Assembly (NCBI RefSeq): GCF_032118995.1
Contig: NC_092665.1
Coordinates: 14,218,012 to 14,282,011, forward strand
Reading direction: 5' to 3'
Length of the DNA: 64,000 nucleotides
Source: Asterias amurensis
Lineage: Eukaryota; Echinodermata; Asteroidea; Forcipulatida; Asteriidae
The stretch's first letter is position 1; every line of letters starts with the position of its first letter. Position numbers and translations under genes: made by a program. The notes under the pieces are model-generated. The model ran no database searches. It was not told the origin of the DNA and was given only the letters and a program-made list of their open reading frames with translations. Below are positions 1-64,000 of this stretch, piece by piece.

Positions 1-319
1 AATCTCTTGCAAATAGTGGCAAACATTTTTAGACAATAATAATCTAGAATTATGTGAGTATTAATGCCAAATAAACCAAATTATATCCAGTTAATCAGTT
101 GTGGTTATGTTTTTAGACAAGATAAACCGCTTTATTCCACATAAGGCCTAGTCTTGTAGTCAAGTCGGTAACTGTTAAGCGCAGTGTGGCTACAGGGGGG
201 GTTTGTAACAAATAGGCAGCGCCTAACGACTTGTCATCAAGTCTACATTATGGCCCGGTATCTGAACTATATAGGCTTCAAAGCATCCTCAAAGAAACAT
301 CAAACCACCTTGTGTAACC

Positions 320-677
320 AAAGGCATTGGACACTATTGGTAATTATTCAAACTTAAGCATAAAAAGTTACTTGGTAATGAGCAATGGATAGCTGTTGAT
401 ATTACGAAATATTATGAGAAACGGCTCCCTCTGAGAAAGAGATACTGTCTCACTCGAATAATTAAAAGACTTCAGGCCTGACGCCTTTTTTTCATATAGC
501 ACCTGCTAAAAGCACACAAATTAATTGTGCAGGGGGCGTTTTTCTCTTTAATTATTCGATAACCAATTGAGTCGTAGTTTTCACAGATTTGTTTCACAGA
601 TTAGGCATAATATGGTGGGATATAACATAATGAGAATACTGGTCTTTGACAATTACCAAAGGTGTCCAGTGCCTTTT
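320..677. mobile_element. Foldback MITE, TTAA family (diverged copy)
   Basis: Begins with AGGCATTGGACACTATTGG and ends with the inverse (GGTGTCCAGTGCCTTTT), the termini shared by many copies in this window. The interior matches the other copies (CGGCTCCCTCTGA near the left). No protein is encoded. Confidence 0.75.
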
Positions 678-884
678 AAAGGTTTTGTGAATTTACAACA
701 TTTTGATGAGATTTCTTCGATTTTAATCGATTTAAAAAAAATTTAAAAAAAATCCAATGATGATTAAAACCATAATAGGCCCTAGAATACCAAAGATTGC
801 AGAGTAGTGCTTTTTAAACCATAAAACCACCCTCGGGAAAAATGGACTCTCTCAAGCTTCCATTATAACAAGAAGAGATAAAGA

Positions 885-1245
885 AAATGAAAACATGGGG
901 CGACTTTGGAATGTCATTAAAAGTCTTCATTGTTAAATGAAAATAAGGAGATCTGCGCACCGTTTACGCAGCAGCCATTGTGGCCGTAGGAAGCCTACAA
1001 ATAAGATGGAAACTTTGGAATGTCATTAAAAGTCTTCATTGTTAAAATGAAAATAAGGAGATCTGCGCACCGTTTACGAAGCAGCCATTGTGGCCATAGG
1101 AAACCTACAAATAAGATAGAAAGGAGAAAGAAACTGAAAACAGGTGGTGACTGTGGAATGTCGCCCTCATGAATGTTCTTTTTATATGCAAATAAGAAGA
1201 TCTGCGCACCGTTTTCGAAGCAGCCTTTGTGGTCAACATACCACA
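885..1245 (+). repeat. Three tandem copies of a ~115-130 bp unit
   Basis: The phrase GGAATGTC followed by ATAAGGAGATCTGCGCACCG-like sequence recurs starting near 890, 1005 and 1135. The third copy differs most and runs into unrelated GC-richer sequence with no recognisable gene. Confidence 0.75.
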
Positions 1246-2340
1246 TGGCATTGGCTGCTGGGCGGTCGCGCTGGCTCAGGGCATTGCTGGACGGGTCGCG
1301 CTGGAGGCAGGACAGCCATTGCCGTATCTCTCGGCATGCATTTTGGACGTCGCGTTTTCTGATGAACTTTCTTTGTGAATTTTACGATATTCGCAACCAA
1401 GGACAGTAGTGCATTCAGAAATATTTCTGCAATAGCTGTTGCACGTTTATGTTTGTGATATTCTACTAAAAGCTGGCCAAGTTTTGAAGTAGGCCTACAA
1501 CAAAACAATATATGAACCGTGTGCATTATGTCACTGGCAACTGGGGACAGTTTTCACTAAAAACTGCAGTAGGCAAATAGGCCTACTTGACACAAAATTC
1601 AATTTTGAGCCATTCCGTACTTTTCAAGAATTCCACAAAGTTCTCTCGGTTCGACAACAGACTTTTAGTATAAATTTCAACATCGGTGTTGAGGTGAAAG
1701 TGGCTTCGATTGGAGAGAGGCCAGGGGTTTGGGGGAAGCTCCGATCCGGTGAATTGCTGGTGCGGTGTAAAACTCCACGACCAAGGCCGAACACATCGAT
1801 GAGCCAATGGCTTCTTGTTGACGGTTGAGGTAAGGCTTTTCCCGGGATTTTGGCCCTCCACTAAAAACAGCGTAGGTTTCTCTACGGTCCACCACACATT
1901 GGGTAAAACTCATTAAACTTTAAGTAAGAGTGGTTTAAACGCAAGTATTGTATTTTAGTATCCCCTTCTTTGAAACTTTCCGTATCTTACCGATTTTTTT
2001 ATATCTAATGAGCAAGTTGTGGCAGGCAGGATACAGAACCTTTCTTTCATGTACATTTATTTGCTGTTAATGTTACCTACCATTCAATTTAATCATCTGC
2101 ATTTTCTTGACCCTAAAATAATAAACTTCTTAAGCAAGTATCTTCCAGCCCAGCCCACCCCTTTTGTATTACAAAAAGTACCTAAATATTGGAAAATAAA
2201 GTTTAATTTATTTCTCATCAAATATGACATTTCAGACAGAAATATTTCAAGGGATATTTTTCTACTATCATCATCATTAGACCGTGTAAGTTTTATGTAA
2301 ATCTGTGCTCTGAACGATTTTTTTCTTACAAATTCTGTAA

Positions 2341-2391
2341 TTCCTTTCAAATATTTATTTATTTATTAATTTATTTATTTATTTATTTTAG
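2341..2391. repeat. ATTT microsatellite
   Basis: About 40 bases of (TTTA)n directly before the TTTTAG acceptor of the first candidate non-coding exon, where it would serve as the pyrimidine-rich tract. Confidence 0.8.
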
Positions 2392-2794
2392 ACACTGACC
2401 ATCAGATGGGTGTTGAAGATCTATGGATTTGTGGTTTGTGGACGTACTAATTGGAGGTTCACCAAAGGACAAGGTAAGGAGAACTTTGTCGTGTATCCGA
2501 CCTCCACTTTTAAATTTCGCTTTTTGCGATGCACCCCTTCTGAAAAAAACACTGGACTTTTTCGAATTGATTGTAAAATAAAATACAAATCTGGAAATGG
2601 AAGTAAATGGAATCTAAGTAAGGTTTATGGAAACGCAAGTTCTTTTTCAAAAACGGTTTTAAACAATTCTTTTTATGGATGCACTATACGGAAACAAACG
2701 GTAGCCCTTTTTAGTTAAACTCAATCCCTGATGGGACATTCGTTTTGACAAACAAATGTTCTCTCTTGAATTCATTGACACATAAAACTCTCGG

Positions 2795-2950
2795 AATTAG
2801 GCATTATGGTGATGATTTTGAAAGACAGTTGACCTTAATTGTTAACCTTTCAAAATTGTCGACCTTTCACACAAAAATGGTGATGATTTTGAGAGACAGT
2901 TGACCTTAATTGTTAACCTTTCAAAATTGTTGACCTATCACACAAAAAAG
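2795..2950 (+). repeat. Tandem duplication, ~73 bp unit, two copies
   Basis: GGTGATGATTTTGA appears at about 2808 and 2879, each followed by the same 60 bases with two or three differences (AAAATTGTCGACC versus AAAATTGTTGACC). No function seen. Confidence 0.85.
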
Positions 2951-3544
2951 ATAAGATGAAGCAACACTTAGATTATTGATATAGACCCAATACTGTGGAG
3001 GTCGGATAACGCAAGTTGACCTTTCAAGATCAAGATCAAGATCAAGACGAAGACTTCGAAGTGTAAGAGAAGATCTAACCCGTTCTCTTGCAGAGTCCCA
3101 CCCCTCGTACCGCCCCTTCCCCCCCAAGATGCTCTTCGATCTTGTTGATGTTGTCCTTACTTGTAGAGCTTTCGTGGTGACTTCATACTGTCTTGGTATT
3201 TCTTGATTGGCATATTGGTCGAAGCCAATGATGCTTTTTAATTAGGAGACTGGTCTTACTGGAAAATTTCTGCCGTGGTTGTTTACTTCAATTCGTCAGT
3301 TGTCATGTTTAATAAATTCTGTTATTAACATTGTTTATTTCAATTAAGAGTAATGTTTACAAAGGCGTACAAAATCCAACCAATAATATCTTTTGTTTAA
3401 ATGATGAGTATTTCTTTCTTAAATGAAGTAAAAAACAAAAACTAATTAATACAAAAATAGATTGTGCACTTTTATCTGTGTTTGAGTAATTATGCTGTCA
3501 AATATTCCTGTGTCCACTCGTCATTCATTTTGATTATTTAGCCT

Positions 3545-4345
3545 ATGCTTGACTTAGGAGTATTAAATAAATAATTTATTTTATGTAAATTCTAATTTAC
3601 ATATTTAAATTAATATTTAAATACTCCTAATATCAACATTGCATCAATTCTTAATATAGAAATTTGTCAACTAATTAAGCCCTTGACAAAATTACAAAAT
3701 AATACAATAATTATTAAACAACATAGGGCCTAAGCTAATTTGATGGTTAATGTTCGATTTAGGAATATTAATGTAAATAGATAATTTTAGACAAGCTAAA
3801 ATAAATATTTACATATTCCTAATATCAGCATTGCATCAAATCTGAATGAAGATTTTTTTCAACTAGGAAATAGGTGTTTGAACATAAAATAACATAATGT
3901 ATATGCAATTAAGCTTTACCCCATGCCCCAAAAGATAAAAGTGTAATTTCAAGAGGTGGGTGGGTGTTGGGGGGGGGGGTATTTAAGAGAAAACAAGCTT
4001 TTTAAAAGCTCAAGTCCCGAAATGCAAATCTCTCAGTTTTAAGCCTACAGGGCTAATTGCAGATACCCATTCTAAACTCTTTACTCCTGGAGTGGTGCGA
4101 ATAAAAAATATTCAAAGAAAGAAGTTAATTCCGTAAAAAATAAAAACGATGGACGATGAGAGAGAAGAAAGGTTTTGAGGAAAGAAATAATAATGTTTTT
4201 GAGATCGAGAATTATAATAATATTTTTTTTAAACAAGTCAATGGATGATTAATGTTTGATTTAGGAGTATAGTAAATAATATTATTTACATCAGGTAAAT
4301 GGCTTATTTACATATTCCTAATATCAGCATTATATCACTCCTTAT
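3545..4345. repeat. Three related hairpin units in AT-rich DNA
   Basis: At about 3548, 3755 and 4255 a left arm like GATTTAGGAGTATTAA is followed within about 100 bases by its inverse plus CCTAATATCAGCATTGCATC. The spacers differ. Probably a small foldback element; the rest of the region holds nothing recognisable. Confidence 0.6.
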
Positions 4346-5070
4346 ATATTCTAGTTCAACAAAAAAAATAAAAAGACAGAAATTTGCTGTAAAACTTGCT
4401 CATTTAGATCTAAACAAACAAATTAGGAGACTATCTTATAAAAAACACAAGCTCTTTTAAAGCTATAGTCCCACCGAAATGCAAAACAAAAATTATTGCT
4501 CATATGGGTCCTTGCAATTAACTAAACCACTTATTTCTAAGCGCTGCGAGCAAAGCCGGGCAAAATGTATAAAAAAAATTAAAAAAATAAAAAATGCGAA
4601 AAAAAATATTCAAACCCTGAAGTTGGTGCCAGGAGAGAATGATGAGGGCTAGACGAGATCGTGCATGGATGGGGGAAAGACATCAGTGATGCCGTTAGGT
4701 AAGTATGATGGTAAGACAGAAAGGCCTAGAAATAAGACTAACACCTTACTTTCTCAGCAGGAGGTAAAGTATATAACCTGTGACTGGCGTAGTACTTAGT
4801 CTTGATTCAAGATGCTCGTTCTCATTTCCTATGCGGTGACTCGAAACATGCAGTTTCACCTACAGACAGTTACAAAACAAGTCCCTATAAATATATATAA
4901 AATGACATTATACCGTCTTGAACCAAAACTAAGCACTACGCTGTCAACAGTAGAAGCAAAGAACTTGACTAGAAGATGAAGACTCGATGTCCCTGAGTGA
5001 CTGGAGGTCAGCTGGAGGTCAGCAGTTTGGAGCAAAGGTTGAGGCAAAGTATCTCGTAAAAGTATTGGGT

Positions 5071-5330
5071 AATAATAATAATAATAATAACCAGTTTTTA
5101 TATAATATACCGCTTTTCACACCCGAGGGCTTCTCAAAGGCTTCCAATATCATTACCCCTGGTCACTGGGTCTTCAATCATTCCTTAAACCATCTCAGCT
5201 CCCTGGGTCGTATATACAGCCTGTGCAACAATAATTATTATGCGCTACTCGGCTAAACCAATCACAAGAACCATCTCTGCCCTTAATAATAATTAAGTGT
5301 CTTGCTCAGGGGTTTAAGTGGGAAATAAAA
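5071..5330 (-). mobile_element. SINE 3' part (tRNA-Ser-type family), minus orientation
   Basis: Shares the body of the full SINE at 39537-39897 in reverse: an (AAT)n stretch, then CCATCTCAGCTCCCTGGG and the TTAAGTGTCTTGCTCAGG end. The tRNA-like head is missing. Confidence 0.75.
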
Positions 5331-5754
5331 AATAACCAAAGTTTACTCCACAGCCTAACCCTTTTATCTCCACAGATTTGGCAGTTAACGTTTATTGTTT
5401 TCAAAGGCTAATTACATTGTTTTTGTTTTCCCGCAGTCTGTTGCTAAAGAGGACGTTCTGGCGAGCCAATTTGCACAGTTGGCAGCTGTATTATGACATC
5501 GACTTGGTAAAGTATTGTGGTTATCTCAAATAAACCAAGCTGACCTTGGCTAATATAAATATGACTCCAAAATGCTAAACTTCTAGACAATTTTTTTTCC
5601 AAAAAGCAGATCAAGTTTTCTTCTTCAAGACTTCTCAAGATGATGATTAGCTTTTGTGCTGAAGTCTTCGCTGAGATTATGCCTAAACCAGCAGGGACCG
5701 AAGTCATGCGAAGATTGGTAAATATGTATCAGGTTATAAAGTTACAAGTTACTC

Positions 5755-6010
5755 TCTAAATGTAAGAGAGTGAAAAAACCCACTCTTTATACATTTCGAG
5801 TTGTCCCTCAAATGGCTCCTTAAAAAGAGTGGTGGTTATTTCATTCTTTTAGAGGGGTTTCAATTCACTGACTCCAGGACAGAGTGAAAAAAAATCACTC
5901 AAAAAGATGCAAACTTCAATCTAAAAGAATGGAAGACCACCCGAAAAAGAGTTGTCCCTCATATGGCTCTTCAAAGAGTGTTCTTCCACTCTTTTGCATT
6001 TATTAGAGGG
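5755..6010. repeat. Short inverted repeats around AAGAGTG
   Basis: GTTGTCCCTCAAATGGCTCC and a close second copy (GTTGTCCCTCATATGGCTC) lie about 150 bases apart with inverted CACTCTTT/AAAGAGTG blocks between. Possibly a decayed foldback element. Confidence 0.45.
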
Positions 6011-7164
6011 TACTGGTTGAGAAACTACTGCATGTGACAACTCGCTCAAGAAATGTGGAGGGTCACAAACAAACCTACAACATTTAATTGATATATTTTC
6101 AGATGAGTTTTGTTTTGCAAAAAACAAAAACAGATTGTGAATCTCTCAGTGGTTGTTACCAAGTTGAGATTCTAATAACAGAAGAGTGTCTGAATGATTA
6201 GCCAATAACCACAGGAAACAACTTTGACCTTGTGTTTGTACCATACAACAAATCGCTCAATGGTTCGATGATAATCTTTGCGGACAAATTTAACTTGCCA
6301 AGTTGAGATTAAAATACAACAAACATGAATGATCAGCACTAAAGACCAAGGTCAATCCAATGCAGACCCAAACTCCTCCTTTGAAACACAAAGTAAGCTC
6401 TTGTGATTTATCATAATGATTTTTTAAATAATATTAATTGAGATTTTCCTTTCACCGATATGTGCACTGTCAGTTTTATAACACAAATCGGTGTAAAGGT
6501 AAAACCAAAATTAATATTTTTTATCCTCGATGCAAATTAGAAAAATTATGATAAATTCGTCTGTCCCTTCTTAATTTCTCTCAGTATTGCGATGTCTCTT
6601 CGACTACAACTGGACCTGAGCATCGCTGGAGGATTGCCTACAACTGGAACCTATTTGGATGACTATCGCTGCACATGCAGCAGGTCAATAACAGACTGCT
6701 TAATTGGTAAGCTTGACGAAACTAATTCCACAACTTTTCCTTGAAGATAAGGTCGATCATCAAAAAACCAAAGGAGGATAATAAAGGAGAATGAGCACCT
6801 TTGCAGGTTTCAGACTGTGATTTGAAAGACATTTCAATCATTGAGTTTCAATCATTGAATTTGCAATAAGCACTCTATATTAAACAAACTAACTGGTTGA
6901 AAACTTCAGTAAATACGAGGTCAAGTTTGGCAGATGATTTTTACAAAACTTTGAATATTAATTTTGGCTTTACCCATATTCACTGATGTGTGAACAGCAC
7001 CCTACATCAGTATTTTCCTGAGCTATGTGAAAAAAATCACAGGCACTGTCGTACATAATACTCGGTGGGATTCGAACTGATTGGAGCTGTCGGAGGATTT
7101 TCTTGCACACATGTCGGCAAGTAGATTTATCCTTAAATAAACTGATACTTGAAATCCAAATAAC

Positions 7165-8400
7165 TCATCAAAACTCATCTGTGAAAACATTGTTTAATTT
7201 CTACCATAGGTTGAGACGAGCGGGCGCCTCCAGCCGAAGAAGAACTTTGGCAAGACGTTGGTCAGATGACTCTCCACTACAAGTCCAACCGTTCAAATGC
7301 CGTGATGTTGAGGCTATAACTACCACTTCTGGACTTGGTGCAAAGAGTCAACCGCAGACCACTTGGTAAGTTAGACATCTTCTCTCTGAAGAGAAGGTTC
7401 ATCCTACAAATTTGGCAAAGGAGTTCTCGTTTCAAATTAGCACATTTGGAGGGTTTCAAGTCATCGATTTGAAAGAATACATTCATCCCACCCCAACCTT
7501 TAGCTTGCATTAAAAAACCATGGATGTAGCTACCTCCATGCATAAACACACCGAACAACAGCTGGTGGAAAACTTCATTAAAATTAAAGAAGTCAAATTA
7601 ATAGTCAGTGAAGAATTTAAAAAGCACAACAAGTTCGACTAAACCTGGAATGTTGAGTCTTGTTTTCTGTGCATATTGAAGAAGATGAAGAACAGATTGG
7701 AGTGGAGGAGAATTTCTTGCACACATTCTAGCATGTAGATTGATCCCCAAAGCAACTGCTACATAATGAAAATAATTTCTCAAAACTCATCTTTGAAATT
7801 TTGTTTAATTTCTACCTCAGATTGAGACAACAACCTTTGACCTCCTGAGGCTCATCAACACATTTTGGACTGAGTCCCACCAAAGCTGAAGGAGAACTGT
7901 GGCAAGTCTAGCCAGATAACTCTCCCCTTCAAGTTCAACCGTTCAAGTGACTGAGGAATGTGGAGGTTACCAACAATTCTTGAAGAAAGAACTGGGTCAA
8001 GTCTAGCTACAGGTTTGAACTTTTACAAAGTGGCATGGTTGTTGAGGATACACACCATTTTATGGACTAACACCACCTGAAGAACTGCGTCATCGTTGAC
8101 GTAATGATTTTGATCACCGCTGCTTTTTGGACTTGTGTGCCACCAGATGAAGGACTTGTCAAGACTAGCTAGATGAATCTTCGCTACAAGTTTTAACTTT
8201 TACAAAGTGTCATGGTTGTTGATGAGAATAACCACCATTTTATGGACGACACACCTGAAGAACTTTGCATTGTTCAGGTGACATAATGATTTCGATCACC
8301 GCTGCTTTGTGGACTTGTGAGCCACCAGAGAACTGAGGACTTGTCTAGTCTCGCTATGCCTCTCCACTACAAGTTTTAACTGTCACAAATGACGCAGTGA
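7165..8400 (+). repeat. Diverged tandem repeat shared by candidate exons
   Basis: The intron end and exon start at 7165-7215 recur at 7775-7830, and a roughly 180-base block containing CACCGCTGCTTT and CCACCATTTTATGGAC recurs two to three times between 7900 and 8400. CAAGTTCAACCGTTCAA-like text links exon 4 to the same unit. Confidence 0.65.
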
Positions 8401-8459
8401 TGTTTTACACCAACGCTTTTTTGGACTGTCATCAAATGAAGAAAGACTTTGTCAAATCT

Positions 8460-8655
8460 GGGCCCAACTTCATAGAGCTGCTTAAGCAACAAATATTGAT
8501 AAACAATTGTCTGCTAAGCAGAAATGAGCAGGATTCCAGTCAAACCATTTACATGTGGCATGGTTTGTTTGGTTGGTAGCCTTATTCTGGTAAGCATATT
8601 TTTGTTCTGCTTAGCTACTTTTTTCTGCTGAAGCAGCTCTATGAAATTGGGCCCA
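8460..8655. mobile_element. Foldback MITE, GGGCCCAA family
   Basis: Starts GGGCCCAACTTCATAGAGC and ends with the inverse GCTCTATGAAATTGGGCCC; CTGCTTAAGCA arms continue inward. Several more copies lie elsewhere in the window. Confidence 0.85.
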
Positions 8656-9247
8656 AATGATGATTCCCCATCAACTGATGGCGCCCTACTCTACGACACT
8701 TAAGGGGAGGACCATCCTATGCCATATCTGAATTTCTGGCTGTGGCTATGGCTGCAGTTGTTGCTATGAGCCTCATATCATACTTTAACAAATGCTCATG
8801 TGACGATTAAGCCGTATCCACAGCCACTAATTCAGATACAGCCTTTTTTATAGATAGTTGGTTACTGAGATATGGTGGACACAATTCAATTGCACTATGT
8901 GGCTTGGGTAAATCCGTCTGTATACAAACCAAACCACAGCACACTGCCATTATTGTGTCTGCCATACTTCAAAAAGAAATTATAGTTTTTTCTTGAATCC
9001 ATCAAACTCCAATGCAATATAGACCTTTATCACGCTGTCATCATCCTGGTCATGTCCATATCAGTAATGCATGCTAACATTCATTGCGCCAACATGGCAC
9101 CATCCAGCCTCAGTTTGGTTACAATGAGTTGGAATGGAGTAAAATCAAGATGGGCACAGCGTGATAAAGGTCTATTGTACAAGTAGTTGGTTTGATAAAA
9201 TTGGCAACCCTGCCTGGGGTGGAATTCACAAAGAGTAAGGACTAGTC

Positions 9248-9345
9248 TTGTTTTATACTATCAACCTCTCCCCATTACTCGTTACCAAGTGAGGTTTTAT
9301 GTTTATAATTATTTTGAGTAATTACCAACAGTGTCCACTGCCTAT
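9248..9345. mobile_element. TTAA-family MITE, right-end fragment
   Basis: Matches the right end of the family (CCTCTCCCCATTACTCG ... AATTACCAACAGTGTCCACT). The left half is missing. The neighbouring 8656-10180 stretch shows no gene. Confidence 0.7.
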
Positions 9346-10179
9346 CGATGCAATATGTCAGTAAAGCTAGTTTAATATTGGATATTGGACATTTTCATGT
9401 TGTACAGCGAATATTAATGTTGCTTTTTAAAAAAATGAAATTTCTTCACTCTTATATTGAGTGTAATTCTTAAAAATACTCCTTATTATATTGTTGTAGA
9501 AAATCTCTTTGGTTATAAGGTGCAAATTGCGCTTTGTAAAAATTGATTTGATGCATGTAGGTCTGTTATTATTATTAAATGAAACAAGTTTAACCTTATT
9601 ATTGCTGTAGTTATTGTGATACCACTGACTTATAATTTCACCCTCACACTCCTCCAAACAAAAAAATGGTTAGAAGCCTAGCCTAAACATCATCTTTCGA
9701 TTATAAGGCATTGTTATAGAAACATTTCATTTCGAAGTGATGTGTAGGCCCCCTAGTGTAAGTAAACTACAAATAAATTAGTTTTCGTATTCCCAAATTT
9801 GAATCTGAGAAGCGTACTGCAGTAACGCTTCTCAGACTGGGTATTCCTGTTCCTATTCCTGCATTGAGATTACTCGCTCCCGTTTTTCGACGGTATTAAA
9901 AAATAAATTGCAGTTTGAAATGAATTTTCCACACGTTAGATTTTTTGTATGAATCTGCATTGATAACTAACTGAATTTAATTTTAGACAGTATGTGACTT
10001 TTGGAATGAATGTTCAAGATTAGTTAGGCCTAATGGTAATTGCTACAGTTGAAAGTCTTGTAATTTGTGTGCAGAAATGAAATAAAATGAAGAATTCAAA
10101 AATAAAAATAGAAAATCATTAATGTGTAGAGTTTTACCCCCTTTTATTTTCCCCAACTTATTTGGACAATTTGTTTTAG

Positions 10180-10572
10180 TTAAAAGGAACACTTTGCCTT
10201 GGATCGGGCGAGTTGGTCTTTGACAAGTGTTTGAAACCGTTTGTTATGAAATGTTTATGGTTTGATAGATTGTTTAAAAGTAGAATAATAACGATCCACA
10301 CAATGCCTTAAAATTGCACTGTTTTTCTCTTACGTCGCTAACTAACACGGTCGGCCATTTTTGGGGGTCAAAATTTTGACTCCACAAAAAGGCCGACCGG
10401 GTTTCTTCGCGACGTAAAAGGAAAACCACGCAGTTTTTAATTTTAGGCATTTTTGTGTTGATCATTATATTCTACTTTTAAATTATCCATCTAACCATAC
10501 GCATTTTATAACAAACGGTTACAAACACTTTTCTGAAGACCAACTCGACCGATCCAAGGCAAGGTGTTCTGA
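10180..10572. mobile_element. Foldback MITE, TTGCCTTGGAT family
   Basis: Nearly palindromic: CTTTGCCTTGGATCGGGCG at the left is mirrored by CGACCGATCCAAGGCAAGG at the right, with a central GGCCGACC-type core. No coding capacity. A second whole copy lies at 21271-21635. Confidence 0.85.
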
Positions 10573-10734
10573 TATGACTTACATTCTACGGGCATGTTTT
10601 CTGTATTAAGTGACATGCCCTTGAAAGTAGATTACTGTTGGCCCAGTATTATTTAAAAATAGGTCAACAACAACTGGACACATCACAACAGATAATGATG
10701 CAAAAGTCTCAAAAGATTTGTAAATTTTCGGCCG

Positions 10735-11015
10735 TGGTGGAGTAAACTGCCGGACTTACCCCCTTGTGATTTTTTCGAAGTTGTTGGCCTAAAATTGATA
10801 AAACTGCTGGTTTTACCCATTGTGGTATTTTCAGCTTTTAGGCTAGAATTGATAAAACTCAGCTGGACTTGCCCCCTTGTAATTTTATCAATTTTAGGCC
10901 AACAACTTCGAAAAAATCCAACGGGTTGCCCCAAGTCCAGGAGATGTTCAACAATTCCAACTTTATACCGGCGTGTTAAACTTTGTATTTCACTATTGTT
11001 ATTGAGTAATAGCAA
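10735..11015. repeat. GATAAAACTGCTGG repeats with inverted copy
   Basis: The units GGCCTAAAATTGATAAAACT and CTTACCCCCTTGTGATTTTT recur here; TTCGAAGTTGTTGGCC at about 10780 is mirrored at about 10900. The same units reappear at 16250-16370 on the far side of the satellite. Confidence 0.7.
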
Positions 11016-11044
11016 ATAGTTCCGTAGCTACACCAATACGCAAT

Positions 11045-11440
11045 GGACTGGGAGCTACGAGACCCGGGTTCGAACCCCATGAGTGTCTTTTTCTATTTTG
11101 CTTGGACGCATGGAATGTATTATTTAAGTAGTATTAAAATCATCTCCAAACACCAACGGGCACTGTGGCGACACGGTGCACTGGATAGTTCCAATGCGTG
11201 CAATCCAGAGCTGGGACACCGGTTCGAATCCTACCCGTACCAAGAGGGACATGACTTTTACTGCTTGCACCAGTAATGGATTGGGGTCCGTCATGTCTAT
11301 CCCCAAATTAGGTGTGGATGAATTTACCGTGTGGGAGAGTAAAGGAGGGACCGGGACGGCAAGTCCTATAAGGGTTCTAATGGGTGATCACCACGCTGGT
11401 TTAGGCCAGACTTTGAGTCCCCTGAAAGCCTGGTCGTCAC
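11045..11440 (+). mobile_element. tRNA-like SINE sequences
   Basis: Two B-box matches (GGGTTCGAACCCC near 11067 and CGGTTCGAATCC near 11220) follow weak A-box-like stretches. The flanking text is repetitive and no proper cloverleaf is evident, so these read as SINE heads and not working tRNA genes. Confidence 0.45.
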
Positions 11441-11504
11441 TCTAACTAACTCTTTGCACAAATTTACTCTAATTGTAGTTCATTTAAATTCATTTTGAAC
11501 CAAC

Positions 11505-14500
11505 AAGGCCTTGTGAATTTTTCTCAAAAAAAGTTACAAGCCTTGTGAATTTTTCTCAAAAAAAGTTACAAGGCTAAAAAAAGTTACAAGTGAATTTTTC
11601 TCAAAAGTAGTTACAAGGCTATAATTATAGCCTTGTGAATTTTTTGAGAAAAAGTTACAAGGCTATATAGCCTTGTGACATTTTCTCAAAAAAGTTACAA
11701 GGTACTAGCCTTGTGAATTTTTCTCAAATAAATTTACAAGGCTAAAGCCTTGTGAATATTTCTCAAAAAAGTTACAAGGCTATAGCCTTGTGAATTTTTC
11801 TCACAAAAGTTACAAGGTCATAGCCTTGTGAATTTTTCTCAAAAAAGGTTACAAGGTACTAGCCTTGTGAATTTTTCTCAAAAAAGTTACAAGGCTATAT
11901 ATAGCCTTGTGAATTTTTTTCAAAACATTTATAGCCTTGTGAATTTTTCTCAAAAAGGTTGCAAGGTACTAGCCTTGTGAATTTTTCTCAAAAAAGCTTC
12001 AAGGCTACAGCCTTGTGAATTTTTTTCAACAAATGTATAGCCTTGTGAATATTTCTCAAAAAAGTTACAAGGCCTTGTGAATTTTTCTCAAAAAAGTTAT
12101 AGCCTTGTGAATTTTTCTCAAAAAAGTTACAAGGCTATAGCCTTGTGAATTTTTCTCAAAAAAGTTACAAGGCTATAGCCTTGTGAATTTTTCTCAAAAA
12201 AGTTACAAGGCTATCCTTGTGAATTTTTCTCAAAAAAGTTACAAGGCCTTGTGAATTTGTCAAGAAAAAGTTACAATTTTTCTCAAAAATGTTACAAGGC
12301 TATCCTTGTGAATTTTTCTCAAAAAAGTACAAGGCTATAGCCTTGTGAATTTTTCTCAAAAAAGTTACAAGGCTATCCTTGTGAATTTTTCTCAAAAAAG
12401 TTACAAGGCCTTGTGAATTTGTCAAGAAAAAGTTACAATTTTTCTCAAAAATGTTACAAGGCTATCCTTGTGAATTTTTCTCAAAAAAGTTACAAGGCCT
12501 TGTGAATATTTCTCAAAAAATTTACAAGGCCTTGTGAATTTTTCAAGAAAAAGTTACAAGGCTATAGCCTTGTGAATATTTCTCAAAAAAGTTACAAGGC
12601 TATAGCCTTGTGAATTTTTCTCACAAAAGTCACAGTTGTGAATTTTTCTCAAAAAAGTTACAAGGCTATAGCCTTGTGAATTTTCCTTTAAAAAGTTACA
12701 AGCCTTGTAAATTTTTCTAAAAAAAGCCTTCTCAAAAAAGCCTCTCTATAGCCTTGTGAATTTTTCTCAAAAAAGGTTTTAAGGCTGTAGTCTTGCGAAT
12801 TTTTCTCAAAAAAGTTACAAGTCTATAGCCTTGTGAATTTTTAAAAATAAATTTACAAGGCTATAGCCTTGTGAATTTTTCACAAAAAAGTTACAAGGCT
12901 TATAGCCTTGTGAATTTTTCTCACAAAAGTTACAAGGCCTTTTAAATTTTCTCAAAAAAGTTACAAGGCTATACAAGGCCTTGTGATTTTTTCTCAAAAA
13001 AGTTACAAGACTATAGCCTTGTGAATTTTTCTCAAAAATGTTACAAGGCTATAGCCTTGTGACATTTTCTCAAAAAAGTTACAAGGTACTAGCCTTGTGA
13101 ATTTTTCTCAAATAAATTTACAAGGCTAAAGCCTTGTGAATATTTCTCAAAACAGTTACAAGGCTATAGCCTTGTGAATTTTTCTCACAAAAGTTACAAG
13201 GTCATAGCCTTGTGAATTTTTCTCAAAAAAGGTTACAAGGTACTAGCCTTGTGAATTTTTCTCAAAAAAGTTACAAGGCTATATATAGCCTTGTGAATTT
13301 TTTTCAAAACATTTATAGCCTTGTGAATTTTTCTCAAAAAGGTTGCAAGGTACTAGCCTTGTGAATTTTTCTCAAAAAAGTTTCAAGGCTACAGCCTTGT
13401 GAATTTTTTTCAACAAATGTATAGCCTTGTGAATTTTTCTCAAAAAAGTTACAAGGCTATAGCCTTGTGAATATTTCTCAAAAAAGTTACAAGGCCTGTG
13501 AATTTTTCTCAAAAAAGTTATAGCCTTGTGAATTTTTCTCAAAAAAGTTACAAGGCTATAGCCTTGTGAATTTTTCTCAAAAAAGTTACAAGTCTATAGC
13601 CTTGTGAATTTTTAAAAATAAATTTACAAGGCTATAGCCTTGTGAATTTTTCACAAAAAAGTTACAAGGCTTATAGCCTTGTGAATTTTTCTCACAAAAG
13701 TTACAAGGCCTTTTAAATTTTCTCAAAAAAGTTACAAGGCTATACAAGGCCTTGTGATTTTTTCTCAAAAAAGTTACAAGACTATAGCCTTGTGAATTTT
13801 TCTCAAAAATGTTACAAGACTATAGCCTTGTGAATTTTTCTCAAAAATGTTACAAGGCTATAGCCTTGTGACATTTTCTCAAAAATGTTACAAGGCTATA
13901 GCCTTGTGACATTTTCTCAAAAAAGTTACAAGGTACTAGCCTTGTGAATTTTTCTCAAATAAATTTACAAGGCTATAGCCTTGTGAATTTTTCTCACAAA
14001 AGTTACAAGGTCATAGCCTTGTGAATTTTTCTCAAAAAAGGTTACAAGGTACTAGCCTTGTGAATTTTTCTCAAAAAAGTTACAAGGCTATATATAGCCT
14101 TGTGAATTTTTTTCAAAACATTTATAGCCTTGTGAATTTTTCTCAAAAAGGTTGCAAGGTACTAGCCTTGTGAATTTTTCTCAAAAAAGTTTCAAGGCTA
14201 CAGCCTTGTGAATTTTTTTCAACAAATGTATAGCCTTGTGAATTTTTCTCAAAAAAGTTACAAGGCTATAGCCTTGTGAATATTTCTCAAAAAAGTTACA
14301 AGGCCTGTGAATTTTTCTCAAAAAAGTTATAGCCTTGTGAATTTTTCTCAAAAAAGTTACAAGGCTATAGCCTTGTGAATATTTCTCAAAAAAGTTACAA
14401 GGCTATAGCCTTGTGAATTTTTCTCAAAAAAGTTACAAGCTATAGCCTTGTGAATTTTTCTCAAAAAAGTTACAAGGCCTTGTGAGTATTTCTCAAAAAA

Positions 14501-16215
14501 TTTACAAGGCCTTGTGAATTTGTCAAGAAAAAGTTACAATTTTTCTCAAAAATGTTACAAGGCTATCCTTGTGAATTTTTCTCAAAAAAGTTACAAGGCC
14601 TTGTGAATATTTCTCAAAAAATTTACAAGGCCTTGTAAATTTTTCAAGAAAAAGTTACAAGGCTATAGCCTTGTGAATATTTCTCACAAAAGTCACAGTT
14701 GTGAATTTTTCTCAAAAAAGTTACAAGGCTATTGTGAATTTTCCTTTAAAAAGTTACAAGCCTTGTAAATTTTTCTAAAAAAAGCCTTCTCAAAAAAGCC
14801 TCTCTATAGCCTTGTGAATTTTTCTCAAAAAAGGTTTTAAGGCTGTAGTCTTGCGAATTTTTCTCAAAAAAGTTACAAGTCTATAGCCTTGTGAATTTTT
14901 AAAAATAAATTTACAAGGCCTTGTGAATTTTTCACAAAAAAGTTACAAGGCCTTTTAAATTTTCTCAAAAAAGTTACAAGGCTATACAAGGCCTTGTGAT
15001 TTTTTCTCAACAAATTTACAAGGCTATAGCCTTGTGAATTTTTCTCAAAAAGGTTACAAGGCCTTGTGAATTTTTCTCAAAAAAAGTTACAAGGCCTTGT
15101 GAATTTTTTCAAAAAAAGAAACAATGCTATAGCCTTGTGAATTTTCTGAAAAAAAGTTACAAGGCCTTGTGAATTTTTCTCAAAAAAGTTACAGTTGTGA
15201 ATTTTTCTCAAAAAAATTACAAGGCTATAGCCTTGTGAATTTTCCTCAAAAAAGTTACAAGGCCTTGTGAATATTTCTCAAAAAAGTTACAAGGCTATAG
15301 CCTTGTGAATTTTTCTCAAAAAAGTTACAAGGCCTTGTGAATATAGCCTTGTGAATTTTTCTCAAAAAAGTTATAGCCTTGTGAATTTTTCTAAACAAAG
15401 TTACAAGGCTATAGCCTTTTGAATTTTTCTCAAAAAAGTTACAAGGCCTTGTGAATATTTCTCAAAAAATTTACAAGGCCTTGTGAATTTTTCAAGAAAA
15501 AGTTACAAGGCTATAGCCTTGTGAATTTTTCTCACAAAAGTCACAGTTGTGAATTTTCCTTTAAAAAGTTACAAGCCTTGTAAATTTTTCTAAAAAAAGC
15601 CTTCTCAAAAAAGCCTCTCTATAGCCTTGTGAATTTTTCTCACAAAAGTTACAAGGCTATAAGCCTTGTGAATTTTTCTCACAAAAGTTACAAGGCCTTG
15701 TGAATTTTTCTCAAAAAAGTTACAGTTGTGATTTTTTCTCAAAAAGGTTACAAGGCCTTGTGAATATTTCTCAAAAAAGTTATAAGGCTATAGCCTTGAG
15801 AACTTTTCTCAAAAAAGGTTTTAAGGCTGTAGTCTTGTGAATTTTTCTCAACAAAGTTACAAGTCTATAGCCTTGTGAATTTTTAAAAAAAAATTTACAA
15901 GGCTATAGCCTTGTGAATTTTTCACAAAAAAGTTACAAGGCTTATAGCCTTGTGAATTTTTCTCACAAAAGTTACAAGGCCTTTTAAATTTTTCTCAAAA
16001 AAGTTACAAGGCTATACAAGGCCTTGTGAATTTTTCTCAAAAAAAGTTACAAGGCCTTGTGAATTTTTCTCAAAAAAGTTACAAGGCTATAGCCTTGTGA
16101 ATTTTTCTCAAAAAAGTTACAAAGCCTTGTGAATTTTTCTCAAAAAAAATTACAAGGCCTTGTGAATTTTTTCAAAAAAAGAAACAATGCTATAGCCTTG
16201 TGAATTTTTTGGAAA
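11505..16215. repeat. Hairpin satellite, ~32/38 bp units, ~130 copies
   Basis: Each unit contains CCTTGTGAATTTTT, a short CTC spacer and AAAAAAGTTACAAGG, which pair into a stem of about 13 bp. Units are joined either by CTATAG (38-bp period) or directly through AAGGCCTT (32-bp period). A block at 12815-12997 recurs without change in its encoded frame at 13586-13768, giving a 771-bp higher-order repeat, and related blocks start near 14877 and 15865. No gene. Confidence 0.95.
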
Positions 16216-17170
16216 AAAAACTTTTTAGCAATTGTTTGTCTAACATGTCTAAATTTGATAAAACTGCTGGACTTACCCTTGTGATTTTTCAACTTTTGAT
16301 CTTAAATTGATAAATTGCTTGACTTACCCCTCGTGATTTTTTAAAATATCGGCCTAAAATTGATAATTTTTTTTTTAATTTTGCAATCAAAAATGTGAGT
16401 CAGTAGGCAAATTTGATAGGAATGCAAGGTTTTCCCTCACGATTTTTATTTCTCAAAGCAGATCCATAAAAATATTAATTTACATTAAAATCAGTGGTAT
16501 CTTTAGACCCTCTTAAGAACAACAAAATCAAATCGTTTTGATTTGGTTTTTGCAAAATATTAAGTTATGTACGATGTGACCTGTGACATCACATGTTTAC
16601 AAAATGGCCACAGAGCATGGACACCCTGCAGGCACGATTTGTACACAGCCCAATGGAAGAAAACATAAAATCTTATATTTTATGGAGATTGCACTATCCA
16701 ATTTTTGTCAACTTTGATATGATGATTGGGGGCACATCTCAAAACATTTCAATTTTTCCGATAGGACCAGTGTAGTATCTTGCCTGCCAGAATACCCAAA
16801 GAACGCACAAGGTCACACTTATTGTAAACAAAGTTCACATGGTCTATAAGCTTTCATAAACGTTCATCGTAATTCAATATGAAAACGCCTAGCTGAGAAG
16901 GAGGTCCCTTACATCAACGTAGCAACTTTTGCCAACTTGGAGGCAACCAACTGCAGTGCATACTATCGAAAGTCTTCGGTAGTAATTTCGAAGACAATGT
17001 CTTACGATTCCTAACAAAAAATGTTAATACCCTTATCTTTAATGAGATTGCCTGAAACTGGTTGCCTAAAAATAGCCTCGTGTGACATGGCCCAAATTAA
17101 AAATACCATAGATAGTTGTCTTTCGTTACAAAATTCATGTTTATGTTGCATATTTTACTAAATTGTGTTC
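16216..17170. other. No gene seen; satellite flank then unique AT-rich DNA
   Basis: 16250-16370 repeats the GATAAAACTGCTGGACTTACCC units of the left flank. The remainder to 17170 has no splice-bounded exon, known repeat end or conserved frame that I can support. Confidence 0.6.
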
Positions 17171-17410
17171 GAGCGGAGACAAATCGACTGGACCAGGATT
17201 TGAACCAAGGACATCTGGAATGACAGACCAAGTGATCTACCAACTGAGCTATCAAGCCTTGTGTTTGCCTGTCTCACCACAAGTCAACACCTTTGTTTTT
17301 TAAGGCACCATAATAGTTGCGACCAGGACTTGAACCAACGACCTCCAGATCGACGTGCCGGTGCTCTACCAAAATGAGCTATAAAGCCCTTTGTTGTTAG
17401 TCTCCGTATT
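17170..17410 (-). mobile_element. Two tRNA-derived SINE heads, minus orientation
   Basis: GGATTTGAACC at about 17199 and GGACTTGAACC at about 17328 are reversed B boxes, each followed by CTACCAACTGAGCTAT-type reversed A boxes. They resemble the copies at 30.4, 34.7 and 62.2 kb. Mismatched arms argue against functional tRNAs. Confidence 0.65.
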
Positions 17411-17456
17411 AGTTTAGATGGTGCCATATTAATTGTATTAAATTGTAATAATAACT

Positions 17457-17799
17457 TTAAAGGCAGTGGACACTATTGGTAATATTACTCAAAATAGTTC
17501 TAAGCATAAAAACTTACTTGGTAACAAGCAACTGAGTGCTGTTGATATTAACACAAATTATGAGAAACGGCTCCCTCTGAAGTAACATAGTTTTCGAGAA
17601 AGAAGTAATTTTCCATGAATTTGATTTCAAGACCTCAGAATTAGATATTGATGTCCCAAAATCAAGCATCTGAAGTTACACAACTTCGTGTGACAAGGGT
17701 GTTCAAATTTTCACAGTTTTTTTTTATGCTTTTATGTTGAGATTCACCAAGTGAGAAGACTGGTTTTTGACAATTACCAATAGTGTCCAGTGTCTTTAA
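17457..17799. mobile_element. TTAA-family MITE downstream of BMS1
   Basis: TTAA flanks both ends (17457-17460, 17796-17799). Ends read AGGCAGTGGACACTATTGG and the inverse. It starts only 34 bases beyond the BMS1 stop, so most of the BMS1 3'UTR would be element-derived. Confidence 0.9.
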
Positions 17800-17833
17800 G
17801 GTATCGAACCCAAGATTTTGTTTTAGGAGCTCC

Positions 17834-18018
17834 TTAGTCTCGATTTTTCCCTCTCTCTTTCCTCTTTTGCATTTTGCCGAGGGCTCGGTATAATTCTTGC
17901 TTTGCCTGCTTCTGTCGTGTGTCCCTTTGCTGTTCGATTTCCTTGACCTGTGAAAAAAAGAAAACCCCAAAACAGACCGATCAGGACACATGAAGATTTT
18001 GTAAGGTCATAATAATAA

Positions 18019-18049
<31 letters not shown>

Positions 18050-21000
18050 ATTGCTTTATATAGTGCTTTATCACAGCCCGAAGGGTGCTCAAAGTGCTTC
18101 CGACATTATTCCCCCAGGTCACTGGGCCTTCAATCATTCCTTAAACCATCTCAGCTCCCTGCGGAGTTTACAGCCGGTGCTGCGAGTTACTGCACTCCAA
18201 GCTAATCATTCACATAAACCATCTCTGCCCTCACAGGTACCCTTTTTACCCCTGGGTAGAGAGAAGCAATGGTTAAGTGTATTGCTCAAGGACACAAGTG
18301 TCACGGGTATCTTCTTCTTCTTCTTCCGTTTTGAATGCAGCCTGCATGATGAAAGATAAACGCACTGCAGACACACTAGGGCAAACCCCTTCTCTTTGCG
18401 CTATGTGTGTACTGGGGTCAAAATAATTGTTAGCATAAAAACTTACTTGGTACTGAGTAATGGGGAGAGGTTGATAAAACATTGTGAGAAATGGCTCCCT
18501 CTGAAGTGAAGTAGTTTTTGAGAAAGAAGTATTTTTCCACGAATTTGGTTTCAAGACCTCAGATTTAGAATTTGAGGTCTCGAAATAAAGCATCTGAAAG
18601 CACACAACTTTGTGTGACAAGGGTGTTTTTTCTTTCATGATTATCTCCCATCTTCGACGACCGATTGAGCTGAAATTTTCACAGGTTTGTTATTTTATGC
18701 ATTTGTTGAGGTACACAACGTGAGAACACTGGTCTTTGACAATTACCAATAGTGTTCAGTGTCTTGAAGGTCACAGTGTCACGACCCACACTAAAACCCA
18801 CAGGCTGCTGCTAAGGGCCCAATTTCATGGCTCTGCTTACCGAAGAACAGAATAGGCGCTTACGGAAGCAGGGAATTCTGTACTTACGTCAAGCGCGTGC
18901 GTACTCCACGCTACTGGGCATTCGACGCTTATAAAGCTAGCGCAGAAATCTGGTTGTTGCAGTTAAGCGGGGAATCGTGATCATAAGCGCAGAATACGGC
19001 AGTATAAGCAGAGCCATGAGATTTGGCCCGGATACGCAGTTGGAGTTCGGTGCTCTTAACTGCTCGGCCACGACACCCAAAAATGTTTAGAGTCCTGCAG
19101 ACAATTTCACAAAACTTTACGCAACTGCGTAAGTCCACTTGTACAATGTTTATTGCATAAAGTTGAGCCATAACCATTGCGCAAGTGGACTGCGCAGTTG
19201 CGCAGTTGCGCAATTGCGCAGTTGCGTAAAGTTTCGTGAATTCGGCTGCTTACCTTCTTTCTGTGGATTTTGACTCTTTTCACCATGGCCTGCTTTTCGT
19301 TCCGCTGTCTTTCCTTGTACAGTGTACTGAGTTGACTCATTAGGGATGCAACCTGGAAACAGAATCAGAGTTGAAGATCATTTCACCACTGGGGTTTTAC
19401 ACCGAGTTTATTGTAAATTCAGGTCCTCAATAAATCTATACATTTTATTATTTTATTTCCTTTCCTGTTACAAAAAAACAACATGATTGTCAGCCAAAAA
19501 ATGTTTTATCCTTTCGACCCAAATCTCATACTTTGGGCAAGCCTCATGTACAGGGATGTGATAGGTTGTTGAAAAAAAAAACTTAACTATGAGTGTTCCG
19601 TATGGCTTTATCTTAATTTTCTTGTAAGTTTGATCTAAATTATAAAATGTCTTTAAAAAAAAAAGGATTTCCAGTTAAAAATGAAGAAAAAACATCCCTG
19701 CATATAAAAGACTCTTCAATTCTCGTACCTTCTTCTCTTCCGGCTCCAGCACGACACCTCTGTAACTCTTGCCTCCACCACCTCTCTGCTTTGCTTTCTT
19801 TCCCACTTTCTTGGGTTTATCTTTAAAGGGTAGCGCCCTCTGTAGGGCTCGAGGAATACGCAACGCACTGAAGTGATGAATCTTTCTCTCGGTAGGCTAC
19901 AAAAAAAATAAAAAATTGTTTCAAAATTTTCTGATAAAACATACCAATTTAAAAATTAATGACCTATCCTTTAAAACAAAATCCACGAGTCGAGCTTTGT
20001 CCTTGAGGGTTTTTCTCAAAATCCTCCCTATTCCCAAAAGCCCTGCCGTCTGCAACAGATACATCCTCACATTCGTCGCTATTTCGTCTAGATGTTTCCC
20101 TATTTAAATTATTAAAGACCTTTATCATGGTGCAGCCATCTTGAATTTCTCCCGTAGGTATCAATGTTACAAAACCGAGGCTGGAAGAACAAAATAGTCT
20201 GGTTCCTATTTGCAAAATGATTATTAGCATTCATTAATGTTATTCGATACTAGGAACATGGCCAAGATGGAGGTCTTTTGTACCTTGTAGAGTGAATCCT
20301 GATTGGCCACCAGCTTGATGTTCTTATCTTTCCTGATCTGGCCGACAGTCCTCATACCCGTCCAAGTGTCCTTCTCGTCTTTCGGCAGAAGTAACGTCGT
20401 CACCGGATTGTAGAACTTTGGAATCTCCACGGGTACCCATGTTCTCAAAAAGATGATATCTACAAAGAAACGATGACGTCAAAAACGACGTGCGAAACGA
20501 CCCAGGTCAAAATTCCAGTTGAACCTAGTTAACTGGGGTCAACTGGTTCAACTAGATAGTGATCAAACTCGTCCATTTTCCATATTAACCAACTGGTTTG
20601 GACTAGGTTTAACTGTGTTCAACTAGGTTGAAATTATAAACCAGTTGGTCTCTGTCCATTTTCCATATTAAACCAACTGGTTTTAACTGTGTTTAACTAG
20701 TTTATCAACTGGTTTTAACTAGTTCCAGTTAAACCCAGTTTAACTAGGTTCAACTGGAATTTCGACCTTGGGAATGTAGACATCACATAGTCGCAATGAA
20801 TTATTCGCTTAACTTTCGCTGCAAAAGCAGAGTTGTGACGTCAAATTCATGTCAAATTCGCATTCGCATTGGCAGGAAGTACATATGAACCAGGCTTCAG
20901 TCTGTTTTGGCTTGTTTCTTCATACTGATAATTCCGAGAATTTACTCTTTGCTTAATCTTATCACAATTAATGTAAACTGAACCACAATGGAGTGGATCT

Positions 21001-24000
21001 CCAGAACAAGCAAACTAAACAAATAAAATAAAAAAATAAAAAAATAAATAAAAAATTATTTAAAATTCACCACTGTCTTACCACTCATCAGCAATTTGTC
21101 TTCAAAGGACGCTCTGAAAGCGCCCTCTGGTTTCCGTAACGCTTTCTTGATCTGGCCACGTATGCCACTGACACTGCGTACCGAAGCACCCTCAAACCTT
21201 GCTACTTCCAAAGGTGTGTTGAACATACCCTGCAGTTACACAAGAAAAAACAAGCGTGACTTAATTCCCTTTAAAGGAACACGTTGCCTTGGATAGGACG
21301 AGTTGGTCTATAAAAAGCAGTTGTAACCGTTTGTTATAAAATGCATATGGTTGGAAAGATGTTTTAAGAGTAGAATACTATGATCCACACAAGTTTGCCT
21401 CGAAAATGCGTGGTTTTCCTTTTGCTTTGCGAACTAACACAGTCAAATTGACTCACATAAATGGCCGACCGTGTTAGTCGACCAGGTAAAAGGAAAACCA
21501 CGCAATTTCAAAGCATATTTGTGTGGATCATTGTATTCTACTTTTAAAACATCTTTCCGACCATATGCATTTTATAACAAAGAGTTATATTTTCAAAGAC
21601 CAACTCGACCGATCCAAGGCAACGTGTTCCTTTAATACACAGTGCTGAATGTTTTACTTATTTTGTTCTTCTTCAGAGTCAAAACATGCCTCAAAAGTGC
21701 ACGGTTTTCATTTTCCTTTTTCTATTCACGGTCGGCCATTTTATTGAGTCAAAAACTCGAGTCCACAAAATGGATAACCGTGCACCTTCGAGGCATGTTT
21801 GTGTGGATCATTATTTTCTACTTTTAAAACATCTTTCTAACCATATCGATATCATGACAAATGGTTTCAAACACTTTTCAACAATCAACTCACCCGATCA
21901 AAGGCAACGTATTCCTTTAAAGACACTGGACACTATTGGTAATTGTCAAAGACTAGCCTTCACAGTTGGTGTATCTCAACATATGCATTAAATAACAAAC
22001 CTGTGAAAATTTGACCTCAATCGGTCATCGAACTTGCGAGATAATAATGAAAGAAAAAATACCCTTGTCACACGAAGTTGTGTGCATTTAGATAGTTGAT
22101 TTCGAGACCTCAAGTTCTAAACTTGAGGTCTCAAAATCAAATTCGTGGAAAATTACTTCTTTCACGAAAACTATGGCACTTCGGAGGGAGCCGTTTCCCA
22201 CAATGTTTTATACCATCAACCTCTCCCCATATACTCGTCACCAAGAAAGGTTTTATGCTAATAATTATTTTGAGTAATTACCAATAGTGTCCACTGCCTT
22301 TAAATTATTTGGGATTGAACAAACAAAAATTGACTAGAGAGGTAATAATGAATACTAACACTTATGAAAGCTGTGTTTTTATGGATCTTTAGTGGAGTCC
22401 CTGTGAGTTTCAACTTCTTGACGACGTTCAGTGATTTGTCCAGATCCAGAATGACTCCCGTCGCCGCGATACGAAATCCCGGCTAGACAAATAATAAAAT
22501 ACAGAACAATGATTTACAAAGAGTCAAACTGTCTGGGTCAGGCGTGATACTTCACAGAGGCATTGAAGGCGATTGGCTCCATGCCCACTGGGCCCAATTT
22601 CATAGAGCTGCTAAGCAAAGAAATTTGCTAAGCATGAAATCTTTGCCTAGATAAAAACAGGATTACCAACCAAATTTCCACATGATTTTTAGGATAAGCA
22701 AACATCAGCTGAATACAATGTACCTGTAACAAGCAATATGCAACAAATGGAAATTTGGTTGGTAATCCTGTTTTTATCAAGAAAGAAATTTTTGTGCTAA
22801 GCAACTCTATGAAATTGGGCACTGGTCATTGCCTTGGTGCCCTTGAAATGCTACATTATACATGTATATTTATAATTTCCTCAAAGGGTGCCATTTACAG
22901 AGGAGAAAATGCCTTGGTGCCCTTGCTTTTGTTAAATCGAATGGCATGATGGGTACAATTTCATCAATTGTGCAAACGGCTCAAACTGTGCAGTTGAAGG
23001 GTTTAAACTTTAACTAGAAATTATTGCCAAGAGTAAATATATATAATAAATTTTTTTTACATTTTTTTTAGTTTTTGTTTCTAATACTGATTGATGCAGA
23101 AATATCAGGCATCAAAATCTTAAAACTTTTACAATAAATTCTCTCCAAAAGAAGTTTTAAACAGGAAACAAAATTCTTACATTTCTTCCAGCCACCGACT
23201 GCACAGCCAACACTCCCGTGCCTTGTGGGGTAATCGGCCCTGAGGGTGCAAACAAATAAAAAAGAGAGTTAGATTATTTGTATTCTTTTACCTTAAAGGC
23301 AGTAGACACTATTGGTAATTACTCAAAATAATTATTAGCATAAAACCTTACTTGGTAACGAGTAATAGGGATAGGTTAATAGTATAAAACATTGTGAGAA
23401 ACGGCTACCTCTGAAGGGACGTAGTTTTCAAGAAAGAAGTAATTTTCCGCAAATTGGATTTCGAGACCTCAGATTTAGAAATTGAGGTATCGAAATCAAG
23501 CATCTAAAAGCACACAACTTCAAGTGACAAGGTGGTTTTTTTTCTTTCATTATTATCTCGCAACTTCGACGACCAATTGAGCTCAATTTGTAATTTAATA
23601 TGTTGAGATACACTAATTGAGAAGACTGGTCTTTGACAATTACCAATATTGTCCAGGGTCTTTAACATACACAAAAATTGTTTCTAAAGTTTTGACAATC
23701 TGTAAATAAGTTAATAATGTAAAGACGCTTTACCCCAAATGCAGGCCGTGCAATGCAGATGCTCAGGAGTGTACTTGAGTAGTCTGGTCCTCATGTTATG
23801 GTCTTGCATACAATACAGAGGGATGGTCTGGAAACGGCGCCACCCCACGGAAAAGATGAGAGGATCCCTCGTCTTGAGGATGCGGCTGTGCCATCTGTGC
23901 TTCTTAAGTCTCATCTAGGGAGAGAGAACATGTTGGATGACCAATAATAATGATTATCAGTTTTTATACAGTTCTTTGCGTCTAAAAGCGCTTCCTGGTC

Positions 24001-27000
24001 ACTGGGCCATTTAATTCATTCCTTAAACCATCTCAGCTTCCTGGGGAGTAAAGCTAAATCAAATCAATCAATCACAAGAGCAGTCTCTGCCCTCACAGGT
24101 ACAAATTTACCCCTGGGTGGAGAGAAGCAATTATAGTTAAGTGTCTTGCTCAGGGACACAAGTGTCACAACCAGGACTCGAACCCTCACTCTGCTCAACA
24201 AATCTCAGCAATCTAATGATCAGACATTTGCTGTTGGGGGTTTGAGGTTAACAGATAAATTACCCTCGGTGTACGCTATTTGTGGGATATGATTGGCCGT
24301 CGACTTCACCCTTGGGCCATTCCTACCCACGAATGGCGCGCACCTATGGCATTATCCTATACTTCTTACCTGTACGTAGCCGATATTGTCTTCGCTGCTC
24401 AACAATCCACCAAGTATGACAGGATATGTGGGATTAAAATTGTTGACAAACTCACACGGTACGCCGGTCACCTACAACATGAACAAGACATAAAAGGTTG
24501 GGTCATAGATTGTTAAAAACTCTAACAAAATTAATGACCATAACAGGGATGTGATAGGCTGTTGAGAAAGAAAATGAAGTCTGAGCGCAAAGCGCGAAAG
24601 CATGCGAGCTCGAAAACTTGCGAGCATGAAGCCCAATATTAACATTTATCTTTGGTTTTAAAAGCACTACTCTGCAATCTGAGGCGTTATTATATCGTTA
24701 ATATCTCGATTACTTTAAAAATTTGATCTTAATTTATTTTAAAAAAACAAAAAAATTTAGGGGGGGGGGATACAACAAAACGGAATTCCGTTTTAAAACT
24801 GAGGAATCACATCCCTGCCAAAACAAAGCACTCAGGAAAGGAAGATCAACAAGCAGTAACAAAATAACAGCTACTACTTCTTCCACCACCCAGAAAAGAA
24901 ATAAAAAATCAATTTCGATGAAGGTCCAAAAATTCTCGTCCCTGATTTTTACTCACCTCTACTCTGACGTACAGTCCAGGCCGGAAGCCTTCATACTGTG
25001 TTCTCAACTCATCATCCAGATCTTCAAATTCAGCACGATTCAGCTGCCAAGAAAAAAAAGATAATTAAATTAGGCTTTTGTATAATTCTGGGTTGAAAAA
25101 AAACACTAATTGACTAGATTTAGTATAAAATTGAGTAAAATGTTTAACATTTTTGAGAGCATAGTGAAAATAAATTAGCTGATATTTCATTTTATCAACT
25201 AAATGATCAAATGCCTTATACTCAGCATAAGGCTGGGTGGTGCATGTTGTTGTGCATAAATGGTGGGGTGACTGGTAGCCAGTCTAGGTGAGTTAAGCAA
25301 TGCTGAGCATTAACAGGTCATGTGACTGGTTGGATGGCCTCTGAGGGCTATTCGCCCACCAGTGTGGGTTGTTAACCAATCAGCAAGCAGCTGTGGTCAG
25401 TATCGGGTTTTTGATTGGGTAAGGGCATTGGCCAATCATAGGTTTAGATTTCAACTTCTAACCAATGGGGTTAAATTATCTAAGGGGTCTTTTTGGAGGG
25501 AAAAGGGTTAAACATCACTTTTGTCACAGTTTTTGTTGGGGATGCAACTGATTTTATTCTTTGAGAACTTGTCTTGCTTAATCTTCGACCTGTGCTTTCT
25601 CCTGAAGCCGAGCAGAGTAAACTGTTCAAAACATTGAGACCAGACCTGCTCTTTTAACTTCTTCAACAGAGAATTAATACGTGGTTGTACCCACAAGTTT
25701 ACTATTTATTTATAGTTAAAGGAACTTTACAGAATTGGTAGGAAAATATCGTGATGATCAAAGATTATTACACGGTCTAACGTTGATGATAGTAGAAAAC
25801 ATCCCTTTAAATATTTCTGTCTGAAATGTCATATTTGATGAAAAATTACTAAAACTAATTTTCCGTTTCGAGTTTATCGCTCAGTGAGCGTTTCATTAGG
25901 TTTTGTTTGAATCGATGTCATACAAACTGTGAACCCAAGTGGCCGTCGATCTCAAACTTCTACAGGTTTGTCATTTTATGTACGTACATGTATATGGTGG
26001 ATTACATAAAGTGCTTACACTGCCAACAAATGTTTTGTTAGCAAAAACCAATTCTATGATAATCATTTAATCCTTATTATTCACACCACGCAAAGCTTCA
26101 AACATCATTTCTAACCTGTGCTTGTTCAGCCATCTGCGTCTTCATATCGTCGAAGTAATCACCGTCTCCTTTCCCGTCGTAATCCAAGTCGAACGCTTGC
26201 TTCAGTTTCCTCTTCTGCTCGAGGCGTTTCTGTTTGTCCGTCTTCTCCCGCTCCTCCTTGGGTTGGGACTGATCTTCATCTTGGTCGTTTTCTTCGTCAT
26301 CGTTGTCTTTGTCATCGTTGCTGTCTTCCGAGTCATCCTCTGTTTTGGGTTTGTTGCCATGGTGAACTTCCCCCGTCTCAAGGTCTTCAAAGTCGCCGTA
26401 CAGATCATCTAATGCAATAACATCAAAACCCCGTGAGCCAAAAACTCTGAATTATACTCCCCAGTTGCACTCTGACTCCTATCAGTTTTTATCAGAATAG
26501 TAATTATAAATCCAGAAAGGTGAATTGAGATCCAGCATTGAAATCACGACCACAGATCAAGGTCTTGTGTCACGGTTACACCAGTGCTTGATCACAGCAG
26601 TCACACAAAAACAGAAGCAAAAACCCGTCATTCGATCCTAACAAACCGGAAATGACCACATTGGATTGCCGTGTCTGAACCACCTTGCTACTGGAATCGT
26701 GTTTGCTGGATCTGATCCATCATTGCAGGGTTCAACCCTCCTCAAATGGTGGTTTAAAATTGCAGGATCTTGAACCTGGTATGATCCCGCTTTTTTGTTC
26801 TAAAATAAAAAAGACTCTTCGTCTCTTACCATCCTGTTCCAGTAACATCTTAGCGTCGTCTTTGCGCTCCCAATTGCCGGTCACAAAGCAGTCACTAATA
26901 AGTTGTTTGACCTGATAATAATACCAAACAGGGATAGAAATATTAATTGATTCATCCAATATGCAATACCTGAAGCCTTTCTTAGATTCAACTAATCTTT

Positions 27001-30000
27001 TGGTGGAAAGTTGACTCTTTCTCTAAAACTACATTACTTCAAAGGGGGTGTCGCTTCCAGTACTCTTTACCAAGTAAGCCTTTATGGAAATTAATTTTGG
27101 GAGTAAATTACCAAAGGTGTGCACCCCCTATATATTTGGTTTGCTGAACACCCTGTGTGTATCTACTTGCTGGGTAGATAATATTATATTTAGAACTGGC
27201 TTGCTTCATATTCTCCTACCGCAGAGTAGATTTTCAGAACTTTGGTAAACTTCCCAGTTCTGAAAAGAACTATCCTGCTTTTGAACTACTACCTGGGCGA
27301 AAGGTAAAAAATCAGCCAGACTTTTGCTTTAGTGGATCGAAGAGACTTCTTGTTATTAACTTCACTATCGCAGAGCGAGTTCTTAATTGGTCTCAACATT
27401 TCGACTAGCTCCCTCTAGTTATCATCAGGGGACAGTACACTCTCTTTAAGAAAATTTGTAAATTTAAAAAAAAAAGTTTAAGAAAAGAGGACGTATTCCT
27501 CAAGATTCAAACCTCGTCTAAGGTCCAGTCTCGGACTTGCTCCACTGGGAAGCTGGTACAATCTCGGCTGTTCATCTCTCGTCTCCTCGTGCTCTTTGAT
27601 TCCTTCTCAGGTTTGGTGATCTTAAAGAGACCTCCTACGTCTTCATCTTCATCTTCTTCCTCCTCAGCGTCATATTGGCTTGCTCCTTAAGGAAGGAAAA
27701 AAAGGGGACAAAATTAAGTGGAGTTAATTCTGTCTGTATTGAGCTGCTTCTGTATTGAGCTGTATTGAGCTGCATTTTTATAGAGCTGCTTAGTGGCCGA
27801 TTTGTGCTTACTGTGCAATTTCCATTTCATAGTGCTGCTAACCATAAGCACACGTAAAGGCGTGCTAACCTTCCGGTTCTTACAACACGAAAATAAATGA
27901 CGTCACAATGCAAATCAATGGTGAACGTGCAGTATAGCCGCCAAATTTGTCTGCTACAGTAAGCATGAAAATGTGCTTACCGTTAAGCAGCGCTATGAAA
28001 TTGGGCCAAGGTATTGGCGATTTAGTATTCACTTTCTTACAAAGACAAAGGACAAAGCAGAAACGCAAAAACAAAGTCTCCATAGGGGAATTCATACAGT
28101 TCCTATCCTGGTACCTGTTACCCATTACCCAGTACCCATTACCCATTACCCATTACCCAGTACCCATTACCCAGTACCCAGTACCCATTACCCATTGACC
28201 AGTACCCATTACCCGGTGCCCAGTACCCATTACCCATTACCCATTACCCATTACCCATAACCCATTACCCAGTACCCATTACCCATCACCCAGTACCCAT
28301 CACCCAGTACCCAGTACCCATTACCCAGTACCCAGTACCCAGTACCCAGTACCCATTACCCAGTACCCATTACCCATTACCCATTACCCATTACCCATTA
28401 CCCATAACCCATTACCCAGTACCCATTACCCATTACCCATTACCCAGTACCCATTACCCAGTACCCAGTACCCAGTACCCATTACCCATTACCCATTACC
28501 CATTACCCATTACCCAGTACCCATTACCCATCACCCATCACCCATCACCCATTACCCAGTACCCAGTACCCAGTACCCAGTATCCAGTACCCAGTACCCA
28601 GTACCCATTACCCAGTGCTAGTTTCAGTGGTTGAGAGAATCACATTAAACAGAGACGAGGTTATAAAAGGTTGTCAAACGGTTAAAGGTTGGCAAACCTA
28701 CCACTGCCGTAGACGAGTTTCCGGAGGTTGGGTGTGCTGTTCTGCTGCTTCAGAAAGGATAGGGACGCTTTCTGTAACAGGTTGTCCTTCCACTTTAAGT
28801 GACCTACACAAAGTCAATAAAAATATACATGATATTCACATGGTGAAAAATTACAACAATTAAGTACAAGTACAAGGGATGACTTCTGTATAAGTTGGAA
28901 AATATTTATTATATTAAGTACAAGTGCTAACCTCCATACATGCACATGGTACATGAAGAGGATTTGACAGCCCTTTTTAAAGACCATTTAGTAACATTTA
29001 TACAGCCAAAAGGATTCTGAAATCATGTTAAAATAGGAAGATAATATGCCTTATAAAAATCAAGTCACATTACTCAAGAAAGTGAAAATTGTGAAAAATT
29101 TAAACTGTCCATGCTTAAGCAGCTCTGCTTAGCAGAAAAATTATGAAGCCTTTAAAAGCAGCTCTACAACATTGGATCAACAAAATGATACTCATTTTTT
29201 ACTGTGTCTCGTAAATTGTAAGTCTACATAAATTTACCTGAACCAAAGGTTGAGTCGTCACCAAAGTTTTCACCATCTTCATCATCATCTGAATCTGCCT
29301 CCTCCTCTTCATCTTCATCTTCATCTTCATCTTCTTCGTCTCCTGCATCACTATCATCTTCCTCCTCTTCTTGCTCACTGAACTCCCCTCCAAAATCGTC
29401 CTCCTTCAGCTTCGGCTGATCGAATTTCTCAGCAGCTTGATCTCCGAGAAGATTCTCATTCCGTTTCTTTTTAGTCCTCTCTCCCTTCGTGCTGGATTCA
29501 ATACCATTTTTAACATTGCTCCCGCCGCTAGTTCTAAAAGTTACTTCGAGGTCCGAGTCTAAATCTTCACCGTTGTCTGTTTCACCTTCATCAGCTTGAA
29601 TGTCATCGCTGTCTCCATCCTCCATGGATACATCACTATCCTCATCCTCATCCTCTTCACTTTCCTCCTCACTCATGCCTCGTATCTTCTGCTTGCTTGT
29701 CATCTTCTTTTGTGATGAGATGCTCTTATCTGTTTTGCTGCTGGATGACGATTTCTTCCTCGGCGATGATCGAGGAAATTCTAACTCGTCGTCGCTGTCG
29801 GCGAAGGCAACGTCATCCAAGTCCTACAAGGACGAATTGCAAAAAATAACACTACACCATCACAACATGTTGACACCATTTCTAACTTAACCCCCTTACT
29901 GTTTGATCATTCGATATTTGGTTTGATTGGCGGCATATTGCACCACAGTACCTTGTGAACCATTACATGGTGCTATGTAAAAGGAATAGGTCTCCTAATT

Positions 30001-33000
30001 CAAACGTAGTCACAAATACCTTTTTTTAATGTGGTAAGTCAACATTAAAAAGTAATAAACATACTTTGTAAGACATACTTAATATTCAATTTGGTTTTTA
30101 CCCATATACACCGATGTGTGTAAGCACTGTATACTTAGTACTTTCCCGAGTCCTGTGCAGGGTAAGTACTGAGTATACAGTGCTAACACACATCGATGTA
30201 TATGGGTAAAAAAACAAAATGAATATTCGTTATCCCCGATGCAACTTTAACATCTATTAAGACATACTTGTTTGATTTTTTTCCTGAGCGGTGCCTCGTC
30301 AGACATCTTAGACTTAATCGGCGGTCGGACTTCTTCTTCTTCTTCATCTTCATCGTCTTCTTCATCTTCTTCCTCCGAATCATCCTCGTCCTGTGAAGAA
30401 AATTAGTTTGATTTTGGGGTTGAACAAAAACAAATTCACTAGAGCGGGATTTGAACCAACGACCACCAGATGAAAAGTTCCGGCACTCTACCAACTCAGC
30501 TAGCCAGCCCTATGGTGGCAGTCTTCCCTATTTTGTCAATTCCTTTGTTCAGGGGTGCCAAGAATCACACCCAAGTTTACGATACCTGCTGGGAAGTGGC
30601 AGCCAGGGGTTCACTTTCAGGGGATGCAATATTTTATTTCAGGTATCAAATAATAAACCACAAGGGAGATCGACTGGGTAAATTTGAAATGAGTTGGGGT
30701 CAAACAAAGACAAAATTAGTTTGAGTACATGGCTGAACATCACCGAACAAGACTCTGGTTTCGGCACTGGCCTGGGCCACGAGGCTCTGCTTACTGGTAC
30801 CAAATAATCGGTTCGTACAGAAGCAGGGAATCTGCCATTACGTCAGATATTCAGAGGTTAGCAGGTTTTTGCTTATGTGCGTACATACTCCAAGCTACAA
30901 GGCATTCTACCCTTACACAGCTAATGTAGAAATTTGGCGGCGCACATAAGCGGTGAAATGTGATTGTAAGCACAGGATAACCAAGTATTTTTTTACACGC
31001 TAACAAATATTTTCAGTTATTACTAACAGTGTCCAGTGCCTTCAAACACCTACTTCTGACAACTTTTCAAAATGCAAAAGTTACCTCTTCGTCGCTTTCT
31101 TCTTCTTCTTCATCCTCCTTCCCAAACACAGCCCGCCTCCTGACGCGGCCATCCGCATCTTCTACAGCTTCCTCCGTCGGCATGGAACCAGGTCGGACGT
31201 TATTACTAGACACCTCCTCGGACGTCATGGGTACAGAATCATGGAAGAGAGAAAGCTTACTGGCGGCCATCTTGGTATCCAAGGTATGCTGGGTGGTAAT
31301 GAGACTAGAGACGAGCTCATTGGCTGGCTGTTCCTCTTCCTGGTGATATGAATATTCAACAGGACAACTAAAATTATTACGCAATTACTTGCAACAGTGT
31401 AAAGCCATAGGAAAAAAAGGAGCATATGGCGAGTATTTTTTGTTTATTTATTTTCTTTGCAAGTCGCCAGACACACAAGGCCTGAAGGCCATTTCAAGGT
31501 GTGTGCTACACTTATTTTTTTCCAGAGGGCGTTGCTACCTACTCCTAGGGCTGAAACAGGGCTACCCCCTTTACAGGGTTACCCCCTTTACCAAATGTCA
31601 TCAATTACTCGATAAAATGAATTATACCTGTGTGGTTTCGCTGTGAGGTTGATTGGTTCCCAGATCAATGTACACAACGTCTTTATCGTAGATGATTCCG
31701 CCGACACCAGACAACGGTGCGTAAATCAGACGTTCCTTCTCGTTTAGCGCCCTCTTCTTCTCCTTGTTAGGGAGGGGGCAAGGGTCAGGGAGGAAGGAGA
31801 TGTCTTTGGTTGGAAAGTCACCACAGCCTGGAAAGTAGCGGAACAAAACATTTTAATTTGAATATAGACGACCACTGAAATTGGTCTACTATTCCAATAG
31901 AGTATGTTAGCTACAGACCCTCCAAAAAAATAAAACATAGTCTACTCTAATGGTTCAAAAACAACATCCAAATGTGTGGACTTAACCGGTTCAGGCCAGG
32001 GTTTCTGAAATTTGTCCAGTACCACCTACATCAGGCCTGTAATCGCACACAGCCCACAGAGGAGACCACGGCCTCCGTTGCCCCTGGTCTTGGCCTTGGT
32101 GCCCCTGCAAAAGTCTCCCAAATTGACTTTAAGAATGAAATTCCAGGCCTGCTAAATTATTATTTTTCTTGAAAACAGACTTTGTGCACATGCAGGATTA
32201 TTTCAATACTTTAATGCTTAAAGACACTGGACACTATTGGTAATTGTCAAAGACCACTTTTCTTCTTGGTGTATCTCAACATATGCACAAAATAACAAAC
32301 CTGTGAAAATTTGAGCTCAATCGGTCATCAAAGTTGCGAGATAATAATGTAAGCAGAAACACCCTTGTCACACGAAGTTGCGTGCTTTCGGATGCTTGAT
32401 TTCGAGATCTCAAATTCTAAATCTGCGGTCTCGAAATCAAATTCATGGAAAATTACTTCTTTCTCAAAAACTACGTCACTTCAGGGGGAGCAATTTCTCA
32501 CAATGTTTTATACCATCAACCTCTCCCCATTACTCGTTACCAAGTAAGGTTTTATGCTAAAAAATATTTTGAGTAATTACCAATATTGTCCACTGCCTTT
32601 AAAGTAAGAACGTTTCTAGAGTTCTGATTTTTAAGACCCCTTGCTTCCTAATGTTCCATTACGGTTTGTAGACAGCCTCCCCAAATATTTTTTTAACTCA
32701 CCAGGGATATGAATGTTACAGCCTCTCTTCATGGGGGTCCCTCGCATGTAACCGTACAGACTCACAGTCCGGTCACATTTTGCATTCTGTCGACATAGCT
32801 CTGGGTCCGTCAGATCTTCCATTCTAGACAAAATGAGTAAAGAACGACAAGCAACGTTTAAAACAAATCATTCAGACAACCTTCTTGTTTAATTCCCCCT
32901 GCCCATACTGTTAACAAAAAAGGGAAAATAAACTATTACATATGTTGTACATAAAACTTGTAGGGGAGATGGCCTTACATAGTGATCTGTCCCCATCATG

Positions 33001-35706
33001 TGATTGGAGGGGGGGGCTGTTCATTTCTGATGACATTGTAGAAAGGATAAAGGTGTGAGCATTGCTTTTAATTACATTGTCTATGACTTTGTGAAATTTT
33101 TACGATGTCGTTGTGAATTCACAACTACACAACTGAAGTGTATTGGAACAAAGACTACTTCAACATATGTAAACATAGTTATCCTGCCACCGCTAATTTG
33201 GAAACGGCCAAAGATTACAATAAAGTTTGCTGTCTCAAACGCAGTGTGAAAGTTTTTTTTTTTTTAAAAGACAGGGCACCAGACCTGTCTGCAAGGACGT
33301 ATGGATGAGTTGTACGCCAGACTAACGGACGGAACTTCATGACGGATATGAACCGGCCCAGGTTGAGTATCTCTCTGTTCTGGTAGTCGCCGTAAACCAT
33401 ACCAGAAAGGTAGAATAGCTTGGCTCCCTGAAGAAGAAAAAAAAACAGTGACAAATAAGTTTAATTGTGCATAGGCAGAATGCTGTGGCGTGTCATGGCA
33501 GAGCGTGGTCAAGCGTACTTGCCTCAATTGGTGCAAGATATGTGAACAAATTTCCTACGGTACATGTACGAGTAGGATTATACTCTACTCTACTCACTAC
33601 ATAACTGGTACTCTTCACATGGCTGTGTTAAACCAATGCAAAAATAACTGAGTACCAGCATACACCATACCATACACATACACACATACAATACACATGG
33701 ATTAATAAACAAATAAGTTTGCATGATTTCGTAAAAGACCCCAGTACACCCTTATCGCAAAGAGAAGGGGTTCGTCCCGATGTGTCTGGCAGTGCGACTA
33801 TCTTCAAGTATGAAGGCTGCACTAGAAAGGAAGAAGAAGAATGGGAGGCACCTTACCTGGTAAATCTCAGTCCAGAATCTGTTCTTGAGACGTTTCTTGG
33901 TCTTCTGCAGGGCCTTGTTGTTCTTCATCAGATCCAGATGGGTTAAGACACCCATGATCTTGGGGAACCCGTGCACCTGAACAATGTTCAGGAACTCGAA
34001 GGTCTCCATCTCAAAACCGAAACTGGCATCGACGAGGAGCAGAACCTGAAGAAGAAAAAATAATTGCATGGATAATTTCAGGTGAGAATCGTTGCAGAAA
34101 AGATTCTTCATATTATCCTGTGTAAGGGTCTGAAACTCACTACCTGCTTCTATCGTTGTAGCCCAATCAGCCCAGAGCAAGTTTCGAATGGAAACTAGAC
34201 CAACTAGACTAACCAGAAACAACGATGTGTTCTGTACCGTGCAAGGGTTCAATAGGCTATAGATCAATGTCAATGACCAGCTGTCGATTTCACAAAACTC
34301 TTCCTAACTTAAGACTAATCTTAGGACTTAGGACGAGTCCCAACCCTGCACTGTAGCATGCAGACCTTAAGATTAATCCTAAGTTAGGAAGAGTTACTCG
34401 TCCTAACTCGAGATAAGACGAGTCCTAACTCTTTGTCAAATCGACGGCTGAGGTTATTACTCACCAGGTCAGCGACCTTTGCCAGGTCAATCATGCAGTT
34501 GATGTCATTGTTACACTCGATGAAGGTCAACCTTCTCTTCTTTCCTGCACCAAGACAAACAAAATAGTTTTACAACCTGGGGTCCAAAGTCATTCAGCAG
34601 TTACGCAGACAATTTGTATGCCAAGTTCCTGGCTGGTTGGTTAATATTTTGAGTTGAACAAAGAAACATGGACTAGAGTAGGACTTGAACATGCGACCTT
34701 GCGATTAACAAGCTGGCGCTCTACCCAACTGAGATTTCTAGCCACTATGTTGGCGATCTCCATATTTTGTCAGTATCTTTGTTCGACGGTGCCATTCAGA
34801 ATCCATACAACCTTTAGCTCCCATGTATAACCAGGGATCACACCCAAGTTTACGGTACAACATGGGAAGTGGCAGCAGAGGGATCACCTTTACTGGTTGC
34901 AACTTTTTAACTAAGTATCAAGTAATAAGCCATAATATTCGAGTTGAACAAAAAAGAATTGACAAAAGTGGGACTTTGGTTAACATTCTAAACCTACTCT
35001 TGCCCATTTCAGTGGGTTAAGATTTAACAACTGCATCTTTATTTGTACGCACCTGACACGACAGTGATCGGTCCCTGGATAGTTGTGAGCTTGTGTTTGG
35101 TGAAGTTCCTCACCAGGCAACGGATGAGAGTGCTTTTGCCGACCTTCGGGGGACCCACAACGGCGATGACAATGGGCGGGGGCTCAAGAGGTGTTCGATC
35201 AACCACAGGAATATGGTGCTTCTTTGTCTTAATGTCTAACGTTCTGAAACAGAAACAAAAAATAGAAGATATTAAATACTTTGTTTTAAAGGAGCATTAC
35301 AGAATTGGTAAGAAAAACAAAATTGTCTAAGATCACAGATTTACATAAAACTTAAGAGAAATAAATAAAACTAATTTCCCGTATGGAGTTTATCGCTCAG
35401 TGAGATTTGTATTCATTCTTTTTTTTTTAGCTCAGTTGGTGAAGCGCCAGCACGTTAATCTGGAGGTCGATGGTTCGAAAATCAACCCCAAAATCAACTT
35501 AGTTCAGGAGTGACTTAAAAAACAAATTGTTGGTACCTGCGCACACTTCTTGCCCTCTTGTTGAACGAGTTGATGGCAAATGCTTTGGGGTTTCTCTCTC
35601 TAGCAGTCTGCTCTTGTTCATGCGGCGTCTTGTCTTTCTTCTTCTTTGCCTTAGGCCCAGCTTGTGTCTTACGGTGAGTTTTGTGATCTGACCGTTCAGA
35701 ATCCAT
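17834..35706 (-). CDS. BMS1: BMS1 ribosome biogenesis GTPase, complete, 24 coding exons
   Basis: Nucleolar GTPase of the small-subunit processome; in known systems it works with RCL1 in 18S rRNA maturation. Exons (minus strand, 5' to 3'): 35537-35706, 35053-35243, 34465-34544, 33857-34045, 33285-33427, 32702-32823, 31628-31827, 31085-31339, 30268-30390, 29238-29823, 28702-28803, 27513-27685, 26830-26911, 26116-26408, 24957-25043, 24370-24471, 23734-23914, 23181-23239, ~22360-22482, 21082-21229, 20284-20459, 19729-19896, 19254-19352, 17834-17947. The frame stays open throughout: about 1321 aa, similar to the roughly 1280 aa of human BMS1. Residues 87-94 are the P-loop GPPKVGKS; 153-157 DASFG is G3-like; 182-185 THLD stands at G4, as is usual for BMS1. 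The AARP2CN-like part lies in exons 5-7, a long Asp/Glu/Ser-rich region in exons 8-10 and 14, and the conserved C-terminal ribosome-biogenesis domain in exons 15-21 (for example [12 protein letters not shown]). The tail is Lys/Arg-rich. Exon choice rests on homology and phase. Confidence 0.97.
18005..18315 (-). mobile_element. SINE (tRNA-Ser-type family), minus orientation, in BMS1 intron
   Basis: (AAT)n tail first, then CCATCTCAGCTCCCTG and the SINE body in reverse, ending near GACACAAGTGTCACGG. The tRNA head is mostly lost. Confidence 0.8.
18420..18770. mobile_element. TTAA-family MITE, left end lost
   Basis: Interior and right end match the family (CCGATTGAGCTGAAATTTTC, AATTACCAATAGTG). 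The left terminus is replaced by other sequence. Confidence 0.8.
18815..19028. mobile_element. Foldback MITE, GGGCCCAA family
   Basis: Ends are GGGCCCAATTTCATGGCTCT and AGAGCCATGAGATTTGGCCC, mirror images apart from one or two differences. Confidence 0.8.
19180..19232. repeat. CGCAGTTG/CAATTGCG palindromic micro-repeats
   Basis: GCGCAGTTGCG repeats in alternating orientation, about 20 bases before the donor of BMS1 exon 23. GCAACTGCG also occurs near 19122. Confidence 0.7.
20497..20775. repeat. Inverted repeat built of AACTGG/AACTAG words
   Basis: The outer arms CAAAATTCCAGTTGAACCTA and TAGGTTCAACTGGAATTTCG mirror each other; the inside is dense in AACTGGTT, AACTAGTT and AACTAGG. It lies in the BMS1 intron between exons 20 and 21. 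Confidence 0.8.
21271..21635. mobile_element. Foldback MITE, TTGCCTTGGAT family, whole copy
   Basis: TTAAAGGAACACGTTGCCTTGG at the left is mirrored by CCAAGGCAACGTGTTCCTTTAA at the right; the arms run nearly the whole length, meeting at a GGCCGACC core. Confidence 0.9.
21660..21920. mobile_element. TTGCCTTGGAT-family MITE, partial
   Basis: Interior and right end of the same family (TGTGTGGATCATT, CCGATCAAAGGCAACG). Its terminal TTAA is also the first TTAA of the next element. Confidence 0.8.
21917..22303. mobile_element. TTAA-family MITE
   Basis: TTAA at 21917-21920 and 22300-22303 borders ends AGACACTGGACACTATTGG and CCAATAGTGTCCACTGCCT. A full-length copy with diverged arms. Confidence 0.9.
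22590..22821. mobile_element. Foldback MITE, GGGCCCAA family
   Basis: GGGCCCAATTTCATAGAGCT is mirrored at 22800-22820; internal arms ACCAACCAAATTTCCA and TGGAAATTTGGTTGGT pair. Confidence 0.85.
23293..23665. mobile_element. TTAA-family MITE
   Basis: TTAA at both ends (23293-23296, 23662-23665), with AGGCAGTAGACACTATTGG at the left and CCAATATTGTCCAGGGTCT at the right. It sits 69 bases from the end of BMS1 exon 17. Confidence 0.9.
23940..24226 (-). mobile_element. SINE with tRNA-like head, minus orientation
   Basis: The body matches the 39.5-kb SINE in reverse (CCATCTCAGCTTCCTGGGGA, TTAAGTGTCTTGCTCAGGGA) and continues into CAGGACTCGAACCCTCACTC, a reversed B box and part of a tRNA-Ser-like head. 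Confidence 0.85.
25598..25720 (+). mobile_element. Decayed copy of the stem-loop/GTCGAG repeat family
   Basis: CCTGAAGCCGAGCAGAGTAA, then CAAAACATTGAGACCAGACC and GCTCTTTTAAC, follow the same order as the better copies at 44.6 and 45.0 kb. The stem-loop no longer pairs. It ends TTTACTATTTATTTATAGTT, like the 56.4-kb copy. Confidence 0.55.
27000..27133. mobile_element. TTAA-family MITE fragment
   Basis: Right-half match: CTCTTTACCAAGTAAGCCTT then AAATTACCAAAGGTGTGCAC. Strongly diverged. Confidence 0.55.
27230..27440 (-). mobile_element. Repeat with histone-type stem-loop, minus orientation
   Basis: AGTTCTTTTCAGAACT on the minus strand (27256-27271) fits the histone 3' stem-loop shape. Upstream on the same strand lies CCTGATGATAACTAG...CTAGTCGAAATG with a paired ACTAG/CTAGT stem. 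Same order as the 44-45-kb copies. Confidence 0.5.
27772..28006. mobile_element. Foldback MITE, GGGCCCAA family (left end diverged)
   Basis: TAGAGCTGCTTAG at the left pairs with TTAAGCAGCGCTATGAAATTGGGCC at the right; the very left terminus is worn. Confidence 0.7.
28105..28618. repeat. Heptamer array (CCCATTA/CCCAGTA)n, ~510 bp
   Basis: About 70 head-to-tail 7-base units, a mixture of CCCATTA and CCCAGTA with occasional CCCATCA. It lies in the BMS1 intron between exons 11 and 12. Confidence 0.95.
30085..30255. mobile_element. Foldback MITE with TACCCATATACACCGATG arms
   Basis: TTTTTACCCATATACACCGA and TCGATGTATATGGGTAAAAA are mirror arms; inner arms CACTGTATACTTAGTAC and GTACTGAGTATACAGTG also pair. 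Half copies occur near 6450-6540, 6960-7060, 52155-52215 and 59695-59760. Confidence 0.85.
30400..30725 (-). mobile_element. tRNA-derived SINE in BMS1 intron, minus orientation
   Basis: GCGGGATTTGAACCAACGAC and CTCTACCAACTCAGCTAGCC are reversed B and A boxes. The body (GTTTACGATACCTGCTGGGA) is shared with 34.8 and 62.65 kb. Confidence 0.8.
32218..32602. mobile_element. TTAA-family MITE
   Basis: TTAA at 32218-32221 and 32599-32602 around AGACACTGGACACTATTGG and its inverse. Lies in a BMS1 intron. Confidence 0.9.
34640..35000 (-). mobile_element. tRNA-derived SINE in BMS1 intron, minus orientation
   Basis: GTAGGACTTGAACATGCGAC with CTCTACCCAACTGAGATTTC gives the reversed promoter boxes; the rest matches the 30.4-kb copy. 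A diverged head in plus orientation (AGCTCAGTTGGTGAAGCGCC) lies at about 35430. Confidence 0.75.
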
Positions 35707-36344
35707 GGTCGGTTTATAGCACTTCTAGAATAAAAAAAAGGCAGTGATATGTTGATATGGTTGATGCATGCTATTTCTTCCTCCATGGTTGATGAGACAC
35801 ATTTAAGGGTACATAGAATGCATTATGTTAGCCTAGTTGCGATAACACAAACCTTCTCCAGATACATGCAACACCCGTGAGAGGAGGGTTACTTTATTGC
35901 AACTTAGCACTGCCACCGCAATGACGTTCTGAGGTACAAAGCTTCTCTCAATGCATACAATTTATTTTAGACAACAGTTTTTTCACATTTTTAAGCTGAC
36001 ATTCCGTCCGGTGTCCCCACACCTAATTGATGAGTTTAGAAACACCACTGATGTAAAAATCAGTGTTTACGCAAAAGACCTTATCGCCAATCCACCTGGC
36101 CCTGGCTGACTTTGCTGAATGGCCAAACAAAAGGCATTTGTGGGGGAAAAAGGAGGCTTTGTTTAAGCCTTCTCCTTCCCAGTCCCATAGTCCCCTTTTT
36201 GGCTTTAGGGCAATTCTGCAAACCAGACAGGCGAGAGGGGAATCGCAATAATTAGGACTATTTTAAAAGCTAGTATAAATTGTAGTATGTGTTTGGTACA
36301 GTTACAGGAGACCGACTCCCACGCTTTGTATTCAAACAGACAAC

Positions 36345-36475
36345 ATGCAGAGGACTGAGTAGTCTAGCCCTGGTAGGACGTCAGACGTCAGAAACGTCAG
36401 AAACGGAGGAGTACAACATGCAGAGGACTGAGTAGTCTAGCCCTGGTAGGACGTCAGAAACGGAGGAGTCCAACC
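36345..36475 (+). repeat. Imperfect tandem duplication
   Basis: ATGCAGAGGACTGAGTAGTC and the following TAGGACGTCAGA text occur twice, 72-73 bases apart; the first copy has an extra ACGTCAGA. Confidence 0.8.
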
Positions 36476-36857
36476 TGGGCTATGAGTAGTCCTGTGCTAT
36501 CAATGCATTATCATGTTAGTTAGTTAGTCAACAAAGTAAAAAATAAAGAAAGTCAACTAAATTAATTTAACAAAATGCCCTCTCTGACCACATGGAGGAA
36601 CCTTCCTCCATGCTCTGACTGAGTGATTGATTCAAACAATCAGTCAGAGTGCATTTTGTTATGATAAACTTTAAAATTAAATAAATAGTTTAAAGACTCC
36701 ATTCAAAACTTTCAAACAGAAGAACTCAACTCAACTCAAGTTAAAACTTAAACTTTTAAATTAGTTCGTGAGTTTTGGTTTGACTTTTAATCAAGTTTAA
36801 AAAATAAAGTTAAATTAAATGTTTAAATTTAAACTTATTTAAAAGTCAAATCAAAAC

Positions 36858-37523
36858 GGGCTTGCGGTCCTACTAAAAGCCGACAACAAGCCGACAACGC
36901 CGACAACACGTCCAGAGCGCCGCCAACACGCCGCCAACACGTTTTAAATACCTCAAAAATGGCAAATAAACCATATACATTTTAGAACTATATGTGTTCT
37001 GTAATATAAACATAAAGTTAATGTAAAAACTTCACAAAAAGTGTGAATTTTTAACCAGAAAAAAACTTCACTTGCACGGAAAGCGGTCGGACGCCATCTT
37101 GGCTTAAAAACCGTGTTTGGACCAGACCATTATGATACGGGTAGATTTAGCACTTGTCAACAACAGAGGGCGGGCTTCATGTGAAGACCTTCACTGCAGT
37201 GTGCACAGTGCATGACGCCCGCCCTCTATTGCTAAGTCTGACTCACCCGCATCATAATGGACTGGTCCAAACACGATTTTAAGCCAAGATGGCGTCCGAC
37301 CGTTCTCCGTGAACGTCAAGTTTTTTTTTCTGGTTAAAAATTCACACTTTTCGTGAAGTTTTTCCATTAAATTTATGTTTATATTACAAAACACACATAG
37401 TTCTAAAATGTATATGGTTTATTTGCCATTTTTGAGGTATTTAAAACTTGTTGGCGGCGTGTTGGCGGCGCTCTGGACTTGTTGTCGGCGTTGTCGGCTT
37501 GTTGTCGGCTTTTAGTAGGACCC
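36858..37523. mobile_element. 666-bp foldback DNA transposon, 9-bp target duplication
   Basis: Two arms of roughly 300 bp are near mirror images around about 37185. Ends are GGG...GGTCCTACTAAAAGCC and GGCTTTTAGTAGGACCC; the left end carries about six extra bases. AATCAAAAC flanks both sides (36849-36857, 37524-37532). The long arms and 9-bp duplication suggest a Mutator-like foldback. No transposase inside. Confidence 0.85.
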
Positions 37524-37689
37524 AATCAAAACTAATTTATTATTAGGATTATTATTAACAGTTTTTTAACGATTGATATCGGCATCTTTTCCAGCACTTA
37601 CCTGACTTTATTTCGAAAGTTGTGTTCAAGATTCAGTTCACAAGAAAAGCACAACAACAGATTGTACGGTACTTTGCTTCTAAAATACA

Positions 37690-37880
37690 CGTGCTCCGTA
37701 GCACACATTCGGCTTCATGGGCGCCGCCATTTTTAAATGGTGCATTCTGGTCATTTTCCAAATGTCGTTGAGGGCGCTCTTGACACTATTGTTAATTGAC
37801 CTGACAGCAAAAGATAGAAAGTGGTTGACGATCATCAACATAAATCATCAGAAATCTACCTTTTCTGAGGTAAAACATTG
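37690..37880. promoter_or_regulatory. Probable bidirectional BMS1/PHC promoter with YY1-like site
   Basis: This stretch separates the presumed first exon of BMS1 (minus) from the PHC gene (plus). It contains GCCGCCATTTTT at 37723-37734, which on the minus strand reads AAAAATGGCGGC and fits the YY1 consensus found near starts of many housekeeping and ribosome-related genes. There is no clear TATA box at a fixed distance. A possible first PHC exon ends at a donor near 37869 (CTGAG|GTAAAA). The promoter role is inferred from gene orientation and motif. Confidence 0.45.
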
Positions 37881-38299
37881 TTTGAAAATGTGATTTCAGT
37901 GACTTATTGACTTTGTGGTTATTATTAAACAGTTGCATATAGAAATTACTTGTATGATTTTGATGGAAATGTCATTTTCGTGACACAATCTGTAACCAGT
38001 TTTTCCGACCGTCGGCAAGGAAGGATCAGGAAGAACAAGAGATTATCAAAAATAATTTAGGTTGTTTGATAACTGTCGATTTGTGTCTTTAAACAAAAGG
38101 GGAAAAAATTGGGGGGGGGGGGGTGGCATTCGTAATAAGCTCTTTAGCTTTAGCTTTTTCTAAGAAAGTAGTGTCAGTATAATTTTGCAGTAACTGAACT
38201 GAAGTGTTTTGTTTATGTTTTGTTCAGTTGGTTTGTTTATTTTTGCTCATCTTCATGATGATGGACATGTAAATTACCGCCATCGTTTATTTTACTGAG

Positions 38300-38445
38300 A
38301 AATTAATACTTCTTTCTCAAAAACTGCATTACTTCAGAGGGAGCAGTTTCTCACAAAGCTCTCCATTGCTTGTTACCAAGTAAGTTTGTATGCTAACAAT
38401 TATTTTTAAGAGTAATTACCAATAGTGTACAATACAATACCTTTT
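38300..38445. mobile_element. TTAA-family MITE, right-half fragment
   Basis: TTTCTCAAAAACTGCATTAC, GCTTGTTACCAAGTAAG and GTAATTACCAATAGTGTACA match the family's right half. Confidence 0.7.
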
Positions 38446-38559
38446 TTTAGAGACAATAAACAAAGCCAGTCATACAACTTGTTGGAGTAATTGCAGTATA
38501 TAAACAATTTGATTCCTCTTTATTCATCACCCCTACACATTCCAAGTCCCTGTTGATGG

Positions 38560-38870
38560 TCTCTTGGTTTCAATACCAGAAAGTGTACAACCCAAGTCTC
38601 AACTCTCATGGGGGGACAGGTCTTTTTCTTTGCAGCTGGACCACGCATCTGGAACTCTCTTCTCTACCACTTAATCTTAGATCTTGTCTTTGTACCACAA
38701 AAACTTATCTTATGTCACAGGTTTTCAAGAACTAATTTTGTTGTGACTGCTTTTCTTTGTTTTGTTTTTGTTTTGTTTTTTGTTTTTTACTGCGCCTTGA
38801 ACACCCAGCAGGGTAGATATGTGCGCATTACAAGTCTTATTATTATTATTAAAGTTAATAACAATATTAA
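38560..38870 (+). mobile_element. Non-LTR retrotransposon 3' end fragment
   Basis: One frame reads AAGPRIWNSLLYHL then KLILCHRF, resembling the WNSLP...FK..LK motif at the end of many LINE ORF2 proteins, then CALNTQQGRYVR and a (TTA)n tail. Short and decayed; lies just upstream of the first PHC coding exon. Confidence 0.65.
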
Positions 38871-38958
38871 AAAATAATAAAATCATTATAATTTCATTCT
38901 TGTTTACAGGGTAGAACCGTGACACTCGTCCATCCTGTGACCACACAGAGCGTTTGTC

Positions 38959-41900
38959 ATGATGAACAGTCAGCAGTCCAGTCCAAGACCTCAGGCTGTT
39001 TCCATGGCGACCACTCCACCTTCAACAGCAACGCTGTCTCCGGCTAACTTGAACCCACCAATACTAGTAGAGCAGCCTAAAAATGTAAACTTAAAATTCA
39101 AGATGAAAGTTATCGGCAGATTGTCGTTTGTGGCTTACAATCAATGTTCTGCGATACATGATGAACGCATACTCAATTTTTTAGAACCTTTGTTGTTTTT
39201 CCTTTGTCAAGTCAGGGTTTTATTGTGAAAACAATATTTTAAAAGGAAAACTCTTTATTCAAAATCTTAAAAAGAAATCTGACAATTACTACCTCACAAA
39301 GGCACGTCAAATATTTTGGAATACCGAGCCTGAAGCGGTACTGAACTAGGTCCATCAAAATCATGCAATGTCTAACAAGATGCTGGAAATAGACAAGCAG
39401 TCTGAAGTATACAAATACAATATAATAGGATTTGGACAGAATATTATATATTGATAGCTTATCTCCTACAAGGCAGTATATAAGCAGCATACAGCGTCCA
39501 GCATTCTTCTGAAGACAATCAGAGCATCTTGACAGTAGAGTGTCGTGGCCGAGTGGATAAGAACACTGAACTCAAGCTCTGGTGCTTCTGTTCAGCAGAG
39601 TGTGGGTTCGAATCTCGGTCGTGACACTTGTGTCCCTGAGCAAGACACTTAACTATAATTGCTTCTCTCCACCCAGGGGTAAATGGGTACCTGTTAGGGC
39701 AGTTCTTGTGATTGATTTAGCCGAGTAGCGCATTTTAATGTTGCACAGGCTGCATACTCCCCACCAGGGAGCTGAGATGGTTTAAGGAGTGAATTAAGGC
39801 CCAGTGACCAGGGGTAATAATGTGAAGTGCTTTGGGCCGCCCTCCGGGTGTGAAAAGCGCTTTATAAAAACTGGCTATTATTATTATTATTATCGGAACA
39901 TTGAGTCGTTAACCACCCAGGCTTTTTCAGAATCACTACTACTCAAAAAGAGATATTCACATGGTACTACCGCAAACCTCTCTTAGGAATACTTTAACCA
40001 TGCAAAGTTTTAAATCCTACTTGTCTGTCACTTTACTGACAATGTTACGATTTGAATACAATGCTAAAGGATTTAGATAGATATCAGGACATTCTTCTGT
40101 AGGCATAAATAATACATGAACACCATGTATCTGTCTATTAACGACGTTATCAGATAATGTAACATTTTTTGTTTTTACAGCTGATGATGTCACCGTCTCC
40201 TTCAGCGTCGTCTCCAGTCATCCTCCCTCCTGTTGTCCCGCCTCCAGCTCATCAACGTCTCTCCTTACCACAGCTGACTAGTGCACTCACATCAGCGAAT
40301 CTGTCTCCAAACAGTGGTAAGACAAATAATAATAATAATAATAATAACAATAATTATTTTAAAAAGTAATCCCAGGTCTGATACTTCACCCATGCAATAA
40401 AAGGCGATTGCCTCCATGCCTCTTGCTCATTGCCTTGGTGCCCTTTAAAATTATCCGGTAGAAGTTTACAATTTCCTCATAGGGTGCCCTTTACCAAGGA
40501 GAAAATACCTTGGTGCCCTTGCCCTTTCAAAAACAAAGCATACAGGCTTGTAATGCGCACATATCCATCCTGCTGACTGTTAAGGCCGCAGTCAAGCCAA
40601 AAACAAAACAAAAGAAAACAATAAAATAAGTCCTTTCAGATGCGAGGCGCAGCTGAAGAAAAAGACCTGTCAACCACAGTGTGTGTACATTTGTACCCTA
40701 ACCATTGGCCCTACTTTTTAACCAAGGACCTTCAAGTATGATGACAATTTGTATTAAAAATTGCAATTGTACACAGTATTTAATGAGCAAATTATTCTCT
40801 TTAGGTTTGGGACCACCAACCCTAAGCCCGTCCCATCATCCTCACCACTCTCCCTCGGCCGTGTTTCCAAGCGGATCCTCCCCTGTATCAGCATCTCCAA
40901 TACCCATGACTGTAACCAGTCCGATAGGCAAGCATGGTGGGTGTCTCGGTGCTCTAACAGCCTCTGTGAACGCCCTACAGCGCCCCGCCAGCACCTCCGG
41001 CCACTACCTCGTCCAGCATTCCCCAAAGAGCCCTCCATCAACAGCTTTAGTCAGTGGGGTACCAGTCGGCATAAGACACCTCCGTCCAGTGCTCAAGACC
41101 TCAGTGGGAGGCAAATCAGACCAGGCGGTCATCATCACCACTCAGACCCCGATATTTAACCGATCTCACCACTCACAGACCACCACAACCATGGTGAACC
41201 TCCCGGGCACATCCCCGATGTCCACCCTGGTGCGCGTGACCCCGTCAATGCAGCAGGCTATCCACAACGCCCAGCCACGCCCTCTCATCATCCAACCCCG
41301 TATGATGGGCGGTTTGGGGTTAATCACCACCGCCGATGTACCCCTGATCCGCGGTGTCACCTCAACAATGGTGAACAACCCCACCCTGATTAACCCATAC
41401 AACGTTCCCCAGTCAAAGCTTCACTCTGCCCTGACTGGTTTCAGTGATGGATCACCACCTAGAATCCATCTCCCTCCCTCCCCACACGGGCCTCTTAGCT
41501 TGGTGGCACAGGTCCAACCCCAAGGAAAATGCACATCCTTCACCATGCATCCATCCAAGTCAATCCCCCACGCCAATGTTACGCTCCATCCTCAAATGAG
41601 ACACATCGCCCCTGCTAAAGCCCCAATATCCCACGTCCCGTTGCAACCTAAACGACCCCCACCTTACCCAACCGGGGCCGGGAGTCCCATATCCCATCAT
41701 CCACTGTCGCCCGGTGCCTCATACGCCATGAAACACAACATTTCCAAAATGAAGAATCCCTCGCCTGCCACCAAACCAGGCTCACAAGTTAAACCGATCA
41801 AGCCAGTCCAGCAGCAAGGTCAACGGTCAGAGGTCAAGATGGTGAAACCTGTGCAACGGGAGAAGAAATCACCCTTGATCCCGGTAGCTGTCCCACCCCT

Positions 41901-44900
41901 TGTGGTTCCCACCGCACCCGTTAGACCTGACGTGACGTCTACGGTAGAACCACAACAACAGACGAAAGCACCAGCCGGCCAGTCGGAGCTGGTCACTCTT
42001 CAGCCGAGGGCAGAGGTCGTCGGGGTGACCGAGGGGGTGGCCAGAGTGGAGAGACAAATCCCTAAGGCTGTGGTCAAACCTCAGGTGCTGACCCATGTCA
42101 TTGACGGTTTCATCATTGAAGAGTCTAAAGAACCGTTCTCGGTGAGTTTCTTGATAAAAGTTAAACAAAATTGCTGAGATTTTTCCCTTTTTTTTTTTTT
42201 AGAGATCCTGCCCTCAGAACACCTATAACATTTACAATTATGTTGAGTAGGCGTTCAATTACAACCTATATAATCTAAAACTAACCTCATTTCAACACAC
42301 AATATCATGAAGTCAGTGCAAAAACATTGTATCTCTGTTTCACGCGAGTTTGTAAACCGTTCTCGGTGAGTTTCTTGATAAAAGTACATTTTTATTGCTC
42401 AGATTTTCTCCTTTTCTTTTACAAGAGATCCTGCCCTCAGAAAACCTACAACGTTTTCATGTAAATTGAATTTGCAAACAACTAAAACGAACCCCATTTC
42501 AACACACAATATCATCATGTCAGTGCAAAAACATTGTATCTTTTCAATAGCAGGTATGTTTCACGCGAGTTTGTAAATGTCAAAACGACGAATCGCATAA
42601 AAAGTGTCTTTACAGGGTCTTGTTTATATGGCCCTAGAAATATATCACATCAGCATTTGGCATAGACTTGCGTCCGTGGTCGCCTCATCCTGAAATTGTA
42701 ATTGGGGCGCACTCCTTGAGTCGCCGCCATCACCTGGTATCTTTCAATTGCTGAAAACAAAAACTCTTCAAAGTAACTTGCAGCAACACTCACAATTTGT
42801 CTTCATTGGTAACAAACAAATTAAGAGCAAGTACATGTTCAACAAACCATGATCCCCTCCTCTGCATCGCTATTATAAAAGCAGATAAATTTTGTCCAGC
42901 GTTTTTATCCCGCTCCGCAGCTCTTCATCAAATGCTGTATCCGATCTACACTTCCAAGGGTTGACAATTTTCTTTTAAAAATGTATATGAATGTCGGACC
43001 TCATTCCCATTTTTCTACATTTATGTGGACAACAACAATCGAAAGATTCCAAAAACCAAGGGTATGTTTTGCCTTTAAACCTTCAATGAGGGAGTTTAGT
43101 GTCAATCGGATACGGCAATTTTGCTATGAAACCATTTTGTGTCTAATTGAATAGTCGATCTGTTTATTAATTTACAATCAGAACTGGAAACAGACAGGAG
43201 CTTGCGCCAACCTGCCTGCTTCAAGAGTGAGACGATCTTTCAATCATTCGTTTTTAAACTTTTTAGTTTTTCGTAGAATGATGTATGTTTTAATTTTGCT
43301 TCCATCCCTGCCTGCCTTGCTCTATGTTTCCAATTTATGAATGTCAGTGAGTAGACTTTTGAGATTAGAGCTCAAAAATACCTGCTGGCCAGAGTCCAGT
43401 CATTTAAGCACTGGGCTAGTAACACAAAACAAACTAAACGAATCCTGCCGTCTTAAGTTTTCCAAACACATACTAGAGTTTTCTAGAGTTTCAATTCAAG
43501 ACATACATTTAAACAAAATATAACAAAAAGATGTTTTCAAGGATTTGCAAAATATTTTTGGTCCGTCCAGTGGAGATTTGTTTGAAGTTCAAGATCTTGA
43601 GGTGGCAACTAGCCCAATTGGGGTACATACCCATTTGGAACCTGATTATCCCAATGGAGGTGGTAATGATCCCCAATCGGGTAAACATTTGCATGGCAAC
43701 GACACTAGTCGGTATACCCAACAGTTTAAACCAAAAGTGTTCTCTTTGGCACCTCCGAGTGTCTCTCTGAGCTTGGAATGCCTAGTATGTGTTTTCTTTA
43801 TTTTTGGTTGCATTTTATTTCTGTATGTTTTTCTTCTTCTTTTTGCACACTGCATTTTCTTTTGATCTCGCATGCCTGTATGATTGAAGAAGTATCACTT
43901 ATTTATTTACGTGTACTTTCAAAACGTAGTTTGAAGCTCGTCGTGACGCTGTCTTAATTGTTTGATAAGGAATTCGCCAAGACTTTTGATCATGTTTGTT
44001 TTTAAATCTGAACAGAGAAAACCCGGAGAGAAAAATTGTCTGTGTGACACAAGTAGTTTCTTTATATAGCAAATCTTCACTTCATAAAGCACAACATTGG
44101 TTACATTCAGAACAGACTTTTTCAGTCTCAAATGAAAAGCTCACTGATTATGAAGTCGGTGATATTTTAACCTTTGACTGTTGAGGATGATAAGAATTAG
44201 AAGTAACTATTACAAGTAAGTCGGTACATAATAGCTGCGTAACCTGGGGGGGGGGGACTCCCAATTAGGGCTAAACAGTTCAGGAAAATGTTTGCACGGC
44301 AAGAAGATAATTCTTTTCCCGGTATCAAAAATTAGTGTCCTGGAAGAAATTTTCAGGGCCTTTCCTGTTTGATCATTTCCATCGTAATCATAGTCATTGT
44401 ATGCAGTCGTTAATGAATGCAATGGTTGTAGTGAGTCAACCTGTTCCAATCCAAGGCTCTTATCTTAGGTGGAAACAAAATCCCTCTTCTTTGATTTCTA
44501 AATGAGAAAACGGGGAGGGGGGGGGGAATCCTTCTTTTCCCAAAAATTGATGAGAATCTGATTTTGATTTTTTAACTAAGCCTAAAAGAAGTAATTTTAA
44601 ATACTAGATTGGAACTTTTGCAGATACAACCATGCATAAGATCTCTTTTGAGGGAGTTTTGGCTCTGAAAAGAGCCGGTGTGGTCTCGACGTTTCAAACA
44701 GTATACTCTGCTCATCTTGAGCCTAAAAGAATGATGTGTGTTTACTTACAGATCGGCCCATCCTCACTGTGGTCCGATGAGTACCCTCAACTAGACCCAA
44801 GGCTACAGCAGTCTCAGATGAGCTCAAGGAGAGACGATGGACGACAACAAGATGGAATGCAGTCGCTTAAACGATCAGGTACTCAAACACAAAGTACCCA

Positions 44901-47010
44901 TAACTCAAAGGGGAATCTCAAAAATAAAAAAAAGTGGGGATTTTCTTGTTGGATTGGTTTAAGGAACACGTTGCCTTGGTAGGATTTGAAACTTTGCATG
45001 GTGGAGATAAGATATAGAAGAGTTTGCGGTAACACCATGTAATAACAATCTCTAAATGAGTTGGGGTGGTTCTGAAAAGAACCGTTGGGTTAACTCGACG
45101 TTTCGATCAGTATGCTCTGATCGTCTTCTGGAGAATGCTGGACTCTGATGCTGCATGCTGCTTAAGTACGAAGAACGGCGGCTGCGGACTGGATCTTGGA
45201 GGCGGAGTCCGTGTGGCATCACGTTGCCTTGGATCGGACAAGTTGGTCTTTTTGTGTTTGTAACCGTTTGCTATAAAAAGCATATGGTTAGAAAGATGTT
45301 TTGAAAGTAGAATACAATGATCCACACAAGTTTGCCTCGAAATTGCGTGGTTTTCCTTTTACTTTGCGAAATAACACGGTCGGCCATATAAATGGCCGAC
45401 CGTGTTAGGAGGCGGCAAGCGTCATGGCCTGGACCCGAACCAACTCTCTGACACTGAACATCAGAGCTTGAGTCCAGTACTCGACCACTTGTCGACGATA
45501 CTCGATAACTGACAAAAATATGTTTACCTTCATTGTTCAAAACCTCACATGCTAATAATTTTCCCCCGATAATGATTTTTGCCATCATAGCGCCTGACAA
45601 CCAAGAGATGTCCGATGGCATGCCGCTCCGCTGCGAGTTCTGTGGCAAAGTAGACCGCCCTCACAAGTTCAAACGCTCCAAGAGGTTCTGCTCGCTGGCT
45701 TGCAGCAAGCGCTACAACGTGGGCTGCAGCAAGAGACTCGGGCTGTTCGCACCACAACGGGAGAACCACGAGAGGATTAAGCATAAGATGAAACTACAAG
45801 TGAAGGCAAAACCACTCAAAGGCTCCAGAGGGAAGCACGGACGTCTCAGCTTCAATGTCGACAGACCGTGGGTAAGACTTCTACAGACAGTAGACCAGAG
45901 CTTGATTTCACAAAGAAATAAAAAATCATCGTCAGACAAATTGTCAGTATCACCATAATGATTTGCTTTACTAAGCAACTACGATTGATTTGCAGTATCG
46001 AACAATCTTAGCTCTTTGTGAAATCGGCCCCAGGACCCCATTTCACAAAGCCTGCTAGCACAAAAACTGCTAAGCACAGAAAAGTATTGCTTGCCAGAAA
46101 CAGGTTAACAGCCAAAATAACATTAGGTTTACATTGTTGTGACTTGTGCCCTACTCAATTTTTGCTTAGCAAAGAAATTTTGTCAAGCAGAATTTGTTGT
46201 TTATAAACATGAAAGTGTGAAACTCAAACCCATAATTTTGTGACAAAGCTTCAAGTGCAAACTAGTATGCGCCAGTATCAATTGGTACTAACAGATACAA
46301 ACCAGTATAAACCGATATGAACCGTTGGAGCATATCTAATAAGAAAATAGAATTAGCTGTTGCTACTGCCTACCAACCAAACAGACATGCTGGTATAAAT
46401 GCAACAAATAGTTAGTGAAAGCCTCTGCTGGGGGCGAAACGTTAGGCCATTAACTATTTTTTGGAGCATCTAGTTCAGGTGTATTATTTGACAACGATTA
46501 TTTTTCTTGCAGTGTACTGGTCAGTCATTCGGCCACTTTCCACAAGGCGAAAGGATGTACAGTCAAGACCAGCAGCAGCAGGGAAGCTCCTCAATGTCCA
46601 CTACATCTGCCGCCATGTCCAATCCCACCGCTGCCACCAACCAAGATAGGGAAAGCAACAGCAGCAGCGCTGGACCGTCAGAGGAATCCTCATCCCTGGA
46701 GTCGTCCATGACTTTCTCCCCGTCTCCCAACAGCGAAGTGGACGAGACTCCACCGGTTTCGGACGATGCCTTCGATGATCCGGCCGGTCCTGAAGGAGAT
46801 CCGGCCAAGTGGTCGGTCCAAGACGTCTACGATTTCATCCACACACTACCAGGCTGCTCGGATTACGCCGACGAGTTCTTGAGGCAGGAGATCGATGGTC
46901 AGGCCTTGATGCTTCTCAAGGAGGACCACTTGATGACAGCAATGAACATGAAACTCGGTCCAGCTCTAAAAATTATCAGCCGAATTTACTCACTGAAAGA
47001 GAAAATATAA
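38959..47010 (+). CDS. PHC: Polyhomeotic-like Polycomb protein (PHC), 6 coding exons
   Basis: Subunit of canonical PRC1; its SAM domain polymerises and helps compact Polycomb chromatin. Coding exons: 38959-39084, 40181-40316, 40805-42141, 44752-44878, 45591-45871, 46513-47010; joined they keep frame for about 834 aa. The first exon has an in-frame ATG behind an acceptor at 38909. Residues 1-500 are low-complexity Pro/Ser/Thr/Gln-rich. About 510-533 is homology domain 1 (VLTHVIDGF...EEPF-like). The FCS zinc finger has Cys 590, 593, 609 and 613 (CEFCGK...RFCSLAC). The SAM domain is 764-834 and ends the protein. Compared with vertebrate PHC1 it is shorter at the N-terminus and lacks long poly-Gln. 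The end of coding exon 1 is the least certain border; a donor at 39066 would also keep frame. A further upstream coding exon cannot be excluded. Confidence 0.95.
39493..40035 (+). mobile_element. Stem-loop repeat family copy, split by a SINE
   Basis: Left part: CAGCATTCTTCTGAAGACAA with CTGAAGA at 39509-39515. Right part from about 39895: GAACATTGAGTCGTTAACC, a decayed stem-loop at 39920-39934, then ACCATGCAAAGTTTTAAATC. The order matches the minus-strand copy at 45 kb. The SINE at 39537-39897 sits between the two parts. Confidence 0.7.
39537..39897 (+). mobile_element. Complete tRNA-Ser-derived SINE
   Basis: The head GTGTCGTGGCCGAGTGGATA contains a tRNA-Ser-type A box, GTGGGTTCGAATCTCGGTCG the B box. 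The body has CCCAGGGGTAAATGGGTACC and the tail ends CTGGCTATT(ATT)n. This is the best copy of the family in the window and lies in the first PHC intron. Confidence 0.9.
44604..44745 (-). mobile_element. Stem-loop repeat copy with perfect histone-type hairpin
   Basis: On the minus strand: GAGCAGAGTATACTGTTTG, GAAACGTCGAGACCACACC, then GGCTCTTTTCAGAGCC (44661-44676), a perfect match to the metazoan histone mRNA 3' stem-loop, and ACTCCCTCAAAAGAGAT. It lies about 75 bases before PHC exon 44752-44878. Confidence 0.75.
44957..45412 (-). mobile_element. Stem-loop repeat inserted in a TTGCCTTGGAT MITE
   Basis: ACGTTGCCTTGG occurs at about 44967 and again at about 45220, where the MITE continues to its GGCCGACC core. 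Between them, minus strand: CGATCAG-AGCATA-CTGATCG stem (45104-45123), AAACGTCGAG, and GGTTCTTTTCAGAACC (45068-45083). Confidence 0.7.
46025..46200. mobile_element. GGGCCCAA-family MITE, partial
   Basis: CCCCATTTCACAAAGCCTGC and TTGCTTAGCAAAGAAATTTT fit the arms of the family, strongly diverged; the right end is missing. Confidence 0.45.
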
Positions 47011-47658
47011 TGGAGAACCAATTTTTTTTTGCAGTACTGCGGAAAGTGATCTTGGAAGCTAAAGTCCAAGGTGGTTGAGGTCATGACCTCTGTGGTCCCC
47101 ATGTAATTTCAGGCCTGGTGGTCTGTTTTATTCCGACCGTAGAACCTAATATCTTTGCAGTACTGCAGAAAGTGATTTCTGAGTGGGACCATTTTTTTAA
47201 AAGACGTGGAAGCCAAGATCCTGGGATGTGACTCTTATGAAATTTCAAGCCAGGTGTTCTCTGTGTTATTCCAGATGTAGGACCAGAGAAGCAGTTTCAA
47301 CTGTAATTAGTACCTTTTTAATACATTTATTTAAGTATTTAAATATTAATATAAAATAGGTCATGTTAAACGCTTGTGAACTTGTGAGAACTGTTTACGG
47401 TGTGTCTCTAGCATGGAATAGTGTTGTTCTTGTTGGTAAAAAAAAACCAGATTTTTTTCTAAAAAGAGGCACTTCCATTGAAGAATGAAAAAGTCTATAG
47501 ACACACTTTTTATGAGGTTTAGCATGTTCAAAAAAAGAATTTGAAATCATGTGTTTTGGTATAGTAGTGTCAATCTAACATATTTGATGTTCTGCATGTG
47601 TACTGTGTGGGACGGATTGTCTATTTTGTGTTTATGGAGTTAAAACATTTAACAAAAT

Positions 47659-47978
47659 TTAAAGGCAGTGGACACTATTGGTAATTACGCAAAATAATTA
47701 TTGGCATCAAAACTTACTTGGTAACAAGCAATGGGGAGAGGTTGGTAGTATAAAACATTGTGAGAAACGGCTCCCTCTGAAGTTTTCGAGAAAGAAGTAA
47801 TTTTCCACGATTTTGTTTCGAGACCTCAGATTTAGAACTTGAGGTCTCGAAATCAAGCATCTGAAAGCACACAACTTCAACTTCGTGTTCACAGGTTTGT
47901 TATTTTATGCATATGTTGAGATACACCAAGTGAGAAGACTGGTCTTTAACAATTACCAATAGTGTCCAATGTCTTTAA
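47659..47978. mobile_element. TTAA-family MITE in PHC 3'UTR/intergenic
   Basis: TTAA at 47659-47662 and 47975-47978; ends AGGCAGTGGACACTATTGG and CCAATAGTGTCCAATGTCT. The interior is a little shorter than in the other copies. Confidence 0.9.
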
Positions 47979-48264
47979 GGAATTTTTTATTTAGATTTAG
48001 CAATTGGTGAAATGATTTGTACTGTAGAGTTGAACTTTTGAGATTATAATAATTGACAGTCTGTTTACATTCAAGAAATGTACATTATTGTAATCATCTT
48101 TTTGAATACGTGTTTGTACCTGGTTATACTATGCTATAATTGCATTTATGTTTGTTTTAGTATGTTTTTTTTTTTAGTTGTGATTTTGTGTTTACCCAGT
48201 ACTGGTATAGTCTCTTTTAGTTACTTCTTTTTATGTCGGCATGTTTAAAAGCTTTATTATCATT

Positions 48265-48710
48265 GGGTTCTTTGGTTCTGGTATTAGCTTTATTACCGTT
48301 AAGTTTTTCAATACATTGATTCTGGTATGAGCTTTACTATCAGTGAGTTCTCAAATTTGTTGGTTCTGGTGTGAGCTTTATTATCGATAAGTTCTCTAAT
48401 TCATTGGTATAAGCTTTACTAGGAGTGAGTTCTGTTATTTATTAGTTTGGTTTTGAGCTTTAATATCAGTGAGTTATCTAATTCATTGGTTCTGTTATGA
48501 GCTTTATAACCAGCGAGTTCTCAAATACATTGGTTTCTGGTATAAGCTTTATTACCAGCGCAGTGAGTTCTCCAATACATTGGTTCTGGTATAAGCTTTA
48601 TTGTCAGCGAGTTCTCAAATACATTGGTTCTGGTATAAGCTTTATTACCAGCGAGTTCTCCAATACATTGGTTCCGGTATAAGCTTTATTATCAGCGAGT
48701 TCTCTAATTC
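48265..48710 (+). repeat. Minisatellite, ~45-bp unit, about ten copies
   Basis: Degenerate units with TTGGTTCTGGTATAAGCTTT, ATTACCAGCGAGTTCT and CAATACA. Copies are most alike at 48500-48690, so the array probably grew from that side. Confidence 0.85.
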
Positions 48711-48984
48711 AAAGTTATATATTATTTTTTAATATTATATTACTTGTACTTTATCTTTAGCTGAACGATGTTTGTTTTGTAGAAAGTTAACTTATAATTT
48801 CATCATGGATTGTAAATGCAAAAGCAGACTAGTAAATAGGTGTTGGTACCAGACCCTTTTAATGGTGCAGACATTTTCCCCCATTGGAATCAGTACAATC
48901 AAAGGGAGGCTTGATGGTCACATTAGTCTGGTGCCTTGCTTGGTAGTTTTGTTGATTTGCAGCATGAAAAGGGTCTCTAATAAT

Positions 48985-49190
48985 GTGTTTGTTTGTTTGT
49001 TTGTTTGTTTGTTTGTTTGTTTGTTTGTTTGTTTGTTTGTTTGTTTGTTTGTTTGTTTGTTTGTTTGTTTGTTTGTTTGTTTGTTTGTTTGTTTGTTTGT
49101 TTGTTTGTTTGTTTGTTTGTTTGTTTGTTTGTTTGTTTGTTTGTTTGTTTGTTTGTTTGTTTGTTTGTCTGTTCGTTTGTTTGTTTGAGG
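48985..49190. repeat. (TTTG)n microsatellite, ~200 bp
   Basis: About 50 nearly pure TTTG units; only the last few carry substitutions (GTCTGTTCG). Open frames on both strands across it are products of the repeat. Confidence 0.98.
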
Positions 49191-49394
49191 TTTGTTTTTA
49201 ACACGCAAAGCTTGCCAAGTTCAATAATTCTTTGAAGAATTTAGACTTTTGTTGTTAATAAAAAAAATGCATCATTATCATGCATGTGGCTGTAATCAAA
49301 CAAAAAGTATGGAACTTATCATTATTACTGTCTGTGCCACCATGTGAACTACAATGGTTACTTGTTTACTGAGATTACCATACCATGCTCGATA

Positions 49395-49490
49395 ATACCA
49401 CCCCCCCCCCCCCCAACTGCCACAACCCGCGCCCAATGTGCCAGGGAGAGTCGTTCACTCAATTCTGAAACCCCTCCCCCCCCCCTCTTG
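49395..49490. repeat. Two poly-C tracts
   Basis: Runs of about 16 and 10 cytosines near 49400 and 49475; potential G-quadruplex on the minus strand and a likely sequencing weak spot. Confidence 0.8.
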
Positions 49491-49904
49491 TTAATTTTTC
49501 TCCACGCCCTTTTCGAAACCAAGGCTATTTGGCCCAAGGCTTGGGCTCCTTCTCGTTTCAACAAGCCACGCTTAACGGAAAATACATGGTTTTAAAATTT
49601 ATTTACGTGACCGAAACCGTGGTTTTGAAAATGGCGATGGTAGTTATTTTCTTTATTGGCCACCAAGAATAAAAGCATGCGATTTGGTTTGGCCTACTCA
49701 AAACAAAAAGCGTATACCACACACAGTGAATTGAGCTGAAATAAATTCAGGTTAATTTATGCATTCTGTGATCATCCTCTCTGATTGATGTGAGCTTTTA
49801 GGACACACTGCAGACAGTGGCTGATATTGATAAAGCATAGAACTTAATGAGACACGTAAACACTGCGGAGGCAGTTATTAAACACAAGTAAATTATCTTA
49901 GCTC

Positions 49905-50290
49905 TGAAAGATTTTTTTTTTTTTTTTTTTACATAAATACTAATGGACTTTCCCCTAATTGACTAGAATGCAAATGGGGTGTGGGATAGAGAAATATGGC
50001 AGCTGTTAATAGCGTTTCCTTTTAGTTCTTTGGTGTGGTTTCAAAGTGAGCTGAGTGACAAGTAATTGTCTTAGCTCTGGAAAAAAATGCTTTTTGATCC
50101 CCTAATTGACGAGATTGCAAATGGGGTGTGGAATAAAGAAATATGGCAGCTGTTAATAGCGTTTCCTTTTAGTTCTTTGGTGTGGTTTCAAAGTGAGCTG
50201 AGTGACAAGTAATTGTCTTAGCTCTGGAAAAAAATGCTTTGTTTTCCCCTAATTGACGAGATTGCAAATTGAGGTGTGGGGTAAAGAACA
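49905..50290 (+). repeat. ~145-bp tandem repeat upstream of the GPCR
   Basis: CCCTAATTGACGAGATTGCAA-type text recurs at about 49956, 50099 and 50246, with GTTAATAGCGTTTCCTTTTA and GTGAGCTGAGTGACAAG between. Two full copies and a partial one, ending about 450 bases before the GPCR ATG. Confidence 0.9.
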
Positions 50291-50742
50291 GTGACAGCTA
50301 TACAGCTCTCCGTTGCTCGCCAATTAAGTAATTATATTATGAATAGGGTTCCAGTGCCTTCAAGTGATGGGATAGAACTGAAGAGCGGGGGCAAACGCAA
50401 GGCAAACACAATTAAAATTGTCAGCAATTTCGGTTACTTAGGGAACCTTGTCCATGAGACGCAATGGAACCAATCAGAAAGCCGGCCGAGTGCCGATAAA
50501 AAGGCACTGCCATCACAGAATGATGCAGAGACGTACGCCAAGTGCCGAGCCCAGCTAGTTTGGTAACTCACAAATGGCGATATAGTGTTGACAACACACC
50601 AACATTGTTAAATTCTTTACAAAATTATTTTGAACCAAAGTGGACAGAGAGCATCTTGCCCCCAGTTCCTAAACGAGGTCTTATAGAGCGCACAAATCCA
50701 CAAAAGTGCTCAGGGCGCTATTACAGTTCTTTAACTAACGAC

Positions 50743-51816
50743 ATGGATCTGCAACCAGTTTTCAGGGACAACTCAACAAGTAACTGTACAAGCAACTGTA
50801 CCACTACAACAGGCGTAGTGGATGACGTGACCTACGTACTATACTATATCGGCCTGTTCTGTAATTTGCCTAGCTGTCTAGCATACATCGCAACGTTGAT
50901 CCTCATTTTGAAGCACCGTTGCCTCCACGACGCATCAAACTTTTTTCTTGCAAACCTTCAAGTTGCTGGGATCCTCTTCAATATTGCTGTCCTCATCTTC
51001 TGCTTGTTTTCTCGCACCTCTTCGGAGGACATTGCACCCCTGACAATCACCGGGCTGACTGGTGTGCTTCAGCTGACGATTGGTGGCTTTTGCTTCAGCT
51101 CCGTGGTCGTTGGTGCCGACAGGTTTTATAAAATCTCCAGACCAATGCGTTACATGCAATTTGTCACAAATAAACTTAGTGTGTACATCATTATCGGGTT
51201 GTGGAGTGTTCTTATCATTCTTGTTTTCGTGTGGCAAGTCGGGGCATTTGCCACGGTGGGATTCCAGTTTCCCTCAGATGATGAATTGAAAACCGAGGTG
51301 GCCCTGAATTACAGGTCCTTGATGATTTTCATTGACGCCGTGGCTATCCCTTGCTTGGTTATAAAGACTTGTTTATGTGTTGGCTTGGTGCGAATCGCCA
51401 GAGCCCATAAGAGGAGAATCCAGGATGAACAACTGGCCCTGGCAGTCGTCTGCAGTCGCAGCAGAGAATGTGAACCTTCGACCAGCAACTCGTCACCCAA
51501 AACGCAGCAGAAAGATACCGCGGGTCCGAAACTTAAGCCATGTCAAAACGCAAACAAAGAGACAAACTATTTCGTGACGTATGTCACTCTCTTCGTATTG
51601 TGTTGGTTCTCGTTTATTGCACTGAACAACATCGGTGCATTTACCCGCGCTGACGTCTCCGTTGAAGCCTTCTTTACTCAGATCAGTAGCCAGTCTTTGG
51701 CTCCACTTACTCAAGTATTTTTTGGGACGATGTTTTTGACATACTCACAGTCTGAACACAGAAAAGTTCTTGGTGAGATTCTGCGCTCTTTTCGGGCGAA
51801 ATTCAAATGCTTTTAG
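50743..51816 (+). CDS. Divergent rhodopsin-like G protein-coupled receptor, intronless
   Basis: A single-exon reading frame that encodes 357 aa from the ATG at 50743. The same frame opens upstream at 50542, but the extra 67 residues look like untranslated sequence; the later start gives a typical extracellular tail with three N-glycosylation sequons (N10, N14, N18). Seven hydrophobic segments follow in class A order. TM1 has an Asn in GLFCNLPSC. TM3 ends in ADRFYKI in place of DRY. TM5 carries Pro in VAIPCL. TM6 has VLCWFSF in place of CWxP. TM7 has LAPLTQVFF in place of NPxxY. A basic third intracellular loop contains a Ser/Asn-rich insert, and the tail is short and basic. Ligand and subfamily are not recognisable; such intronless, lineage-specific receptors are common in echinoderms. 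Confidence 0.9.
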   Translation: MDLQPVFRDNSTSNCTSNCTTTTGVVDDVTYVLYYIGLFCNLPSCLAYIATLILILKHRCLHDASNFFLANLQVAGILFNIAVLIFCLFSRTSSEDIAPLTITGLTGVLQLTIGGFCFSSVVVGADRFYKISRPMRYMQFVTNKLSVYIIIGLWSVLIILVFVWQVGAFATVGFQFPSDDELKTEVALNYRSLMIFIDAVAIPCLVIKTCLCVGLVRIARAHKRRIQDEQLALAVVCSRSRECEPSTSNSSPKTQQKDTAGPKLKPCQNANKETNYFVTYVTLFVLCWFSFIALNNIGAFTRADVSVEAFFTQISSQSLAPLTQVFFGTMFLTYSQSEHRKVLGEILRSFRAKFKCF

Positions 51817-52509
51817 GTTCAGTAATTTGTTGTATTCCCTGCTGAAGCATAATATAATTGTATTCCCTGCTGATAGGTCTGTATCACTATAGTAAGTAGT
51901 GCATTTTGTGCTTTCGGGTTGTGTAGCTCAGTCAACCTGTTTTCTTATTATGAAAAAGCTTTCCAATTTTTACTTTTCAACTTTTCCCACTCAATTTCAA
52001 CAAAAAACGAATTAAATTTAGCACCTAGCTTAATATTAAATTTCGTTTGAAAATGAATTGAATGCTGCCTTTTTTGCAGCCTATCTACGTCAGAAGCGGA
52101 GGGCAGTTTTTAGCTCTAGCACTGGTCAAAATAAGGTCATTTGATTGAACCCTTACCCTGTGTATTAGCACTGTATACTCGGTACGCCATTCGTGTTCTG
52201 TGAAAAAAAATCACGAGGTTCGAACCCACGACCGTTGCAATTCCGGAGAGCAGTGTCTCGCCAACTATGACTTATACCGAGATTGCCCGGTAGCTAGAGA
52301 CAGTTAAAATAAGATCATCATTCACACGAGGTCGTTAAGATCGATTTATGCAAGAGGCATGATGGACAACCAACCAGTCAAATTCATCATTAAAGAAATT
52401 GTACCGCCTGTGTGCCAAGAGACAATGAGTTTTATTGGTTCGCACGCAGACAGTGGAACCGCAGAGAGTAAAAAACGCCGCAAAAGAGCTACAGCGCCCT
52501 CTGTTGACA

Positions 52510-55500
52510 ATGTTCGCTAGTTTCAAGATGTCTGCCCCCATGGCAGGTCGCACGATGTTCTCTCTGGCAAAGGTAATGGACAAGTTTTCTTATTTTCGTG
52601 CAATTTCATCAAAATGCCATCTGCCCGGAACAGTTACCTCAACCTCAACAGATGCTGTCAACAGTGGTCCAAAAATCAGATGTTCGCTTACAAAATGGTA
52701 ACGTATTACGGTATTCTAACTATTAAATAAGAAAAATCTAAGTTCTAAATTTTTAATTCTACTAACTAAACTTAGGGTAGGGTTACTAGGTGTAGGTCAC
52801 TACTACTCCTAGAACTATTTCGGTTTCGTCCGGCTATCGTCTCCCGTAACCTCATAGGTTTATATCTCTCACGCGTTCAACGACCCATGGTTCAATGAAT
52901 TTCGGCATCAGGAATCTCTCTTTTTTTTTTTTTTAATCTCGCCAAAATTAGGCTCTATGTGTCCTTTGATGTATCAATGTGTATTCTTTTGACCAGAGAA
53001 TCCACTCCACAATCTCAAAAATTGTTAAAAATGATAAATTCTTACCGTAATTTCAGATTCCCTATCTACTGTACGTGTTACTCCTCTGACAACAATAATT
53101 GAAAATTACCCGACCTCGTTTTGCGAAAATGCGTCACGAGAGGGCGGGTACGATCCGTGATTTGTGTACAAAACATACACGGAACCACGAAGCTAGCACA
53201 GGGTACCAGTATGTACACTTTTTGCACACAGCCGTTTACATACTGGCACCCTGTGCTAGCTTCGTGGTTCCGTGTATGTTTTGTACACAAATCACGGATC
53301 GTACCCGCCCTCTCGTGACGCATTTTCGCAAAACGAGGTCGGGTAATTTTCAATTATTGTTGGCAAAGGAGTAACACGTACAGTAGATAGGGAATCTGAA
53401 ATTACGGTAAGAATTTATCATTTTTAACAATTTTTGAGATTGTGGAGTGGATTCTCTGGTCAAAAGAATACACATTGATACATCAAAGGACACATAGAGC
53501 CTAATTTTGGCGAGATTAAAAAAAAAAAAAAGAGAGATTCCTGATGCCGAAATTCATTGAACCATGGGTCGTTGAACGCGTGAGAGATATAAACCTATGA
53601 GGTTACGGGAGACGATAGCCGGACGAAACCGAAATAGTTCTAGGAGTAGGTCACTACTAACAAGTGTTTTTTTATTTTTTTATTTTTATTTTTGGAACTG
53701 TGGTGACATGTGTAACTCGTAATGCAATGGCTATAAAATCATGAGTTCCTTCATCCATGCTCTAACTAACTCTAATAATTCATTGAATAAACTCTTGAGA
53801 CTTTTTTTTTTTTTTTGGGGGGGGGGGGGACATAATTACATTTACAAATTGTAATACAATGGTTGTTTAATGTTATTCGTAGCGTAACCTTTTATAGCCT
53901 CACGATCATCACTGAAGATGCTTGACTTGATTATGATAATAAGCATGATGATGACAAACTTTTTGAAACACTGGAGGATGGTTCTTAGAAACATATTTAT
54001 CTTCATTTCACTTGTTTGTCGGTCGGTTGAGAATGAGGGTCTGCCAGCACTTTTATCACACTATCGGATTTGTTTATTAGACACAACCTAGCCCTGGAAT
54101 GATTGGAGGTCAGTGCCGCGGCTACTGCAGTAAATTACATATTTGATCACCATACAAGCCACATTACTATGATTAAACTAGTTTTTTGTTTTTGCAGTGC
54201 GGCACATGTAAAGCATCGAGGGCTCACATCACATCATCAGCAGCTCTTAAACACTCTACCAGTCGCCAGCAGCCAACAGAGACAATTTCATAGGAGCCCA
54301 TTTCACCAAGGCCTTGAGGAATTCTTTGACGATCCGAAAAATTATGGAGAGCCTGACGTGAAAGCAGGTGAGCCAACAGAAAAAAAAAAACATCATTATG
54401 GGTGTCAGGGACACAGACTAATCCTAGACCTAATAGTGGGTGCGTTCGATTAGCTTTCCTGTGTCGACCCCACGGTGCTCATTCGAGTGAGCCCCTGACA
54501 AGAGCTAATCAAACGATCACTCACCCTCTGGTGGTGACGCCATGCACCTTGGGCCAGCCCCAAGTGACCCGTTCCACAAGCAGGGCACTTGGGACTGACC
54601 CGAGTGAGCCCCTGGAATGACCTGAATGCTATTCGTATGTACCGGGGGCAGACTGGGGTCGACCCGGGGAAGCTAATCGAACGCACCCTGTGTGGACCTA
54701 CTACAGCCCCCACTGCCACCCAGAAGCTTAGCAAAAGTCTAAGCCCATAAGATTGACTGTACTTTTTAAACACATGAGGGCGCTTTCAACAACAAATTTC
54801 TTGGGTGCATTCGATTAGCTTCCCCGGGTCAACCCATAATAATAATATCGAAGTCTTATATAGCGCACATATCTACCAACAAGGTACTCAAGGCGCTTAG
54901 TGTACAGAAAGAGAGGTTATTGAAAGTTATGAATTCTGAGAACCAATTATGAAGCACCTTAAAGGGTTAGCCCACATTGTTGGCCTGTTATGACTCTGTT
55001 TTATCATTGGTCTAACATCTTACCATAGTCTTATAATAAGACCAATAATAAAAGAGAGCAATAACGGCCAGACAAGGTTGACTAGGAGAACTGCACTTTA
55101 CATTTTTTGTTAACCCATTTGTTTATGGCATGGGTGTTGATAAGAAAACACAGAGTTTTTTGCGTGAATTGTGTTTTTCAGGGAGACATTGGGAAGTTGA
55201 TGACATCCGACTTAAAGACAACGCAACGCTGCATAAGCTTTGGTAAGGTTTTAAAGATGTTGAATTTGCATAGGGGATAAACAATATCATTTGTGTTTTA
55301 GCCCTAAACTTAACTTTGGTGAGATTTTAAATTCAGGCCTCTTATGCACATGGTTTCATGCACGTCCCAGCTACATGTACCTTATATTGATACAATGTCT
55401 CCGCGTTCAGGCCTCTGCGCGGTATGTGCATACATGCCTCACCATTTGTCCTTGCCACAACAACAAAATAATAATACACACAAAGGAAATAGTAAATTTG

Positions 55501-57615
55501 AAAGAAAGCACCTATTAAAACAATTTTTTTACATTGTGCTTGTTTCACTAGTTCACCGAGTCGATTTTATATCACTTGTTGGTCCCGCCCTTCACTTTGA
55601 CCAGACCTCCTCTGAGGTGTTTATTAGTGTGCCTTTTTGTATACGTCTGTGTGTTCATTATTTGATTTTTGTGTGATTTCTTTCACAGGTACGTGCTGTT
55701 AAAGGAAAAAAATATGTTACTGACGCTGGAGGCTGAGGCTTTGAGGCAAGACCGGTTCATGCCAGGGGAAGAAAGATTAGAAAAGGTTAGGCCACTGGTT
55801 CATGCCAGGGGAAGAAAGATTAGAAAAGGTTAGGCCACTGGTTCATGCCAGGGGAAGAAAGATTAGAAAAGGTTAGGCCACTGGTTCATGCCAGGGGAAG
55901 AAAGATTAGAAAAGGTTAGGCCACTGGTTCATGCCAGGGGAAGAAAGATTAGAAAAGGTTAGGTCACTGGTTCATGCCAGGGGAAGAAAGATTAGAAAAG
56001 GTTAGGCCACTGTTGTTGTTGTTGTTGTTGATATTCCATGTTCTTAATGAAAATACAGTGAGGACACTATTCAACTTAAACAAGTGACGTTAACTGTATC
56101 TTTCTTGATGGTTTTACTTAAATATCAGCATTACGATGACAAAAACTAATCTAAGACTCTTCTTTTAAGATATCTGCTCTAGATTGCAGAGGTCAGGGGT
56201 TCGAACACCACCCAAGTAGTTTGCCTGTGGAATTTGTTTCTGCATGGCTCTTTGGACTCCGAGTATACAGTACTTAGGAAGAAATTTTAAATAAATAGTA
56301 AACTTGCTGGTACAACCATGTGTAAATCTCTTCTGTGGGAGTGTTGGCACCGGCTCTTTTCAGAGCCTTCACTCCCACAAAAGAGATTTACACATGGTCG
56401 TATCTGCAAGTTTACGATTTATTTGTAGTTTCTTTCTATTTATCCACACCATGGAATAAAATAATTGTAGCCCACACCTTGAAGTGGCCTTCAGGCCTTG
56501 TGTGTCTGGCGACTTGCATAAAAAAAATTAACAAAAAAAATAAAAAAATGCAAAGCTTTAAACAATACTTATACTGTACTTATCACACATAATTGTGTAT
56601 TATGGTTGATTGGTGAGAGAAAAAAACTTTTTTTTTTGGCAAAGGTGGAAAAGTCCATGAGTAACATACAGCAGGTGATCAGAGAAAGGAACGAGGCACT
56701 GACTGAGCTGAAGACGGGACACAAAGACGAACACCCCGGCAAGATGGTGTACACACCGTTCGGATATAGGCGTTACCTGAAACCACGGGAGCACTATGTT
56801 CCATCTTATCTCAACAAACATGTGAGTAATTGTAACCCCGCTTTATTTATTTATTTATTTCTTGTTTATCCTGGGAAATCCATTCAGTAAGAAAAACTCA
56901 CTGATCTCCCATGGATCCCAGCTTATAACAATCTACAGAAGTGAACTTAAGATAAAATATTAAAAATTTACGCAGAAAAACATTGCACATTCATTTAAAA
57001 CTTTACGTTTTGGGTGCTGGATATGTGGCATGGTGTAACCCCCCCCCAAAAAAAAAATACGTATTGATGTTGTTCTTGGAATGGCTGCCCCACCCCTCTC
57101 TCCTTTTGCGTCTCATTCTGTTCTGGGAATCTCGGGGGGGGGGGGGGGGGGGGGTGGGGGGGAAGTTCTTTGCTTAATACGTTAAAGTATTGCTTTGTTA
57201 AGCAGGCTTTGATGAAAGCCCCTGTAGATGTAGTTATATTGCAACAAAGCCGCTTTACAAATTGACCACATAATCTGAGTGACGACATAATAGGGCTTTT
57301 CGCAGATCTTTCCGAAAATCTTCTCTTCAAAATTAACTCAATTTCCTTGTTGGTGGAAACATTTTAAGTTAATTTCAGCAAGGATTACGTTTTTGTTGTT
57401 TTCGTTCAAGTAGGTCTTTAAATGTGTCTATGTATTTTTCTTTTACCCAGTATCAGCGGAAGCGTTACGTCTACGCGCCGTACGTGCGGAAAATAATGGG
57501 AAAATGGATGGAACAGGAGCAAGACAACAGGAAGAAGGAAAATAGGCGACGTCATAATACCGAAAGGAAACTCAAGAAGAGATTCCCGAACGCGGATGTG
57601 TGGCAAAATGATTGA
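52510..57615 (+). CDS. MRPL47: Mitochondrial ribosomal protein L47 (uL29m), 6 exons
   Basis: Structural protein of the large mitoribosomal subunit near the exit tunnel. Exons: 52510-52572 (presumed first exon; starts M-F-A-S-F-K, likely part of a mitochondrial presequence), 54198-54367, 55182-55242, 55689-55785, 56645-56821, 57451-57615. Family signatures are clear: GLEEFFDDPKNYGEP in exon 2, LHKLWYVLLKEKNMLLTLE across exons 3-4, and a basic C-terminus (YQRKRYVYAPYV...). Exons 2-6 are in frame with each other. Exon 1 with its best donor (AAG|GTAATG) is out of phase with exon 2; a weaker donor 11 bases downstream would fix this and give 247 aa, close to the family length, or a small exon is missed. 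Exon 4 ends inside a six-copy minisatellite. Exon 5 uses an AAAG acceptor after a poly-T run. Confidence 0.94.
52793..53659. mobile_element. 841-bp near-perfect palindrome with 13-bp direct flanks
   Basis: Arms of about 420 bp mirror each other around about 53226, from CTCCTAGAACTATTTCGG to its inverse. TAGGTCACTACTA flanks both ends (52793-52805, 53647-53659). The two near-identical 91-codon frames inside are a product of the symmetry. Lies between MRPL47 exons 1 and 2. Confidence 0.9.
53810..53832. repeat. Poly-T/poly-G tract
   Basis: A run of T followed by about 12 G. Nothing else is seen in the 53660-54190 intron stretch. Confidence 0.7.
54836..54960. mobile_element. Diverged SINE-like fragment in MRPL47 intron
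   Basis: (AAT)n then TCTTATATAGCGCACATATC and GTACTCAAGGCGCTTA, a text of the same general type as SINE tails elsewhere here. The surrounding 54430-54850 repeats AAGCTAATCGAACGCACCC in inverted form, suggesting another foldback element. Confidence 0.5.
55754..56011 (+). repeat. 43-bp minisatellite, six copies, starting inside MRPL47 exon 4
   Basis: Six 43-bp units begin at 55754, 55797, 55840, 55883, 55926 and 55969; five are identical and the fifth differs by one base (GGTCACT for GGCCACT). Each unit contains the exon-4 end and its donor GAAAAG|GTTAGG. Confidence 0.97.
56285..56432. mobile_element. Palindromic element centred on a histone-type stem-loop
   Basis: AAATCTCTTCTGTGGGAGTG and CACTCCCACAAAAGAGATTT are mirrored, with TTACACATGG outside, and GGCTCTTTTCAGAGCC (56352-56367) sits at the centre. 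The outer parts match the 25.7- and 44.6-kb members of the family. Lies in MRPL47 intron 4. Confidence 0.75.
57133..57164 (+). repeat. Poly-G tract
   Basis: About 20 G, then T and seven G, in the last MRPL47 intron. A G-quadruplex is possible; length may be unreliable. Confidence 0.8.
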
Positions 57616-58194
57616 TGTCGGTATCGCTGATTGATAAGTTTCTTACCCCTTTTTGTTTTGCTAATTCTATGTGGTTACCCTTCGTCATGCATTGTTGCCA
57701 GCTGATATTTACGGTCTCTTTTAGCGCTTCTCTCTTTTAGTTTGTAAAGAGTGAAAAGCAACGGATTTACAGAGCTGCTTACTCTCACTCTTTCTGCAGC
57801 AAAGTTCCCTGAAAATAAACCAATCTTTCCATGTTCTGATGAACAAATTTGAAAATCTTCTTGATCCTGGAAACTCATGCCCTATTATGTTGGAGGTAAT
57901 TCTCCCCGGTTGTTGTTGAACAAAATCTCTCCGATTGCAAAATTTGGCAGCTCTGGCAGGTTTACGTCGGTTGCACCAAGACATTTATATGACCGAAATG
58001 CGGTTACTAAAAATCTTGAATTTTTGCTTGCTCATATTTTACGTCAAAAGTTTTAGACACAGCACCAAAATAACCAGGTAGAAGAGACAAGTTTAAAAAT
58101 GACAAGTGTCACACAGCATCTTTAAATTATGAAAATTATCACATGTATATATTTATTTACAATCCTTGCATTTTTTCTCATAATTTCTGTGGTA

Positions 58195-58200
58195 AATAAA
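58195..58200 (+). terminator. MRPL47: Poly(A) signal for MRPL47
   Basis: AATAAA about 580 bases after the MRPL47 stop, the first canonical hexamer downstream on this strand. It implies a 3'UTR of roughly 0.6 kb and ends before the convergent PEX5 gene. Confidence 0.6.
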
Positions 58201-58679
58201 ACAACCTCATATTAAACAAAATCTGTTTGATCGTTTATATTATTATATTTATAATTTTACAATTAATAGATTCTTTGAATGCAAGGTTTTCCAAATCAAG
58301 GTTAAAAGCCACTATTTGTCAAAAAGAAAACAGTTAAGATCCATATAACTCAGGGGAGATGAAGATATTAACAAAATAACAATTTGTTAAACCATAGAAA
58401 AAACTATGCAAAATGAAATAATTTATTTAGTCTCACTAAACAGGCCGCATTATCAGAATTCAAAATTTATTGCCATTACAAGTAGAGAATTTTTACTTTC
58501 TTCATGATTTAAAAAAAAAAAAAAAAGAATTTCTTTTCATTCTGATCCCAACTAAAAAAACTTACTATTTAGTGCGATTTAGGGGTTACCCTGATCCAAA
58601 ATAAAATGTATGTCAAAGTATAAAATATATTTTGCTTACTCCACCATACTAGGCAGTCTTCACTTACACAGCTAGCCCT

Positions 58680-58938
58680 GGGCCCAATTTCATAGAGCTG
58701 CTTAAGGAGACGAAATTGCTCACAATTTTCTGCTAAGCAGAAATGAGCAGAATACCATTCACAAATTGTACAAGCGACATGGTAGTTTGGCTGGTAACCT
58801 TACTCTGGTGAACATATTTTTATTCTGCTTAGCTCCTTTTTGCCTAGCTGTCATTGATTCAAGAATTTTGCGCTTGCAGCCAATGGTGGTCGTAAGCGCA
58901 GAATTCAGGGATAAGCGCAGAGCCATGAAATTGGGCCC
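58680..58938. mobile_element. Foldback MITE, GGGCCCAA family, between MRPL47 and PEX5
   Basis: GGGCCCAATTTCATAGAGCT at the left and AGAGCCATGAAATTGGGCCC at the right. It ends about 120 bases past the PEX5 stop and may form part of its 3'UTR. Confidence 0.85.
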
Positions 58939-59056
58939 TGTTGATGAGTCTTGTCGATCAAAACTACCACCATAGCGGCATTCCAGGGATTTTAACGCAG
59001 ATCGCCTTTCGGCACTTCACGCAAAACGTTCCCTGTGAAGCAGAATGCTGCCGCAG

Positions 59057-62000
59057 TCACGTTACGACTGGGGTCACCCCGAACTCATCGTTGAGCTTCC
59101 CGAGATCGTGGTCGTCAGCGGCTTTGTAGAGGTCCATTCTTCCAAGGAGTGAGATGGTCATTCGGAGCGTACTCCAGATGTTCTGCGACATGGTTGACCT
59201 CTCACCTTGTGGACCGATCCCCCTCTGTTGCATATTTAGTGCCGCTAGGAAGTGTTCAACTGCCTCCCTGTACCGAGTACAAAATAGAAGTTTAGTCTCC
59301 GCACAAGAAACCAATTCCTTGAACTTCATTGGCTTCCGATTAGAGAACAGCTTCTCTTTATGTAAGGTAAAGATCATTTTATTAGCAACCATAAACGGGT
59401 TGGATTTGGTATAAACTGAATCATTTTAGGTAAACGAGTTGGATTCGCTATAGGGGGCCTAAACTGAACGACATCAAAAATGACAAAAAAACATCATATA
59501 AAAAAAAACCTATAAAACCAAACCAATAATTAACTTAATTGAATAAAAATGTAACTGAGGTTAGAAAAAGTAAACATTAATATTCAAATTATGGCCAGTA
59601 TCATTACAAAGTAAAACGGATTATTGACAGTCAAAATGTTAAACTTGCTCTTTTTGTTTATAAAATGCGTGCACAAAACTGCTCTACTAACTTTCGGTGT
59701 ATGGGTAAAAACCAAAAAAAAAAAAATTATATTCTTTATCCCGATGCAAATTTAACATCTATTATAACTTTCGCTTAAGCACAAAATCATCTATTAAGCG
59801 GCTCTATGAAATCGGGCACTGAACTAATTTTGACAAGGTCCCTTAATTTACGGCCCTGCCAACTTCACATTATCAAGATGCTTACTTGTGTGCTCCAAGA
59901 TTGATGCAGCTGATTCCTAGGTTATAGCGAGATCGGATGAACCCCGGGGAGATTTGCAATGCATGATGGTAAGCGTCTACAGCCTCCTCGCTACGGCTGC
60001 CGTTGGCCAATGTTGCTCCGAGCTTGTTCCACAGAAGGGCGTCCTACAATGTCGAGTAAGAAGAGGGGAGAAATTGAACCAACAAAATATTTTTAAAAGA
60101 AGAAATTTTAAAAGCAGTCGTATAATTAATTCTTCGAACTAAAAATACAGGCCATAAACTATAAGCATCAGAAGAAATTTTAAAAGCAGTTGTATAATTA
60201 ATGCTTAGAACTAAAAATACAGGCCGATAACTACATGTAAATAACTATTTGTTTGCAACAGCTAATTCAATTTTCTCAACTAAAAATACAAACAAACATT
60301 GAACTAAATGTTATCCAGTTGTTGTATTGTTTATTTATTTTCTACTGAATTTAAATGCTAGGGTGTGTAACATAAAGTGGTTTTTTTTCCATAAAAAGAA
60401 AAATTCACTAGATTTTAAATTTTACATTACATGATAGGCTACTTAAAAAAATTAGTATAAATTTTTTGTTTATGTCTTCCTTTCCAACTCAACCTTTAAC
60501 TAACATTAAAATCAATCAAAATAAAATTTAAAAATAGGACTAGGCCTGTGGTTAGCCTGTACATTTGACATCACACTAAGCGGCTCGCGACTAACGCCAG
60601 ATATCGGCCTTTATAGATTCTGACAATTATCGGCCAGGTATAACTTTGACCCTGCATGCTGTCATTTATGGAGATCAATGACAAAACAAAAAAAGGGAAA
60701 AAACAAAAGGTCTCCTTTTGGGTAATTCTAAAGACTGGGTAGTCTTGGCCCAAGACTATGGTGCTTGATTCTGGATAGTGTACTACTACGCGCGGTTGAA
60801 TCGCCAAAGTGCGCCCGCCACGGTATGATCTAGTTACTTGGACGGTGGGATTCGAACCATGGTCCACAGAAGTGCAAGACAGTCAAACACGCCAAACATG
60901 CTTATTAGATGTAGAACAAGGAGCCATTCCAACAGCTTTATTCCCCGTACTGCATCTCTTTGGAACTCCTTGCCTAGTACAGGTTTCCCTCCATCCTACA
61001 ATCTAGACTGTTTTAAAAGGAATATAAATTCCTTCATTCAGCTTCCCCGAGTTCTTTTTCTTGTAGCCCAATACAAAGAGTGGCTTCTAGCATTGTTTGG
61101 GGCGAACTTTCATAAATAAAATTTAAAAAACAAAAAGCAAACAAACGATGTACTCAACTCACCTGTGGTCGAACAGACAGAGCTGTCTTGAAGCAGTCTA
61201 CGGCCTTGTCGTACTCTTGAGATAAATTAAAGAGAACTCCGAGACCGCACTGCACGTCGGCGTCGACGTCAGTCGGGGAGGTCTGAGCTGTTTGGATGAA
61301 TAAGTCTTTAGCGTGACTGTGTAGAGCACTGCGGAAGAATTATGAATACAAAAAAATTTATCAGTGCATTCAGTGATCACAGTTTTCACATGTTAGTAAG
61401 CCTAGACTAATTGTTTAAATACTCGGTTAATCATTCCATCACGACTATTTCAAAAATAGTCGCGACTTCCTGCTTGGTGAACCAACTGTTTGACAACATA
61501 ATTTACTTCCGAAACACAATCCGACATCAGGGACACGATCCTTCAACCCTTTCAGCGTGAATTTTAATATGTTGTACATTATGCCTCAATGCATCTTTGG
61601 AATTAAAAATTAGTCGCGACTAGTGTCGAGGTCGCAACTATTTGAGGCGCAAATAGTCGAGTAGTAAATTTCAGAAGTCGCCTAGGCTTACATATTAGTA
61701 TTAGGAGATGACGAGGGTTGGGGGGAGCTAAATGATGATTGAAACTTGAGAAGATGATGAGGATGGTCCTGAAGATGGTGACAATGACGATGACCGATGA
61801 TCATGTGGCGTGTCGTGACCGAGCACCTTGTAGATGGACATGGTAGTTTGGCTGGTGACCATTATCCAGTAAGCATTGTTTTATTGTATTTAGCTCCTTT
61901 TTGTGTTTAAGCAGCTCTATGAAATTGAGCCCTGGTCTCATTTTCAGACTTTCACCTCTTGAGAACATGATGACAATGATAAAGATGCTGAAAGTAGTTG

Positions 62001-64000
62001 CTTCACAACAGGACAACATAAAATGTGACTACTACTGATGTGGATATTTTGGACATGATAAAAATAACATCAATCACTTCGGGGCAATGACAAAAAAACA
62101 GATCTCAACCACCCTTCATTCACCTTCTTTTGTTTCGAACAAATTCAGACATCGATCTGAAACATAAATCAATAAATCAAGTAATAAAACCACATGGGAA
62201 ACTGACTGGGTAAAGTTCAATTTGAGAACAAAGACAAATTGACAAGAGCGGGATTTGAACCTGTGGGCTCCGAATTAACAGGCCAGCATTCTACCAACTG
62301 AGCTATTTAGCCCTGGGCCCAATTTCATAGAGCTGCTAAGCACAAAAATTTGCTAAGCATGAAATTTCTACCCAGATAAAAACTGGATTACCAACCAAAT
62401 ATCCATTTGTTGCATAGTGCTTGTTACTGGTATTCAGCTTAATTGTTTGCTTATCCTGAAAATCACATGGAAAGTTGGTTGGTAAACTTGTTTTTATCAA
62501 GGAAGAAATTTCATGCTAAGCAAACTTTTGTGCTTAGCAGCTCTATGAAATTGGGCCCTGATGTTTGCAATCTCCCTATTTTGCCAATTATCATTTTTAG
62601 TGCCTGTCAGAAGCCATTCAGCCAGTAACTGCGGTGTAGCCAGGGATCACAGCTAAGTTTGGAAAGCAGCAGGAGAGGGGTCACCCTAAGGGGATGCAAT
62701 TATTCCCACTTTTTTCAAAGTTCAACCCGAAATTAATTATATTTTATTGTCAGTTTCCCTTCCCTGTGGTTTATTACTTCAAAATTTTGTATTTGAATTT
62801 TTATTTGAAACTTTTTATTTGAAATAAAAAGTCAATCCCCTAGTAATCCCGCTCCTGTTGCAGCTCGAAGGTTCAAAACCTGCTCTACTCAATGTTTTCT
62901 TTGTTCAACTCAAAAATATATTACCAAAATCAAGTCAATAATGACCTTCATTACTTTCCAGATTTCATGGTTCTACTTACTGCCGAATTCTGCGCATATA
63001 GTCAGCCTTCTCTACTTACTGTGCAAGCACTGAATTTTTGCGCTAGCTGTGTAAGCGAAGTATGCCTAGGCCAGGGGCCAATTCAATAGAGCTGCTTAAG
63101 CAAAAAAAATGCTTAAGCACGAAAATAGCTCGCTTATTTTACACATGTTACTGGCCAAAATTTCATGCCATATACATTGCTTATGACTAGTATTTAGCTG
63201 TTGTTTACTTAGCATTACAATTGAGTGGAGTCTTGGCCGGTAATCTGATTTTACTAAGCAATGAATTTATTGCTTAATCAAAATTTTGTGCTTAAGCAGC
63301 TCTATGAAATTTGGCCCTGTTTGCACGCTCACAAGCAAAAATTGCCTGCTAACCCAACAAATACGCATGACATACAGTAAGCAGTCTTCCCTGCTTCTGT
63401 AATAGCAATTCTTTGCTTATGGTAAGCAGAGCCATAAAATTGGGCCTAAATCATAGCTTGGCAAAACTAAAAAATTAATTTAATGAATTGCAAATTGATG
63501 CAGAGGTGATGGATCCAAGATGACTGGACTAATGAAAAAAAGAAAGAAATCAGCCACAAACAATGATTAATTAAAATTCCGATTCAAAAGGTCAAATTGT
63601 AAGACCCTTGTACCGCAACCAAACGGCTAATCTTCAAAACTTAATCTTGAAAATCTTAATCTTAATCTTTATCTTAATCAAAATCTTACTCAAAATCTGA
63701 ATCATAATCTTAATCTTAATCTTAATCATAATCTTAATCTTAATTGTAATCAGAATCTTAATCTTAATCAAAATCCTAATCTAAATGCAAATCTTAATCT
63801 TAATCTTCAAAATCTTACCTGGATAGAAATGAAGAAGTCCTAGAGTCGATCCGACTCTCAGCTCCTTGAGCGTCGTCCTTGACGAGATGTTTGTACTTTG
63901 GGTTTGCCGCTAGCCAATCCAGCAACGTCTCAAGCGCTTGGTTCTGAAGCGACTCGTTTGTGTAACTCACAGCGAGACTCATAAGCGCCGTCAGGTTATC
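59057..64000 (-). CDS. PEX5: PEX5 peroxisomal PTS1 receptor, 3' part, cut by window end
   Basis: Cytosolic TPR receptor that binds C-terminal SKL-type signals and delivers cargo to the peroxisome. Exons seen (minus strand, 5' to 3'): 63819 to beyond 64000, 62124-62156, 61163-61328, 59886-60043, 59057-59267 (stop TGA at 59057). All phases match; 63819-64000 begins in frame at the edge. The visible part covers the second half of the TPR domain and the C-terminal helices: [56 protein letters not shown], then [13 protein letters not shown] and [10 protein letters not shown]. These match the PTS1-binding repeats of PEX5. The 33-base micro-exon encodes [10 protein letters not shown] in the inter-TPR stretch. 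The protein ends FGVTPVVT. The N-terminal WxxxF/Y docking region lies outside the window. PEX5 is convergent with MRPL47. Confidence 0.96.
60860..61130 (+). mobile_element. Non-LTR retrotransposon ORF2 C-terminal fragment
   Basis: One frame reads [20 protein letters not shown] then [13 protein letters not shown], a clear example of the WNSLP...NLDxFK motif at the C-terminus of many LINE proteins. Only about 75 codons remain, in a PEX5 intron. Confidence 0.75.
62190..62310 (-). mobile_element. tRNA-derived SINE head, minus orientation
   Basis: GCGGGATTTGAACCTGTGGG and TTCTACCAACTGAGCTATTT are the reversed B and A boxes; the same body resumes at 62560-62740, so the MITE at 62315-62558 was inserted into this SINE. 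Confidence 0.8.
62315..62558. mobile_element. Foldback MITE, GGGCCCAA family, inserted in a SINE
   Basis: GGGCCCAATTTCATAGAGCT and its inverse at the right; internal arms ACTGGATTACCAACCAAAT and TTGGTTGGTAAACTTG pair. Both flanks are SINE sequence. Confidence 0.9.
63075..63319. mobile_element. Foldback MITE, GGGCCCAA family
   Basis: AATTCAATAGAGCTGCTTAAGC and GCTTAAGCAGCTCTATGAAA are mirrored. A further half copy follows at 63330-63450. Confidence 0.8.
63635..63812. repeat. (AATCTT)n microsatellite
   Basis: About 170 bases of AATCTTAATCTT with AATCAA and AATCAT variants, ending at the donor of the PEX5 exon at 63819; the last repeat AATCTTAC supplies the donor bases. Confidence 0.9.

Follow-up and report, generated by a model that had tools for sequence, protein, structure and literature searches.

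A histone-type stem-loop and downstream element in the pseudo-LTR of a Penelope-like element of Asterias amurensis

The repeat represented by two neighboring minus-strand copies in the stretch of Asterias amurensis DNA analyzed here (64,000 nucleotides; the window) is the pseudo-LTR (pLTR) of a Penelope-like element (PLE), and its likeness to histone 3′ ends, judged by sequence, spans both the hairpin and the histone downstream element (HDE). The textbook example of animal mRNAs with a stem-loop at the end in place of poly(A) is that of the replication-dependent histone mRNAs. The reading we favor, with moderate confidence, is that a PLE pLTR acquired or evolved a histone pre-mRNA 3′-processing cassette comprising SLBP-type flanks, the stem-loop, and a U7-complementary element. 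It starts from direct observations, namely the identity and copy number of the pLTR, the match to the host's histone 3′ ends, the spacing of AGAGAT, the complementarity to a U7 candidate, the presence of an SLBP gene, and the ends of inserts.

The sequence-only reading of this DNA had described two adjacent copies on the minus strand with GAAACGTCGAG followed by a 16-mer hairpin, and we confirmed this arrangement. Copy 1 (family A) has a hammerhead-like hairpin, CTCCAGAAGACGATCAGAGCATACTGATCGAAACGTCGAG (45094-45133, with GAAACGTCGAG at 45104-45094), then the histone-type stem-loop GGTTCTTTTCAGAACC (45083-45068) and, 14 nt past it and with the spacing seen in host histone genes, an HDE-like AGAGAT (45048-45053). 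Copy 2 (family B) has a decayed hammerhead-like hairpin, CTCAAGATGAGCAGAGTATACTGTTTGAAACGTCGAG (44685-44721, with GAAACGTCGAG at 44695-44685), the stem-loop GGCTCTTTTCAGAGCC (44676-44661), and an HDE-like AAAAGAGAT (44641-44649), which is complementary to AUCUCUUUU of the U7 candidate. The paired stem CGATCAG/CTGATCG, attributed to both copies, is perfect in copy 1 only, copy 2 reading TGAGCAG/CTGTTTG. The window holds two further relatives: a third stem-loop GGCTCTTTTCAGAGCC on the plus strand (56352-56367), which forms the center of a fold-back copy and is followed by AAAAGAGAT (56379-56387), and a minus-strand family C member with a hammerhead-like CCTGATGATAACTAGAGGGAGCTAGTCGAAATGTTGAG (27392-27429) and a hairpin AGTTCTTTTCAGAACT (27271-27256) that has neither histone flanks nor an HDE (AGAGAT).

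Within the window, the 16-mer pattern occurred four times at up to two mismatches against 0.50 expected, and 0 of 100 shuffles had four; GAAACGTCGAG occurred twice at up to one mismatch against 0.34 expected, a number equaled by 5 of 100 shuffles, so that this half, judged on the window alone, is not striking. Genome-wide there are 4,756 exact GGYYCTTTTCAGRRCC sites versus 1 for the reversed pattern, and 1,515 instances of GAAACGTCGAG placed 5 to 25 nt upstream of the 16-mer versus 0 for the control. These counts and controls rule out a chance origin and bear out the claim of a repeat family. We also rejected a SINE reading; the tRNA-like matches in the window (17185-17258 and 62240-62312) sit away from the copies.

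The assignment to PLEs rests on domains and architecture. An RVT_1 match (40.7 bits; cut-off 29.6) lies in an open frame of locus L046 (612 aa within the locus), and GIY-YIG (PF01541) was found below its cut-off of 22.6 in a 319-aa frame of locus L028 (20.5 bits, E 5.9e-4), with no GIY-YIG entry at E 0.01 for L046; the open frames listed reach 898 aa. The stem-loop lies downstream of 30 of the 36 endonuclease-domain matches examined, at +340 to +344 nt in 28, where the 36 come from 30 partly overlapping loci, so that some places are counted twice, two of the six without a stem-loop had just 86 nt of downstream sequence, and scoring covered 150 of 647 candidates. The stem-loop starts 84 nt ahead of the ATG with which the next tandem ORF begins, and this ATG opens a 358-aa frame in locus L049. 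Tandem units, a pLTR running across the ORF start, an optional tail, and inverted partners are all present, and opposed endonuclease matches occur in close proximity on contigs C3, C10, C13, C15, and C20. The suggested Penelope link therefore held, to a group for which passages in PMC7761336 and PMC6155905 describe hammerhead motifs. As far as the parts consulted of PMC11167929 and PMC3846280 describe them, Poseidon PAc of Anolis and the Adineta vaga Penelope share with our element an RT ORF with a GIY-YIG-like end (a tentative assignment in ours), tandem units, a pLTR extending into the first codons, an optional ∼33-nt tail, inverted partners, and a hammerhead-like motif near the pLTR–ORF junction. 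Our pLTR differs in adding the histone-type stem-loop and HDE and in its altered hammerhead core, and the word "histone" is absent from the main text of both papers.

We compared the stem-loop with Rfam Histone3 (RF00032) and with the host's own histone genes. The 16-mers had been said to fit the histone mRNA stem-loop; copy 1 scored 35.6 bits, over the gathering threshold of 34, and copy 2 scored 29.8 bits, below it. At their 3′ ends, host histone genes carry this hairpin as well, in similar flanking sequence and followed by a AAAGAGAT element; we found the hairpin in 18 of the 21 histone stretches fetched (17 distinct), a set in which L074 was too short, L103 had an interrupted hairpin, and L105 was taken from the wrong side of the gene. 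A covariance model built solely from these host genes (R1) detected both window copies, copy 2 at 40.9 bits (E 1.6e-7) and copy 1 at 30.5 bits (E 7.4e-5), and gave 33.3 bits for the fold-back copy, 45.0 for PLE locus L085, just 11.2 for the family C hairpin, and 21.8 for the best window match outside the family. Both parts of the family consensus, a 6-bp stem and a 4-nt loop, are present (RF00032 for copy 1; R1), and the copy 2 stem-loop is identical to that in most host histone genes fetched. Likeness to histone mRNA 3′ ends, which are formed by U7 and SLBP, thus covers the GGYYCTTTTCAGRRCC stem-loop, a CCAA-type 5′ flank, an ACC/AAC 3′ flank, and an AGAGAT ∼13-14 nt downstream that pairs with the U7 candidate. 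The PLE cassette differs in sitting between two ORFs inside a retrotransposon, where processing is putative, and, in families A and D, in a stem pair that is U-A instead of C-G. The downstream AGAGAT, together with a location immediately ahead of the following tandem ORF, makes the histone reading stronger than first stated.

Of 114 copies, 81 have AGAGAT in the 40 nt that follow the stem-loop (67 of them at 13-14 nt), versus 23 of 1,211 control windows; these 114 copies were picked by an exact stem-loop, and stem-loop invariance in an alignment of 42 of them (A2) is a selection effect. AGAGAT is retained by three PLE families (A, B, and D) and lost in L085. Predicted pairing of the U7 candidate with positions +5 to +32 past the stem-loop averaged −9.3 and −10.0 kcal/mol in two PLE classes versus −4.4 and −4.6 for shuffles that kept single letters only, and −12.3 kcal/mol in host histones; one of three control regions (−60 to −33) was slightly lower than its own shuffles (−6.6 versus −5.2). 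When seven PLE flanks were tested against dinucleotide-keeping shuffles, five reached p 0.014 or better and two were not significant alone (p 0.126 and 0.096). A U7-complementary downstream element was found at matched spacing using a U7 candidate that itself scores below cut-off (RF00066, 26.4 bits versus 34), is tied with another match, and comes from a model that gives comparable matches in 12 of 14 prokaryote controls. The candidate occurs in two diverged copies that have in common the RNA and a PSE-like stretch, and it is this two-copy comparison, together with its pairing with histone HDEs, that supports it. A first U7 pattern search was dropped, having given fewer matches than its control (48 versus 120). 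The genome also encodes an SLBP domain (58.1 bits, over cut-off).

The claim of a minimal hammerhead beside the stem-loop fared less well. Cervera and de la Pena in 2014 and Lunse et al. in 2017 are said to have described minimal type I hammerhead ribozymes of PLEs. Family B resembles these in having CUGANGA, stem II, GAAAC, and GUC without a helix III loop, and CTGANGA occurs in 23 of 36 copies from this sister family; both window copies lack it, with CAGAAGA in copy 1 and AAGATGA in copy 2. All 14 family A copies have CAGAAGA (U4 to A), and in the copies inspected, in alignments by eye, one surplus base separates the CUGANGA box from stem II, so that a CUGANGA/GAA/H17 core free of extra bases was not found. 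Covariance searches with the Rfam hammerhead models gave no match at E ≤10 in 44300-45500 and in 10 loci, or at E ≤1 in 20 loci. The hairpin persists as a structure, and the altered core of family A probably cleaves slowly or not at all.

Families A and B are 49 to 51% identical in their 3′ UTRs, 79 to 90% identical in the hammerhead-like module, 88% identical in the stem-loop for two comparisons (70% for L088), and only 60% identical in the HDE stretch. The compensated change from C-G to U-A reported between the window copies is real and is found between families, as essentially one A/B split. In alignment A3, which omits L173, L182, the family C members L194 and L204, and one of the 15 references for family A, the score for compensatory changes beat 500 of 500 shuffles, but the pairs changed on both sides and the pair-type counts did not. 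Single copies have decayed: among unselected, hammerhead-anchored copies (L166-L205) only 7 of 40 keep the exact 16-mer, comprising 0 of 20 on contig C1, a figure biased downward because places with a known stem-loop were excluded, and 7 of 20 on contig C2, where a few palindromic places were skipped.

Insert ends contradicted the idea that the RNA giving rise to a new copy ends at the hairpin. Copy 1 has a short end, CTTCTATAT (45020-45012), and a 33-nt tail (together 44979-45020, minus strand) that holds the start codon (ATG, 44999-44997) and the first seven codons of the PLE ORF, and it runs past the predicted histone cleavage point, by ∼51 nt when counted to the short end or by 84 nt to the long end. 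Other inserts likewise extend to TATAT or to the seventh ORF codon, which rules out the stem-loop as the end of the retrotransposed RNA. Because inserts continue beyond that point, the reverse-transcribed RNA was uncut at the predicted histone site. Ends among the 114 copies fell into 28 short, 19 long, and 67 unsorted, a crude count in which ∼10 of the 28 "short" ends show a mutated long tail. Copy 1 is flanked by 13-nt direct repeats, CCAAGGCAACGTG (45232-45220 and 44979-44967; whole feature 44967-45232), consistent with a target-site duplication. The same 13-mer is also at 21280 and 21614 and so belongs to another repeat too.

From these features we infer cleavage, SLBP binding, cell-cycle expression, and a split between mRNA and template. 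The cassette lies in the interval from a unit's end to the start codon of its downstream tandem neighbor, and the host U7/SLBP machinery would cut tandem-unit transcripts a few nt past the stem-loop. Cutting would leave the upstream ORF on a nonpolyadenylated, SLBP-bound mRNA, expressed histone-like in replicating cells, and uncut read-through RNA would retain the downstream start-codon region and could serve as the reverse-transcription template. A bolder and quite tentative extension is that a PLE lineage came under the histone mRNA machinery, with U7/SLBP replacing or competing with the hammerhead, S-phase-coupled tail-less mRNAs, read-through RNA as template, and the family A core marking the hand-over. 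If the cassette is functional, a mobile element carrying all of it could tie its own expression to S phase, thousands of potential SLBP sites genome-wide might compete with histone mRNA processing, and PLE tandem organization and hammerhead motifs, whose role one review calls a mystery in the part consulted (PMC7761336), would gain a testable role. Among open-access (PMC) titles and abstracts we found no report of a histone stem-loop in a retrotransposon; Lunse et al. 2017 or Cervera and de la Pena 2014 may mention one.

We weighed this cassette reading against three others. The hairpin could be the element's own structural signal, for example for binding of a PLE protein near reverse-transcription start sites, with its histone likeness due to convergence. 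In all inserts examined reverse transcription starts downstream of the hairpin, and the hairpin is therefore within the template; PAc requires RNA around the pLTR–ORF junction, according to the portion of PMC11167929 consulted, and family C retains the loop and inner stem without an HDE. Against convergence, the match to host histone genes holds for the stem and loop, the flanks, and the spacing of AGAGAT, and U7 pairing is restricted to the right place, and we regard this explanation as doubtful. The sequence-only reading had proposed that hammerhead self-cleavage plus SLBP binding makes a new RNA end, an idea that draws on the family B CTGANGA copies with GAAAC and GUC and on the PAc hammerhead, which cleaves upon protein addition (PMC11167929, in part). 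The surplus base before stem II, the altered core of all 14 family A copies, and the lack of a match to the Rfam hammerhead models speak against it; furthermore, cleavage at GUC would put the stem-loop on the downstream RNA, off the 3′ end of the upstream mRNA. We find it very improbable. That interpretation kept its repeat family, histone hairpin, compensation, and PLE link and lost its hammerhead match and hairpin-defined template end.

It is also unlikely, in our judgment, that the cassette goes back to a single capture of a histone gene 3′ end by a PLE and has been copied since then as a passenger with no present role. Such a capture would account for a likeness to host histone ends that goes beyond the hairpin and for the decay of single copies, with the exact 16-mer left in 7 of the 20 unselected C2 copies, and PLEs are able to capture host DNA between pLTRs, as described in the part consulted of PMC3846280. 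Yet families that are ∼50% identical in their 3′ UTRs have preserved the stem, with a compensated pair between them, and AGAGAT was kept in families A, B, and D.

Follow-up partly supported the sequence-only reading and extended it. The two-copy, minus-strand repeat is present, and copy 1 (family A; 45133-45048, minus strand) and copy 2 (family B; 44721-44641, minus strand), both measured from the hammerhead-like hairpin through AGAGAT, have the order described: a hammerhead-like hairpin with a GAAACGTCGAG end, a short A/C-rich spacer, a 16-nt histone-type hairpin and, 14 nt past it, AGAGAT. With the Rfam Histone3 model, the proposed histone stem-loop match was above gathering in copy 1 (35.6 bits) but below it in copy 2 (29.8 bits). 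A fold-back copy has a third stem-loop in its middle (56352-56367, plus strand), and the divergent family C has a related hairpin at 27271-27256 (minus strand).

This cassette is carried by an element of a known kind, a Penelope-like element (PLE), whose ORF is reached upstream in longer repeat copies. We chose 30 loci via the endonuclease protein, independently of the hairpin; the exact stem-loop lay downstream of 30 of the 36 endonuclease matches within them (28 at +340 to +344), and among the six misses, the downstream sequence was just 86 nt long in two, and L065 had one additional T in the loop region. L049 has tandem units; there, 84 nt separate the start of the stem-loop from a downstream ATG, with which a 358-aa frame begins. 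PLE inserts stop at ...TATAT or, 33 nt farther on, at ...ATGCAAAGTTTCAAATCCTAC, seven codons inside the PLE ORF. The published account of the Anolis element PAc places internal reverse-transcription starts near the ORF start and describes cutting and extension of both DNA strands (PMC11167929), which agrees with the opposed PLE copies in this genome. Copy 1 is bracketed by two CCAAGGCAACGTG 13-mers, a pair that fits a target-site duplication, with the 13-mer also found twice elsewhere in the window. Its four occurrences (expected 0.00) are at 21280-21292 (-), 21614-21626 (+), 44967-44979 (-) and 45220-45232 (-); besides its place beside copy 1, it is part of another repeat.

Across the genome (491.5 Mb, 23 contigs), counting exact matches only, such that decayed copies fall outside, GGYYCTTTTCAGRRCC occurred at 4,756 sites (reversed pattern, 1) and was preceded by GAAACGTCGAG at 1,515 (reversed, 0), while the upstream halves CTCCAGAAGACGATCAG (family A) and CTCCTGAAGAYGAKCAG (families B and D) occurred at 1,340 and 1,100 sites, each with 0 in the reversed-pattern control. 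Separately, numerous endonuclease matches of 47-50% identity, several kb apart and often in 428-aa frames, were seen at L081-L083, L086 and on contigs C6, C8, C13 and C14; we read these as array-like PLE relatives, with hairpins such as AGCTCTTTCCAGAGCC.

A PF00125 search located the host histone genes (104 matches; contig C9 has the main cluster), and 18 of the 21 stretches fetched contained a histone hairpin (17 distinct), giving the 3' end consensus AAAACCAACC-GGCTCTTTTCAGAGCC-ACCACAT...TTCAAAAAAGAGAT. A covariance model built from these 17 hairpins, with zero PLE sequence, was run across 19 sources and scored copy 2 at 40.9 bits (E 1.6e-7), the 56-kb fold-back copy at 33.3 bits, copy 1 at 30.5 bits (E 7.4e-5) and PLE locus L085 at 45.0 bits; the top window match outside the repeat family reached 21.8 bits (E 0.012), and family C just 11.2 bits. 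AGAGAT lay within 40 nt in 81 of 114 PLE copies chosen by stem-loop (67 of the 81 at 13 or 14 nt), and the control gave 23 occurrences in 1,211 windows of 46 nt. Among copies not chosen by stem-loop, AGAGAT or AAAAGAG followed the core within 75 nt in 14/14 of family A and 26/36 of family B. The main host cluster spans C9:17751303-17919226 with a repeat of ~5.4 kb; one H2A-side stretch, L071, has a damaged hairpin, GGCTCTTACGGAGCC, and the hairpin of L103 is interrupted.

When a family A locus (L046) was compared with three family B loci, identity was 49-51% in the preceding 3' UTR, 79-90% in the hammerhead-like module, 88, 70 and 88% in the stem-loop and 60% in the histone downstream element (HDE) stretch. 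The two stem-loop differences between the families are a single compensated pair. In an alignment anchored on the hammerhead-like core, whose rows were chosen irrespective of having the stem-loop, 92.6% of cells pair, versus 26-40% in slid controls, and 27 cells carried two-sided changes, at two pairs, one per hairpin. The compensatory change that had been proposed is seen, and it mainly reflects one A/B split.

The suggested resemblance to a minimal hammerhead found less support. The core is CTGANGA in 23/36 family B copies; family A has CAGAAGA in 14/14, at the position where a hammerhead requires CUGANGA. In alignments one additional base separates this box from stem II, and in the fold it pairs with the G in the expected G12 position. 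No Rfam hammerhead family matched in 44300-45500 and 10 loci (E up to 10) or in 20 loci (E up to 1). PLE hammerheads are described as minimal, missing helix III and possibly working as dimers (PMC7761336, PMC6155905), and that of PAc as active solely in the presence of its protein (PMC11167929). Together, these observations suggest that the hairpin likely descends from a PLE hammerhead, that self-cleavage is unlikely in family A, and that the putative family B hammerhead may be active.

We also searched for the host processing factors. The two top RF00066 matches tied at 26.4 bits, short of the cut-off (34); one, a candidate U7 snRNA (C17:15185960-15186016), has AUCUCUUUU-GAAUUUCUCAAG and then a GGGC...GCCC hairpin. 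At a distance of 6 kb, a second copy of it has diverged flanks and shares the RNA and an upstream stretch that we take to be PSE-like. Predicted pairing of the candidate's 5' part averaged -12.3 kcal/mol with host HDEs (shuffles, -4.9) and was -9.3 and -10.0 kcal/mol with PLE flanks (shuffles, -4.4 and -4.6); in the same copies, three control regions gave means of -3.6, -6.6 and -5.2 versus -3.5, -5.2 and -5.8 when shuffled. For single flanks of families A, B and D, p was 0.014 or better in 5/7 and 0.126 and 0.096 in the remaining two; the family C flank gave p 0.41. The genome also encodes an SLBP RNA-binding domain, split into two pieces (58.1 and 42.8 bits), at C8:20134205-20134764. Its SLBP, histone hairpins and gene content indicate an animal genome.

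Because the cassette sits between two consecutive ORFs, cleavage of the histone type would leave the upstream ORF with a histone-like 3' end and would remove the downstream start region, which a template RNA would have to retain; copy 1 extends 51 or 84 nt beyond the predicted histone cleavage point, according to the end used. The cut (mRNA) and uncut (template) fates would be mutually exclusive, which suggests a switch between them. We found no published account of a full histone 3'-processing cassette in a Penelope-like element in the titles and abstracts that our searches of the open PMC literature returned, and the arrangement appears to be new.

Other features accompany the repeat in the window. 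A 4-nt loop separates the arms of a perfect 16-bp inverted repeat, TAACACGGTCGGCCAT / ATGGCCGACCGTGTTA (45372-45407; C18:14263383-14263418), which resembles a very small dispersed palindromic element; its arms with 2-8 nt loops occur at 29 genome sites (control, 0). A degenerate 38-nt unit forms a long array (~127 copies) at 11539-16209, and a 43-nt unit is repeated six times (99% matching) at 55754-56012, a little upstream of the fold-back PLE copy. Open frames at 45509-45958 (+) and 46492-47010 (+) resemble parts of a polyhomeotic-like protein, and a 430-aa frame at 50524-51816 (+) may encode a seven-helix receptor.
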